A DNA stretch of 64,000 bases from Nannochloropsis salina CCMP1776 (lineage: Eukaryota; Sar; Eustigmatophyceae; Eustigmatales; Monodopsidaceae): NCBI GenBank assembly GCA_004565275.1, contig SDOX01000019.1, forward strand, positions 54,361 through 118,360. The letters run 5' to 3'. The translations under genes and the position numbers were made by a program. The notes beneath the pieces are model-generated. The model saw only the letters and a list, made by a program, of their open reading frames with translations, ran no database searches and was not told where the DNA came from. Each line of letters opens with the position of its first letter. Position 1 is the first letter of the stretch. Positions 1 to 64,000 of this stretch are shown here, one piece after another.

Positions 1-1460
1 GTCATCCCCAACCAGCTAGGGGACTGGTACTCCTCCCAGCCAGGGTTCTGCCCGGGCTCTCCCGTGGCCTTGAAGCAGTTCGCAGTGACGCGGCCGACGG
101 CGCCCGAAGAAGGGGAGATCAAGGTGGTTTATCTCCAGGGGAGGGAGTCGCCAAGGCAGGGTAGGGGCGATGGGGAGGCATTGTCCGCCTCCGGAGGGAA
201 AGGACTGGTCGACTTGGAGGCCTACGTGGTCACTTACGCTTTCCTGCCGCCGACACCTCAAGTCTCTTCGGTGCACTTTGTCAACGTCAGCAACCCCTTT
301 CCTCCGTCCACGGACCCTCCGCTCCCGCCCAAGGTATCCTCCCCCACCTTGAACGAGGCCAGCGTCAGCAGCCAGGCGGGTCGCACGACCCTGACCCTCC
401 GCTTGCCAGGGCCTTCGTTCGCCGACAGCCAGGACGCGCATATCCTCTTCCCGTCCCCGACCGCGGACTCCCAGCTCCGCATGCCCATTGACCTGTACCG
501 AGTCACCCTCTCCGAGAGGGTCTCGGGCGACACCTTCGTCTATACCTTTCCCGTGGCCGCGCCGCCCGACCTGGGAGTGACCAGCGAGGGCGAGGTGCCC
601 GTGTCGGTGGCTCCTCCCAACAGCCAAGCGGTGCAAGTGGAGGTGGCAAACACCACGGCGGCCATACCCACCCTACCGACGGAGGAGGAAGGCGGCAAGG
701 ACGTTGAGGAGAAGGGGGGGGCGCGCGGCTTGCAAGGAGGCCGTCGTCGGCTCCCAGTGGGATCCCAAACGGAAGGACAAGGGGCATCCTCCGCCCCCCC
801 CTCCCTCCCTCCCTCCCCCCCCTCCAATTGGTCCTGCGAAATCTCCAACCTCGCACCGATTACTTGGTCAAAATCGCCCCCGTCTCTCCCGCGGGGCCGG
901 GGCGGGCGGCTGTCCTGACGGTGAACGTGCCTGGAAGCTCGACCTCTGCCCCTTCCACAGCCTTGCGAGACGGCAGCCCGGGGAGGGGACCGGGAGGCAA
1001 AGGCGGGAAGGGAGATGGGCGGTCGCCAGGCACCACGATAGGCTTGGCCATGGGCCTACTGGGGGTGGTGGCTTTGATAGGAGTGCTGGCCGTCGTTGTG
1101 TGGAGGCGTGCTTCCCCAGGACGCTTTGTCGGCATGGGAAGCCCAGGGGAAGAGGAAGGGGAGGACAACGGTGGGGGTCTGGGACAGGGGGGAGGTCGAT
1201 TGGGACCGAGGGACGGCCAAGGAAACAGGAACGAGGAACATGAATATTACGTGGGCAGTTTGCAACCGGAGGAAGGGATCGAGGGAAGGAGGGGGGGAGA
1301 GAGGCCTTTTCCGCCTCGATTGGACAGGCAAGGAAATCTGTGCCGGTCGAGCAGTGGGAATGGGGAAGGGGATGGAGAGAGGAAGGGGGAAAGGGAGGGA
1401 AGGAGGGAGGGAACAAAGGGGGAGGAAGAGGAAGAGCCCCCGACATTTGAATTGGTATGA
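1..1460 (+). CDS. Fibronectin-III-like single-pass membrane protein, 3' part (5' end outside window)
   Basis: The first reading frame is open from base 1 to about 700, so the gene starts before the window. The C-terminal part, from about 828, is in a different frame. It begins with a typical end of a fibronectin type III domain (LRNLQPRTDYLVKI, then SPAGPG). A Gly/Ser-rich linker follows, then one hydrophobic helix at about 1039-1101 (GLAMGLLGVVALIGVLAVVV) stopped by Arg-Arg, and a Glu/Gly-rich cytoplasmic tail ending at TGA 1458-1460. This is a type I topology with an extracellular adhesion-like part. No AG lies between about 782 and the restart of FN3 homology, so no consensus intron joins the two frames. 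A one-base shift in the G run near 714-720 or the C runs at 793-822 would join them directly. The ligand and function are not recognisable. Confidence 0.55.
793..825 (+). repeat. C-rich (CCCT)n tract at frame change
   Basis: The stretch consists of C runs and CCCT units. It lies exactly where the reading frame of the FN3-like gene switches. It could be a slippage site, a sequencing error or part of an unrecognised intron. Confidence 0.7.
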
Positions 1461-2459
1461 GGGGAAAGGAAGAGCGGGTGTGCAGTATATGGGATACGGT
1501 GGCACTGGCGGAGATTGTCAGGGTTGAAAGGGCAGGGACAAGAAGAGCAAAGCTAAGAAGACTGCGAGGGGAAGAACATGTGTTTGGACCGTTGACCTCG
1601 CGTTCTCCTCTCTTCTCTTGGGTGGGAAGAGGATGAATGGAGATAGAAATCATTGAAAACGGAGTATGAGAGGCCCCGGGGCTCCATGTGCTTCTTCTTG
1701 TCGATGTGTATCTATTCAACCTTATTGTATGTATCCAGGGACGTGTGTCGCTAGAATGGGGAATGAACCGTAAGGATAGTAAGTGTGTGAAGGGGGAGAG
1801 GAGGAGGGATAATGAAAGGAAAAGAGCAAGAGGAGTGTAGTGGTTCATGAAGGCAAAGGCCCTTCACATCGCGTGCGCTCAGGGCCTCGGGCGAAATTGA
1901 GAACTTGGGGGTTCATGAAAGGGAAATTGAGCTTCAAGGTGAAGGAAGTGAAACGAGTGGCCATAAGGGTGGTTCTACCAGATGTTAAATGGTGACAAAC
2001 ACATCACCAAAAATCAAAGGGATGTTGTAATTCTGGAGGCCCAGGTTCACCGCTCCCACCCCCTGATGGGAGCCTGTGTTTCCTTTTTTTGGGACAGACT
2101 TCCACCAGAGGTATCGTATACCATGCTGATTTAATTGCTCTTAAACAGAGATGGTAAATGGATACAAGAAAACCAGCCCCTCTTTCATTACATTAATCGC
2201 TGTTATTGTCGTCAAAAGCAAGAGCGTAAGCATCACATTCCCTGGATCTACAGCCCCGATAGCACGCTTTTCATGCAAAAGATTGGAATGCCTTATTCTC
2301 GCCAGTTTGTGTTGATACAGAGTATTTATTTTCCTTCTCTTTTCCCACTTCAACGATGTTTCTCTTCGTTGTTCCTTTTCACATCATTGGCATGATAACC
2401 TCATAGACTTCCACGAGCAGCTCGCTCTCAAAAAAGGCAATACTTTGATACCTCCATTT
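1461..2459. other. Intergenic region between two convergent genes
   Basis: The region holds the 3' flanks of the FN3-like gene and the P5A ATPase gene. No conserved ORF, RNA gene or repeat array was recognised. It is AT-richer than the genes on either side. Confidence 0.6.
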
Positions 2460-5400
2460 TTAGGTTGCTATGTCGTCCTCCTTTCCTTCCCGCGCTTCTT
2501 CACCTCCCTCTTCTTCTTCTGTGCCATGCTCCTCTCCTCCAAGCGCCATTTCCATCATCATCTCGGCCGGATCCATGCTCAGTTTCGCCACAAGCCCCTC
2601 CCATGGCACAATGTTTCCCAATATCAAAGCCCAGGCTAGCAAGGCCGTGCCAATATTTTTCCCGCCTTCCAACCCTCCATCGGTCCCTCTTTTCCGCCAT
2701 CGAGCCTTTCCAACTTCCGGGGCGAAGATGTAAAGCATGGCGGTGTCCCACGCGACAGGCAAGAAAAACTGTAGGAGTAGATTTGATGCGATCGCCCGCC
2801 TTCGCTTCCCATCTTCTTCCCCGCCTTCTTCCTCTCCCCATTTTCCCACTTGCAAGCGCCGATTACAGCCGTCCACGTCCACTTCCAACGCGATCCAGAC
2901 GGGAAGCAGGAGGAGACCGACGAGGGCAAAGACCAAGGATGGACTCTCGAAAATGCCGGTGGAAAACGGGTAGCCTTTGACGGAGACGACGCACCCAACA
3001 GCCGTCTCCACGAGTTGGGAGAGGAACATCAAAGACCCCGCCGGGTCTGCCATCCCTTCCTTCCCGCCCTTTCTCTCCCCCTCGCCCTCGCCTTCGCCTT
3101 CGCCTACGACCTTCCTCTCGCCCCCCTCCGCCACCTGGAGCAAACCGTATGTCAACCACGTCTGCAGGAGGCATTGCCCCACCACGCTTAGGAGCGACGA
3201 CGGGTGTAAGACGGACTGGGGGAGACGCACAGGTTCAATACCGGGCAAGGGCACGATGTTCCGCATGCCGACTTCCAGCACCGATCCCAGTAAGCCCGTG
3301 ACCACCAATTGCCGTCGGCCCATTCTGGCCCCGCGGGCGGCCAAGGTGAAATGGTAGAGGAGGTTCGCGAGAGAAAAGGAGAGCCCTTGCTGGGACTGTT
3401 GTTGGACACGTGCGAGGGAGGCACGCCCTTGACGGATCAATTCAGGGACGCACATGATGGACGGATTTTTGGAAGTGAACGGGGCCGCCAAAGAGGCATC
3501 GCCCAGTTTCAAGTTCAACCCTTGGTTGTCTTCCACCCCTTCCTCCCCCCCGTCCCACCGCCACGCTCCTCTGGCCGCCGCGCCTGCAACGCCAGGCGCT
3601 CCGAACACCTCCTGAGAGGCCTGCTTATACGCCCGGTAGAACATTCTTAGGTACGCCCAGGCAGTGGTCGGCTTCTCTTTGATTTGCGCACGCGCCAGAG
3701 CTTCCTTCAAAACCTTTTGAAATTTTTCCTGGGCCTGCTTCCTACGTGAATTCTCCCGCTTCTTCACCGCGGCGGCTGAGACTGTCGCCTGTTTCTTCCC
3801 TCCCATGTGCCCTTTTCCTTGGCTTCCCTCCCTTCCTCCTTGCTTCGTGTTCATTTCTCCAAACCCCGTTAACAGAGCCACCCCGCAATCCGCGGCTTTC
3901 AACGCCCCCACGTCATTCGCACCATCCCCACACATCAGCACCTTCCTTTTTCCGTCCCTCCTCATCATCTTCACCACCTGCTCTTTCATGTCCGGCGTGG
4001 CCCGAGCCAAAACGCGGAAACAATGCAAATATCTCCCCAGCGTCTCTCCCGCCTCGTCCTCCTTCCAGGCCTCCGCCAACGCCTTCCCGCCTCCGCACAG
4101 GTCGTACTTGAGGGCAAGGCGAGGGATGGTTCTTGGATCAAAGGCCATGTAACGACGGAGCTTCTTCTGCAATAATCCAGGGGGGATGCTTCCTGTCTTG
4201 GCACCGGGGGACGAGGGGGCGAGGTCGGGGGCGAGAAACCATGCTAGGCGACTTTTCGGCTTCTTCTTTTTCCCCTTCTTTCCACGCGCCTTTCGTCCCT
4301 TCCGGAAGTCGTCGTTTCCCTCCCTCCCTTCCTCCACCCCTGCTATCCCCTCCCATTCCAAGACGAGCGTCCCTTTTCTCCCCCCTTCCTTCCCTTGCAG
4401 GATCCCCACCTCCCTCGCCACTGCCATGCTCGTCAGCAGGGAGTCCCCGCTCAAAACACACAGGTCCATCCCGGCGTTTTTCAATTCCTGGATCACTTTA
4501 CTCGTGTCCGCCCGCACCGGAGTGCGAAAGGCGGCCAAACCCGCAAATACCAACCCCTCCTCCACGTCCTCCCTCCCGCCCTCCCGTCCTCCCTCCTGCC
4601 CTCCCTCCAAGTCCTTGTAACCCAGTGCCAGGACTCGAGCCCCCTGCGAGGCCAGGGAGTGAAAAGCCTGCTCGTAGGAGGGAGGCAGGGAAGACGGGAG
4701 AAAGAGGGGTTTCATGGCCTCTGGAGATCCTTTGACCAGCACCACACGTCGCGACTCCTCCATTCCCTTCCTTTCCACCTGCTCCTCCTCCTTTCCCGCT
4801 CCCGCGTCGTCCACTTCATTGTGGCCTTCTTTTTCCTGTAAGACCTTCACGCCTGCCTGCGTGATCATCACGTCTTTTTTCTTCTTCTTATTGGGTCTTT
4901 GCTCCTTTTGGCGTGGTCTCGGCTTCGGCGACGCCCCCTTTGTGTCCTGCCCGTCCTCTGGAACGAGACTCGGACAAACCGGTTCCACCCGGACGACCAC
5001 GCTCATCCGCTGGAGGGACGCGGAGAAGGGAAAGCGTTTCTCTATCACCAGTACCTCCCTCCCTCCTTCCCTCCCTCCTTCCTTCCCTCCCTCCTTCGCC
5101 CGGCTTAGCACCCCTTTCCTTCCGTCGAACGACCATGCCTTCCCGCAGCCACGGAGGGCGCTCAGCTCGAGGCTATCCCCCCTCAGCTCTCCTTCCACAT
5201 CTATCAGGGAGTGACAGGCCACTAGGACGTGTTGAGTGCGAAGGGGGGTTGCCGTGGGAGGGGAGAGGAGGACAGCGGGTGTAATGGTGGAGGGGGAGGA
5301 AGGGGAGGAGGAGGGAGGCTTGTCCCGCCTCTCATTCTCACAGGCAGGGTCGGGGGGGCGGCCGGGGGGGAGAAAGATCCCTTGGAGGGTCAAATGTTCG

Positions 5401-7191
5401 GAGGTCAACGTCCCCGTCTTGTCGAACACACAGGTGTCGACGTTGCCTGCCAGCGGGATACGAAAGGGTTCCGTGCACAGCATTTGAGCAGGGCCCCGGG
5501 CCAAGGCCAAGACGGCGCCCGCCACCGTGTCATTCAGCATGTCCAAGAGCCAGAAAGGCATGCCCCTTGCCACCAGCCGGGCCGCCCGGAGGAGCAACCA
5601 GCCCGCCTGGTCTCCTCCGCCGCCCTTCGCTCCCCCATCTCCCCCTCCTTTTATGTCTCGGTGTCCTTGCCAAAGGACCCCCCCCGCCGCCACGAGGGAG
5701 AGCGTTCCCAAGCCCGCGAACATGACCAACGTGTCCGGCGAATCCGCATCCAAACGCGCCTGCTCCTGCTGCGAACCCACTACCCGCAAGAGCTCTCCTT
5801 GGGTGGAATAGTACCCTGTGCGCAGGACGCGGGCCAGAATCCGGGGGCCTTCGATCCGGAGCACGGCCGTCCCGCTGTAGAGGACGTGGAGCTGGTGGGC
5901 GTGACCCATGTCCAGCCGCTCTTCCCCACCTCCCGGGGATTTCCCCACCGCGGGCGGGGTTTTCAATTGCGGTAAGGATTCCCCTGTCAATATTGCCTCG
6001 TCCACCACCACCTGCCCATCAAGCACCAACATGTCTGCTGGTACTTCTCTTCGCCGCCCCCTTCCCCCAACCCTACCGCCTGCTCTTCCTTGTCTTTGGG
6101 TCTCATTCTCCCTCCCTACCCCGCTTTCGTCCCCAGGGATCTCCACGATGTCGCCCGGTAGCAAAGCTTTGGCCGTTACTTCCACCCACGCCTCCTCCCT
6201 CAAGACCCGCATCTTTGTCTCCCCTCGCCCACCCTCGTTCTCGTCCTCCCGCACCACTTCTTCCCTCAATCTTCTCAGGTTCGATCGGACCGTGTGCGCA
6301 CAGCGGTATCGAAAGGCAATGAATTGACAGGCACTCATCAACAAGACAGAAGGTGGCCCGCGGTCGAGCGCCGAAAGAATCAGATCCAAGACTTTCAGAA
6401 CCGTCACCGGAGAGAAGGCTTCTTTGACCAACAATTCCCGCAAGGTGGGAATGCTCACGTCCAGGGCATTGGGGCCGTACACTCTCGTCGCACGGGCGGC
6501 CCGGCCTCGCCCCCCCCGGGCCCGTGTAGGGACCGACCGGGTAGGAAGAAGGGGGGGAGGGAAGGAGGGAGGGGAGGAGGGGTAGGTGCGTGAAGGGGCG
6601 GCGCGGGCGGAAGGCAACGGAGGGGGCAGTGGAAGAGGAGGGCGGGAGGGAGGACAAGATGTAGGTGCGATGCTGGTAAGTGAAGGCCAATTGCCGCCGA
6701 GCTGGTTCGACGGTCCCGCCCTTGCCCGTCCTCCCTCGCTTTCTTTTCCCTTCCCTGCCTGTCTCCCGGTAGCCATCCAGACCCTCACCTCCCTTCCATT
6801 CGTCCTCCTCCAGCCGTGTTTCTGCGAGAGCTCGGGCGCCACGGTGTGGTCGCGGTTGAACCAAGGCCATTTGGGCTTCCGAAGGCATCGACGTGTGCTT
6901 GAAATTCACCCATACGTGGAAGGACAAGGACCAGCGTTGCACGAGGAAAAAGAGAACGTTGACCACGACCGCAAGGACCACAAAGAGCATAGGCAGGAGT
7001 CCAGAAAGTGGGGAGACGACGGAGGAGGAGGAAGGAAGGAACGGAGGGACGCCAAAGGAGGAAAAGGCGAGGAGGAGGAGACTAAGAAGGAAGCTTCGTA
7101 AGGCCCAGGACGAAGAGGGTCGAAGGAGGGTGACAGAAGCAAGCATTTCATCGTCATCCACGGGGAAAGAGGTAACGGATTGCCGAGGCAT
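2460..7191 (-). CDS. SPF1: P5A-type (Spf1/ATP13A1-like) P-type ATPase, divergent
   Basis: P5A ATPases sit in the ER membrane and remove mis-inserted transmembrane helices. The actuator motif LTGESLPQ is near 5985. The phosphorylation motif DKTGTLTSE (near 5425) follows CTEPFRIPLAG, a string typical of P5A. The hinge GDGANDVGALKAADCG is near 3925, and LGDASLAAPFTSK precedes the last helices. The start at 7191 (MPRQSVTS) is followed by two hydrophobic helices and FTYQHRTYIL, matching the P5A N-terminus. From about 6515 down to 2460 there is one uninterrupted frame. The N-terminal part lies in another frame, and the two meet at a G8 run (plus-strand C8 near 6511-6518) without clear splice sites. 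The P5A hallmark PPELPMELS in helix 4 is replaced by MPFWLLDML. Gly/Arg/Glu-rich inserts occur in the N and P domains. ATPase identity is confident; the same substrate is not. Confidence 0.85.
5043..5098. repeat. CCCT/CCTT simple repeat inside P5A coding sequence
   Basis: The imperfect CCTCCCTC tract is translated on the minus strand as a Gly-Arg-Glu-rich insert ([12 protein letters not shown] type) in the nucleotide-binding domain. The frame stays open across it. Confidence 0.7.
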
Positions 7192-8238
7192 TTTGTGTTT
7201 TGTCGCTCCACCGCGTTGGCGTATCACCGAGCTGAAGGATGGGGGTGAGGAGGTCGACAATGTCGCTTTCGTATTGGGGAGTTGTCCATTGCCAAGAACA
7301 GAAACGCTGGAAGCTGCGCATGAAGTGGATGCTGTGCCAATGGCATGGCTCGCTACACAGATGAAGAGATAACACAGGCCAAGTCTCGGGCGGATGCAGA
7401 AGTGGTACCTGAGAGAGGAAGGACGCAGGACCGTACACTCGTTCATGGCTTCCACGTCCTTACGCTGCGCGATTAAATGACGTCCATCCAATGTGGAAGG
7501 CCAAAGGGACACATCGCCACCTCTGCCCGTGCCTGTCAAGGTAGTACAGGAGGGTCGTTATTCTATATCGTAACATAAAATTTGCTAATATGCTCCATCG
7601 CTCCCGCGTCGCCGAGGGCTATCAGCTACACGACGCGTACATTAAGAGCCAGTTATGGCGAAGGAAAAGATAAAGCCGCATTTGGTCCAGGGTAGCGCGT
7701 AGGAAAGTTTCGTCAGAGGAATTTACCTGTGCATGATGTGTCGCAGTAGTAGTGGGTGCATAGTTTGTCGAGTGTGAGTCTGTGCAGTAGGTTTGATCTA
7801 CAATACTACAGGGTCAATCAAAGTCTCGTCGTTTGGCATGTTGCAACAAGTTCCCGCAGGTCCAGTGCCTTTATCTCCCTTTTCAGCCGCGTCGGGTGTG
7901 CGAAAAGTATGATGTGACATGCATACGCGCATAGTGTCCTTTACAATAGGCACAGTCGTCCAGATAATCCGAATTTTTTTATTTTGGTGCATGTCTTTTT
8001 CCTGCTCCTCTACTCAAATAGCTGCAAGGAAAACAATTGCTTGTCCTTCCTTCAAGAATTTTTCACGAGTGGTGAAATATCTTGCGCTGGAGAAGACGAG
8101 CATTTTAAATCAAACATACCTTTCAACCCGTACACGCACAGGTAAAGGGCGGAGGAGGGAGACTTCAGGCGTCGAGTGCAAGCTCCCGAGCGCCCTCTTT
8201 CTTGTAAATCTTCAGCCATCGCGTCAAGGACTGTGATC
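7192..8238. other. Divergent intergenic region / promoters
   Basis: The region separates the 5' ends of the P5A ATPase (minus) and the DHCR24-like gene (plus). A possible 5'-UTR intron for the plus gene runs from a GT at about 8142 (acaGGTAAAGG) to an AG at about 8212 (aatcttcAG). Open frames upstream of 7191 on the minus strand (to 7539) show no conserved features and are taken as leader sequence. Confidence 0.45.
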
Positions 8239-10795
8239 ATGAGACATGTCGGTGGGAAAGGGAGGAGAAGAGAGCTTTCTCCTTTGATGGCAGCCCTTTT
8301 TTTTCTATTCCTTTATTCTCACCGTGTGGTGGAGGCTCATGCGTCGTGGGGGCCGACCCCTGAGGCTCATGCGTGGGCTAAAGTGGAGGGCCTCGCGACG
8401 CAAATAACGGCTGCACGCACCCATGGACAAGTCCCTTTGGCGCTAGCTCCGCGGAAAGGCAGTGCGTCGTACCAATTAAGCGGGACCAACTACAAACGCA
8501 ACGCCACTTTGTTGTCGGTGACAGGACACGACCGCATCGTGCGCGTCGATCCAGTACGACGCGTGATTCATGCCGAAGCCGGCGTCACCATGGAGACACT
8601 CGTCAGAGCCGCCCGTGAACACGGACTAGTCCCAAAGGTTGTGGCACCTTTTCGGGAGGCCACCGTGGGGGGTTCGGTACGTCAACAGCCACGCCCAAGG
8701 CAGGCAAAGGGGTCGTCTTGACCCCTCCCTCACTCCCTCCCTCCCTCCCTCACTCCCTCTCTCCCTCCCTTCCTCCCGCCTTCCCTCCCATTCCTTTTCT
8801 CCAGATCGCAGCATCGGCGTTTTCCAGTGCTTCCCATCGGCACGGCTCTTTCCACGACACGTGCACGTACCTGACCGTCGTGCTGGGGAACAGCACCATC
8901 GTCACCTGCTCGCCCACCGAATACCCGGAGCTCTTTCAGTCCTTCGCAGGCTCGCACGGGACCTTGGGGGTCGTTGCCCTGGCAGGCGTGGAGTGCGACG
9001 AAGCAGGTGCGTTCCGGGGGGGTTTGGGGGGAAGAGAGCAAGGAGCGATGATGCCGGTCATGTGGTCATGGGCCCGACGTTTCTGTCTGACGAGAGCCTT
9101 CGAACACCCCAATTTTTTCGATTCTCCGTCATTTTCTTACACATCCTACTCAGCGCCCACAGTTCGCATCACTTACACGCGACAAAACTCCATCGAGGAA
9201 GGCGTGGCTACCCTCAAACGGGCTTGCAAGTACCCACGACCTCCACCGGTCCCTTCCTCCCTGCCTGGTCCCAAAGAAATCCCCGACTCCGCTCCTCATT
9301 TTGTGGACGCTGTGCTCTACCGAGAGAAGAGTAGGGCTGTGGGTGATATATCACGGGCTTCCCAGGTGCGGAAGGGAGGGAGGGAGGGAAAGAGGGAGAA
9401 TGATGAAGAGATTGGAAAAAAGCCACGAGGAAGAGAGGGGCGGGGGGGTATTTCACGCACGAAGCAGAGATGTCATCCATGCTCTTACCAGCCCTGATGC
9501 ATCCTATTTCCCCTTCGATTCCTTCCTCGATGCTTCCTGCTGCTTCCACCGTAGTTGACCGCCGAGGCGTCCTTCGACGCGGTAGGGAGGGATGCGGCAC
9601 CCCCGCCCGTCCCCACGGCAGCACCAGGAGACGTTGGGCACATGGAAAGGGTTGCTTCCTCTCCTCTCCCGCAGGATTCCACAGGCCCTACCCACCCTGC
9701 ATCCCTCCCTCCCTCCCTCCCTCCCTGTCCCCTTCCCTTCTACACGGGGGGGCGCGGGTCTTCCGACCTGTTCTATTCCGAGCATTTGGAGGATATTCAC
9801 GCCCTTCTAGAACGATCCAACGCGGACTCGTACGTGGAAAGCATGGATCTCGAAGATTACCTATTCCGATACGATCGGGGAGTGTTCTGGCTGGCCCAGG
9901 TAAATGGAGGGAAGAGAAGGAGGGAAGAGGGGAGGAAGAAGTCAGGAGGTAGAAAGGAAAATTGAGGGGGACGGGGCTGGTTATACACGAAGCGAAAGCC
10001 AGATCTCTGCACATGTAGACCGAAGCCAATGTTGTATAAGAATTGTGGTGGTCAGAGCGTACAACCCGCTCCTAAACGGGGCACCCACCCTTGGACGATG
10101 GCTCCCTTTCCTTCCCCTCTTTCTGTCCTCCCTCCCTCCAGACCTCCGCTGCCTCCATTCCCGTCTTCCCTTTCCTCCAAGGCTGGTATTTCGCGCGCGG
10201 ATCTCGCTCTTTCCTCTCTCGGGTCTGTTGGCGTTGGCTTTTTTCGTCCTCTTTCCTCTTCTCCCTCCTGCACGCCGCCACGCCCGACCTACTGGCCTCC
10301 CGCCTCCTCCTCCTTGCTCCTTGCCTCCCCGTCAACCAGGCCCCCGCCCTCCTCGCATTCCTTCACACCACCCTTCCCCTCCCTCCCCCGGCCCCTCTCT
10401 ACCTCCTTCCCCAGCGGGGATCCTCGGTGCGTCAGCCTTTTGCCTCCCATGGTCACATCCACACGCTATTTTTGTCGGTGTATGTCTACGCCCGTTTGGG
10501 GAAAGGGGAGGCGCAGGGACACACGCAACGTGTCGAGGCCTGGGTAGGCAAAAAAGGGGGACGAACAGGTCTGTGCACGATGAATTACTGGGACAAGTCC
10601 GTGTTTTGGAGCGGGTATCCCCTGTACGATTGGCGGGAATACGTGTACCTCCGGCACAAATATGGCGCCGAGGGTGTTTTCCCTTCCCTGGAGGAGAAGG
10701 TGTGTTGGGAAGGAGAAAAAGCAAAAAGCGGAAAAGGATGGATAGAGCGTTACTGGGAAGGAAGGCGGAGGAAATTCTTGGGCATCCTGGTCTGA
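8239..10795 (+). CDS. DHCR24: DHCR24/DIMINUTO-like FAD-dependent oxidoreductase, 5 exons
   Basis: Family members reduce the delta-24 bond of sterol side chains with FAD in the ER membrane. Exons are 8239-8676, 8805-9006, 9154-9365, 9555-9899 and 10142-10795. All junctions have GT/AG and keep frame, giving about 617 residues (DHCR24 is about 516). An N-terminal hydrophobic helix (MAALFFLFLY) suggests ER entry or anchoring. The PCMH-type FAD-binding domain is visible: ATVGGS ends exon 1, followed by SASHRHGSFHDTC and SHGTLGVVALA, matching the DHCR24 order. YLFRYDRGVFWLAQ at the end of exon 4 matches the RSIFWELQ region, and LCTMNYWDKSVFW near the C-terminus matches the family end. A Pro/Ser-rich insert in exon 4 carries CCCT repeats and could be a retained intron. 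Exon 5 is the least certain part. Substrate is inferred from family only; a related sugar or alcohol oxidase is possible. Confidence 0.72.
8719..8790 (+). repeat. (CCCT)n tract before exon 2 acceptor
   Basis: A long CCTCCCTC array lies within intron 1 of the DHCR24-like gene, directly upstream of the AG at 8803-8804, where it acts as an expanded polypyrimidine tract. Confidence 0.8.
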
Positions 10796-11128
10796 GAGAA
10801 GATGAAGTATAGGAGAGAATAGATAGGCTAGTGAGAAGGGGGAAGGCCAAGAGGAATCGAAGAAGAGTTTTATAAAGCAAGTAATGGCTACTAAAGCACG
10901 TGGGAGACATAAACGGTTGTAAAGTGTTTTCAGTCAAATAGGACCTTATCAGCACCCTGTGAGGGGGCGTCCACGGCATTGGCTTGAGGGATTATTAGAG
11001 GTCGCGGTCTTTCTCCTCCGTTTGTCCCTCCTTTTCTATCCATATTTTTCTCTTTTCCGTACAACACTTGTCTTCACTGCATCGCTTTCACCAGATTCCC
11101 CCCGTCACCATGTGATTTAAAGGCCCTG
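10796..11128. other. Intergenic region between convergent genes
   Basis: The 3' flanks of the DHCR24-like and EVE-domain genes meet here. No further feature was recognised. Confidence 0.6.
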
Positions 11129-12196
11129 TCACGTTCCTGTCCTCCGCTTTTTTTTCTTCCCTCCTAATCTCTTCTCGTCCTTTTTTTCACCCTTTTCTCC
11201 TTCTCCATCCGTGGAAGATGTCTTCCCTTCTTCCCCTCGTTCCTCCCTGACTACCCCTGTCCCTTTTGGGGCCATGATCAGCTTCTCGTGAATGAACTTC
11301 CATTCCTCCTCCCGGACTGGCTGCACGCTCAGCCGGGACCCTTTCTGTAGCAAAGCCATCCCCGCCAAGGGGCTCCCTGGCTTCAGCGCCTCCTCCCTCA
11401 AGACCTCCAGGGGGACTTTCTCTTCCAATCGTTCTTGAAGTGTAATGTCCACCATCCACCATCGTGGGGCTTCCCGGTCGCTGCCAGCATCATAATACTT
11501 GCTGCCTTTGTCCCATTGAAAATGGTCCGGGTAGGCAGCACGACTCACCTCCATGATCCCCACAATGCCTGGAACTTTGCAAGAAGAGTGGTAGAAAAAG
11601 GCCTGGTCTCCCACGTGCATATGGTCACGCATCAGATTCCTTGCCTGGTAATTGCGGACACCTTCCCAGCAACCGGTTTGATTGGGTTGCGCTGCCAGAT
11701 CATCCACACTGAACACGTCGGGTTCGCTTTTCATCAAAAAATACCGTCGAGTCGAAGAAACCTTGGATCCTTTTGAAGTGGTTTCGGGAGGGAGGGGTGC
11801 CGTGGAAAGCGCTCCAGCTGCCTTGTGGAGCTTTCGTGATTGAGGCGCAGTGTTGTCCGAGTCCTTGTTGGGAGAAGAGCAGATGGACATTGTGCCTCCT
11901 TTTCTTTCGCTGTTAGCGGCAGATAAATCGGTCCTAGCTTCACTCGAGCCCGCGATGCTTTTGGCTTTACGCTTGGGAGGCATCCCGCAGAAGGTGATAC
12001 CAGGGGGGAAGAACAGCACTCTCGTCGAGGAGAGAGTTACAGTGTGGCCAATACTCCGAGAATTGCGTATGCAAGGTCTTCGACTAGAACCTGCCACACC
12101 CACGGCTAGCTGTATCAGCAACAGAGACAAACAAATGGTGACGGTGACAGTAAAAAAACGAAAAATGTTTTTTGGTTGAGTGGCAATCGCCTGCAA
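11129..12196 (-). CDS. THYN1: EVE-domain protein (THYN1-like)
   Basis: EVE domains resemble PUA/YTH folds and are implicated in binding modified bases in nucleic acid; THYN1 proteins are nuclear. The domain is complete: YFLMKSEPDVFSVDDL, then CWEGVRNYQARN, AFFYHSSCKVPGIVG, AYPDHFQWD, RWWMVDI and RLSVQPV in the family order. The ORF is intronless at about 355 residues, longer than the usual 160-230. The extra N-terminus offers two starts. The first ATG at 12196 begins a signal-peptide-like helix (FFTVTVTICLSLLLIQLAV). A second in-frame ATG at 11983 begins MPPKRKAKS, a nuclear-localisation-like basic string. Start choice would decide between secretory/plastid and nuclear location. The C-terminus is Lys/Glu-rich and disordered. 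Confidence 0.9.
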   Translation of the reverse strand: MQAIATQPKNIFRFFTVTVTICLSLLLIQLAVGVAGSSRRPCIRNSRSIGHTVTLSSTRVLFFPPGITFCGMPPKRKAKSIAGSSEARTDLSAANSERKGGTMSICSSPNKDSDNTAPQSRKLHKAAGALSTAPLPPETTSKGSKVSSTRRYFLMKSEPDVFSVDDLAAQPNQTGCWEGVRNYQARNLMRDHMHVGDQAFFYHSSCKVPGIVGIMEVSRAAYPDHFQWDKGSKYYDAGSDREAPRWWMVDITLQERLEEKVPLEVLREEALKPGSPLAGMALLQKGSRLSVQPVREEEWKFIHEKLIMAPKGTGVVREERGEEGKTSSTDGEGEKGEKKDEKRLGGKKKKRRTGT

Positions 12197-12920
12197 CTTC
12201 CAGTCAGTCGTGAAGACGTCACCCTGTATTAGCCTTTCCGTGCGTGTGCATCTACACGTACAATAATAATCGATTCTTCGATAGAAATTCTAGTCGAATG
12301 TCCTCTCCTCGTAAGCCTTTGTATATTATATGTGGATATAATATGTTGCATGTGCCGTTAGCAATTGTCGACACCAGATTGCGGTGTTGAGTGGAAGTAT
12401 TCCCGCTACGTAGGGTACGAAGCAAATAAAGGACACAACACATTTATCAACAAGCCAACTCATAATAAGCAGCACAGCGACCAAGAAAAAAGGAGCCAGG
12501 AAAGGCTTGCACGGCAAGGGCAGGTCCGGGGCAGGAGGTCAAAAAGGTAGTTTACGTGTATGTGTCCGAAAAATGCGAATATATACTTTGTGTGGAAAAC
12601 CGCTCCTGGCCACCCACTCGCCCGTGTCCTTCCCATTGCCCTTGCAACACCACCTTTCAGGATGGATACCCAAGTACGAAGGTGTTGTGGCGTGATACAC
12701 GTATGTCTCTATGCACATTTCGTATGGGAGAGAGGCAGAGCGTCCCCGTGGCTGTGTTTTTTTTTTCCTTAGACATCCTGCTTGTAGCTCGCTGTCGCCC
12801 GGCCCCACTGGAATGGACACGCAAGTGTATCTACCCTGGCACTTTACCCTCCCAGTTGCCCTTGTTACGGCGTCCTTCTAACCGACCATCAACCATTTTG
12901 ATAACCCACACAAGTTCAGG
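12197..12920. other. Divergent intergenic region
   Basis: The region separates the starts of the EVE gene and the plastid L15 gene and probably holds both promoters. Short open frames on both strands have no conserved features. Confidence 0.55.
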
Positions 12921-14274
12921 ATGGGTGGCCGACGCATTCTTGTGGCCCTCGCGGTTATTCCTGCTGTTGCAGGTAAGCTTTATAAAGTCGAGCCAGGGGC
13001 AAGGGATGGCAGGGAAAGATTTTAGGGCCGGTCGACTTGTACGCCATCTGATCGTTTTTCCAATTACTGGTTACGCGTGTATGGTTTCTTGATGTGTGTG
13101 TGATTTTTATGAGTATTTAAGGTTTCAGGCATGTTGTAATATTGTTGAGTGGCTAACAGATGGACGCGTAGTCGAAAGTCGTCAGCTCCCTGAAGAGGCT
13201 CTTGAGCCGGGGTTTACTGCACCATCTTTCTTCTGGATGACTGTAATATGTATCCCACAAATGGGTCTAATTACTCTAAAATAGATATTTGGAACGAGGA
13301 TACAGCTCTCCTAATATAGACTAAATTGAGGCCTTTTCAATCGCAAGGTTACCATTTGGCGGACGACAACTTACCCTTCTTTCCTCCCATTTCACGCCTT
13401 TCTCGTGCAACCAATAGGATTCATGCTCTCGGGTAGTTTCAAGGGCCAACAAACTCAGTCTCTGCTCCGTCCCTCCATCCAAGCACACCGTGCTGGCGCG
13501 GGATCACTGACGATGCGCCTTTTCGACCACAAGCGTCGAGACATGAAGTTCATTGAAGACATTATGGGGCATCCTGGCGTGGGAGACGAGGGACACAAGG
13601 AACCTAGCGTGACAAATCTTCGCCCTTTCCCAGGAAACTACCCCAAGAAACACCGAAAGGGCCGCGGGAACGCCGGGGGCGGAGGTGGCTCGAGTGGCTA
13701 CGGAATGCGCGGGCAAAATTCTCGTGGGGGGGTCCGCCCTGGTTTCGAGGGAGGTCAGACGCCGTTGTACCGACGCACGCCCAAGTGGCCCGGTCGCCCG
13801 ATGGGCCCGGGACACAAACGAACCCGCTATGCCTTGGTGCAGGTGGAACACCTGAACGAGGCCGCCGATTATTTCCCCAGTCGGACTATTATTGACCCCG
13901 GTTTCCTCCTCGATCAGTGCGTGCTTACCAAGCAAAAATTGGATCTCTTCAAGGTGGTGGGTGGTGACGTGCCTTTGACCCGCCCGTTGACAGTTCTGGC
14001 CCACGGTTTTACGGCTTCGGCCGCCGCCGCCATCGAGGCGGCCGGAGGGAAGTGCGTGTTGCTGTCGCCGACGACCAACGAGGTGGTGGAAATGGAGGGC
14101 TTGAATGTGGACGAGATTCTGGCGCAACTGGACAAAGAAGAGGCAGCGACAGAAGCGGAGGAGGCGGAAGGCAAATACGTGGATGTGCCCCGACCTGGGG
14201 GCGCGCGCGAACGGATCCGTGCTGAAATCAGACAGGAGGATAAAGAGGCTTATGCTCGGCTAAGCAACGCATAG
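12921..14274 (+). CDS. RPL15: Plastid-type ribosomal protein uL15, nucleus-encoded, 2 exons
   Basis: uL15 is a core protein of the large bacterial-type ribosomal subunit. Exon 1 is 12921-12972 and encodes only MGGRRILVALAVIPAVA, a signal peptide. A 445-base GTAAGC/AATAG intron follows, and exon 2 starts at 13418. The split Gly codon restores frame to GFMLSGSFKG. The mature part has LRPFPGNYPKKHRKGRGNAG, a Gly-rich loop, then GFEGGQTPLYRRTPKWPGR, the L15 signature, and an L15 C-terminal core (LTVLAHGFTASAAAAIEAAGG). A signal peptide followed by a Ser/Arg-rich transit-like segment fits import into a secondary plastid through the ER. Without exon 1 it would look like a mitochondrial L15, so plastid location rests on that exon. 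The extra acidic C-terminal tail (QLDKEEAATEAEEAEG) is unusual. Confidence 0.88.
12973..13417 (+). other. Intron separating signal peptide from uL15 body
   Basis: The donor is CAG|GTAAGC and the acceptor CCAATAG|GA, in phase 1. This intron is long for the window and AT-rich. Confidence 0.75.
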
Positions 14275-14878
14275 GAGCCGTGAAGACAGTGAACCAAGGG
14301 CTGATTAGAGGGTGGGTCCTTGGCCGAAAGAAAAGGAGGGGGTGGCGTGGAAGTTTCTTCTATACATACGACGACAAAATTGTGGAAAGGCTGGGAGCAT
14401 GCGCTCTTGGTCGACGTCCCCACAGATGATAATTCAAGGTCCGATTGGCTGATACTCCTCACGGACATGCGTGAAAAAGCGGAAGGCTGGTGTCTCTGAT
14501 GACCTGAAATGGTGACAGAGTGATGCAAAAGGTGCTGTGGTGATTGCACAGCACGCATTGGAGGACAAGCATAGTCATTCATACAAGAGGAATCTTTCGA
14601 TCCAAGTTTAGTGGGATGTCTATGTTGAGGGCAGATCTAAAGAAGTACACAAGACTCGAACGGAGCGCGAGAGTCGAAAACGTTTGTTACTACCTGTCAC
14701 AGTGTCTTAACTCCCGATGAACATGCTCCTCGAAATGTGGTATTGAGTATCCTCCCCTTATCCAAAACTTTTCAGATCTATTCCCTTTTAAGCTCCTTAC
14801 TCCACTTGCCGCTGCGACAAGGATCCTCCCCTCCCGTCTTGCACTCCTCTTGACACGCCGTCTTCACCTCTGCTGGTC
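14275..14878. other. Intergenic region between convergent genes
   Basis: The 3' flanks of RPL15 and the dynein gene lie here. Nothing else was recognised. Confidence 0.6.
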
Positions 14879-17800
14879 TCAGTCATCACTCTGCATCAAC
14901 AAGGCTGTCCCTGTTAGAACCCATTTCGATACGGGTTCCACGGTTTTAAGCGTAGCCAAGAAGATGTAGGTGGCTCCGCGGGCGGATGTGAGATAAACGG
15001 GGCATTCGTATACGTCTGGTTGATTTCTTAAGTATCCCACGGATGACGGCTCCCACGTCGGCTGAACAGGGACTGCTCGGATGTACAGCACTGGCAAGGG
15101 GGAAAGGAGTTCTTTTAGCTTGCTGTCTGTCAAGTTTCCTCCTACTAATGTGTTTCCTACGACAGAGACCGTCTCTGCAGCCTCCTCAGGGGGGGTCCAT
15201 CTCGCCCCTTCGATGTAAAGTCCATGAACATAAGCCCCCTCGTGGGGAGGAGGGATATCATTGCCAAGCTGCTCAGGAGAGGCAAACGTAGTGACATGCG
15301 TCTCAATCGTCATATTATCCAATGGATACCCTGTCTGACGGGCTGTCACCTGCATAATTGCTGTCAAATACGCTGTGGGGTTGAAAAGTCCTGGAAGCCA
15401 TAGACAAGCGGGAAGATTGCCCAAATCCTCCACCCACGCCTGTAACTGTCGAACGCGTCGAAGCATATTCCTATACTGCGATTCCAGGCTCTTTTTGGAC
15501 GGCCACGCGAGTTCTTCCCACGTACATTGCGAGAACGGATTTCGGCCCGGCCATTCATTCGATAAGAGTGCCCGGCTTAAATCCTCCATGGTGGGCGACA
15601 TGTTCAACTGCCCCTTGAATCCCTTGTCCAGATCTTGCAAGGATCTTCGAATTTCTCCCAGCAACGTGTTCATGCGTGCACACTCCTGGAGAGCCACTAT
15701 AACGAAAGGTCCATTTTTGGATCGCAGCCATGGTTTTGCTTTCTCCTCTAGGAGAGCTAGCACAAAATCCTGTGGCAGGCGATCGAGCAAATCCTTCATG
15801 ATGTGTCGTACAGTGGAAGTAGAGTTGCTGATCGGGCTCGGTACAATACTATTTCCTACATCCCCTGTCCTTCCTTCAGATGTCGAAGGCGACTTATCTG
15901 TCGCCCGAGCACCAGGCATGCTTCCTGCTATGGACTGCACCGTATCTAATAATGAAGATGCCGAACTGGTCAAATAACCTATCTCAGCATTCCTGTGAAG
16001 CCCAAATTGTGGTGGAGCTTCGAAAGGAATATGTGCTTCGATATAGTCTAAGTAGCCTTTATGAGTCATCAACTCGGGAATGGGAGAACGAAAGTGAGGG
16101 CTCAGTTCCATCTGCTTGAAAACTCCAGGGCCCAAAAGCACTTTCAAATACGTGTTACACAGGCGGCGATCCCACGCATCCGTTATATGACCTCCGTACA
16201 TGACTTCGCCTAGAATGTACCTAAGGTCAGCCCACGGCACTGTACCCGAGGGTGCCGCCTCGATGTAGGCCTGGAGAACATTAGAGCAAATCGTCAAATC
16301 CCCCATATTGAAACTGTAAGCTCGAGACCAGCCTTGCGGGCCAAAGCGCCTGCGACCCAATATCAACGAGTGGAACCAACACAGCGCAAACAGGCAAGCT
16401 TGGAATGTATGTTTCTTCTCCGCTTGTGTGCTTGGTTGCTGCATTCCCACAAGGTCTATCCGCTCTTGGGAAAAATTAGACCATGCCCGGACCATATTAG
16501 ACTTGATGTCGGCGGGCGCTTCGTTCGCTACCTTTATTGCTCCCTGCATCAAAGACTCGGGCATGTTCCTCAAATTTGCCAGTGGGGGCGGCTCAGCTGA
16601 AATGAAACAGCGAAAGGATGGGTGAGGCCCTATGTTCATAGCGCCTTCGCTTATATTGCTTGTGGCACTTGCAGTCACAACTTCCAAGAGCCGCTCCAAT
16701 TTTGGTAACCAAGATTGCATCAAATGGCAATTTTGGAGCATTACCCATCCTCCACATTTGGCGAAACGTTCTATCACGGCCTCTGCGAGCGCTTCTTGGC
16801 CCTGACCCATGGAAATATTCACAAAGGTGCCTTGCTCCAGCGACATACCCATCGTTCTGCCCAAGCTTTCCACCCACGGCGTAGGGTCCACCCCAGGAAA
16901 TAGGACGAAAAACATGGGAGTGCTCGGTGTGGTCTCCTGAAAAGCTTGCGTCATGTCAAACGGCCGCTGAGAAATGTAGTCATTACCAAGTGATTGAGAT
17001 ATCCATATCTTTATAGCTGTAATTAGCCGATCAGGTCTGAAAGCACGGAGTAGAATCAGACGAGCCAATGGAGGCAAAACCCTCTCGTACTCGGATGGTA
17101 ATTTGGCAATTTCGGGCTGTTCGTGGTCGAACCAGTCGTGCCATTCGTCCGGACTGCTTTGAAGGGCATCGCCTAGGTGATTAAAATATTTTTTCAAGCC
17201 CTCCAAAGCTTTGACGCGCTGCCAAACATTGGACGGTAGCCATTCCACCAACGAACCCATCGGACTGGGATCAGCTGTTGTCTTCGAGGTGGTCAGGTAC
17301 TCCAGCTCTTCTATTGATATTCGACCTTCGTGTACCATAATTCTTAAAGCGAGGAGAAAAGCTACGGTTACTTTGTCCTTATCGAAGAGGCCTCTGCACA
17401 CATACTTGAAAGTCGTAATAGTGATGGCTTCGATTAGCTGGGAGCACCTATTATGCAGTTCCTCGTCAGTCATATCAACGACGTTTGAATTCTCCATGTC
17501 ATCCATGGCGCCGGTGCTAGCACTTCTGTTGAAATCTAGATTAAGACTGGATTGGGAGTGTTGCACTTCCATGTCTGCCAAAGAATCTTGTCCCTCCATG
17601 TGCGCGTGTGTTACACCATCTCCTTGTTCCTCATCCATGCTCGATTCCACCCTTTTTGATGGCACTGGTATGCTGTCCATTCCACAATTAAATACCAGTA
17701 TAAATGCTGCCAGCGAATACACATAATACGTGTGAATTGTTTCCAGATCTTTCAATAGGAAAAATAACAAAGCCGCCCGTCTCGCCACGGGACGATACTT

Positions 17801-20800
17801 ATCACTTGTAGACTTTATCCGCTCTTGCGTGACATGTGCCAAAGCGGCTTTGGCCGCTATGTCGGAAGCGACACGTTTGGTTTCTTCGAGACCTTCAATA
17901 AGTTCCACATCCTCTGTAATATCCCCCTGTGCCATTGCAAGCTTGGACAAGATTATGTCCTCTAACTCCTTCATCTTTATCTTAAATCCATTCTGTTGTT
18001 CGACGAATTGGTCGCTCAGCTCAGCCAGATCACGCCGTTCTTTTTGCACCACCAACGTTAAAAGCTGATCCTCCAGGCCCTTTTCTGTTACTGTAAAATT
18101 CACTAAAGTCGTTTCAGCTTGGATTTCGGGGGGGAAGTGAGGATTTGACATCTTCGTGTGTAGATACAAGCGGAAATCGGGATGCCATTCAACGTCGATA
18201 TCTCCTACTTTGAGAAATTGTTTTTTGCCCTTTTTGATTCCCGCACGCCGGATGACAGGTGCTAGCACTGCATCTATCGTTTCACCCATGTTCTCTATTA
18301 AGAGGGACCATCCATTCTCTAATGCGGCTCGAAGTTTTTCCAGTAGGAGCTTTTGGCCCAAGCGTACAACTTGAAGGTTGCGACCTCTTTCCTTCTCCCG
18401 AATCCACTTAATGCCTTGAAGCTGTGGGTCGATCAGCAACGGCCAACGAACTGAGCTTGTAAGTATCACTCCATTCTCCGCGCTGACCGCATCGGCAGGC
18501 AAGCCTTCAGTATTCCAAGCCGCTATTTGTGCTTCCGTGACCAGTAGCTGCACAGGTGTCTTTGTTGGTGGAGCGTGGACTTGATTTCCGTCATTTTCAT
18601 TCCCTATATTGCAGGTGACGGGAGCAAAGGACAAAGGTACAGTCCCTACCGCCGTTTGAAGCTCTTTGACCAAAAATGGTACAAAATGTTGGTAAAGTAG
18701 CTCATCCCGATAAGGTTTTGTAAAGGGTCCTAGATAAGAAATAAAGGCGGCACTGAGCAGTACATCTCCGATAAGCAAGTCTTTATCCTCTGTCATTTGC
18801 TGAATTCGGGCTGTCCATCGATCATTTTCAGATGATAAGGCATGCGTCAAACGTTGAGCCAAATTTAATTTTTGCTCTCCCTTGGCCACAGAATCAAGGG
18901 CTTCCTGTTTCTCCCTGTTCGCCAAGGTATACTCCGTGTTAAGAGTATCAAGTTTTTCTTGTAGTTCGGCTACTTTCGTAAGGACTTGTGCCAGCCTGCT
19001 ATTGGCCGCAGCTAATTGATCATCAGCTTGCTTGAGGGCAAGGCGCTTGGGCTCAACCGTAACAACAATATCGTAGTACTTGACGATGTTAATTACAAAC
19101 GAACACAATCCAGCTGCGGCAGAGTTTTTGGACATTATTATTTCGCTGGTAAAGTGCTCCATTGCCAGATATTTACGGACTTCTTTCCAATTGATTGCAG
19201 GTACCTTACTGTTGTCCACATTTACCTTCATTTCTTTTAGCATGTCAATGTATTCCTGAATATTGCCCAGCAGAGCTTTCTTGCAAGCATCCCAGGACGT
19301 GTCCTTGACTTTTCCCGTCTTTACATTGACCGAAATGTGTGGATGTATACCAGCCAGCAAAATCATGGTGGCAGCAAAAACATCATCTACCCCTGCGGGG
19401 GGCTTAGCCATCGTCTTGCATTCTGCTAGATCCTTCTTGTTGAGTGTATCCAATGCCGCCATTGCACTCACTACTGCAGGCTCAGCCCTGGCAAGGTCCA
19501 TCTCTGTGTCTTTCTGTTTAGCAGCCACCTGGAGTTGGATTTTCGTAACTTCTTCTTTCTCTTCTCGGGCCTTTTCAGTCTCAATCTCGACTACAGCTTT
19601 CTCGCGTGCCACTGACTCGGCAATGCTTTCCGCAACAGATTTCTTCTTCTCAGCTTTCTCAAGTTTTATTTTCAAATCTTCCTCGATTTTTGTTACTGCC
19701 TCTGCCGTTTCATCTAGTTTCGTTAGCCCATTTGCAAGTCGCTTTATATCATTGTCTGATTCTGCGCGCTTTTGCTTGAGGATCAATCCAAATAATTTGA
19801 GCAACTCCAAATATGATTTAGGCGTCGTGTATACGAATCGACGCTCAAGTCGTAGAAATTTTTTCGCCACTTCATTTACCACAAGAAAGCTGTACGGCAA
19901 AAAACGCTCTATCACCCCTCGAAACGCTCTCGCGGCACCTACATTGCCTGTCACTCTCATGCTCGATGCTGGAGTCCCTAGATCAGATTTCGTCGAGGTC
20001 ACTGCGTCTCCGTTTCCTCCTAAATCGATTTGTGCCAGATAATTTCTCCCCACGCTGTACAGAGCTTCCTTTGGCCAAGCGTGGAACCAGTTGATGACAG
20101 TACAATTGACCAGTGCTGGAAATTTCCGCGCGCGAGTCCGTAATGTATCGCCAACTGGAGAAAACGCCAAAACCACATGCAAGTATTTGCGGACCCTCCC
20201 AATAAAGAATTTCCAGCAGGTCCTTTTATTAGTTGCGACTCCTGCAGCTTTAGCTTTGGGTGCTATCGAGCTGCTTATAGACTCCTGCTCCTCGGTAGTA
20301 AAGAGGTCAGGGATGTGACCGGAGGCCAATAAGTCATTCACGTATACCAGGAAGTGCTCATTGGTTATCTGATTGTCAGCTAAAAGGAACACGACCCCTT
20401 CCTCTCGCAATCCCGCCTTTTGGTACGCAGCTTTGAGATCTTCCTTAAAATCTGTAACCCCATACGTAGCCGATATGACGATTTGTTTCACTGAGTAGCC
20501 GCACACGTGAGCTGCTAATCGAGCTAAGGATTGTTTACCGCTCCCTCCAACACCGATAAGCAGTGCATGGCCACCCTCATTCAAGATGATGCGAGATATC
20601 CGCGTAACATGCTTGAGCGCATCATCGAAGAGGACCAGGTCCATAGCAGGATTACTCTCGTTGTATTCCTTCAATGTCTCCTCTAATGTATATGAAAGCC
20701 TATCCAGGGACCCCGCTTGGTCATAAGATCTACTTTGGGTGGTTTCTGTGAAATGACAAAAGACTAAGGGGGCAGGGTTTTCCGCAGTGTAATACTTAGA

Positions 20801-23800
20801 CAAGTTGTAGGTGGGAAAAAGCCTTTTGGCTTGTGCCTGTGCCAAGCTGTGATATTTGTGAAGATCCTCGTGGCTGGAGAGTCTGTCGCCATAAACCCGT
20901 TCTGATTCATGAAGCCACAATTGTACAAACTTCTCAGCTGTTTTAAGCTGCGCCGGTTGGGCAACTAGCAAGCCTTGGAAGACGTTGGAAAGGTGCCGAA
21001 TGTTGAATTCGTAGTGAAAATTTTTAGCCGTCTTGCGAAATGCATTTGCCACCTGCTGATGCAGTCCGTACGCTGCTTTGATTATGTTGCTACCCTGCGC
21101 CTTGATATCAGAGTCAAAATACTGCAAATGACCGTCCAAAAAGGTTTGATAAATGGTGAGCAGGGAAGTGGGCCCGGGCAATCCGACAGCAAAAGTAGAA
21201 AACCACCGCTGAAGGCGTGGGTTCACATGAAATGAGCCTGCTGTTGGATTCAAACAAGCCACCACTTGGGTCTTTAGGATCTGTTTTTGTTGCAGCTTGC
21301 TCATGTCGTACACGTGTCCATATTCCACATGTTGACGCAACAACGCAATGGCACTCTGCGTGTTGTAGGGATCCACCTCCGGAAGATTTAGATCATCCAT
21401 GAAATAAATGAGACGGGCGTTTCCTGGTGGGCCGTACTGTGCGCCAACTTTTTTCTCCAAAGGAAGGCTTAGATTGTTGTAGAGAGTGGCCGCTGTGGTG
21501 TAGAAATTCAAGTTGACTGTCTCGGACTGGACCAAAGAGGGATCCTGGTTGGCTAATAAATCATTCATGAGCTGGGTCTTTCCCGTTCCTGCCGCCCCCG
21601 CAAGCATGACTGGACGTTGCATTCTAATCAACGACAGCATCCATGAGCTTAAAGAGCACGTCTCGGGTGTTGGAACGGTGATTTGCGACATAAGCACGGC
21701 ACGTGAGTCGTAAGATAAACTATAGAAATAGGGGGACTTGGTCCAAGGCTCCAACGTATGGCCATCAGGATCCAACCAGTAGTCAAACACCGTGTCACGA
21801 GAAGGAAACTTGATTTTGCGCCATTCTGACTTCCACCAATCGCTGAAGAGCTTCCTGTAGTCTACACCATCGTCTCCTACTGTGAGAGAAGACCCAAAGG
21901 CCCAAATACAGCAATACACGAATGCAGCCTCACAATACTCTGGAGGTGCGGCTGCCGCAGCACAGACACTGCCGCGGGTTGTAGCTGGACCCTCCCCTGT
22001 ATAAATCGTCGCCATATGCTGAGGCCCAAGGTATCCATCCAGCATGTACAGGAGCGTTTGAATTAAGTTGACATCCACCATGGGAAGTACAGGCTTAGCG
22101 TTGAATTTGAGCCAACATAAGCTTTTCTCACAGTATTCGTCGAACAATCCCCTCAAGACGTTTTGTGCGCTGATGCAGGCCTCCGGACTGCAACCCCAGG
22201 TCTCCCGCATTCTTTCCTCGAATGTTCTTGTCAACCAGCAATGAATCAAAGAGCGCCATTGAGAACCGTCGTCTGACGAGATGTACAGAATACCCGCGCG
22301 CGAGACTGTTGCCGGTGTGGCATATTTGAGGTCTCGAATTTCGAAGATCATGCGCATATGTGACTTCAGTGGGATGCGCTCGTTGGAGGCAAGCGTGAGC
22401 ATGCGGTTGTCATCCATAACAGAATTCATGGACTCAATCCAATTTGCGTCCAAGTCTCCGTCTAAAAGGATCCATTTTGAATTGTCGTTCGGGATCTGAC
22501 CCAACTCGCGCATTACTTTTGAGAGAAGTCCGTCCTTCCATTCCCTCGTTGCCATGCTGATGTAGCCATACAATTCCTCAGTGCTCACTGCCTTGGGATT
22601 AATATCGACCACCTTCGTAATACTGTTGCGCAATTTGCGTGCCTGGACCAATGTTTTCCAACAGGAAGATTTCCCCGCTCCGGGAGGGCCCATGATAAAA
22701 ATGCAGTGGCGAATGGCTAGCAGTTCTTCGAGCTGCACCACCTTAAGCTTGAAATTCTCGTCAGGCCAAAGATGCAGTGCACTGCAAGCTTTGTGCACCG
22801 CATTCTCCAAATCCATGTCCACTTTTCGCGGCGGGTCGACGTTAGGAAACAAGTCATTGAGTAATCCATTGAACACGACCTGATCCTCACGCGCGATTTT
22901 GGGAATATTGAAATCCCGTAAGGCGCGCATTAACAAGGCACTTTCATCGATATCAGGTTCTTGCCGTTTGAATGCGCCTGCTACCACCAACACTGACTTG
23001 ACAGCTCGAAGCCCCCAATCGTAATGTGCTTGTTTCGAGAGCAATTCTCGCAGGAGGGAGTAGAGCCCGTAGAATTTCGAAGCCAGGACTTTGGCTGTGA
23101 CAAAGCCTTCTGCCATGAGCATGTTCTCGCATATGAGAACCAAATCTGGCACCATTACAGTCATAGGACGGAAAAGAGCTTTTAGCCCCTCTGGGAGCTC
23201 GGAACGCCCTAGGTATCCGGGATTCATAGTAATGAAGGCGCCGCAAGTCGGATCAAGTCTGACCTCATCACCTTCAATCATAATTCTGGAAGTGTCTGCT
23301 TTGATACCATCACAGATAGACTTAAACTGAACAGAGCAAACAGAAAGAACCTCTGGAACTAGACGATTGAATTCATCAAAACATCCCCATGCACCTGAAG
23401 ATGCTAAGCCTTTGAATATGTTACCGAGCCCCATGTAGTCCATCTCAGGGGAGCAATTAAACACATAGCAACATTTCGCTAAAGCATTGGCCAAATCCTT
23501 TGTCGTCTCTGTCTTACCGGTGCCTGCGGGGCCCGCAGGAGCGCAACCCATCTTAAGGTTTAGTGCCTGAGTGGCAGTGACATAAATACGATCCGTCAGG
23601 GCTGTGATTACAAGTCGAGGACCGTTGCCAAGATATTCGTAGTCGTACGGAAGAACTGCATCGCAAATTGCTACCTCCGCACGCTCGTTGTGCACCTCGC
23701 CTCGTAAATGCCGATCTCGCGTTTGGAAAGACGCGTGGGCAGGTGGTTGACGGTATTTGTGTTTGAGTTGGGCCTGCCATTTAAAAGAAAAAACGTCGCT

Positions 23801-26800
23801 GATCTGCTCACGACACAGCATTTCTACGATGTCCCGGGAGTGGGCATCCATTGTGATGCATACCATCACCCTTTGACGGTCCTCTTTGCTCAGGTCCGAT
23901 GACTGGGTCAATCGAATTAAATCAGAGAGTTGCGCGACCTGCCTTTGATATTGTATCGTCAACGCTTTGGGATCTTCCCCGGTACGCATGCGTTCGAACG
24001 CCTCCTCTACTTCATGCACGTAATTTACGGCCAAGCTGAGTAGCACAATCTGAGCTGGATCTGATGGCTTTCCTGTTCGAGGATTCTTGTGCATTAACCA
24101 ATCTATACGTGGCATTTCTTGGTACCGGCGAAGAGATTTAGTGAATTTTTGAAAAAGTGTGGTCTTCATGCTTTCGAGTATGGTCTGCAAGTACACCTCT
24201 ACTTTGCCTTGTAAAGGCACAGGCTCGACGAATTCCACTTCCTCGACTCCCACATCGGACACAAATTTCGTGACCAGAGGTCGGGGAGGCTCATCTGATA
24301 AGATCTCTAGGCCTGCTTCTCTTTCTGCCAGCACCAACGTCTTTGTTGAAAGATAGATTTTGGGCGTATGTACCAGTATCCTGTGCGGTGTCGATCCGTT
24401 CGATAAGATGTCCAGTAAATCAGCCTCGCTTACAAAATAGAAGCGTGGGAACTGTCGTCTGCGGCCTTCGAGGAATTCTTTCAAAGATTTTTGGCAAAGC
24501 TCAAGACGCTGCACGATCCTTTCCAAGGAAGCGGAGAGTCCTTCTGCTGTACATGATGACATCACATTTTTCCGAGCCCACGTCTTTTGCAGCGTTTCGC
24601 GCACGTCTAAATCAATCCCCGCGAATCGGAATGCATCTTCGGGCAGCTCCTGTTTGACCTCCTCCGAACCGATGAACAACGGCTCTAGGTATAACCATGT
24701 GCGTTGAATGTCTTGAAAATAGTTGATGGCCTCATTCATTGTGCCCAAAATAACCTGCCAGGCATCTATTTGACTTTCAAAGTGTGCTTTGTACCGCGAG
24801 TTACTCATACTTTGTACAACCAGCTGGTCATTTTCCAGACCCTCGAAATCTTCCTCCGAGATCTTGAGAAGAGGAACTTGGGTATCTTTGTATGGCTCCA
24901 TTTCCCAGGTGATGGATTCCCAACGTGCTTCCAAATTTTCAAGTTGGACCTCCATTTTCTCTTCTTTTGTAGCCTGATCACACATCTCCTCAATGTCCCC
25001 GGCGAATTGCAACAGGTTCAAGGATATAATGTCTCCCAAAGTCAAGTTTGAATTATAATGGGGAATCAAATGTTGCAACCTTTGACTGGCTTCGACCTCA
25101 AACTCTCTATTATCTTCTCCTTGAACAATACCTGAGTCATCGAGGGTGCCTTTCGAAGAATGAACACTGTTGCTCTCATCAGCATTCTCATCATTCGAGG
25201 TACCATTCGCTCCTACAGCTGTCGGAGCACCAGACGCGCCATCAATCTGTCCATCGATGATGTCCTTCCGTTCGCTACATCCACTATTACTCAGTGAAGA
25301 AGCTGCTTCGTCACTTGTAGGCATCAAATCCACCTCTGGCTCCGTTGTACCCGCGACCACACCCTCTTCGACTGCTGTTAAAGATGTCTCGACGGTCGTA
25401 GCTTCACTTTTGGGGGGATGAGGTGTTGAAGGCGTGTGAGCCATTGTGTCCATCGTCTGAATGGCTGAGGTCGTTAGTATCGCGGAGGAAATTGATTGAT
25501 TTTGTTCCCGCGAAGGTCCCAATATCTTGTGAATGAGGACGTCCCAATGGCGGGGCTGCATTTCTTTAGCCCGAAGGCTGCGGATAAGTGGCAGAGTGCT
25601 CATAAATTCTTTGCACATCCCGTCAGTTTTTTGGTAGGCATCAGACCAACGCGTGCATCGATGCAAAGATTTCAAAGACTTGACATGCGATTTCATCTCA
25701 TCCTCAAATACATCGGCGTCCCAACCTGCCCATAGCTGATTATGGGCAAAGGAGAGTGATGTCTGCATGCCTTCGATCACTGCCCACAGTTTTTTTACCT
25801 CCTCCAGCTCGATTCTCACGGTCTCAATCATATCTGCTGATTTTTTAATGACATCATCAGAAAATCCAAAAACCGTACACAAATGTCGAGTCTTTTCCAG
25901 TTCTTGCTTCTCGTCAAGCTGTCTTCGCTCCGCTTCCCGGATTTGATCCCGAGCTGCCTTAGTTTTCGTCGAGAAAGTCCAAAAATTCATGGCATGGAAT
26001 GCCTTCACTTTGTCTTCAATTTCCTGCTCAAAATGCTCCACGCCTTCTTGTATCTTAAGCGACCACATCTTATTGAAAGGGGCGATAGCAGCTACAGTCA
26101 TGGGTGCCTGGCGCTGTGTCTCCTGCCACAAATTTGAAGCGTTTTCCAGGGAAGCGACCAAATTATCAAGGCGATCAATCTTCAGACTCTTACGTTTTGA
26201 GTAATTCAAAGTGGCCCTGCATGTGTCAATGCGAAGGTCCAGCTCGGAGCGCCGCAAGTCCACCGCTTTCAAATGTTCCTTGATCCGAATCAGGGGTTCC
26301 ACATCATACTGACCATTGAAATAGGTTGAGCGCAGGCCTGTGAGAGCCTTATTACAAAAATCTTTCAGCTCCCCAATGGATTCTTTGACATGTTGGATTA
26401 AGCTGTGTCCCGTCAATTCATTAGTAAGAGAGGTTCCCCCCTTTGGAAGCAAAGAAGTCAAATTGTCAAGTCTTTCGTCCCCCTCTTGAACTACTTTCCA
26501 CATCGTGAACGGCGAGCCTCGGATGGGGCCGGCCACCCCTTGGAAAGTACCCAGAAAATCAACGTGAACAATGTATTGGCCAGTACGAGGCACGACGAAA
26601 ATGACCTTATAAGTACCATCCTCCAGGTCCACGACCTTCACTGGTAAGGAATGATCGCTTTTTCCCCGCCGGCTCTGACCGATGTCAGCTTCATAGACGC
26701 CGACAGCGAATTCATCCATGCCGTTTTGTCGATTAGCACCTGAGGCGTCCCTGGCCTGGATATAAAAGGGGGCAGCAAGCCCGTCGATGACATTGCCGGA

Positions 26801-28503
26801 GAGAAGCCCCGGACCGAAGGCCACTGTTTGAAGGGCGCTGGAAACGGGGAAGTAAAAGAAGGACAAAAAGGTGTTGGTGAATGATTTGCTACCAAGAGCG
26901 ACACGTACTTCCGTGGCGACAGGTCCGTGCTTGTCGCAAGCCGGTGTGCTGAAGGTGAGTGTGGAATCGTCGTTTATAAGGCCCGGCACATCGATAGATC
27001 CTTCGACAGAAGTAAGCCGGACTGTGGCCGAGGGGCGAGAATCCAGCCCGCCGTGAGTAAGAAAACGCATACCATTTACCGTGCATAACGTATTGCCGGT
27101 CAAAGGCCCTCTGACCGGGCAGATACTTTCGATTGAATAGGGCGGACCTACGATGCCCATGACCCGGCAAATGAACACCTCGCCAAACCAATGAGTAGCC
27201 CAGCCTCCGAAGAACATTAGCTGTCCATTGTTTGGATCGTACACGATTTGGGTGTCCGCTCGAGCTTCGGGAATTGCACCCACGACGGGTGGACGAACCC
27301 AAGTCTGACTACCAACCTCATAGACAAGTAGCTCGCTGCTATATGTGAACTGAGGGTTTGCGGGATGACTAGCGCTAGCTGTCGCCAGAGACAAGGATGG
27401 ATTCGATGGCAGAGTGGTAGTTGTGCTCAAACTTCCCTCTGTAGCGTTGAGCGACTGCCCGGTGTTGCCCCCCCAGACGAATACTTTGAATTGAGGTACG
27501 GCTTCTACTGCTACCGCTGCGTGATTCCACCGTGCAGGCCCCCACCGCTCTGGACCGCTGGCCGTTTCAATGAAGGTCCATTTGAGTAGTTTTGTATCGA
27601 AGATATGCACATCGTCGAGTTGCGTCGTGGCGTTTGATCCACCGGCCAATACAAGGTAATCTCCCACTGCTACCAGGCTGTGTCCAGATCGGGCTTCTGG
27701 TATATTAGAATCTGAAACGAGAGAGACGCTATCGGCAGGTATATCTTCAGAGGCTGATTCTACCTTCTGAGGGGACCGAGAGGTGTTCATTCCTGTTTTG
27801 CCTGTACTGCATGGATGAAGTAGCTTCCATTCGAACGTTACAATATTCAGCATATGAAGATCGTTGAAATCGTGACGGGAAAAGCCCTCACCACCATATC
27901 CACCGAATATGTAAAGATTTTTCCCGATCAGCGCTGCTGCATGTGCACCTCGTGGACAAGGGGTACTTGAACGACTAATTTCGCCGGCAAGGCAGTTCTC
28001 CCTATTTATGCTCGGACATGGCTGTGACCAATTGTCTTTTGCTGTGTCAAGCACCCAAATATCATTTAAGCGCTGCATGCTACTTCGATAACCCCCAAAA
28101 ATTAATATTTTTGTCTCATCAATGACTGTGGCAGTGTGTCTCCACCGAGGCTCGGGAGTCGATGCCAGGAGCGAGGGGTCACCCTTGATCTGAAAAGGAG
28201 GTGATGTATTTCCGGAGACTTGAACATGTGTCCAATAGAAGGCCTCAGGATTGGACATATCGAGCTTGTACAGCTCATTATTTGGACCAGGGGGTGTTCG
28301 GGCGTCGATGCCTCCAAATAAATAGACCATTCCACTCTTGACTATCGTAAGAGAATGGCCAGACCTCTTTGTTGGTAGGTCACCAATGCAACGCGGCTGT
28401 GACCATTCCACTTCCGCGGGTCGCTGCTGCTCGGAAATAAATAGAAAATGTTTGAGACGAATAATTTCAAATGTGTATTTGGAAAGCAAATCGGACGTAC
28501 CAT
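14879..28503 (-). CDS. ODA11: Outer-arm axonemal dynein heavy chain, alpha type (kelch/IPT/filamin N-terminus)
   Basis: This is the motor subunit of the flagellar outer dynein arm. The protein is about 4516 residues. It starts with kelch repeats (RSGHSLTIV, YLFGG, RWRHTATV; residues about 15-425), then an IPT/TIG-like segment and a filamin-type repeat (about 430-650). That tail architecture is known from the Chlamydomonas alpha heavy chain. P-loops are GPAGTGKT (AAA1, about 1630), GPPGAGKS (AAA2, about 1914), GAAGTGKT (AAA3, about 2277) and GVGGSGKQ (AAA4, about 2625). AAA1 Walker B is CFDEFNR. A coiled-coil stalk (about 2840-3210) and the C-terminal domain (KWVLTGTALL) follow. Ser/Thr/Glu-rich inserts lie near residues 980-1110 and in the AAA5/AAA6 region. 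The proposed start is an exon containing only the ATG at 28501-28503, then a 74-base intron (28427-28500, ATG|GTACGT to GAGCAG|C). An alternative in-frame ATG at 28573 would read through it. The remaining 13.5 kb has no intron. Confidence 0.93.
28427..28500 (-). other. Probable first intron of the dynein gene
   Basis: On the minus strand GTACGT directly follows an ATG, and a pyrimidine-rich end precedes GAGCAG. The intron is 74 bases. Removing it joins ATG in frame to the codons just upstream of the first kelch repeat. Confidence 0.55.
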
Positions 28504-28956
28504 GGCTGTTGTGGAATGGTGCCGGAAGCAGAAATCCTGAAGACAACCTGAAATCCCTACTTGCGGGGCACAAATTTTTTGGATAAGTGGTTTATTAAAA
28601 TTTGGGATATTTTGTCCAGATCGTTTCTGTCACGCAATTGAAATGAATTGCTTAATTAAGAAGAAAATCATTCAATATTGCTTGCGTGTGGAACAGAGTG
28701 GCTCCAAAAAGTGGAAAAAAAAAGAACAATATATGGGCCATCTCGCCCTTCCGATTTTCCTTTCGCGCATTGGTGGTGTATGGATGCTGGTTGACTGCGA
28801 GTTATCACTTAAATCCACTTGCAAACACCATTTATGCATCCAACTGTAGAAAATAGATTTCAGAGAGCCCATTGGTCATTTTTCAATATCCAGTAGTCGC
28901 TTTCTCTGACAAAAGTCTTTTTCCTTTTCCTCCATAGGGCCTGAATTTCGTTCGTC
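28504..28956. other. Divergent intergenic region
   Basis: The region holds the presumed promoters of the dynein (minus) and TM-NodB-like (plus) genes and is AT-rich. A pyrimidine tract ending TCCATAG at about 28938 could be a 5'-UTR acceptor for the plus gene. Confidence 0.5.
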
Positions 28957-30861
28957 ATGACTCGCCACGTTCGCGGCACACCTCTCAACGTCCGGCCCGG
29001 TATTCTCCGCATTGCCTTGGTAGTAACGACCGTCTTCCTGGTCCTGCCTACGCTATGCGTGCCATTGCTACGTGAGTTGAAGGGGATGGACGGCTTTCCG
29101 TCAACCTTGAGGGTCGCCCTAGTAATGGGAGGGGCAGCAGCATGGGCGATAGCCTCTTTCACCTCCGCAACTGTTTGGTTAACGCTCAGTCTAGCAGTCA
29201 CGTTGGCCAGCGGACTTTCGTATTTGTCGATTTTGGGGCTCGTCCAGCCCACATTAATAATGCCCGCAACCGCCCCCTTGTTCGTCGCTGGGTTGATGAG
29301 TGTTCCTGTCCTCGCGTCGTTCGACGTAATTTTGCTTCTGGGCGTCCTGGGTGGCCTTGGCTCGCAGGGCGTGCATCGTGTCCAAGACGGGGCCCGCATT
29401 GAGACATTTGTGCTGGGCACACTGGCGGTGCTTTGCCTGCTGGCGTCGCCTGGCGTGATCGGGTACACAGCGTCAAGGGTCCTCTCCCCTCTCCACACAA
29501 ACATTTTCACACTGCCCATACCCGTTCTGGCCGCCGTGTACCCTTTCCTACAACTCTCCCTCCCCAATTTCTTTATCGGCGGCCTCACTCTTACCCTATG
29601 TCTTGCCATGTGTTTGAGTGACAAACCTGCGGCCACGGTGGCGGCCCGCGACAATGCCCGGGGGTCTCATTGGTTGCTTGCTGCCCTCCTGACCACCCTC
29701 TGCCTCCTGATCAGCCTGACGCCGGATGACAGCCACGCTCTCGCAGCCTTGAACGCGTACACTCTCATCATGACCGGCACCGGGGTGGCGGTGGCGAGCA
29801 CGTCATTTCTGGCTTCCACGGCCCGAGTCTGGGGGCCGGTGCGCTCGGGCGAATTCCAAATGGTCACCTTGGATTTTGTGGCCCTGGCCGCCTATTTCGC
29901 CCTTCCTCTTCTCTACGTCCTGTACCTTGGTCTTCAGCAGCTTCTGCACGCCCCTCTTTCCCTCCCCTTTGCGATCCCCCACTTGGCCCGGCTCCGGATG
30001 TGGCTGCAGCCCTTGTCTCTCTCCCACCCCTTGGGCCCCGCCACGCTCCTGACATGGATGGTGGTCAGTACCCAAGACGCCTTTGAAGAGTCCTCCATCC
30101 TGTGGGCGCATTGGCTGGTGGAGACGTACACCTTGGGGCGTCTGGACACACGGCTCGTCGCCCTCCTAGTCAGCCTGCAGGACCTGCTCCCACATGCCCC
30201 TTCCGCCGCGGGGGCCTCAGAGGACGAGGTCCCACCCGGTAGCATGGCTACAACCAACGCGGGGGCCAAGCAAATCGAAGACACGCGTCCTCAGGCTTTG
30301 GAGGCCCTCTTGGCGCGGACGGAGCTGCCTCGCTTGAACATCTTCGTCACCCCCGGTTTGGCCGCTGCATACCCCACGCTTTGTACGTCCTTGGTACGGC
30401 ACGGGCATGTCCTTGGGGTGGAAACCGCGGCTGGCCCCTTTGCCTTCCCTTGGACGGTCATGGACACGGTCTCCAGAGGCGTCCGGGCGGTCAAACAGGC
30501 CCTTGTGGCCGGGGGCACCAGGGGGGACCTGGCGGGGTACATGGGATCGGACGGACATCGGAATCCGTGGGCGCTTTGGCGGGCCAAAAGCTTACAATTG
30601 CGTTTCATCGCACCTGTGCACCGGGTGGTCCTGGGAGACAACGCAGGGTTGCGCTTGTGCGAGCTTTTGAATCCATGGTGCCAAGGTGGGTTGGTAAAGG
30701 TGGAGGTGGGGGCACAAGGGAGCTCAGGCTACGTACATCTGGCGGCGACTTTGCTGGATTTGAAGGAAAGAGCCGAGGAGGGAGGGTACGTGATCTCAGC
30801 GCTTTCGGAGGTGTGTCCCGTGGTGAAACCCATGGTATTACCCGCCGAGCAGGGGAGATGA
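28957..30861 (+). CDS. Polytopic membrane protein with degenerate NodB/polysaccharide-deacetylase-like C-terminus
   Basis: The ORF is intronless, 634 residues. Residues 1 to about 390 hold roughly ten hydrophobic helices, starting with ILRIALVVTTVFLVLPTLCV. An Ala/Glu-rich linker follows. The last about 180 residues follow the pattern of a NodB (CE4) fold. NIFVTPGLAAAYPTLCTSLVRHGHVLG aligns with the ATFFV...GHEIGNHT region (quoted here as NIFVTPG and VRHGHVLG). DGHRNPWALWRAKSLQLR resembles the RPPYG..nP..l..A..lG segment. The end (LLDLKERAEEGGYVISALSEV) resembles the final helix and ..GY.fvtlsEl strand. The TFDDG motif and the H(S/T)xxHP metal motif are not visible; ETAAGP stands where NHT..HP would be. 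I infer a non-catalytic or altered deacetylase-like domain. The fold assignment is by eye and moderately uncertain. Membrane location is unknown. Confidence 0.5.
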   Translation: MTRHVRGTPLNVRPGILRIALVVTTVFLVLPTLCVPLLRELKGMDGFPSTLRVALVMGGAAAWAIASFTSATVWLTLSLAVTLASGLSYLSILGLVQPTLIMPATAPLFVAGLMSVPVLASFDVILLLGVLGGLGSQGVHRVQDGARIETFVLGTLAVLCLLASPGVIGYTASRVLSPLHTNIFTLPIPVLAAVYPFLQLSLPNFFIGGLTLTLCLAMCLSDKPAATVAARDNARGSHWLLAALLTTLCLLISLTPDDSHALAALNAYTLIMTGTGVAVASTSFLASTARVWGPVRSGEFQMVTLDFVALAAYFALPLLYVLYLGLQQLLHAPLSLPFAIPHLARLRMWLQPLSLSHPLGPATLLTWMVVSTQDAFEESSILWAHWLVETYTLGRLDTRLVALLVSLQDLLPHAPSAAGASEDEVPPGSMATTNAGAKQIEDTRPQALEALLARTELPRLNIFVTPGLAAAYPTLCTSLVRHGHVLGVETAAGPFAFPWTVMDTVSRGVRAVKQALVAGGTRGDLAGYMGSDGHRNPWALWRAKSLQLRFIAPVHRVVLGDNAGLRLCELLNPWCQGGLVKVEVGAQGSSGYVHLAATLLDLKERAEEGGYVISALSEVCPVVKPMVLPAEQGR

Positions 30862-32062
30862 AGTTGTGGTGGGGTCCGAAAATAGGCTTCAAGGTTGGTG
30901 TGGGTGCGTTCTCATGTAAACATTGTGACATAGAAAGTCTATTCACTGAGTGCACTGATTCCAAGCGGACGTCTTCGCATGGATGGGACCAGATGAGCCG
31001 AATATTTACTTTTGTTGTTCCTATTGCGCCGTCATCGTTGCTCATAACATTTTTACAGGACGCATGACGACGACGAAAAGATCAAAAGACAAGGATACAG
31101 CTTTTAATCTTTTTCAGGTGTAGAAAAGATTGCGTCGCATCATGCATTGTTGGATTGACATCCACACCCTGTAAAATAGCAAAATACCAGACGTGGGAGA
31201 CCACTGGCAGTTGATCCGAACCTGTGAAAATCCCTGCCTTTAGCCCGTCCTCACACGATGCTAAGAATCATTTTCGGCACCCGATTCTAACCACTGAACA
31301 CGTCTGACTGAAAGACTGGAGCTCTCTTACGCATATCTACATGTTTTTCCGAAATGAATCGCCAGCAAAATTATGCAAAGCTTCCTAAATGGTTCCATGC
31401 GCCAGGGGGTCAACGGGACAAGTTCAAAGAACGGGATTGACCATGCTTTCCAGAGCACGAACCGCCTTTTTTAAGGAAAAACGTTCCCACCTCCCTCGTT
31501 TATCCGTCCACAACCACAATACAATCCATTGCACTGAATACGCGGTGACGGGCAGGTTTTTCGTGCCCGCTCTGATTTTTTGGGGGGGGGAGACCACAGT
31601 TTATCGCGGCCGTGGCGTCGCCGTCGCAGTCGGACTCCTGCCTCCTTCCCGGTATGCGTCCTTCGCATTGAACGTGGCTTAGCTCGGGAACTTAGGACGG
31701 TTTGATTGGTTGCAAGACAGTTGAATCTTCTTATGTGTACCTTCTTCATGTCGACAGCATTAGGGGCATGGAACCCTATATTTACTTATGTCGCATGGCA
31801 TAGATAGGTGTCGATCCGCTCTCCTCTAGCTTGGGGGTGGGAGACGGCACCACGTACCCTTTCTGCTTGTTGCAGTCGTTATAAACCTCTCATATACTCC
31901 CTTTATTTGTCTTCTTGCAAAAGAAAAAGATCAGAGGGGCAAAGTGAAGGTGACAAGGACCTACGTGTGGCCAAACGGACCTCTTCTGCCATCTTTGACG
32001 GGCACGGGTAGCCCGCTTCCGGATCCACGACGCAAAGCTAAAGTGAATATCTGGAGGGAAAT
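30862..32062. other. Intergenic region
   Basis: About 1.2 kb separates two plus-strand genes. It contains the 3' flank of the TM-NodB-like gene and the promoter of the GH1 gene. Short ORFs on both strands show no conserved features. Confidence 0.55.
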
Positions 32063-35000
32063 ATGGCGGACGAAACCCAGCTTATGCCGTCTCAAAGACG
32101 AGGGTGGCTCCGAAATGTGTTCGCGCCCGTCACTCTCGTGACATCTTTGGTCGCAGTGGCTGTCGCGGTCTACTTCGTCCTAGGCTCGAAGTCTCTGATC
32201 TATCGCCGTCCCGGGTCCTCATCAAGCTTGGAATCTGGTAGGCTTGGGCCATCGGGATGCAGAGGATAACATCTTAGCGTGAATCGTGTGCTCGGGGGGA
32301 TGAGACCGTCCTTTACGGGGGCCATGCACGGGGCGACACGTTTGCTTGGACAAGTTTCCTCCTGGACTCCTACTTGACACCCCCTCTGTCCCTCCTTGAT
32401 ACCCTCACAGGGAAAACTTCCATGCAATGTAAAGTATACCAGGACCCAGCCGACCCGACGTCGACGATCAACATGCCTAGTAAGGAAGTGTTTGCCAGCA
32501 ATCTCACGCAATTCCCGAGGGGTTTTGCATGGGGCGCCGCCACGAGTGCCTACCAGATCGAAGGGGCCTGGGACGAAGACGGGCGAGGGCTATCGATTTG
32601 GGACACATTCAGTCATACCAAGGTACGCATGGACGAGACAAGACAGACTAGGGCGGGGAAAGTGGGCTGGCAAAGCCTTATTTTTCGGTAGTTGCTGCCT
32701 CTCGGCTTGTCGCTGATGGTGCGCCCGTGTCATGTCTTGTTCCCCTCAATTTCAGGGGAAAGTCGAGAACAACGAGAACGGGGACGTGGCGTGCGACCAC
32801 TACCACCTGTATAAAGGTACGTCTGTTCCGGTTCGGTGCTGGGGAAATACTTTGAAATCAAATCAGGCGACGTCCTAAACCAAGACTCCGCATTTTGGGC
32901 CCTCAGAGGACGTGGCCATGATGAAGGCACTAGGAATCACCAACTACCGCTTCTCCATCTCTTGGCCCCGGATTCTACCCAGCGGTACTGGAAATGTGAA
33001 TTTTAAGGTATTTGCCATGAGGGGTGGAGCCCTCGGCTGCATTTTCTTCCTCGGTCTATCACTCTACATAGAGACCGCGCTCGATCTCGGCACTGACAAA
33101 AAAGCGGCCTCCATGTGCCTGCGTTCACCACGCCTGCCGACCGCATGTGTTGCGTCTCACTCTGGTTCTTTTCCCGCCTCCTCTGCCTCGCAGGGTCTGG
33201 AATTTTACAGCGACCTCGTTGACGAGCTGCTAGCGAACGGCATTGAACCCTACGCGACGCTGTACCACTGGGACCTACCTCAAGCCCTTCAAGACAAGCA
33301 CGACGGCTGGTACTCCCCGGTCACGAGTGATGCCTTCGCTGAGTACGCGGACGTCGTCTTTGACGCTCTGGGTGAGGGGCGCAGGGAGGGCAAGGGAGTG
33401 GGAGGAACGGGTTCATGTCTGGTTGTCGTCCACGTGTACTCCCTCCCGTCTAAATCTCGCTTCTCTTGGACAGGAGATCGTGTTAAATATTGGATTACCC
33501 TTAATGAGCCTTGGTGCTCGGCATTATTGGGGTATGGCATTGGGGTACATGCTCCTGGAATCAAGGACATCAAGTCAGGTAGAGACCCTCCCTTCCTACC
33601 TTCCTTCCCCCCTCCCCCCTTTCCCCCCTCGCCCTTTTTTCGTTCTGATGCTTTAGATGTGTCTGTCAGTGAAGGTGTGGGTTGCTTCTCTACAGCATCG
33701 GACGTGAGTCTTTTTTGTCTTCCATCCCGTGGAGGACGCTCCCTGGCCTCGGTACTCCTATCCCTCCTTCCTTCTCACCCTCTCCTTTTCCTCCATCCCC
33801 TCCTTCTTCCTTCCTCACCCTCTCCTTTTCCTCCATCATCTAGGCGCCTACTTGGCGGGTCACCACCTCCTCCTCGCTCACTCCAAAGCGGTCAAACTGT
33901 ACCGAGAGAAATACCAGGTCCTGCAGGGGGGGAAGATTGGCATCACCATCAACAGCGACTTCAAGCAGGTGAGAAAAGAGACGAGAGGCTCAGACGAGGA
34001 AAGGTCCAAAGGTTGGACGTTAGCCACGGTTAAATAACAGGCAGGACAACAAAGAAGGGGAAAAGGGAGAAATCCAGCGAGGGCGCACTCCTGGCACGCG
34101 CCGAGTGACCCGCACAGGCCGGGAGGGTGCGCCTTCCAGCAGGTGCACCTGGGAATCTATTCAATCTCCTTCCCGCCCTCCCTCACCCGCCCCCTTTCTG
34201 TCATGCGACCTACAGTATTATTGCGACAACACTTTGGACAAGGCGGCGGCAGAGCGGTCGCAGATTTTCGTGATGGGCTGGTTCGCCGACCCGGTCTTCC
34301 TGGGCGACTACCCGGAGGAAATGCGCAAGACGGTAGGGAAGAGATAGGGGGAAAAGGGAGGGACAAGGAGCGAGGGAGAATAAAAGAGGGGAATGTCTGG
34401 ACGCGACGACGCCCTGCCATGTCTGTGTATGCCTGGCAATGCTTACTTTCCTCCCCCATGCCCTTATTTACCCTGTTCCTCCCTTTGCTCACCCTCTCTG
34501 TGCTCTTTTTCCTTGCCGCAAGTGCGGGGATCGCTTGCCGTCTTTCACGGAGGAAGAGAAGGTGGATCTGAAGGGCTCGTTGGATTTCCTGGGGCTCAAT
34601 CACTATACTACGGCCTTGGTGGCCTCCCCCCTCTTCCGGACGAACGGTGGGAACTACTACACCGACATGGGCACGATGGATTCCTCCGACAAGGTGGGTG
34701 GGTGCCTCAGGGGTGTTTTCGTGGCGCTCGTTTCCTGCCTTTTCCTGCCCACTTTCTCCTTGTGGACGTGGTGGAGGGTGCGTGATGCTTGTGTCTAGAA
34801 TAAGAGCTGTCGGTGGATGGCCGGGGGCGCGACCATGGCGTCCACCCAGGCAGCCCGGGAACTGTGCCGGAAGATTTGACGAGGAATTTTCCTGACTTTT
34901 TCCCATGTCTTTTCCCTTTATTTCTCTCCTCTGCGCCGTTCAGTCTTGGCCTGTGGGGGAGTCTGGGTGGTTGAAAGATGTCCCCTGGGGGTTGCGGAAG

Positions 35001-36308
35001 CTCTTGGTCTGGATTCAGAACAGGTCAGTCCCTCCTGTCTTTCCCCCCTCGCTCTTGCTTGTGCCCTTCGATGCACTCCCGTGCCAACCATTACTCCAAG
35101 CTCGTTCCCTGTTTGCCTGTTTCGCCTTGCATTTCTCATCTCTGGTTTCTACTTCCCTCTGATTATGCTTCCTCTCCTCTACCTCTTGTCCCTGCCGAAG
35201 GTATGACGATCCCCTTATCTACATAACGGAGAATGGTGTGTCGGGGCCGGGGGAGAGCAGCGTCAAGAAGGACAGCGAAGGGTTGGACGATACTTTTCGA
35301 CAGGTACGCTTCCCGTGCTCCTTGCTTTCCTCCCTCCCGTTTCCCCCTACCTACCTATCTCCCTCCTCTCCGTCATCCCTCTGTCGGGTCGTGGCGGAGG
35401 CATGCTCATCTTCACGAACCCTGCCCGCGTATTACAGAGCTTCATGCAGGGCTATATAGGCGAGCTGTACAAGGCCATAGCCTATGACAAGGTAAGTCCT
35501 TCTTAACCCTTTCTCGGCCCCGTTTCCCACGACGCTTCCTCCCGCCATTTTTTCCTTTCGCGCCATTTTTTAGTCCATGCACGCGTGCCGCTCTAAGCTT
35601 GTAGACCGTCTGCACTCCCGTTATCCCGGCAAACACTCCGAGTTGTCATTTCCCACATCTTTCACCCATTTTTGTTGTTGTTGTTTGTGGCAGGTCCAGG
35701 TGGGCGGTTACTTCTACTGGTCGCTGATGGATAATTTCGAATGGGCCGATGGTTTTCGGCCTCGTTTTGGCCTGGTGCGGGTGAATTTTACCAGCCAAGC
35801 ACGCTTCCCCAAGGAAAGCTCCTTCATGTACCAGGAAATGATGGCACGGGTGACCCCTCCCCCCCCCGAGCCGGAGCCCATCGTCCCGACCGTGCCCGCT
35901 GTCCCTGCCGCTGCCGAAGGCACGGAGCCTGTTCCTGTAGCAGGGGAAAACCCGGGGGACATGGCGGGGGGAGGGGAAGCCGCTGCCGACAGCGAGGGCG
36001 CAGGAGGGGTGGATGGCGACGTGTCGATCGAAGAGGGAGCTGTAGGGGACGGGGCAGCCATAGGCGTCGGCGAGTCGCCTGCCACAGAAGAAAGGGGCTC
36101 AGGGCTGGACCCTCTGGCCTCCATTCCCCCTGAGGCTCCTGAAGATGGGTTGCCAAGCACGGACGCCGCAGTACCTGCAGCAAGTGAGGCCAAGTTGCAG
36201 GTGAAGGACGGCGGAGACTCACAGGAAGAGGAGGAGGCAGGGCGGGAGGCAGTGGTGGAGGCGCTACCAGAGGCAAGAGAGGTCGATGCCTGGAATAGAA
36301 ACTTGTGA
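32063..36308 (+). CDS. Membrane-anchored GH1 beta-glucosidase, 13 exons
   Basis: GH1 enzymes hydrolyse beta-glucosides with retention. Exons are 32063-32237, 32411-32622, 32756-32816, 32907-33007, 33194-33371, 33474-33578, 33844-33968, 34216-34332, 34523-34693, 34944-35023, 35201-35303, 35438-35491 and 35694-36308. All use GT/AG and total 2097 bases (698 residues). The GH1 core is complete: [20 protein letters not shown], then [28 protein letters not shown], acid/base Glu in TLNEPW, nucleophile Glu in YITENG, and [14 protein letters not shown]. Exon 1 encodes a type II signal anchor ([18 protein letters not shown]). After the catalytic domain comes an acidic Pro/Ala/Gly/Glu-rich tail of about 145 residues that GH1 enzymes normally lack. 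The catalytic domain should therefore face the ER/Golgi lumen or outside. The substrate is not predictable. Confidence 0.92.
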
Positions 36309-37218
36309 AATGTGTAAATTGTGCGTCAAAATCAACAACAGAGGGAAATGGGCGGTTCTTTACATTTGGTTTGTTGAATTGTGTAGGGTTTGGGAGAAAT
36401 AGGCCACTTTGGGGAGGGTCTATAAGCCAAGCTGAGGTGTTAGGAACGAATGTGTCAGACTTGTAAATAGGGAAAAATCACGGGGTAACGATTGCTGGAA
36501 AGACACATAGAAACGAATGGTCGATCACTTTGGGGATATGATCGGAGTCAGTCTGGGGCAAAGCGAGGTAAACATTAATTTGAGAAAGGTGAATGTTGGG
36601 GGTGACTTGACTCCGCTTGTAGAATGATTACGAGGCTTACAGAAAGGGATAGCACGTTGTGATGTGAGATAATGGTTTAAATATTTTGTCATTATCAAAA
36701 TACAACTAGATTCAAATTGTGCCTTCTGCTTAATCGTCGCTGTTCAAAAGTCGTATCACGACCAAAGGAATCTGCGCTTGCGGAATACAGGTAAGCAGGT
36801 CTTTCCTTTCACATTTTCTTGGAAAAGAATTAAAAGAGCCTCGTTGACCCTGAGAAGTGCGTGACATCGGAGTTTATACTTTTATGTATCTTTTGAGCAT
36901 TAATAAACACAAGAACATCATATTAAAGGTCTTTTATTGATGACCCTTATTCCGCCATGGCTGTCTCTCCACGTTCAGGGCACCAGCGCCGTACTTGTAA
37001 ACTTCTCCGGAATTCGAGCTGTACAATTTCAAACCCGTCAAGTCATTAAGTAAAAAGTAGCATTAGTAATGTGGAGATGTGCCCCCAAAACAACAAATGC
37101 CACACAAAACGAGCCCTTAAATTTGTCCGGGAACGTGCGATAACCCCCATCTGCTGACGAACAAGCAGTTTGCAGCGAGTTGAAGTTTCCGCTAGGCTAT
37201 TCCGTAGCTCCCACAACA
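36309..37218. other. Intergenic region
   Basis: The region is AT-rich. An AATAAA at about 36902 could serve polyadenylation on the plus strand. No ORF with conserved features was seen. Confidence 0.5.
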
Positions 37219-38417
37219 ATGCAAACCACCTCAACCCCAATCCAACCACCGATAGGAATATTTTGGCGTTGTCAGAAGATTTCGATGGGGAACCACGACC
37301 ATGCTTCCTTCGAAAGCCCTTCCACGCCGGCCGCAGCTTCCTTCCCATATGCCCCCTGGCGCCGGTCCTTGCGACACTCCAAGCGCCCTCGAGAAAAAGA
37401 TAAGAAAGAGGATGTAAATAAAAATATGGCAATGACGTTCTTGCCTCTCTGCCTTTGGGACTTTGAAGAAGAGGGGGAGGTTACGGAAAGAATACTTGTC
37501 GTGGAGGAAGAGGTGAAGGAAGCTTATGGGGAGGATACGAGGCTCGACGAGTGCAGTACTGAAGGAGAAATTGACAGTAATGAAACCGAGCCAGATGAGG
37601 AATGGATGCTCGCGGATACATCAAAATTTGACGAAAGGGCTACGTCTATTCAATTGCGTAAGGAAGGATTGCCGATTTACGTGACCTTCGGCGCATTCAA
37701 GGGAGTCAGCCTGCCCGCCCTCGGACGCATGGAGGGTGGTCGTCGTAAGTCATTCCCTGATGGTGAATGGGCTTGCATGCGTGTGCTGGAGGCATAATAT
37801 ACATACATCGAGGGAATCATGTGCAATCCCGCAGAATGATCCAGACCGATGTAGACAACTTGACTGGAATTTAAAGGAGGAGCTAGGCCCCCTATAGGAC
37901 AGGGAGAACAAGTCAGGCTTGCGCCTGGAACGCTCCCCTTGTCTCTCCCTTACGACCTCTCTTTTGTCACTGCCCGACCCATTTCATTGCCACAGAATAT
38001 CTCGATCAGTTCTTGGCCCGTAAACCGGGTTGGTTCGAGCGTGGCTCGGTCCCCGCGAACATGGCTCTCCTTCGCTCCCTCTCTCGCCTCCGCCTCCTCC
38101 GGTTTGTGACTGACCTCAACGGTGACGTCGTGCCCGCCACACGCATGGTCCGAAATTGGGAGTTGAGACAGGAAAGAACCCAGCAAGCCTCCCGAGAAAC
38201 CCGCTGCCTGCACCGACAGAGGCAGCGACGACGCACAAAAGCAGCCCTGAGAAAGGGCTCGGTCGCTTTAGACAGACACATGGAGAGCGAGATGGCGGAC
38301 GAGAACAGAAAAGATACGGCCACGGCGAGAGATGGGGACAAAGCACGCGTACCAATGAGGCCACCGCCGCCGCGGGTGGTACGGAAAGGGACTGGCTACC
38401 AGACACCGCCGCGCTGA
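37219..38417 (+). CDS. Unrecognised two-exon gene (acidic N-half, basic C-half)
   Basis: Exon 1 is 37219-37744 and ends at a strong donor (TC|GTAAGT). The intron runs 37745-37995 and the acceptor GCCACAG joins in phase 1 to exon 2, 37996-38417. The joined frame is 316 codons including the stop. The N-terminal half has a basic KRPREKDKK cluster, then a long Glu/Asp-rich stretch. Across the junction the protein reads EGGR then QYLDQFLARKPGWFERG. The C-terminal half is Arg/Lys/Gln-rich (HRQRQRRRTKAA) and probably disordered or nucleic-acid binding. Without the intron, exon 1 would end at a stop at 37797. I do not recognise a family. The basic clusters suggest nuclear or RNA-associated location, but that is only inference. 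Confidence 0.45.
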
Positions 38418-38852
38418 TCATGCGGAGGGGTTACTTTCAAACCGTGGGAGGACGCCCGGTCCACCGATCCGGTTTCCAAACCTTCGGAGACCGTGATTTC
38501 CCCATAAACTTGCTGTGAATATCCCCAAGACGACGCTCCTCCTTCGGGGGCTCCCTCCGGCCTTGAACGAGGCCTTGACGCCGTTTATACGGGGGACAAT
38601 TACCTGCGAAAAAAAAACAAAAACCTGCGTCATTGCGACTCAAAATCAAGTACAGCTCCTCAAAGATGATACGATATGCCCTTGTCCACGTAAATCAAGA
38701 ACTGTGCATGCATTAAATCAATTACGGTCGTGTCGCTTTTCAAGTGATCCATCTTATTTGCCAGCCCGTATCCATCTTCCCATACAAAGGCAAGACAATC
38801 GAACAGCAGCATTTAGCTATCTACATCTCCCCCCCAACTCTTGCGCAATTTA
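38418..38852. other. Intergenic region between convergent genes
   Basis: The 3' flanks of two unrecognised genes lie here. Nothing else was recognised. Confidence 0.5.
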
Positions 38853-39623
38853 TCATCTTTTTTCCTTTGGCTGCTCTGGTATCTTTTCCCTGCACCCTGC
38901 TGCATTCTTTGTGAATTTTGCTGATGTATTTCTTCTTCCTTCCAAACGTGTGCATGGAACCTGCTCCCTCCCACGTGTTTGCCCCTTTTCTGCCCTCTGC
39001 TTCTTGCTGTTTTCCCCCTCACCTGCCCCATGACCTTCCTTGACCTGCTTGTCACTCACAATACTTATTTTCACAGCCTCTGAACGTCCCCCTTTTCGTG
39101 TCCCGCCTGTATCAGAATGCGTGAGCTCCTTCTCTTTCACCTCCGCCTGCTTTTCTGCACCGCTTCCCTTTCCTCTTCCGCTCACCAGTTTTTTCTTTGT
39201 CTCACCCAGTCGATGACTAAATTGCACCGTGTCTTTGATGTAGTCTAATCGCGAGGGGGCTCGGCCGAAACATTCCTCCTCTTGAAGAGCTGCGGCCACA
39301 TTCAAGACATCTTCGTAAGTTTTTGCCTGACGTTTGTACGCTGCCATGATTTTCAATCGAACGACTTCCCGTTCCTCCTCAGTTAAGGAGGTTTGCCACG
39401 TTTTATTCGAAAGCGTGTTTTTACTAGCGTCCTCCATGTTGAGCTGATTCGAGATAGACGGAAGCAATAGAGGACGACAGAGGACGCCGGGCGTGTCGGA
39501 CACGGACATGCGAAGGCGAGGCAGTGCTAGAACAGGTGAAGCCCGACCGGGTCCATCAGGAAATGAAGGAGGTTCACTCATGACTGATGCCTCCTTTTTA
39601 GGGGATGCAATCGCAGATGACAT
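38853..39623 (-). CDS. Unrecognised protein with a short conserved-looking helical region
   Basis: The ORF is open from 39827; the ATG at 39623 (MSSAIASPKKEA) is the preferred start because upstream sequence looks like leader with a possible splice acceptor (CCCCTCAG near 39667). Residues about 70-135 look folded: SLTEEEREVVRLKIMAAYKRQ, AKTYEDVLNVAAALQEEECF and RLDYIKDTVQFSHRL (shown in pieces). This pattern of helices with Glu/Lys alternation could be a protein-interaction module. The rest is Lys/Gly/Glu-rich and disordered. The length is about 256 residues. No family was recognised and no function is assigned. Confidence 0.45.
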   Translation of the reverse strand: MSSAIASPKKEASVMSEPPSFPDGPGRASPVLALPRLRMSVSDTPGVLCRPLLLPSISNQLNMEDASKNTLSNKTWQTSLTEEEREVVRLKIMAAYKRQAKTYEDVLNVAAALQEEECFGRAPSRLDYIKDTVQFSHRLGETKKKLVSGRGKGSGAEKQAEVKEKELTHSDTGGTRKGGRSEAVKISIVSDKQVKEGHGAGEGENSKKQRAEKGQTRGREQVPCTRLEGRRNTSAKFTKNAAGCREKIPEQPKEKR

Positions 39624-40164
39624 GATTAAAGCAGCCGCGAAGGTCCGTCGACGGTAACTGTGTACCTGAGGGGAAGGGTAGGGTGGAAAATGTGCCGAAG
39701 AAGTGAACAGTCTCTGACATACACCACTTGTCCCCACACAAGCAGCGCACAGCACGAGGAGTTCTCCTCGATCACCCTGCGCGGTTTCGAACAGGTCAAC
39801 CCTGTGCGAGTGGAAGGCTGGTCGCATTTTCTGGGTTTATTCTGGCATCGCTGGATTTGTTGCATCGCTGACGTCGAGGCTGTTGACGGGACCAAAAAAC
39901 AGCCTTGTGCTGCTGCTCAATTCACCCACCCCCTATAATACCAGCCTTATTTTTAATCCGTCGTATGTATCACACAAAATGCAATTTAATAAAGAAGTTA
40001 AGTTGAAGTCCAGTTGTTTTGCGCATTATTTGACCCAAGCAGGTTCCATTACGGGCTTCGACACTCACCAGAGGAAACAGCACAAGCAGCAGGGAGCTAG
40101 GTAATAGTATAGTCCAGAAATTCGAGACCACGTCGACGGCAACCTCTCAAACTATCTGTGAGGG
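39624..40164. other. Divergent intergenic region
   Basis: The region lies between the starts of the unrecognised minus gene and the IBR/RING-like plus gene. It probably holds two promoters. Nothing else was recognised. Confidence 0.5.
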
Positions 40165-42159
40165 ATGGAGAGAGACACACAAAGTATTTCTGGACGCGGT
40201 CAAGATGATGTACGGCATTGCATGATATGTCTGGGCTGCCCATTTACTTCAACACCTCCTGGCAAGGCAGTAGCTTTGTCGACAGCGGATCTTTCCGCTG
40301 AGAGCTCTCCATTTCTTCAATGCCCGATTGATGGTCAAATAATATGCCATAGTAAATGCTTGGAGGATTTGGTGCGGTTCAATGTCGCGCCGGAACGCTT
40401 GCGAGCCTACCACGGGCTGGTACCTTGTCCATGGATCGACGCCTCCGCGCTTCGAGAAAGTCCATGCTCCCACCGTTGGCAATATCGAGACCTGGTCAAA
40501 CATTTATCATTTGAAATGCAAATCAAGTACACCGAGGAAATGACGGCATTCATTCGTACGTTGCTGGGCAATCCAAGTGAAAGTGCTCGGGAGACGGACA
40601 TCGTCGTAAACGAGAACAAAGAGAACAAGGCGTTGATAATGGAGGATCAGGACGATCCCCGTGTGCTCTCAGCAGCGGCACACATCAAGGAAAATGTACT
40701 CAACCTCAGATGTCCTCAGTGTATGGCTGTCTTCTACGATTTTGACGCCTGCTGCGCGGTGACCTGTCGTGCGTGTGGGATTTCCTTTTGCGGGCTGTGC
40801 ATGATGCCACCGGGCGGCAAGAGCAAGAAGAATGGGAATATGGAGGGAAGCGATACGACGAAGGAGGCAGCGCATGCCCACGTCATCGCTGTGCACGGTC
40901 GCCTCTTCATGCAAGAAGAGGAAATTCTCCGGCAGCAAAACGTGTTTCGCCAGCACCGGCTCGTCCACTACCTGGTGTCTCTGGCGGTTTCCCCCTCCCT
41001 CCCTCCCTCCCTCCCTCCCTCCTCTTCTCTTGCTCCTTCGCTGTCCACCGACGCCTCCCTGCCCCAGGATGACGCCAGGCTCACAGCTCCGGGCATGGAC
41101 ATCCGCGCGGAGAGAAGCGAAGGCGAAGCAGCAGGCGAGGAGGTACGGCGGGCTGCTGAGGTCGGACTCGTCGGGGTGCCGTATCCAGCCTTAATGGAAA
41201 GGGTACTCTTCCAGGTGGCGCGTGAGTGCAACGATGTAGGGCTGGACGTGGACGAAATCCGCAGGAAGGCTCACGAAGCACTGCGGGGGCCAAGTGAGGG
41301 AATGGCCGGGGGGGAACAAGATAGAGAGGGCTCGACGCCGTCGGAGGTAGGGAGGGAGAGGGAGCATAACGACCTGCTAGGGCTCGGGCGCTTTCACCAG
41401 CTCCGGCTGTCTTCGTCGCCGGTGTCCCGTCGCGAGATGACGCATGACTTCGCGCCCGTTCGTTTCCCGGTGGGAGCGACCCAGGTCAGGCCGTGTGGAC
41501 CGGGAAGAGGGGCCAGAGAGGTCGAGGTCGAGGGAGGGAGGCAGGGAGGGCTGGAAAGCACTCTGACGGGAGGTGAGGTGGCGGGGAGGGAGCAGGGTTT
41601 AGCCGTGAGCCACACTCGGCGTCCGAGTAGATTGCACGTGGAGGAACTCCGATTAGAGGGAGGGAGGGAGGGAAGGAGGGAGGGAGGGAGGGAGGGAGGG
41701 AGGGAAGGAGGGAGGGTAGGAGCGAGGACAGGTGCGGGCTTCTGTCGGGTGGCGACGCCAATTCCACGTTTGGCCGATGGAGTGGCAGGAAATGGATACG
41801 AGGCGTCGTTCACCAGTACGTGTCTGTCGGGGCTGTCGACAGGCTTAGAGACAGGGGCGGACGGAGGCACTGCGTCGGCTGCCCCCGCGTTTCTCCCGCC
41901 GGGGGACGGGCCTTCCGCCTGCGGGATGGAAGGAGGGGGGGAGCGAGGGAAGAAAGGGAGGGCGTGGGAGGAGGAGGGGAACGAGGACGGCTCCCACGGA
42001 TGGCGGCGCTGCCGGCCTCGTACTTTCAGTTTCCAGTCCTACTCTCCCGTCATGACCGCCCTGGCCTCGCCCTACCTCCACCCGATAAGCACCGGTCCCT
42101 CTACTGGCACCTCCTCCTCTCCCTCGTTTTCCGACTTTGTCCTCCGTGGATCCAGGTAG
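40165..42159 (+). CDS. IBR/RING-like zinc-finger protein, candidate E3 ubiquitin ligase
   Basis: The N-terminal third has two Cys-rich blocks. The first is CMICLG, followed by LQCPIDGQIICHSKCLEDL and a later CPW. The second is CPQCMAVFYDFDACCAVTCRAC followed by GISFCGLCM, with the Cys spacing of an IBR-like finger (CxxC...C..C....C..C), then a His pair in AHAHV. This arrangement resembles RBR-type or RNF213-type zinc modules; ligase activity is inference. From about residue 270 the protein is low complexity, including an in-frame (GGGA)n tract read as [12 protein letters not shown] (near 41660-41715). A possible 93-base intron (40975-41067, CTG|GTGTCT to CCCCAG|GAT) contains a CCCT array. Its length is a multiple of three without stops, so retention or removal both keep frame. 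The C-terminus is Ser/Pro-rich. Confidence 0.6.
   Translation: MERDTQSISGRGQDDVRHCMICLGCPFTSTPPGKAVALSTADLSAESSPFLQCPIDGQIICHSKCLEDLVRFNVAPERLRAYHGLVPCPWIDASALRESPCSHRWQYRDLVKHLSFEMQIKYTEEMTAFIRTLLGNPSESARETDIVVNENKENKALIMEDQDDPRVLSAAAHIKENVLNLRCPQCMAVFYDFDACCAVTCRACGISFCGLCMMPPGGKSKKNGNMEGSDTTKEAAHAHVIAVHGRLFMQEEEILRQQNVFRQHRLVHYLVSLAVSPSLPPSLPPSSSLAPSLSTDASLPQDDARLTAPGMDIRAERSEGEAAGEEVRRAAEVGLVGVPYPALMERVLFQVARECNDVGLDVDEIRRKAHEALRGPSEGMAGGEQDREGSTPSEVGREREHNDLLGLGRFHQLRLSSSPVSRREMTHDFAPVRFPVGATQVRPCGPGRGAREVEVEGGRQGGLESTLTGGEVAGREQGLAVSHTRRPSRLHVEELRLEGGREGRREGGREGGREGGRVGARTGAGFCRVATPIPRLADGVAGNGYEASFTSTCLSGLSTGLETGADGGTASAAPAFLPPGDGPSACGMEGGGERGKKGRAWEEEGNEDGSHGWRRCRPRTFSFQSYSPVMTALASPYLHPISTGPSTGTSSSPSFSDFVLRGSR
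40991..41022 (+). repeat. (CCCT)n tract in possible intron
   Basis: A perfect CCTCCCTC array lies upstream of a CCCCAG acceptor in the IBR-like gene. Confidence 0.75.
41659..41717 (+). repeat. (GGGA)n tract translated in frame
   Basis: The purine tetranucleotide array is part of the open frame of the IBR-like gene and encodes Glu-Gly-Gly-Arg repeats. Confidence 0.75.
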
Positions 42160-43068
42160 CGCAGAGGCGGGCCGGTGGCATGCGAGGCGCCGGACGGGGA
42201 GGATAAGGAGGGCAAGAAAAGAGCACCTGCGGTTCGTGGAGGAGGAACGGGTCATGGCCAGCGCAGGGAGTGTGACAAGGAAATAACGAGGCAGTATTCC
42301 TGCCAAGGAGGAAGGAGGGAAGAGAAAGGGGCTTAGAGGCTTATCTGCCGCGCATTCGTCCGCTTAGAGACGAGGGAGGCTGGTGGTGTCCGTGTGATAT
42401 GAGGCTTCCACAAGAGACAAGGAGGCTCCGTGGGCCCCACACAATAGCCAGGAACAGAATAGAAAAGACCAGCATCGGGACAGCATCAGGCAATAGTAAA
42501 AGTCAAAGGAAGGACAGGGGACGCGCGCCCGTATTCAGGGATGGACTCACTGCTTGCTTAATAGGAGGCTTACTGAGTCATCAGTGAAAAGTGTGAGACG
42601 AATTAGTTTAATGCATGTAGGCGGCCTATTTTGAGCCTATTTGCAGCAAGTTAGGAAATCATAGCAAATAATACAGCTCTGCACAGGCCAGAAGGCGTGT
42701 GGCTTCAACATAATTAGAAGGAGAGGGATGAGTGAGTGGAAGCAAAATGGGCACTCACTAGAAGAAAACATCGAGCATAAATAATTTCGCGTCTCGCCAA
42801 AGAAAGAGGAAACTGCTCATAAATGAATAGGGTGTAAAGAGTACCCAAAGGGTCTGATCTATCTTTCTAGCATTTGGGGTTGGGGGCAGCCGAAGCACTT
42901 GGTCACGCACGACGAGACTCCATCCTATCTCTCCTCCATTTGATCGGTTATGACGCACAATCTCAAGGCTAATTCTCATCTACCGGTAACCCATCGTCCC
43001 TTACCGCGACCCATCACATCCATTTTACAGTCCACCTAAATATTGGCCACGGTGCCCCCGCATTCTCC
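42160..43068. other. Intergenic region between convergent genes
   Basis: The 3' flanks of the IBR-like and NRAMP genes lie here. No conserved ORF or RNA gene was recognised. Confidence 0.5.
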
Positions 43069-45761
43069 CTATGTGGACTCGGGCTCGCTTCCATCGCTGT
43101 CACCCACCGATTCTATCAATCTTTGGTGCTTCGGCGACACGTTCGAGATCCCATCGCCGCCAATCAACCCTTCTTTTCTCACCTTCCTCCGCTCCCGCCA
43201 GGCCAGTAACCGTCTCTTCAACGGCCACCCAACCGGCAGGCCCTCCACGACCGCCCACGCCCCGTTCTCGATGTCCTCTTGAACCAGGGAGTAGGAAAAT
43301 GCCAAGTAAATCACACCCACTACGGTGGTCACCACATACACCCACCAGGGCTGTCCTGCCCCGATCCGGAGCACGACCAAGTAGATGTTGATGGCGAGGA
43401 CCCCGAAAGCGAGCACCCAGATCGTGATCGTGAGGGGGAGGGAGGACACGTGCTCGCCCATGATCACGGAGGAGGAGGTGAAATGGAGCACAGGCAGGAG
43501 GGAGAAGGATAGAAGGACGGAGTTGAACACATTGATCGCTTCCTGGAACCGGTCGGAGAGGTTTTGGTTGTTCTCGGTCAATATCGCCACGACCAGGCCC
43601 GGACCGATGGCCACGAATCGGGTGAACGTCACTCGGGCCCAGAGGGGGATCTGCAAATCCAAAAAGCCTTCCATCACGTATTGACCTGCGTAAGTACCTG
43701 TCATGGTGCTCGCTTGCCCTGCGGCCAATAAACCCACCGCCCAGATGTATTTCGCGGATTTCCCCAGGGCTTCGGCCAATGCGTCATGCGCACCCGCCAG
43801 GCCAATCAACTGGCAGTCACAGACACCTTCCTCGGTCCGACTCAAGCAGGCCAAAGGCCCTCCCGGGGCGGTGGCACAACCGTGGTCGAAGAAATGGTAG
43901 GCAAAGACGGAGACCACCGCCAGATTGATCACGAAGGAGACGGTCAAGGCTATAGCTGAGTCGATGGCAAAGTACTTGTTCGCTTCTTTGACGTGGGCGG
44001 GCCGGCGCCGGTCAACTTTTCGAGAGAGGACGAGGGCAGAATGGAGGTAGATGTTGTGAGGCATGATGACGGCACCTGAAAGAGGAAGGGAGGAAGGGAG
44101 GGAGATAGGAAGGGAAAGGGGGAGGGAGGGAGGGAGGGCGAGAGGAGGGTCAGGCGCGCATCCGTTGGGAGCACACGAATAAAGAAAGGGAGAAAGGGGG
44201 GAAATGAAAAGACAGAAAAGAGAAGGGAGAGAGGGAAGAAAGGGTGTGGGGGCAGAAGGGGAGGAGGGGGAGGGCGAAGAGGAAGAAAGAAAGAGGCAAA
44301 TCTCTAAAGAGTATCCCCCCCTCCCTTCCTTCCTTCCTCCTTTCCTCTTTCCATTCCAACCTCCCCAAATTCCATTCCAACCGCCGCGAGAACCACTATC
44401 ACTAGGCTCTATGATCCTATTGTCTCGCATCCCTCACCGTCACTCTCCACCCTCCCTCCTTACCGATCAGTCCCACCGCCGACAAGACTGCGTAGGGCCG
44501 TATCTGAGGCACGAAGCCTTCCGCGATATCCCTCGAGGGGGGGGGGCTCTTTCCAAAATTGATGAAAAAGCACACGGTCATGATCGCCACCAAGAGCACG
44601 AAGACACTTTCCAGTTTTCGGACCCCGAAATAGTGGATGCCAAGGAAAGTGAAGGTGTCGATGAAAGTGATGAGGCACCCGAGCCACAGGGGGAAGCCGA
44701 AAAGGATCTGAAAGGCGATCGCACTCCCGACAATCTCTTGGAGGTCGCAGCCGACGATGGCCAGCTCTATTAGTATCCAAAGCGTCATCGACGTGGCCCG
44801 GTTGTACTGCTCCTATTGACAGATGGGAAATCACGCACAGGAAACAAATCAAGGCCGTAGACTCGTCTCTTTTTTGAGTATAATAACACTGTGCAGTTTC
44901 ATTTTTTGATATGCGCATGATAGTGCGATTGATATACGCGGGAAGACACACATGTCTTGAACCCTGCGAGTAGAGCCTTCGAATCCAAATGTGTCTTTCC
45001 CTTGCCATAATTCCATTCTTACCTTACAGACCCGCGCCAAGTTTTTGCCTGTCACCACGCCTAGACGTACAGCCATACATTGCAAAGCAAACCCCATGAA
45101 GGTGGCCAATGCCAGCATCCACAGCAAGTCATACCCTGTAGGGGGAGGATCCGTAAAGAAAATGAGGGCGCAGAGAGACAGGACCTACATGGTCACGAAC
45201 AGCTCACAAAGTAGTTAAGTTGATGTAAACAGCTTATTGAAGGAAGATGAATTAAAACAGCGGTGAGATTGGGGAAAGGCCGCTAGAAGCCAGTTGCTCC
45301 TCAAAACGGCCGTACGACGAACCTGTATACGCTCCAACTTGCAGATCGGCCTCCAAATTTCCGGGGTCTAAATAAGCTATACACATTAGGAATCCAGGCC
45401 CGGTGTATGACAACAAAGTACGAAAGCTAAAGGCTGGTGGCTTTCTTTCCGGCGCCTCTCCTTCTTCCTGAAATTCGTGAACTACGTCCACCTCACTGTC
45501 GGGGTCCCCGCCTTCAAAAGCATAAAGAAAGGACAAAATTCCCGCCGTTGGCGGCTTTTCGTGGTCGTGTCCGGGCCGTGGGTGGGTATGCGTCTGGCTG
45601 TACTCTGTATCGTCGGCATCTAGCTCTTGTAATGACCGCATGGCCTCAGTGGAAGAGGGATGGGCTGTAGACGCAGCCCCGGCATTGGGGATGGATATCC
45701 CAGCTGAAGTGGGCGGAACAAGAGCCGTGTGTACTGCATGCTCCTCGTCAATAGAAGGCAT
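43069..45761 (-). CDS. NRAMP: NRAMP-family divalent metal transporter, 4 exons
   Basis: NRAMP proteins import Mn2+, Fe2+ and related ions with protons. Exons in coding order are 45761-45323, 45135-45023, 44812-44464 and 44075-43069. All have GT/AG junctions and total 1908 bases (635 residues). The helix-1 metal motif DPGN ([12 protein letters not shown]) spans the end of exon 1. Exon 3 has [18 protein letters not shown]. Exon 4 opens with the helix-6 motif [11 protein letters not shown] and contains [19 protein letters not shown], the NRAMP consensus transport motif. Both metal-binding motifs are intact, with the Met in helix 6 that favours transition metals. The long N-terminal tail has a His cluster ([13 protein letters not shown]) that could bind metal. 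Location (plasma membrane, vacuole or plastid) cannot be told. Confidence 0.93.
44081..44140. repeat. (GGGA)n tract before NRAMP exon 4
   Basis: Read on the coding (minus) strand this is a CCCT pyrimidine array just upstream of the exon 4 acceptor. Confidence 0.75.
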
Positions 45762-46590
45762 ACTAAGCCTATCTGTTCAGTGGGTAAAAGTGGAACAAAC
45801 AGAGGAAGAATGAATGTAAACGTGACGACAGACTGTGTGAAAGAATAAAATGTGGCGTGTGCGTCGTTTCACTCGCCCACGTCGCTGCTTTCCTCTGCTC
45901 TCTGGCTCGCACTTGGACCCCAGAGGCCTCTTTTTGATTGCCTCGTCCACAAAAATCTCATGCACCTGCCACTCCAAGTATTTGTCTACGCACTTCTAGA
46001 CCCCTCTTGCTCGTGCAGTGTACCACATTGCATCCTGCCCGTGTTGTGCCTGCAAGGCAACTACAAGTGCTAACGTCCGCCTCCTTCCTCCGGGTAGGCT
46101 AGCTCGGAAGCCGGCTTGGAAGTTCCTAAGCCTTCCTGAACGTGATGACACGCACCTGGATATTTTCCACGAACATGCGGGTGACTACCATGGAGACTTA
46201 TTCAATGCTTGAAATTAAATCTCATCTTTTGATTGTGTGCCAGCTGGTGTGTCGTGGGCTTTCCTCGGACCTGCTTATCCTCGTTGCAAATAAAGTTTTT
46301 TAAAGAAAATTAAAACTCGTCCAAAACCCGCAGAATAAGAACGACGTACGTGTTCCATACCTCCGTATTGTTTCTTTCATCGGCAGCTTACATCGGGCGC
46401 GCGTTTTTCAACATATCTGTAGTCCCTGAATGCCTTTTCGTAAAGCGTGATACCTTATTCCTGTCGTTCCCGCATCGGTCCACAACCCCCGAAACGACAT
46501 GAATGCCTCCAGGATGACCTGAAAGACGACACAACGCGCCTCACACAATATTGTTTTCCATCCTGCCAGACAACTCGATCCTCTTGGAGA
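45762..46590. other. Intergenic region between NRAMP promoter and IPMS 3' flank
   Basis: Both neighbours are on the minus strand. No conserved ORF, RNA or repeat was recognised. Confidence 0.5.
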
Positions 46591-49500
46591 TCAAATCTTC
46601 CCAAACTGAGGGTGGACAGGAAGAGAACCCCGGCTGATTGCTACCCTGTTTAAGGCCCCCAAATACGCTTGCGTCGCCGCCACAACCACGTCCGTATTGG
46701 CACTGCGCCCGTAGTAGATCTTTCCGCTGGACAAATCCTCTAGACGTACGGTCACTTCGCCCAACGCATCGATTCCCGCAGTCACCGAGGAGACGACAAA
46801 CTCCAGGAGCTGAGAGAGGGCGGTGGGAAGAAGTACGGGAAACAGAGGCGTTTAGCCGGAGCAAAGAAGACAGGAAACCACGCACCAAGGAGTCCCATGC
46901 GTCAACCAGACCCCCTCGCCGCGTTCTTCCCCTCCCCTTTCCCCTTGTCGCGTCGTCCTCCCTCCCTATGGATTCTGCCAAGTATTCAAAACGTCCCTTC
47001 ATCTTCTAGCGTCTGTCTTCCTCCGTATCCTCTTACCTTGATTTTCTCGATGCCCAACGCCTTGGTCACGGCCACGTAAGCCGCGTCCACGGGACCTGAA
47101 GGTCAATTGGAAAATGGAAGGTGAGGAGGAAAAGGGGGAGGGGAGACGCCGCGAGCACGTGGAGATGAGACACTTGGAGCACAGGCCATGCAACGCGAGA
47201 ATGGGGAAGAAGAAAAGGAGAAGCATGGGACCTTGAAAGAGTGTAGAGTTGGGAAATAACCCGGACAGGACACGGGAAAAGCCGAGGGGGAAGGAAAGGG
47301 GCAGCGCCTCCAAGGCCGTCACCGCCACGTACCTGTGCCCGTTGCCGCGACCGTGACCTCCTGATTGTCCTCCTTGTTCAAGAGGGTGATGGTAGCAGTA
47401 GGCACTTGACTGTCCCCGCATATCACCTGCAGCCACCGGGAGGGGCGGGCAGGGATGAAAGGGGCAGGGGCGGCCACGGTCAGAAAAAGGCGGCTGAGCC
47501 TGACATCGCCGTAGGCACCCCATGCCGTCACCCTCTCTCCACTCAATCAGGTCATCTCCACCACCTTTCTGCCTCGTCTTTCCCTTCTTCCCTCCGAAAC
47601 CCGGTTCTTGCCATCCTCTTACCTGGCATCGCAAGAGCTCATACTTCCCCGCGTCGTATTCAAGGCGCATCTCCTCGTTCACAATCGATTCCAAGTCCAA
47701 ATTAGTGATTTCCTGCCCAGAGAATGACGCAGGGGGGGGGGGGGGAGAGGGGCACATCCACGTGTCGCGTGTTAGGGTTTGCACGTCGGGCGGGCAGCTG
47801 GGGCGGCATTTCCACCCCGCGACGATTCCTGTACCGTCCTCCTCTTAAGCTTACCCCTTCATTACCTCTCTCCCCTCCCCCCGCCCCTACTCCCTCCCTA
47901 CCTTCTTCTTGTCAGCCACTTCCTTGAAACGCACGAAAGCCTTGTTCAGCTCGGCGTCGCTCAGCGCCTCGTAGCCAAGTTCCGTCAGGCGAGACCGAAA
48001 GGCGTGACGCCCAGAGTGTTTCCCCAGCACAAGGCCTGGGGGGAGGGCCACGACAGGGAAAACAGGGGAAAAAGTTTGCGAGGCGCCAGGGCGTGGACCG
48101 TCACGAACTCCCCAAAAATCAGACTGCAAAAGATGGGGGGGATCTCGACACAGGCCACAGGTGGGAGGGGTGGGAGGGCGGGAAGGGAAGGAAGGCAGGG
48201 GGAACGCACCGTTTTTCGCGAGACCAATCGACTCGGCGTCCATGATTTCGTACGTGGATTTGTTCTTCAGGATGCCGTCCTGGTGAATCCCGCTCTCATG
48301 GGCAAAGGCGTTGGCTCCCACGATCGCTTTGTTGGGTTGAATTACCTGAAGGCGAGAGGGAGGAAGGGAGAGAGAGGAAAGGGGGAGAGATAGACAAGGC
48401 TTGAGCAGGTTCGACAAAGACAATGTGCTTTACGTCCTAGCCGATCCTTTACCCCGCCCCCCTTCCCTCCCGCCCTCCCTCCCTCCCGCCCTCCTTCCCT
48501 ACCATGCCCGTCAGGGTGGATACCAGGCGCGAGGTTTTCCAGATTTCCGTCGTTTGAATGTTGGTCAGGGCCATCTCGTCCTCGGGCGCTCGGCCGAACC
48601 TAGCGAGGGAGGGAGGGAGGGAGGGAGGGAGGGAGGGTGGGAAGGAGGGAGAGAGGGAGGGAGGGAAAGACCGGTCAAGAGGAGATGACGAGTGGAGCCT
48701 TGTCGTGGTACTGGAAAGGCGGGGTCCGAGGAAGGGAAGCTCAGTCTCGCTCCAGAGGATTAATCGCTCCAGAGGATTAACCACGAAAAAGCCCGACAGG
48801 CGGGGGGGGAGGGAGGGAGGGCGGGCGGGAGGGAGGGAGGGAAGGGCCGCACTGAGTCTCCCCGCCCCCTTACCGAGGGTTGTAGAAGGACTTGCGGACG
48901 TGCAAGGCCATGACGATCTCCTCCAAGGCCGCATTGCCCGCCCGCTCTCCGATACCGTTGATGGTGCACTCGACCTGTCGGGCCCCCCCCTCGATGGCCG
49001 CCATGAAATTCGCCACGGCCATGCCCAAGTCGTCGTGGCTAGGAGGGAGGGGAGGAAGGGGCAGAGAGGTGTGGTGAGTGATGACACCACGCTGGAGGCT
49101 GACCGAGGGAGAAAAGGAGGAAAGCAACGAGGACGCACCCATGGACGGAGATGGTCACCCCCTCTACGCCCTTGACGTGGGCGCGGAGGCCGCGAATCAA
49201 GGCTTTGAATTCACTGGGCGTGGTGTACCCTACTGTATCCGGGACATTCAGGGTGGTGGCGCCCTTGGCGGGGGGGGGGGGGGAAAGAGAGGAGGAGTAA
49301 CGTCGGTGTCCAGGCACACATCCGGGTAGCTATGTTTCGACACGCTCTGGGCGGGCCAACGCCCCCGTACGTTGCTCGCACCGGGGGGCTTGTATTTGTG
49401 ATAACGTGCCACAGGATTGGCTGTCGAAAGGCATCCAGCTGGGGCGAAAGGACTGCGGCCCAAAGTGCAACGGGGAGTTTTTTCGGTTTGTGTCCTATCC

Positions 49501-50863
49501 GAATCCTTTCCAAGGTTTCCGTGACCTTTCCTTTCCTTGTCCTCTTCCATGCCAACCCCCCGAGACAAAGCCGCCCGAGGCCCCCTTTCTTACCGCCTCC
49601 ACCGCCACCGAGTATACTTGGTAAAGAAACGCAGGGTCGGAGCGAAGGGCGTCTTCCGCGGAGAATTCCACGTCCTCACAGAGAGACCGGGCATAGGTGA
49701 CCATCTCCCGCGTGATACCCAACACCTGAAGTGGAGGCAAACAAGCGAAGGGGAGGTAAATGGGAGGCAGGGACGACAGAGGTGGGAGACGATCGAGGCC
49801 CACGGCCACAAGGCAGCAAGGACCTAGCCAAATGCCTTCCTCCGGCTATGTTGACAAGCCCCCCCCCCCCCCCCCCCTCCAGGCCGGACACGCACCTCCT
49901 CTCGGCTTTTCTTGAGCTTGTGGAGCATGTGGATGTCGCTGGTGGCGATGAAGGTGTGGATACGCGGAAAGGCGGCGTACTTGACCGCGTTCCAGCAGGT
50001 CTCAATGTCCTTTCTCAAAGCGCGCGCCAGACCGCAAATAATGGGGGGGTTCTCCATGTTACCGACCGATTCCGCGATCCGCCGGACCGCATCGAAGTCT
50101 CCGGTACTGGCGATGGGAAAACCGGCCTCGATCACGTCTACCCCTAGCTTGGCAAGCTGTTTCGCTACCTGAGGGGTGGACCAACCGGGGGACGGGGAGG
50201 GGGAGAAGGCAAGGGGGGGGGGAGGGGGGAAGGCGAAGGGGGGGGGGAGGGACGGAGGGAGGAAGGGAAGGGAGGGGAGAAAGATGAGCGGTTTCAATCC
50301 TTTAAACAGCAAATTATACATGCAAGCGAGTTTCCCGTCCACGACCCATTGTCAAGACCAGATCCAACAACCGAGGTTGGCGACGCAAGCCGCACTGATT
50401 CATGGCGTACCTGCAGTTTTTCTTCCGCCGTCATGGTGCACCCGGGGCTTTGCTCGCCGTCGCGGAGCGTCGTGTCGAATATTTTGACACGCATGGGGTC
50501 GCGACCAGTTTCTCGATCGTGGCGCGTGGGGACCGGTCTAACCACGTCAAGCTCCGCGGGAGAGATCACGTCGCTGCTGCTCGCACCGGTTAAAGTAGTA
50601 GCCATGCGAAGGACCCTCTTCCCCGATACCACGGCATTAGGACGAGCAAAGCGCGGGGCAGAAGACGAGAAGGAAGGAGAAGATTTCGCAGAGAGAGGAA
50701 TTGGCAGGATGAATGCTTGAGTTGTGCTCGTCGACACAGCAGCAGCGGCAAGAACTAGGAGAGATGAAGCTACAGCAACGCGCTGTCTTCTACGGCCATG
50801 GGAGGAGGCGGATGAAATTGCCATGGAGGAGGCGAGGCCAGGCTGAAGATTGGATGGATGCAT
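46591..50863 (-). CDS. IPMS: 2-isopropylmalate synthase, plastid-targeted, 12 exons
   Basis: The enzyme condenses acetyl-CoA with 2-oxoisovalerate, the first committed step of leucine synthesis. Exons in coding order are 50863-50411, 50168-49896, 49725-49594, 49263-49139, 49038-48874, 48599-48503, 48345-48210, 48035-47902, 47712-47623, 47426-47333, 47095-47037 and 46809-46591. All are GT/AG and total 1977 bases (658 residues). The N-terminus has a signal peptide ([14 protein letters not shown]) ending TQAFILP, the Ala-Phe motif of complex-plastid precursors, then a Ser-rich transit segment. Catalytic features are [13 protein letters not shown], the metal site VHGHDDLGMA (codon split between exons 4 and 5), NGIGERAGN and [12 protein letters not shown]. 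The C-terminal leucine-regulatory LeuA domain is present (exons 9-12), so feedback inhibition by leucine is likely. Confidence 0.96.
48601..48665. repeat. (GGGA)n tract in IPMS intron
   Basis: The array lies in intron 5 of IPMS. On the coding strand it is CCCT repeats running straight into the exon 6 acceptor (CGCTAG). Confidence 0.85.
48808..48844. repeat. Second (GGGA)n tract in IPMS intron 5
   Basis: An imperfect GGGAGGGAGGGC array lies nearer the donor end of the same intron. Confidence 0.75.
49859..49877. repeat. Poly-C homopolymer in IPMS intron 2
   Basis: An uninterrupted run of C lies downstream of the exon 2 donor. Other long homopolymers occur at 49269-49283 (G) and 47734-47747 (G), both intronic. 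Confidence 0.8.
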
Positions 50864-51672
50864 GGTGTTTTGATTATAGCTCTCGCCTTGAATAGCTCGA
50901 ACCGCACTAGGGTGGACTGCACTGCAATTCCTACCCTGCCTCAGGTAAGGCTGCTCCTGCTATGGAAATGGGATGTTATAAATTCAAGTTATACGAGGTT
51001 AGTCGTGAGAGTCGTCTGTACATTAGCCTCTCTGACCAGGGAGCTATCCAATGCGATCCTGTTCGCAGCCCTTGCTAGTCCGTGGGAAGGAGTGAGATGT
51101 GTAAGTGCAGGCTGCCACTGATAGTAGCGGGGGGCTAGGAGGGGTGGGGATGGGAATGCAAGCCTTTCCAAGGCTTTAAATTCGTGAAGTCCCATTCGCT
51201 GTCGCTTCTTCCGTGTCATCCACTATAGCACCGTCGTCACAAGCGTGTAGTAACGAAGGCCATCCCATGCATGGAAAGAAATTGGCTGAAATGGCAAGTA
51301 ATAAAGCCATGGTGAAGGATTCTGCCCTCCGCTCTTCCGGGTAGCTCTGCCTTCTGCGAAAGGAAATGATGGAAGGCATTCCTTGCTTTCTCAAGTTTTC
51401 TTGCATGCTTTTGCGTTTTTCAGGAAACAAGCCTGTACCTATCCATAGCATCCTTATAGAGCCAGATGAGTGTGATGTCATTGTTCTCGTGGGCGGGTTT
51501 GTTTACATTTATTTTTAGGCAGTGAGCGCGAGCGGTTTTCTTATGTAGGCATGCAGGAAGCTTGGACTTTTCATAAAGATTTGACACGCATTACTTGAAT
51601 TCTTTGTACACTTCAACACCTCAAATAAGGCTTTAGATATGGATGTTTTCCATTTCTGACCAGTTTTTGTTT
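50864..51672. other. Intergenic region
   Basis: The region lies between the IPMS promoter and the 3' end of the hotdog gene. Short minus-strand frames (for example 51176-51481) have no conserved features. Confidence 0.5.
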
Positions 51673-52317
51673 TCACAAGCGGGCCCTGTTCCCTTCACTT
51701 CTGCTTTGTCGTTGATGATGCCAGGCGTCGCCTTGAGAATCCAATAAAACGTGGCATTGCGTCAAATACCGCCCGTCCTTCTTGCGTGTAAACAACACCC
51801 GATAGGACATCGGTATAAAGTTTCCCTGGGGATGGGGTGCGACATCTAAAGGAGGAAACAAGCTTCGGGAGGGAGACTGTTTGTCTCCCTCCCCAGCTCC
51901 ACGTTCCACACGCATTCCTCGCACGAGCAGGAGCAATTCCGTATTTTTCGTGCATGGAGACATGTAATCGATACTCAAAGAACGAACACGCGGCAAAGCG
52001 TGCTGGCTCCTCTCTCCGGCCCACCGAGCGGCTTGGTGATACAAGGCAAGAGCAGCGCGCTCAGCCAAAATTGCGGCGGCCCCACCATGGAGAGAACCAA
52101 AGCTATTGCAAACCTGCGGAATGACTCTGAAAGAAGCCGACGCTTCCAGTGTTAGAGGCATGGACGCTGGAAACGCCAAATAAGGGGAAGCGGCTCCTGC
52201 AGGCTCGTACACGTGGAAATTATCCAGCGCCAGGAGACGGTTTATGTTTACTACGGCACGTGAATGGTGAAAAAGGGTCATGGGAGGGAAGTGAGTGAAT
52301 GTTGTTGCGAAAAACAT
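51673..52317 (-). CDS. Hotdog-fold (PaaI/4HBT-like) thioesterase unit, downstream copy
   Basis: Hotdog thioesterases cleave acyl-CoA or acyl-ACP thioesters. The open frame encodes 214 residues. The active-site region GSLHGGAAAILAERAAL matches the family pattern ..G.lHGG.ia.laD/E. The beta strands LSIDYMSP and MSYRVLFTRKKDGR (shown short) complete the fold. The frame begins at ATG 52317, inside the last 40 bases of the upstream hotdog frame. The two may be one double-hotdog protein, joined by a 38-base GT-AG segment (52357-52320) that keeps frame exactly. If separate, they are adjacent paralogues with overlapping ORFs, which is rare in nuclear genomes. The substrate is unknown. Confidence 0.65.
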   Translation of the reverse strand: MFFATTFTHFPPMTLFHHSRAVVNINRLLALDNFHVYEPAGAASPYLAFPASMPLTLEASASFRVIPQVCNSFGSLHGGAAAILAERAALALYHQAARWAGERSQHALPRVRSLSIDYMSPCTKNTELLLLVRGMRVERGAGEGDKQSPSRSLFPPLDVAPHPQGNFIPMSYRVLFTRKKDGRYLTQCHVLLDSQGDAWHHQRQSRSEGNRARL

Positions 52318-53281
52318 GCCTTGAACGCGCCGAATACCGCCTTCATCCTGTGCGTACCGGCGGATCCTGGTTCCGTTCTCGGCAGGTCGGGTGAAGGTGC
52401 CGTCTCAGGTGGGAAAGAGGAGCTTTTCTGCGTCATTTGGCGCGCGCTAGGTAGAAGGACGGCGGAGGCTATCAGGTGCGTGAGCGGGAACGCCCAGGCA
52501 TGCATGGCCACCGTCCAAGCGGTGCCCATTTTCAAGAACTTGACGTGTCGACCGTGAGCGAGCTGAAGGATAGCAGTGAAGGTCGTGGACGATAACGGAG
52601 GTCAGAAAGTAAGGACACGAAAAAAATCTAACGATACAAACGAGGTGCGTAGCGTACGATATCCAGATATTCCCAAACTCCGTACAAATATGAGCCGAGA
52701 CGTGAGTCTTCTCGCGTCCTTTCCCCCAACTCTGTACGCACCTCTTTACCCGTTGCTACGTCCAGAAGCATCATGTCGGCAAAACCCAATGTCTCCCCTA
52801 CTTTTTTACAATGCGATTGAATCTCCACTTCCGTTCCCACAGGCACCCAGGAGAGCACGGTCGTGTTCAAACTGACGCTTACACCGGGTCGATGCCGTCC
52901 GTCCGCGGACACGAACGCCCACGAGGAGACTTCGTCAAACCATGCCGTGACGGCGCCTGCGTCCAACAAACGATGATTATTATTGTAATTATCACACAGG
53001 TGGGAGGGCACGCGTAGTCGAAGGCGAACTTGTGGCCCGGGTCCTATTTTTAGGGCTTCGACATTTTGAAGCTCTGTGGCGTTGGGTTCGATATCTCTGC
53101 GCAAAAGGACGCCAGAAAAAGCACTTTTCGACACTGCATGCAAAAGCTCAAGCACTTGGCGACTTGTTCGTTCTTGTCGGGTCATTTTTGACCTAGAATC
53201 ATGCGGTGAGATTGTTTTGAGGGACATGTCCGGTCTCTGAGAAGAGCTCGGAATTGGCGGCGATGTGGGCAACCGACGCAC
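52278..53281 (-). CDS. Hotdog-fold thioesterase-like unit, upstream copy, 2 exons
   Basis: Exon 1 is 53281-52742 (donor AAAGAG|GTGCGT) and exon 2 starts at 52562 (acceptor CCTTCAG). The junction is phase 0 and produces LLDVATGKE followed by LAHGRHVKFLKMG, the usual final strand of a PaaI/ACOT13-type hotdog domain. The central helix region is NHRLLDAGAVTAWFDEVSS. The acidic catalytic position (FDE) is kept, but the HGG of the active site reads DAG. The strands VSLNTTVLSWVPVG follow. The N-terminus is basic and Ser/Arg-rich and could be a transit peptide. After the domain, exon 2 runs on as a Ser/Pro-rich tail to a stop at 52278, overlapping the start of the next hotdog frame. See that entry for possible fusion. 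Confidence 0.65.
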
Positions 53282-53839
53282 TAACGGTGAATAAGGCGTG
53301 CCAGATAATTATTTTCAGCTAGATAGCATCGGAAGTCTGCAGCGTACACAAAGAAAAGGCACGAAAAAACGTCCGTGCTCGCGTGCCGGAGCACGAAAAT
53401 TCACCAGGCTTTATTCCGGTCTGTCAAGCCAGTTGAAGTATGAGGAAAATTTGAGGCGGCGGGCATGGAGCGGCGAGAGACATGTCTTAGGAATAACACG
53501 GCTGGCACGACCTGGCCTGCTTCTTACTCCATCGTCCGTACCTGCGTATTTCTGGTTGTCTGAAATATAAGTGGTGGTGCACCTGGCACATTTTGAAGTT
53601 GGAGGCGAGTGTCATGACAAGCAATTGCCATGCGTATAGCCCACTCTACCCCTCCCCCTCCTCATAAAAGGCAAATAGAGTAAGACGGAAAATCTGCCTG
53701 TTGCCATGGAGGGACATTCGAGCCGGTCAAGTATTGAAGAAGTTATTTGAAGTACTGCACCCGAAGGGCGTTCATCAAGACTGACGCTCGCACAGAGCAG
53801 GGCTGAGAATATTCCGTCTGAGATCAGCTCTGCGGTGCT
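53282..53839. other. Divergent intergenic region
   Basis: The region holds the presumed promoters of the hotdog gene (minus) and the sensor-kinase-like gene (plus). Nothing else was recognised. Confidence 0.5.
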
Positions 53840-56800
53840 ATGGCCGTCAAGGCAAAGGAAGGGGAGGCGCTTGCCCACCGAAGCGACGGGAGCTGTCCAG
53901 AGAAAGATATGGTGACGGACGTGGCCAAGAAGAAACGAGGCCGTGGAAAAGAAAGGCAGGTCGGCATGGTAGTGGAGTCTACCCCCCCTCCCCCCCGGAC
54001 CTTGCTGTCTCGATACACCCATGCCTGGAGGAGGATGTACGACCCGGACAGGCGCGAGCGGATACGCGCCCATTTCGGTCAAAGCCTGGGGGACCTGCCG
54101 GGAGATCCCGTGTGCAAGCCTTTTCACTGGTCTTTCCTTTTGACGGCCCTGTGGTCCTCCCTAATTCTGACCGCGGCCGTGGTCGCCAGTGCCCACATTG
54201 TCCTATCCGGGGGGGTCGTCCTCCTCTGGTTCCTCACTCCTGCCTCCACCCTCCTCCTTTGCATCCAAGCCCGGGCCTGCTGGCCCTACACGTTCACCGC
54301 CATCGTCGGCGTGGAACTGACCGCCGTCTGTCTCGGACACGGGCGTATCTCCCGAGACAGCTTGGCCGCCTTCATCATCATCGTGGTGGACCTGCTCAAC
54401 ATCTCCCTGGGCACGCTTCTGCTTCGACCTTTGGTGGCAGGGAGCATCCACATCGTCCGGACGTCCACCTTTGTGCGATACCTGGTGCTCTACGTCCTCC
54501 TCATCACCCCCGCCTTCTCCCTGGTTAACGGGGGTATCATCGTCCTCCTCCCCTCCAACAACATCACCTGGATGGGAGGGCGGCAGCTGGTGGTCGCCTG
54601 GCTCTTGGGTGATTTCTTCGCCACCTATTTTACTGTCTACGCAGTGCTCGTCTTCCGGTACACGATCGCGCAGGCCACCAAGGACACCTACCGATGGAGG
54701 GACCTGGCCGTGTACCTGCAGGCTCGGCTCCGCGCCGGGGGGATCTGGTTGTACTTGCGTGTGGTGGAGTATGCGGGCGTGCTGGTCGTCACCTACATGG
54801 TGGCGCACGCCGTGGCCACCTCCTCCACGTCCCCCAGGGACCACCTGGGGCCTCGGATCGTCTCCCGGTTGATGATCCCCCTGCTCGGCTTCGTCACCTT
54901 CCGTTTCGGCCAGTTCGGCTCCTGCGTGGCCCTGATCGTGGCCGCGGCGGGGATCTTTACCGTCACCTACGGACAGCTGGACAGGGGGGACCGGCTCACG
55001 GACATCTTCTACCAGATCGACCTCCTCCTGGGCCCGATCGTCGTGGTTTTGATCACCTGGAGCATGACCTTTCTGGCCGTGGCGCTGGCGGAGAAGCAGG
55101 ATGGCTTGAGTTTGTTGGAGAAGAGGTACGAGGGAGGAAAGGAGGGCGAGCAAGCACGGGGTAGAGGAACCGGTGACGGGCGCCGGAGGCGTGGGGAACG
55201 GAGGGGAAGAGAAGGGGAGGGGCCAGTAAGGAGACCGCGAACTCTACACTCGATAGAACGACGACAGTAAGCACGTGCTTCCTTTCCCCCTACCCCCCTC
55301 CTACCCCCTTCCTTTTATCAGAAATTTCCAGCTTTTGGTTCAAGGCAGGGAGCTCCAGCAGGCCAAATTGGAGGCGCAGCGGGCCCTCAGCACCAAGACC
55401 GAATTCTTCGCCCGGGTATCCTACGAGTTTCGGACGCCTCTCAACATCATTCTGGTAGGCATGGGGAAGATTTCCGAGGCCAGGATTGGTGTGGTGGAAC
55501 CGTGGGCTGCTCGTAGGGTCCTCTGCATCGACTTAGCTTCTCCCCTCTTGTCGGGCAGGCGCCTGGGCGGTGGGAGAAAGAGGGTGTGGAATGCGCGATC
55601 ACGTCCCTCTTTGCTCACATCGGTCGGTCCTCCCGATTCACTCTTTTCTCTCCTTTCTCCCTGGCTCTCCCCTTTTGTAGGGATTTGCCGAGGAAATTAA
55701 ACGCCAAGACCTGCCCCCCTACGTGCAAGAACGCATCGGTTACATCATTACGAGTGGCGAGAGTCTTCTCAGGTGAGTCGTCCAGTGTCCGACGCATGGG
55801 CGAACAAGCCGGCTGCCCTCCTGGCTTTCAAAAGGGGAGACGGAAAGAATTGGCATAGGAAAGGGTCGGGGGGGAAAGAATGGGTTCCCGCGGGAGGGGC
55901 CTTCGTTGGTCTCTTCTTTCCGAAGGAGGAGGCATTGCGGACCTTGACGCCCTCTCCCCGTGGCGCGTTGCCCCCCCCGCAGGATTGTGGACGACATCCT
56001 CGAGCTGTTCCGCCTCTCTTCCCAACGGCTGCAGATCGACGAATCCCTGGTCGACATCCACGCGTACTTCACCACCATGTGCGACCTCGTCCAAGTCATT
56101 ACCGACAAGAGCCAGCGCCGGCTGGAACGGGTTCAGGATCCCTCGCTCCCACGGTAGGCAGGGGAGGACCAGGGGCCGGGAGGGAGGGAGGGAGGGAGGG
56201 AGGGAGGGAGGGAGGAAGGAGGGTTGAGGTTTGGTTTCGAACGCGCGGGGGGTAAGGGAAGTCACCTGTTTTTCCATGTCTTCCACGCCCTCCCACTCCC
56301 CTCCCACCGCCTCCCCTCGTCTTTCCCCCCTTTCGACCCGCGGTCGCTCCCTCCGTCCTACGCTACGTGTTTCTGGACAAGATTCGCTTCTCCCAGCTGG
56401 TCATGAATTTGTCGAGCAATGCCGCCAAATCGACCGGGACCGGGGGAAGGATTGTTCTACGGCTGCGGCAGGTGAAAGGAAGGGGGAAAAAAGGTGGCAA
56501 AGGCGTCTTAATGAACTCCAGAGAGGCCAGGGAGGCGAGGGGGAGGGAGGAACGGGAAGGGAAAGGGGTCCTAGAGGTGGAGGAGAACGGTGTGCGTGCG
56601 GACAGTCATGGGGGGGCTGGCGGCGGGAAGGTGCCGCGGGAGGAAAGGATCGGAAATGATGCAATGCGTCACAACAAGGGTCCAGGCAATGAGAAAACCA
56701 GCCCTAAGTTAGGGTCCCCCAAGAAGGAGAAGAGGGTGGCTGAGGGCAAGGGGATAGGGAAGAGTGGGAGGCGACGGAGTCATCGTGTGATATGGCTTCG

Positions 56801-57952
56801 TTTAGAAGTGGAGGATGACGGGATCGGGATTCCCAAGAGCACGCAGAACCAGATTTTCAACTGCTTCTACTCCGGTAATCAGCTGTCGGGGGGGGAGAAA
56901 GGCCATGGGTTGGGGCTGGCGATCACCAAGGAGCTGGTGGATCTGATGAAGGGCTCCATCGAGGTCGTGAGTGAGGTGGGGGTGGGCAGCCTGTTCACGG
57001 TGGACCTACCCGTCAAGGTCTTGGAGGAGGAGGAGGTGAAACACAGCGCAGAAAACGGGCGACCCTTGCGGAGGAGACCTCGGGCTAAGCGGGCCGGGTC
57101 GCCGGTGGGGACGACGCAGGGGCTCGAGGACAATGGCCAGGACCCCGCCGGCGTGCGACCTCCTGCCCGTGCCTCGACCCGGTCCCTGGATCCAGCGCGG
57201 GCGACAGATCCTGACAAAGACACTCCACCAGCACTCTCGTCTGCCGCACCCACTTTGCTTGAGGGCGACTTGAGAACCAGCGCGGTGGGAGTTTCCCCTC
57301 TGATGGAGGCGCCTTCTCCTTTCCAACAGCCCCTGCATCGAAACCGACGGTTACATGGTCTGAGGATCATGGCTGTGGAAGACTTGTTGCCCAACCAAAT
57401 GGTCCTGGGGGGAATGCTTCGAGAAGACTCGCATTCGGTTCAATTCGTGGAAACTGCTTTTGGGGCCCTGGAAATGCTTTCACGACATCCAGGTCATTTC
57501 GACGTGGCCCTGCTCGGTATGTCCGGGGTCCGAGAACCGCTTTCTCGGCTTTCTTTGCCTCCACATTTTGGGTTTATGCATGCGTGTCCCTCACCTGCAC
57601 CTCCGTCTACTGCTCTGATTTCCACACGCTCATTTTACCCTTTTTATTTCTTTCCCTTCTATGTGTACTGCTAGATATTGAACTCCCTGATGCGCATGGT
57701 GTCACAGTGTTGACTCGCATACGCTCTCATCCTTCTCCCCGCATTGCGGGCATGCCTGTGGTCGTCGTAACGGCCGTGGCCATGGATGGAGAGCGCAACC
57801 GGTGTTACCGGCACGGCGCCGATGATTTTGTGACTAAACCCATTCGACTTGGAACATTACGCGCCTCTCTGCTTGCATTGTACAAAAGGGGACGCATTAA
57901 GCCAAGAGAGGGGATCAAGGTGGTAGAAGATGGGAAGGAGGACAATGATTGA
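53840..57952 (+). CDS. MASE1-like hybrid sensor histidine-kinase-like protein with Tyr at the phospho-His position
   Basis: Clear exons are 53840-55125, 55322-55454, 55681-55772 and 55983-56153, then an exon ending at 57516 and the last at 57675-57952. Exon 1 holds a basic cytoplasmic head and about eight to ten helices resembling a MASE1 sensor (WLLGDFFATYFTVYAVLVF). The HisKA H-box reads FFARVSYEFRTPLN: Tyr (55422-55424) replaces the phospho-accepting His. The HATPase domain keeps the N box (NLSSNAAKST), G1 (DDGIGIP), F (FNCFYSG) and G2 (GHGLGLAI). A Lys/Gly-rich insert (56472-56757) may be a retained intron (CAG|GTGAAAG). The receiver domain is intact: VED near the start, LLDIELPDAHG, VTA and VTKPI; its phospho-Asp codon is split by the last intron. 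The join between 56153 and about 56340 lacks an AG acceptor and is unresolved. The length is about 1050 residues. Phosphotransfer from its own His looks impossible. Confidence 0.8.
56174..56224 (+). repeat. (GGGA)n tract in sensor-kinase intron
   Basis: The purine array lies just after the donor at 56154. It is the clearest case here of GGGA, rather than CCCT, on the coding strand of an intron. Confidence 0.8.
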
Positions 57953-58579
57953 AGAATTCATTGCAGGGAGTCCCGTCTGGAAAATAAAATTTGCATGGTT
58001 TGATGGTAAACATGACGTGTACAATGAGAAGAAAGAAATATGTTACAAATCTTTTTGGAAGGATAGGTATGCACAGATAAATTCTTTCCTGTTGGGGCAC
58101 AGGTGCGTGAAAAGCTACTAGTGATTACTTGTCGCTCTTGCGCATGTAGCGACCACGACAGTCTTTGCGAAGGCCACTTTCCAGAACTGAAGGATCTCTT
58201 TAAGGATAAACAAGCCAAAAAAATCTGCGAGCGAGTCATGAGACAGGCTCCGTAGAAGCTAGAGATATCAAAGATAGAGGAATCTCTCTTACCTCACGTT
58301 CCAGGAAAGTAGCTTTTCCGCGCATTGATGTGCCAACAAAATGCGAGACGTTCAAAACCTTCACATCGGCAATATTAAATATAAATATACATAATTTCTA
58401 AGGCGTATGATTACAAGCCAAAACTTCTTTTAAAGCCCCGCTGAAACCTTACTACCGAGGAAAAACGTTTCTCGGACTGAGAGGTTTGAAATTTAACGGC
58501 CGCCGCAAGGAGCTTGTCATTACGCATCTCATGCATAAAATTCGACCGCCAATGAACACAGGGTTTATGAACACCACCC
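57953..58579. other. Intergenic region
   Basis: This is the AT-rich spacer between two plus-strand genes. No conserved ORF or RNA was recognised. Confidence 0.5.
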
Positions 58580-60238
58580 ATGAGCCATGAAAATCGCCCT
58601 GGAAAAGACTGCGATCACAAAGACGGTTTAGATTCGCTGTTGGAGGAGTGCGCAGTCTCCGTAGCGCCCCATCCTTCATCAGACGAAAAGATGGCTCCTG
58701 ATTCGAACTGCATGAAGGTTACAGAGGAAGACGAATGGGATGATTGGGAGACTACAAAGGAGCCAATCCTAAGCAGTACGAGTGACTGTTCTTCCAGCCC
58801 ACTTCAACCGACGCTTGATGAGGCTCGTGTTAAGTTTTTCCAAGGGCAGCTTCAGAAATACATCCAAGACTTGGCAGATCCTTACATCTTGCAGGAGATC
58901 GAAAGCGACTTGGCCAAAAAGCATTACAAAGATTTCATTGAGTACTTCACCGATAAACCCCACATGGCTCAATACACATTGGATCACGAGCTTACACGTA
59001 TGTCGTATAAGCTCGTGAGGAGCTCTGGGGCCCCTGACCGTCACCACACGTATCAGGATGACATGATTGTGGAGTCATATCAGAAGAACCCGAGGAAAGG
59101 CTCGAATTATCAACATGGTCCAGCGGACTTTTCCGTATCGAATCCGACCGAGGACAACGAGTTTCCTGTGCCAAAATTATATGTACTTGCTGAAGATGAT
59201 CCAGCATCCATTAGGGCTATTCATGCGACATGCGCTCAAAATCTCACGTGGCGCTTCGCGAATCAAATTTTGTTTGCGGATATGCTCGAAGCAATACAGT
59301 GTCGCTTCATTCGTGCCGACTTGGAGGTCGGGGTGGTGAGCAGGGACTCAAAGTTCGTGGTAGACGTGGATGCTGATAGCGTGGAGGGTTCCGCTATTTT
59401 CCATATCTCCCTCGCAGGGGGGACAGATGGACCTGTGGAGGTGGCGAGACTTCAGGGGCGAATAAAAGTAGAAGTTGAAAAAAAAAGTTTGGTCCAGGGC
59501 GTGAAATTGATGCGTCTGTTGCCCGTTTTTGACGATACACTGGCCAGGGTCGCCTTGGCTTTGGTCAAGCATGAGCATGGAGCACAGGAGGGAAGAGACG
59601 GGGAGGAGGGAGGATGGGGATGGAAGACGACATCGCATTTCCCACTCACAACCTTGAAAAAGGAGATGCTGGCGGCAGGCGAAGGTCTGATGCAAGCAGT
59701 TACCACTGTAGGGAAAGTGCTCGAAGAGGCGGCTGCTGAAGCCGCCGTGGATGAGCGGCTTCAGCAAAGAAAGGGGCCAGAAAGCCCGGAGGAAAGTTGC
59801 ACGATTGAGGAGGAGCTTAAAGGGAGTACAGATGATGCCCGAAGAGGATGCACCTTCGCTAGGGGAAGCGAGAAAGACGGTGGAATCGTGCATGTCGCCC
59901 GTGACAAGAGAGGAAAAGGACGGGAAGGAGGGCAGGAAGGAGGAAGGGGGCCAACAGGACCCCTGGGGTGGCTTCAGGCCTCTGAAAGCATGCTGGAAGG
60001 CGTGGTGGGCGGCCTCGGCTCTTTGATAGGGGCCAGTGGCAGCCAAAGCGGGTTTGGGTTCCGTCTACCTGGTGGCGGGCGTGTCCCCCCTTCGCCCTTC
60101 TCATCAAAATGGGTGGGGGCTGGATCCGGCGGGAATGGAGAGGAAGAGCTGGAAGGCGTGCAGTTATACCGCCGGGAAGGGGAGGGTGAAGAGGAGAAAG
60201 GGACCGAAGTGGGGGGAATGGACGCATGCGAAGCTTGA
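58580..60238 (+). CDS. Unrecognised 552-residue protein, conserved-looking N-terminal half
   Basis: The ORF is intronless and starts at ATG 58580 (MSHENRPGK). An acidic, Trp-containing DEWDDWETTKE string near residue 50 resembles adaptor-binding or sorting motifs. Residues about 75-140 look like a helical domain (FFQGQLQKYIQDLADPYILQ, YKDFIEYFTDKPHMAQYTLD, ELTRMSYKLV). A beta-rich part follows at about 235-320, with VEVARLQGRIKVEVE. The C-terminal 200 residues are Gly/Glu/Lys-rich and contain a small amphipathic segment (LEGVVGGLGSLIGASGS) that could associate with membrane. No family was named with confidence. A role in trafficking is only suggested by the acidic-Trp motif. Confidence 0.5.
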   Translation: MSHENRPGKDCDHKDGLDSLLEECAVSVAPHPSSDEKMAPDSNCMKVTEEDEWDDWETTKEPILSSTSDCSSSPLQPTLDEARVKFFQGQLQKYIQDLADPYILQEIESDLAKKHYKDFIEYFTDKPHMAQYTLDHELTRMSYKLVRSSGAPDRHHTYQDDMIVESYQKNPRKGSNYQHGPADFSVSNPTEDNEFPVPKLYVLAEDDPASIRAIHATCAQNLTWRFANQILFADMLEAIQCRFIRADLEVGVVSRDSKFVVDVDADSVEGSAIFHISLAGGTDGPVEVARLQGRIKVEVEKKSLVQGVKLMRLLPVFDDTLARVALALVKHEHGAQEGRDGEEGGWGWKTTSHFPLTTLKKEMLAAGEGLMQAVTTVGKVLEEAAAEAAVDERLQQRKGPESPEESCTIEEELKGSTDDARRGCTFARGSEKDGGIVHVARDKRGKGREGGQEGGRGPTGPLGWLQASESMLEGVVGGLGSLIGASGSQSGFGFRLPGGGRVPPSPFSSKWVGAGSGGNGEEELEGVQLYRREGEGEEEKGTEVGGMDACEA

Positions 60239-60661
60239 AGACACGGGGAAGGGAGGGCAGGAGAAAAGGGAGGGAAAACGAGGACTTATTTGTATTATTC
60301 GAGGCCGTGCGGACCCGCAATGCCTGCACGGACGCTTTAAATCATCCCCAGTGCTCGTCATGGGGTGTGGCACTACATGGTAGACGTAAAGTGGGACTCA
60401 ATAGTGCACGCCAGCTGCGGCGTGGCTTCAAATTTCTTGAGCTAGTACCTTTTTATTTATAATGGCTTTGTTGTAATCTATGGAATTCTCAGTAAAAGAC
60501 CTGTCGCCTTGCGGTCACAGTGAACCATCCAAAGCAACAAAAGAAATCGATCACACGGAATCGAGAAGGCTATCGTTCCCCGCGTTTTGTAGCCCCTGTC
60601 GGGCATGATCATATCACCCCTTTCCTCCTCTTAACATCTCTTTCTCTCCACACTCATCCGC
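60239..60661. other. Intergenic region between convergent genes
   Basis: The 3' flanks of the unrecognised gene and the lipase-like gene lie here. Nothing else was recognised. Confidence 0.5.
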
Positions 60662-62376
60662 CTACGGTCTATGCACAAGCTCCAAGGAGTCTTCTTCTTC
60701 CATTTCCCCTCCGTCAACCCCTCCCTCGCCCCCCCCCCCCGTCCCGCCCTGTCCCCCGCCCACAATCTTGGAACACCGCGCATTCAACCACCCCACCACC
60801 TCCACAGACACCTGCTGCAAGCCTCTTTCCCTCCCTCCTTCTCCCCTTCCTTCCCCAAGAAGGCAATGTGACAGGCCGGGGAGGAATTTTAGCGTCTTGT
60901 CCAAGCTCTTTGCCTGTCGGTGCAATTCCCGCACCACCACCCCCGCCCCCCCCCCGCCTTCCCCTCCCCTCTCCCTCCCACCATGAAAGCGGTCCTCTTC
61001 CCCTTGCAAAATCAGGAAAGGAGCGGTCATCTCGTTGAATGTACACACTGCCGGCGACGGGGGGCTGGTCCGCGGGTGGACCCCCGAGGAAGGCGGCGAG
61101 GGACCGAGCGAGGCAGGGGTAAAGGACGGGGGCGGGTGAAGGTAGAGCTCGTCCAAGGCCGCCAGGACCTGAAAGATGGTAGCAACGCGCATGCCATGCT
61201 GGATAAAGAAAGGATTCTCCATCACCTCCTGGCGTGCGACAGAGTCGGAGAGCAGGTCCAGGTACTGCCGACCCCATGGGATCAGGGGGAGGTCGCCCAT
61301 ACGAGGTTCGAGCCGACGGAGAAGCCTGGAAAGAGAAAGGGAGGGAGGAAGGGAAAGAGGAAGGGAAGGAAAGAGGGAGACGTGAGGCACCGGGACGCCC
61401 CACCACCTCCTCGATGCTCCTGACCCTCTTTTTTTTTTTCCCCTCACCGGAGCATCCAGGGCGACGGACGCAGGCGGGGGGGGAAGGCCAGGGTGGGAGA
61501 GAGGAGGATGATCCCGTCCCAGAACCTTCCCCCTTGCATCTGATAAGTCTTGTAGGCCAGGGCAGCCCCCAAGCCTTCACCCAGCAGGAAGCACGGCGTG
61601 CTTTGTTGCTCCAGGGAGAACGCTCCGTACTGGTCGCACAAATCGATGACGGCGTGCCCAAAATCGAACCGCCCTCGCAGGCCATCGCTACGTCCATGTC
61701 CTTCCAGGTCCAGAGAGACGACCAGAAACTCCTGGAAAGACATTGATGGGAGAGGAGGGACGCAGGAAAGACTATTGGAAGGGCGGCCATGCATCGCTTC
61801 ACTCAATGTTACCTTTCTTCGAAACGCCCCCGCCCTCTTCCCCCGCCCTCTTCCCTCAGAAGCCGTCGTGCTTGATGCACCGCTCTATTTTACCTGTTGG
61901 CAGAGCGCCACGGCCAGGTCCCTTAGGAACCAGGACGAATGATCACCGTAATCATGGACGAGGAACACAACGCCCTTCACGCCTCCCTCTTTTAGATGCG
62001 GGGGGCGAAAAGTTTGCATGTAAAGAGCCTGCCCGCGTCGTGAGACCAGAAAACGATCCGAGTGTTGAACGTTGAGCGGGAGAGAGGCGGGAGAGCATCG
62101 TTTATAGGGCAGCGGGTACAGGCGGCGATGGTCCCCGAATGTAGTGGGAGGGTCAGCAAGGGGGGAAACCGCGGTGGAGGACGAGAAGGAGGAAGGAGAA
62201 GTAGGAAGCGAAGAGCCCCCTACCTTTGTGTTTGGAACACCAGCATGGGAGCCAAAGCACCGATGTAAACGCGACGTTGTGATGGGGGTGGCATATTTCT
62301 TTCCCGTTCCCGCAGAGACGAGAGATGCAAAGTAGTATCCTGGTCCGCAGATTGCTTTCCTAATCCTGCCGCCCAT
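60662..62376 (-). CDS. Monoacylglycerol-lipase-like alpha/beta hydrolase lacking the Ser nucleophile, 3 exons
   Basis: MAGL-type hydrolases release a fatty acid from monoacylglycerol or lysophospholipid. Exons in coding order are 62376-61894, 61731-61448 and 61325-60662. All are GT/AG with phases matching, giving 476 residues. Family landmarks are VVFLVHDYGDHSSWF (oxyanion loop, usually HGYG/HGLG), LDLEGHGRSDGLRG, APFLILQGEEDRF (acid) and LPGLSHCLLGE (His). The nucleophile elbow, expected as GESMGG, reads GEGLGA: codon GGC (61573-61575) encodes Gly in place of Ser. Asp and His are kept. The cap/linker has a Pro/Ser-rich insert and the C-terminus is Gly/Glu-rich. The N-terminus (160 residues before the elbow exon) is Ser-rich without a clear helix. 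It is either a pseudo-enzyme or the site of a base error; AGC to GGC is a single change. Confidence 0.78.
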
Positions 62377-63157
62377 AAAAGCAGTACTTTCTAGTCAGGC
62401 ACACTTCTCCTTTCCCCTGTCGATATCAAAAAGACGAAACTGGTCAAGGCAGCCAAAACAAAAAAGCCCGTAATTTGTGAAAAACACGTCCCGCATGTCC
62501 CCGCCCCTCGGCCGTCGCCGCCGTCGGGGAAAAATTCGAGGGTTGAAGCCGAGCCCATGCCAGTGGCTTGGTCACGAGTGTAGATCCACCCGTAGAAACA
62601 AGCAAGGCGCGATCCGAGACCGCGAGGCCATTGAAAACGGCACCATAGTCATGCACCAGCGTTCGGATGGGTGCATCGTGGGAAAAGGGGGTTTAAAAGC
62701 GGCTTTTAAACTCAGCGGATCTGGGCTATCCCATGGAAGAAAGCCGTCGCTAAGCCCCGGTGTGTCTTGGCTAGATTTTGATCCATATCTGCTGCACCCG
62801 CACACAAAAACCGACCCCTCCTCCATGGGCAAGGAAACAATGCGCGACAGCTCCGTGAACGTGGCGTATGGGACGATGGGCACCTGTACAGGCTGTGCGT
62901 GTGTGGACAATGACCGCGGGCAAGGTCTTCCAGTCAGTCGTGCAGAAGCTATGCTTGAGTAACGTGCTTGGGAGTGCAACAATTCCAGTCTCCCTGGCTT
63001 CTGAGTCTTTGCGAAATATCCATGCTCACCGCTCCCATGCCATATTTTTTCCCATCGTTTATAGAGCGTATAGATCCCGTCTTCACTGTCTTTATCGTCG
63101 ACCGCACCCTGCTGTGCTCGTTTCCTTGCTTTAACAGAGCATACGCAGGTGTTTAGG
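62377..63157. other. Divergent intergenic region
   Basis: The region separates the starts of the lipase-like and glycine decarboxylase genes. Open frames on both strands (for example 62477-62962) lack conserved features and are not called. Confidence 0.5.
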
Positions 63158-64000
63158 ATGTTGGCCCGACGAGTCTTGAATCAGGTAAGCGCCGAAGACC
63201 AGCTCCATCCTATCAACAGTGATAAGCTCACCAACAAAACCCTCTTTGTGGTATACAGGCCATTGTGCGCCGCCACGTGGCTTGTGTCGTTGCATCTGCC
63301 CGGAGCAGCACCTGCCTCCACAGCAACGACAGCGGATCTCGCCGCTCTTTGCCCAAGGTAAGCAGTTTTTCTGTGCCCGCCGTCTTTACCGATGCACAGG
63401 CACCAAGATGGTGCATGGTAGCTCTGGCTCTGGTGCATGTTGCTTTGAAGCCGGTAGTTCAGGATCTCCACGGAGCTGCTTGGGTTTGCCTGTTGTGCTG
63501 CCCCCTGAATTATGTCGACATAGTCATCCGCTCGTACTGTATCCACCGTGGCGCTCGACCTCAATATTCGTCCTGGAGAATCTGTGCACTCGGTAGAGAT
63601 TTTCTTGTTGATTGGCTCTGCCATCTTACACTTGTGACTTCCCTCCCTCCCGCATGGCAGGCATGGACCCTCCCTCCCTCCCACTCCCTCTCCACCTCCG
63701 CCCGCCTTGGAGCGGATGTTTTCACGCCCACGGACCAATTTGCCCACCGTCACATTGGCCCTTCCGTGGCGGAAGAGGCGGAAATGCTGAAATTGTGCGG
63801 CTTCAAGACCTTAGAGGCCTTGACCGAGGCGGCCGTCCCAGGCCACATCCGTCTGAAAGCGCCGGTGGATCTGGAGCCCGCCAAGAGCGAGAGCGAGGCC
63901 TTGACCGAATTGAAGGCCATCGCCTCCAAAAACAAGGTGCTCAAGTCCTTGATCGGGATGGGGTACTACGAGACGGGTAGGGAGGGAGGGAGGGCGGGAG
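63158..64000 (+). CDS. GLDC: Glycine decarboxylase P-protein, 5' part (cut by window end)
   Basis: The P-protein is the PLP-dependent decarboxylase of the mitochondrial glycine cleavage complex, used in photorespiration and one-carbon metabolism. Exons are 63158-63184, 63259-63357 and 63661-63976, all GT/AG. Exons 1 and 2 encode an Arg/Ser-rich presequence starting MLARRVLNQAIVRRHV, typical of mitochondrial import. Exon 3 encodes the start of the mature enzyme: FTPTDQFAHRHIGPS, EEAEMLKLCGF, ALTEAAVPGHIRLKAP, SKNKVLKSLIGMGYYET. Exon 3 ends at ACGG|GTAGGG and the rest, including the PLP lysine, lies beyond the window. The intron after it begins with a GGGA array. Confidence 0.93.
63640..63700 (+). 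repeat. CCCT-rich tract flanking GLDC exon 3 acceptor
   Basis: CCTCCCTCC arrays occur just before the acceptor GGCAG at 63660 and continue into the first codons of exon 3. Confidence 0.6.

Follow-up and report, generated by a model that had tools for sequence, protein, structure and literature searches.

What can a membrane-bound hybrid sensor kinase do if a different residue occupies the place of the histidine on which it should phosphorylate itself? This question is raised by a gene in a 64,000-nucleotide stretch of the Nannochloropsis salina CCMP1776 genome (contig SDOX01000019.1; "the window" hereafter means this whole stretch as analysed). Its H-box, VSYEFRTPLN, is otherwise canonical and carries tyrosine at the phospho-acceptor position, as does the Caulobacter pseudokinase DivL (PMC4211667). 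The original prediction had placed this substitution at a TAC codon, which is indeed what is read at 55422-55424. The homology-based model of the gene has the following parts, all on the forward strand:

53840-57952 (+): whole kinase gene, six-exon model based on homology
53840-55125 (+): exon 1, N-terminal region with a MASE1-like multi-pass membrane region (Pfam MASE1 match)
55322-55454 (+): exon 2, linker helix, then the beginning of HisKA with the H-box
55422-55424 (+): TAC, tyrosine at the phospho-acceptor position
55681-55772 (+): exon 3, HisKA continued
55983-56153 (+): exon 4, last part of HisKA, then the linker joining it to the ATPase domain
56154-56362 (+): intron 4, extent required by homology, GTAGGC donor, ends in CG
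56363-57516 (+): exon 5, HATPase_c with its N, G1, F and G2 boxes, followed by the beginning of the receiver
56406-56435 (+): N-box NLSSNAAKST
56473-56785 (+): low-complexity insert, in frame, rich in K, R, E and G, within the ATPase domain
56814-56831 (+): G1 box DDGIGI
56856-56870 (+): F box FNCFY
56901-56918 (+): G2 box GHGLGL
57675-57952 (+): exon 6, remainder of the receiver, carrying its Thr, its Lys and the second part of the split Asp codon, and the TGA stop

HisKA (exons 2-4, E=6.1e-15), HATPase_c (exon 5, E=2e-22) and receiver (exons 5-6, E=1.6e-19) domains were matched in profile searches of separately scanned pieces, and all three lie in one gene if the order of these pieces is set by homology. 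In exon 1, the Pfam scan returned only a weak MASE1 match (E=0.0012; 18.4 bits, under the curated cut-off of 29.8), which nevertheless aligns positions 3-297 of the 299 in the profile; PAS and GAF domains were not matched anywhere in the kinase gene. Exon 2 (55322-55454) translates as NFQLLVQGRELQQAKLEAQRALSTKTEFFARVSYEFRTPLNIIL, and a longer variant of exon 1, ending at 55266, is likewise in frame. The homology-based exons add up to 1,038 codons, with no stop until the final one. Third-position GC amounts to 0.77-0.83 in exons 1, 2 and 4 compared with a GC content of 0.49-0.67 in the introns, while it is lower in exons 3 and 6 (0.57 and 0.52), where this signal is absent. The low-complexity insert in the ATPase domain is about 100 residues long; the HATPase_c profile matches two stretches, the better of which starts after it. 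In the receiver, the Asp codon is split over 57516 and 57675-57676, with Thr at 57770-57772 and Lys at 57836-57838.

Two adjoining frames at 51676-52404 and 52631-53308 (both on the reverse strand) weakly resemble 4HBT thioesterases, with matches that stay below the curated cut-offs; they are divergent from the kinase gene, and similarity between the two was not detected. Further away, the reverse strand encodes a P-type ATPase-like protein (2463-6905, an open frame of 1,481 codons with domain matches), an EVE-domain protein (11132-12289), a dynein heavy chain (14882-28591, 4,570 codons in one open frame) that has a filamin-like repeat and, at its N-terminus, kelch repeats, and an Nramp transporter (43072-44433), and the forward strand a GH1 glycosidase (32879-34030). 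Searching the window by tblastn with the kinase core, the receiver and exon 1 (E up to 0.01) for a second kinase matched only the gene itself.

How intact is the kinase core around the replaced histidine? The tyrosine-box pattern is found at one place in the window and in none of 100 shuffles. Relative to 36 His-type rows, all of them prokaryotic, the window protein keeps 34 of 41 conserved columns, a column being conserved if it is the same in at least 90% of these rows; the long-branched His rows L010, L125, L133 and L141 were left out of this count and DivL-like rows were sampled one in three. The seven changes (L29F, H34Y, S84F, E87S, G89Q, F155S and Q206S, numbered along the 260-residue core query) compare with 0-5 per His-type row and 3-19 in each of the 33 DivL-like rows. 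The conserved glycines of the G1 and G2 boxes, the N-box Asn pair, the G1 Asp and the N-box Lys, which differs in 16 of the 33 DivL-like rows, are all retained, as are Asp, Thr and Lys of the receiver. The original prediction of preserved N, G1 and G2 boxes and receiver Asp thus holds, whereas it was slightly generous for the F box, since the conserved Gln adjoining it is replaced by Ser. Because the conserved nucleotide residues are kept and the acceptor histidine is not, binding of a nucleotide such as ATP by the window protein appears plausible, while phosphorylation of its own chain on histidine at the usual place does not. The changes S84F, E87S and G89Q, located where the second HisKA helix ends, hint that the loss of the histidine is not brand new. 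The seven changed columns, together with the long branch described below, may also fit relaxed constraint, and distance from the prokaryotic rows may explain part of them.

A second anomaly concerns intron 4, which separates the HisKA half from the HATPase half. Introns 1, 2, 3 and 5 are of the GT-AG type as modelled. Intron 4 shares the six letters of its donor, GTAGGC, with intron 2 and has a pyrimidine-rich 3' part, but CG instead of AG stands at the end required by homology (between PSLP and RYVFLDKIRF), and no AG occurs between 56262 and 56379. When GT-AG, GC-AG and AT-AC splice pairs were tried, 46 left the reading frame uninterrupted up to and including the G1 box. Of these, a single one uses the donor at 56154; it skips to 56416 and loses YVFLDKIRFSQLVMNLSS, in which lie a conserved Asp and the first of the N-box Asn residues. 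Hence, none of the pairs tried is a canonical splice from this donor that leaves the kinase domain whole. Also considered, and rejected, was an AT-AC intron at 56138-56361: it maintains the frame, but DPSLPR is lost and the donor is atypical when judged by the minor-class consensus. In-frame splices from other donors, for example 56131 to 56381, were discarded for loss of conserved residues. The end of intron 4 reflects either a wrong sequence, non-canonical splicing or a damaged gene. The original prediction overlooked this anomaly, which raises the probability of the decaying gene that it had listed among its options. A GGGA tandem repeat is found within the same intron at 56178-56223.

How widespread is tyrosine at this position? 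A codon scan for SYE-x-RTPLN in a collection of 84,980 species returned at least 117 stretches, mostly DivL-like genes of Alphaproteobacteria. Among the matches listed, 75 of 80 are alphaproteobacterial, two are assigned to Proteobacteria only, and one each belongs to Bacteroidota (L040) and Gemmatimonadota (L072); the viral_contigs collection held no tyrosine box. A receiver was detected in one of the 117 tyrosine-box frames listed, again L040, by a single-sequence receiver search in which 13 frames run off the end of their locus. Across 296 genomes from the phylum of L040, the tyrosine box occurs in one, the genome chosen for it, and 113 have a histidine box flanked in the same way, so that tyrosine looks rare outside DivL. 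About 1% of sequenced histidine kinases are reported to be substituted at the histidine, with tyrosine among the replacements (PMC5361649).

L040 (1599-3545, reverse strand) encodes a hybrid kinase of Bacteroidota in which PAS, a tyrosine-type HisKA, HATPase_c and two receivers are matched, and shows that tyrosine recurs in hybrid kinases. The Gemmatimonadota kinase, with its tyrosine box at 3996-4022 (reverse strand) of L072, groups with the His-type L122 of its own genome and not with DivL. A 1,201-residue frame in L010 (786-4388, forward strand) combines a tyrosine-type HisKA, in which an ATPase domain of its own was not detected, with a complete His-type kinase behind it, and is perhaps a natural fusion or an artefact. 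In the open-licence literature, none of the matches listed names a tyrosine-substituted algal hybrid kinase.

Where, then, does the gene belong? A tblastn search of plasmid records gave identities of 34-38% for the best 40 of 3,420 matching records; of ten that were fetched, nine have the histidine box and in one no box was found. An H-box was not found in three of 156 loci. Two trees of 66 and 61 rows, the second omitting rows L010, L125, L129, L133 and L141 as well as the acceptor column, place the window gene among kinases of the His type, the majority of which have receivers. Matches of up to 180 residues were excluded from both, and eukaryotic hybrids, the expected nearest kin, are absent from the rows, among which the window gene sits on a long branch (2.29 in the 61-row tree, where end branches have a median of 0.74). 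On the 66-row tree, at least three changes are needed to explain the tyrosine label. No relatives were found with short exact patterns, which reach close relatives only, either by querying viral_contigs with HisKA or, in the non-eukaryote collections genome_contigs and viral_contigs, with the membrane region.

Taken together, we tentatively favour the reading that the window gene encodes a pseudo-hybrid histidine kinase working through a putative partner. The retained ATP-binding residues, the receiver Asp, Thr and Lys, the open reading frame and the precedents of DivL and of chloroplast sensor kinase (CSK) argue for a pseudokinase, whereas intron 4 without an AG acceptor, the branch of 2.29 and the seven changed columns of 41 argue against it. 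The protein would be unable to phosphorylate itself on histidine, and its HisKA helices would dimerise with a histidine-bearing hybrid kinase of the same cell. A signal sensed by the membrane region could then change the activity of this partner. Conceivably, the ATPase domain serves the dimer by phosphorylating the histidine of the partner in trans, and the receiver Asp may gain phosphate from, or lose it to, the partner or a phosphotransfer protein. Such a mode would be like that of DivL or of plant receptor heterodimers, yet identical to neither. Since nucleotide residues and receiver are kept and DivL and CSK provide precedents, the most likely working form of the protein would be a heterodimer subunit.

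Decay of the gene, or a loss of function specific to this strain, is nearly as likely, because intron 4 lacks a normal acceptor; the histidine codon and this acceptor would both have been lost, and the whole protein would no longer be made. Two anomalies, at the acceptor residue and at the end of intron 4, indeed meet in one gene whose four other modelled introns end in AG, the only frame-keeping canonical splice from the GTAGGC donor (56154 to 56416) costs YVFLDKIRFSQLVMNLSS, and the long branch points the same way. On the other hand, the 1,038 codons are free of premature stops and the nucleotide and receiver residues are kept; third-position GC also exceeds intron GC in exons 1, 2 and 4, but this reflects past rather than present constraint. 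An error of sequencing or assembly at the tyrosine codon, intron 4 or both is unlikely, even if each anomaly is limited to one or two bases: the 4,570- and 1,481-codon frames that stay open elsewhere in the window indicate that indel errors, though not necessarily substitutions, are uncommon in this contig, and the further changes at conserved HisKA sites are unlike a single miscalled base.

Descent of the gene from bacterial DivL is very improbable. It would agree with the H-box letters VSYEFRTPLN, which recur in five DivL-like frames (L050, L051, L107, L113 and L116), and with columns H34, L29, S84 and Q206, which are also changed in 33, 29, 28 and 31 of the 33 DivL-like rows, respectively; constraining the window gene to DivL costs 17.4 log units and is not rejected at the 5% level (AU p = 0.079). 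However, all 24 of the DivL-like rows sampled fall into one clade that leaves the window gene out (100/99; 200 of 200 bootstrap trees), the best match is a His-type kinase in all five DivL-bearing genomes searched (in G003 the DivL-like gene is a close second, with 106.6 against 107 bits), and a receiver but no PAS domain was matched in the window gene. The least credible reading is self-phosphorylation on tyrosine, with the phosphate then passed to the protein's own receiver or to another protein. The ATP-binding residues are kept and a tyrosine stands in the acceptor place, and there are two proteins to compare: DivL, which was reportedly first described as a tyrosine kinase, and CSK, a chloroplast sensor with a GAF domain and chloroplast targeting and without a receiver. 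The CSK authors argue from ATP affinity that kinase activity is kept, but also report that autokinase activity was not demonstrable (PMC5054060), and autophosphorylation of wild-type DivL was not observed (PMC4211667). By precedent, the tyrosine-phosphorylating variant suggested in the original prediction is thus unlikely.

If the tyrosine proves conserved and the gene expressed, this would be a eukaryotic membrane hybrid pseudo-histidine kinase in which the ATP-binding and receiver parts are still present, and the DivL-type substitution would have arisen independently once more. If this copy is decaying, it is a case of ordinary gene loss and a caution against inferring function from one residue. 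A bolder and improbable extension of the pseudokinase reading is a fixed division of labour in a eukaryotic sensor dimer, in which the tyrosine subunit lends ATPase and receiver while the partner alone carries the histidine. Phosphate would then flow one way only, and tyrosine would have arisen separately in DivL, in single kinases of Bacteroidota and Gemmatimonadota, in green-algal CSK and in the window gene.

Among known systems, DivL shares with the window gene a tyrosine in place of the HisKA histidine together with HATPase_c. Its loss of the histidine goes with loss of kinase activity, and it senses a phosphorylated regulator and acts on another kinase (PMC4211667), namely CckA, just as the window protein is proposed to act via another kinase. 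The affinity of DivL for an ATP analogue is low (57 uM, a value cited in PMC5054060). It differs in having PAS domains; the window gene instead combines a MASE1-like membrane region with a receiver, and it groups outside the DivL clade in both trees, although placing it with DivL is not rejected (AU p = 0.079). In CSK, too, the histidine is missing (green algae have Tyr or Gln in its place, higher plants Glu), and the Arabidopsis protein with Glu at the acceptor binds ATP with normal affinity (PMC5054060); the window protein differs as a membrane hybrid with a receiver and without a GAF match. L040 resembles the window gene in its tyrosine-type HisKA, HATPase_c and C-terminal receiver, yet it has PAS input and an extra N-terminal receiver match and lies on a separate branch of the tree. 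Kinase heterodimers have been reported for plant ethylene and cytokinin receptors (PMC6963811), for RetS-GacS (PMC12189002) and for ChrS-HrrS, one member of which is a pseudokinase (PMC9491836). Although their input domains differ and the excerpts of these reports make no mention of tyrosine at the acceptor, they provide models for how a defective or regulatory kinase may act within a heterodimer.
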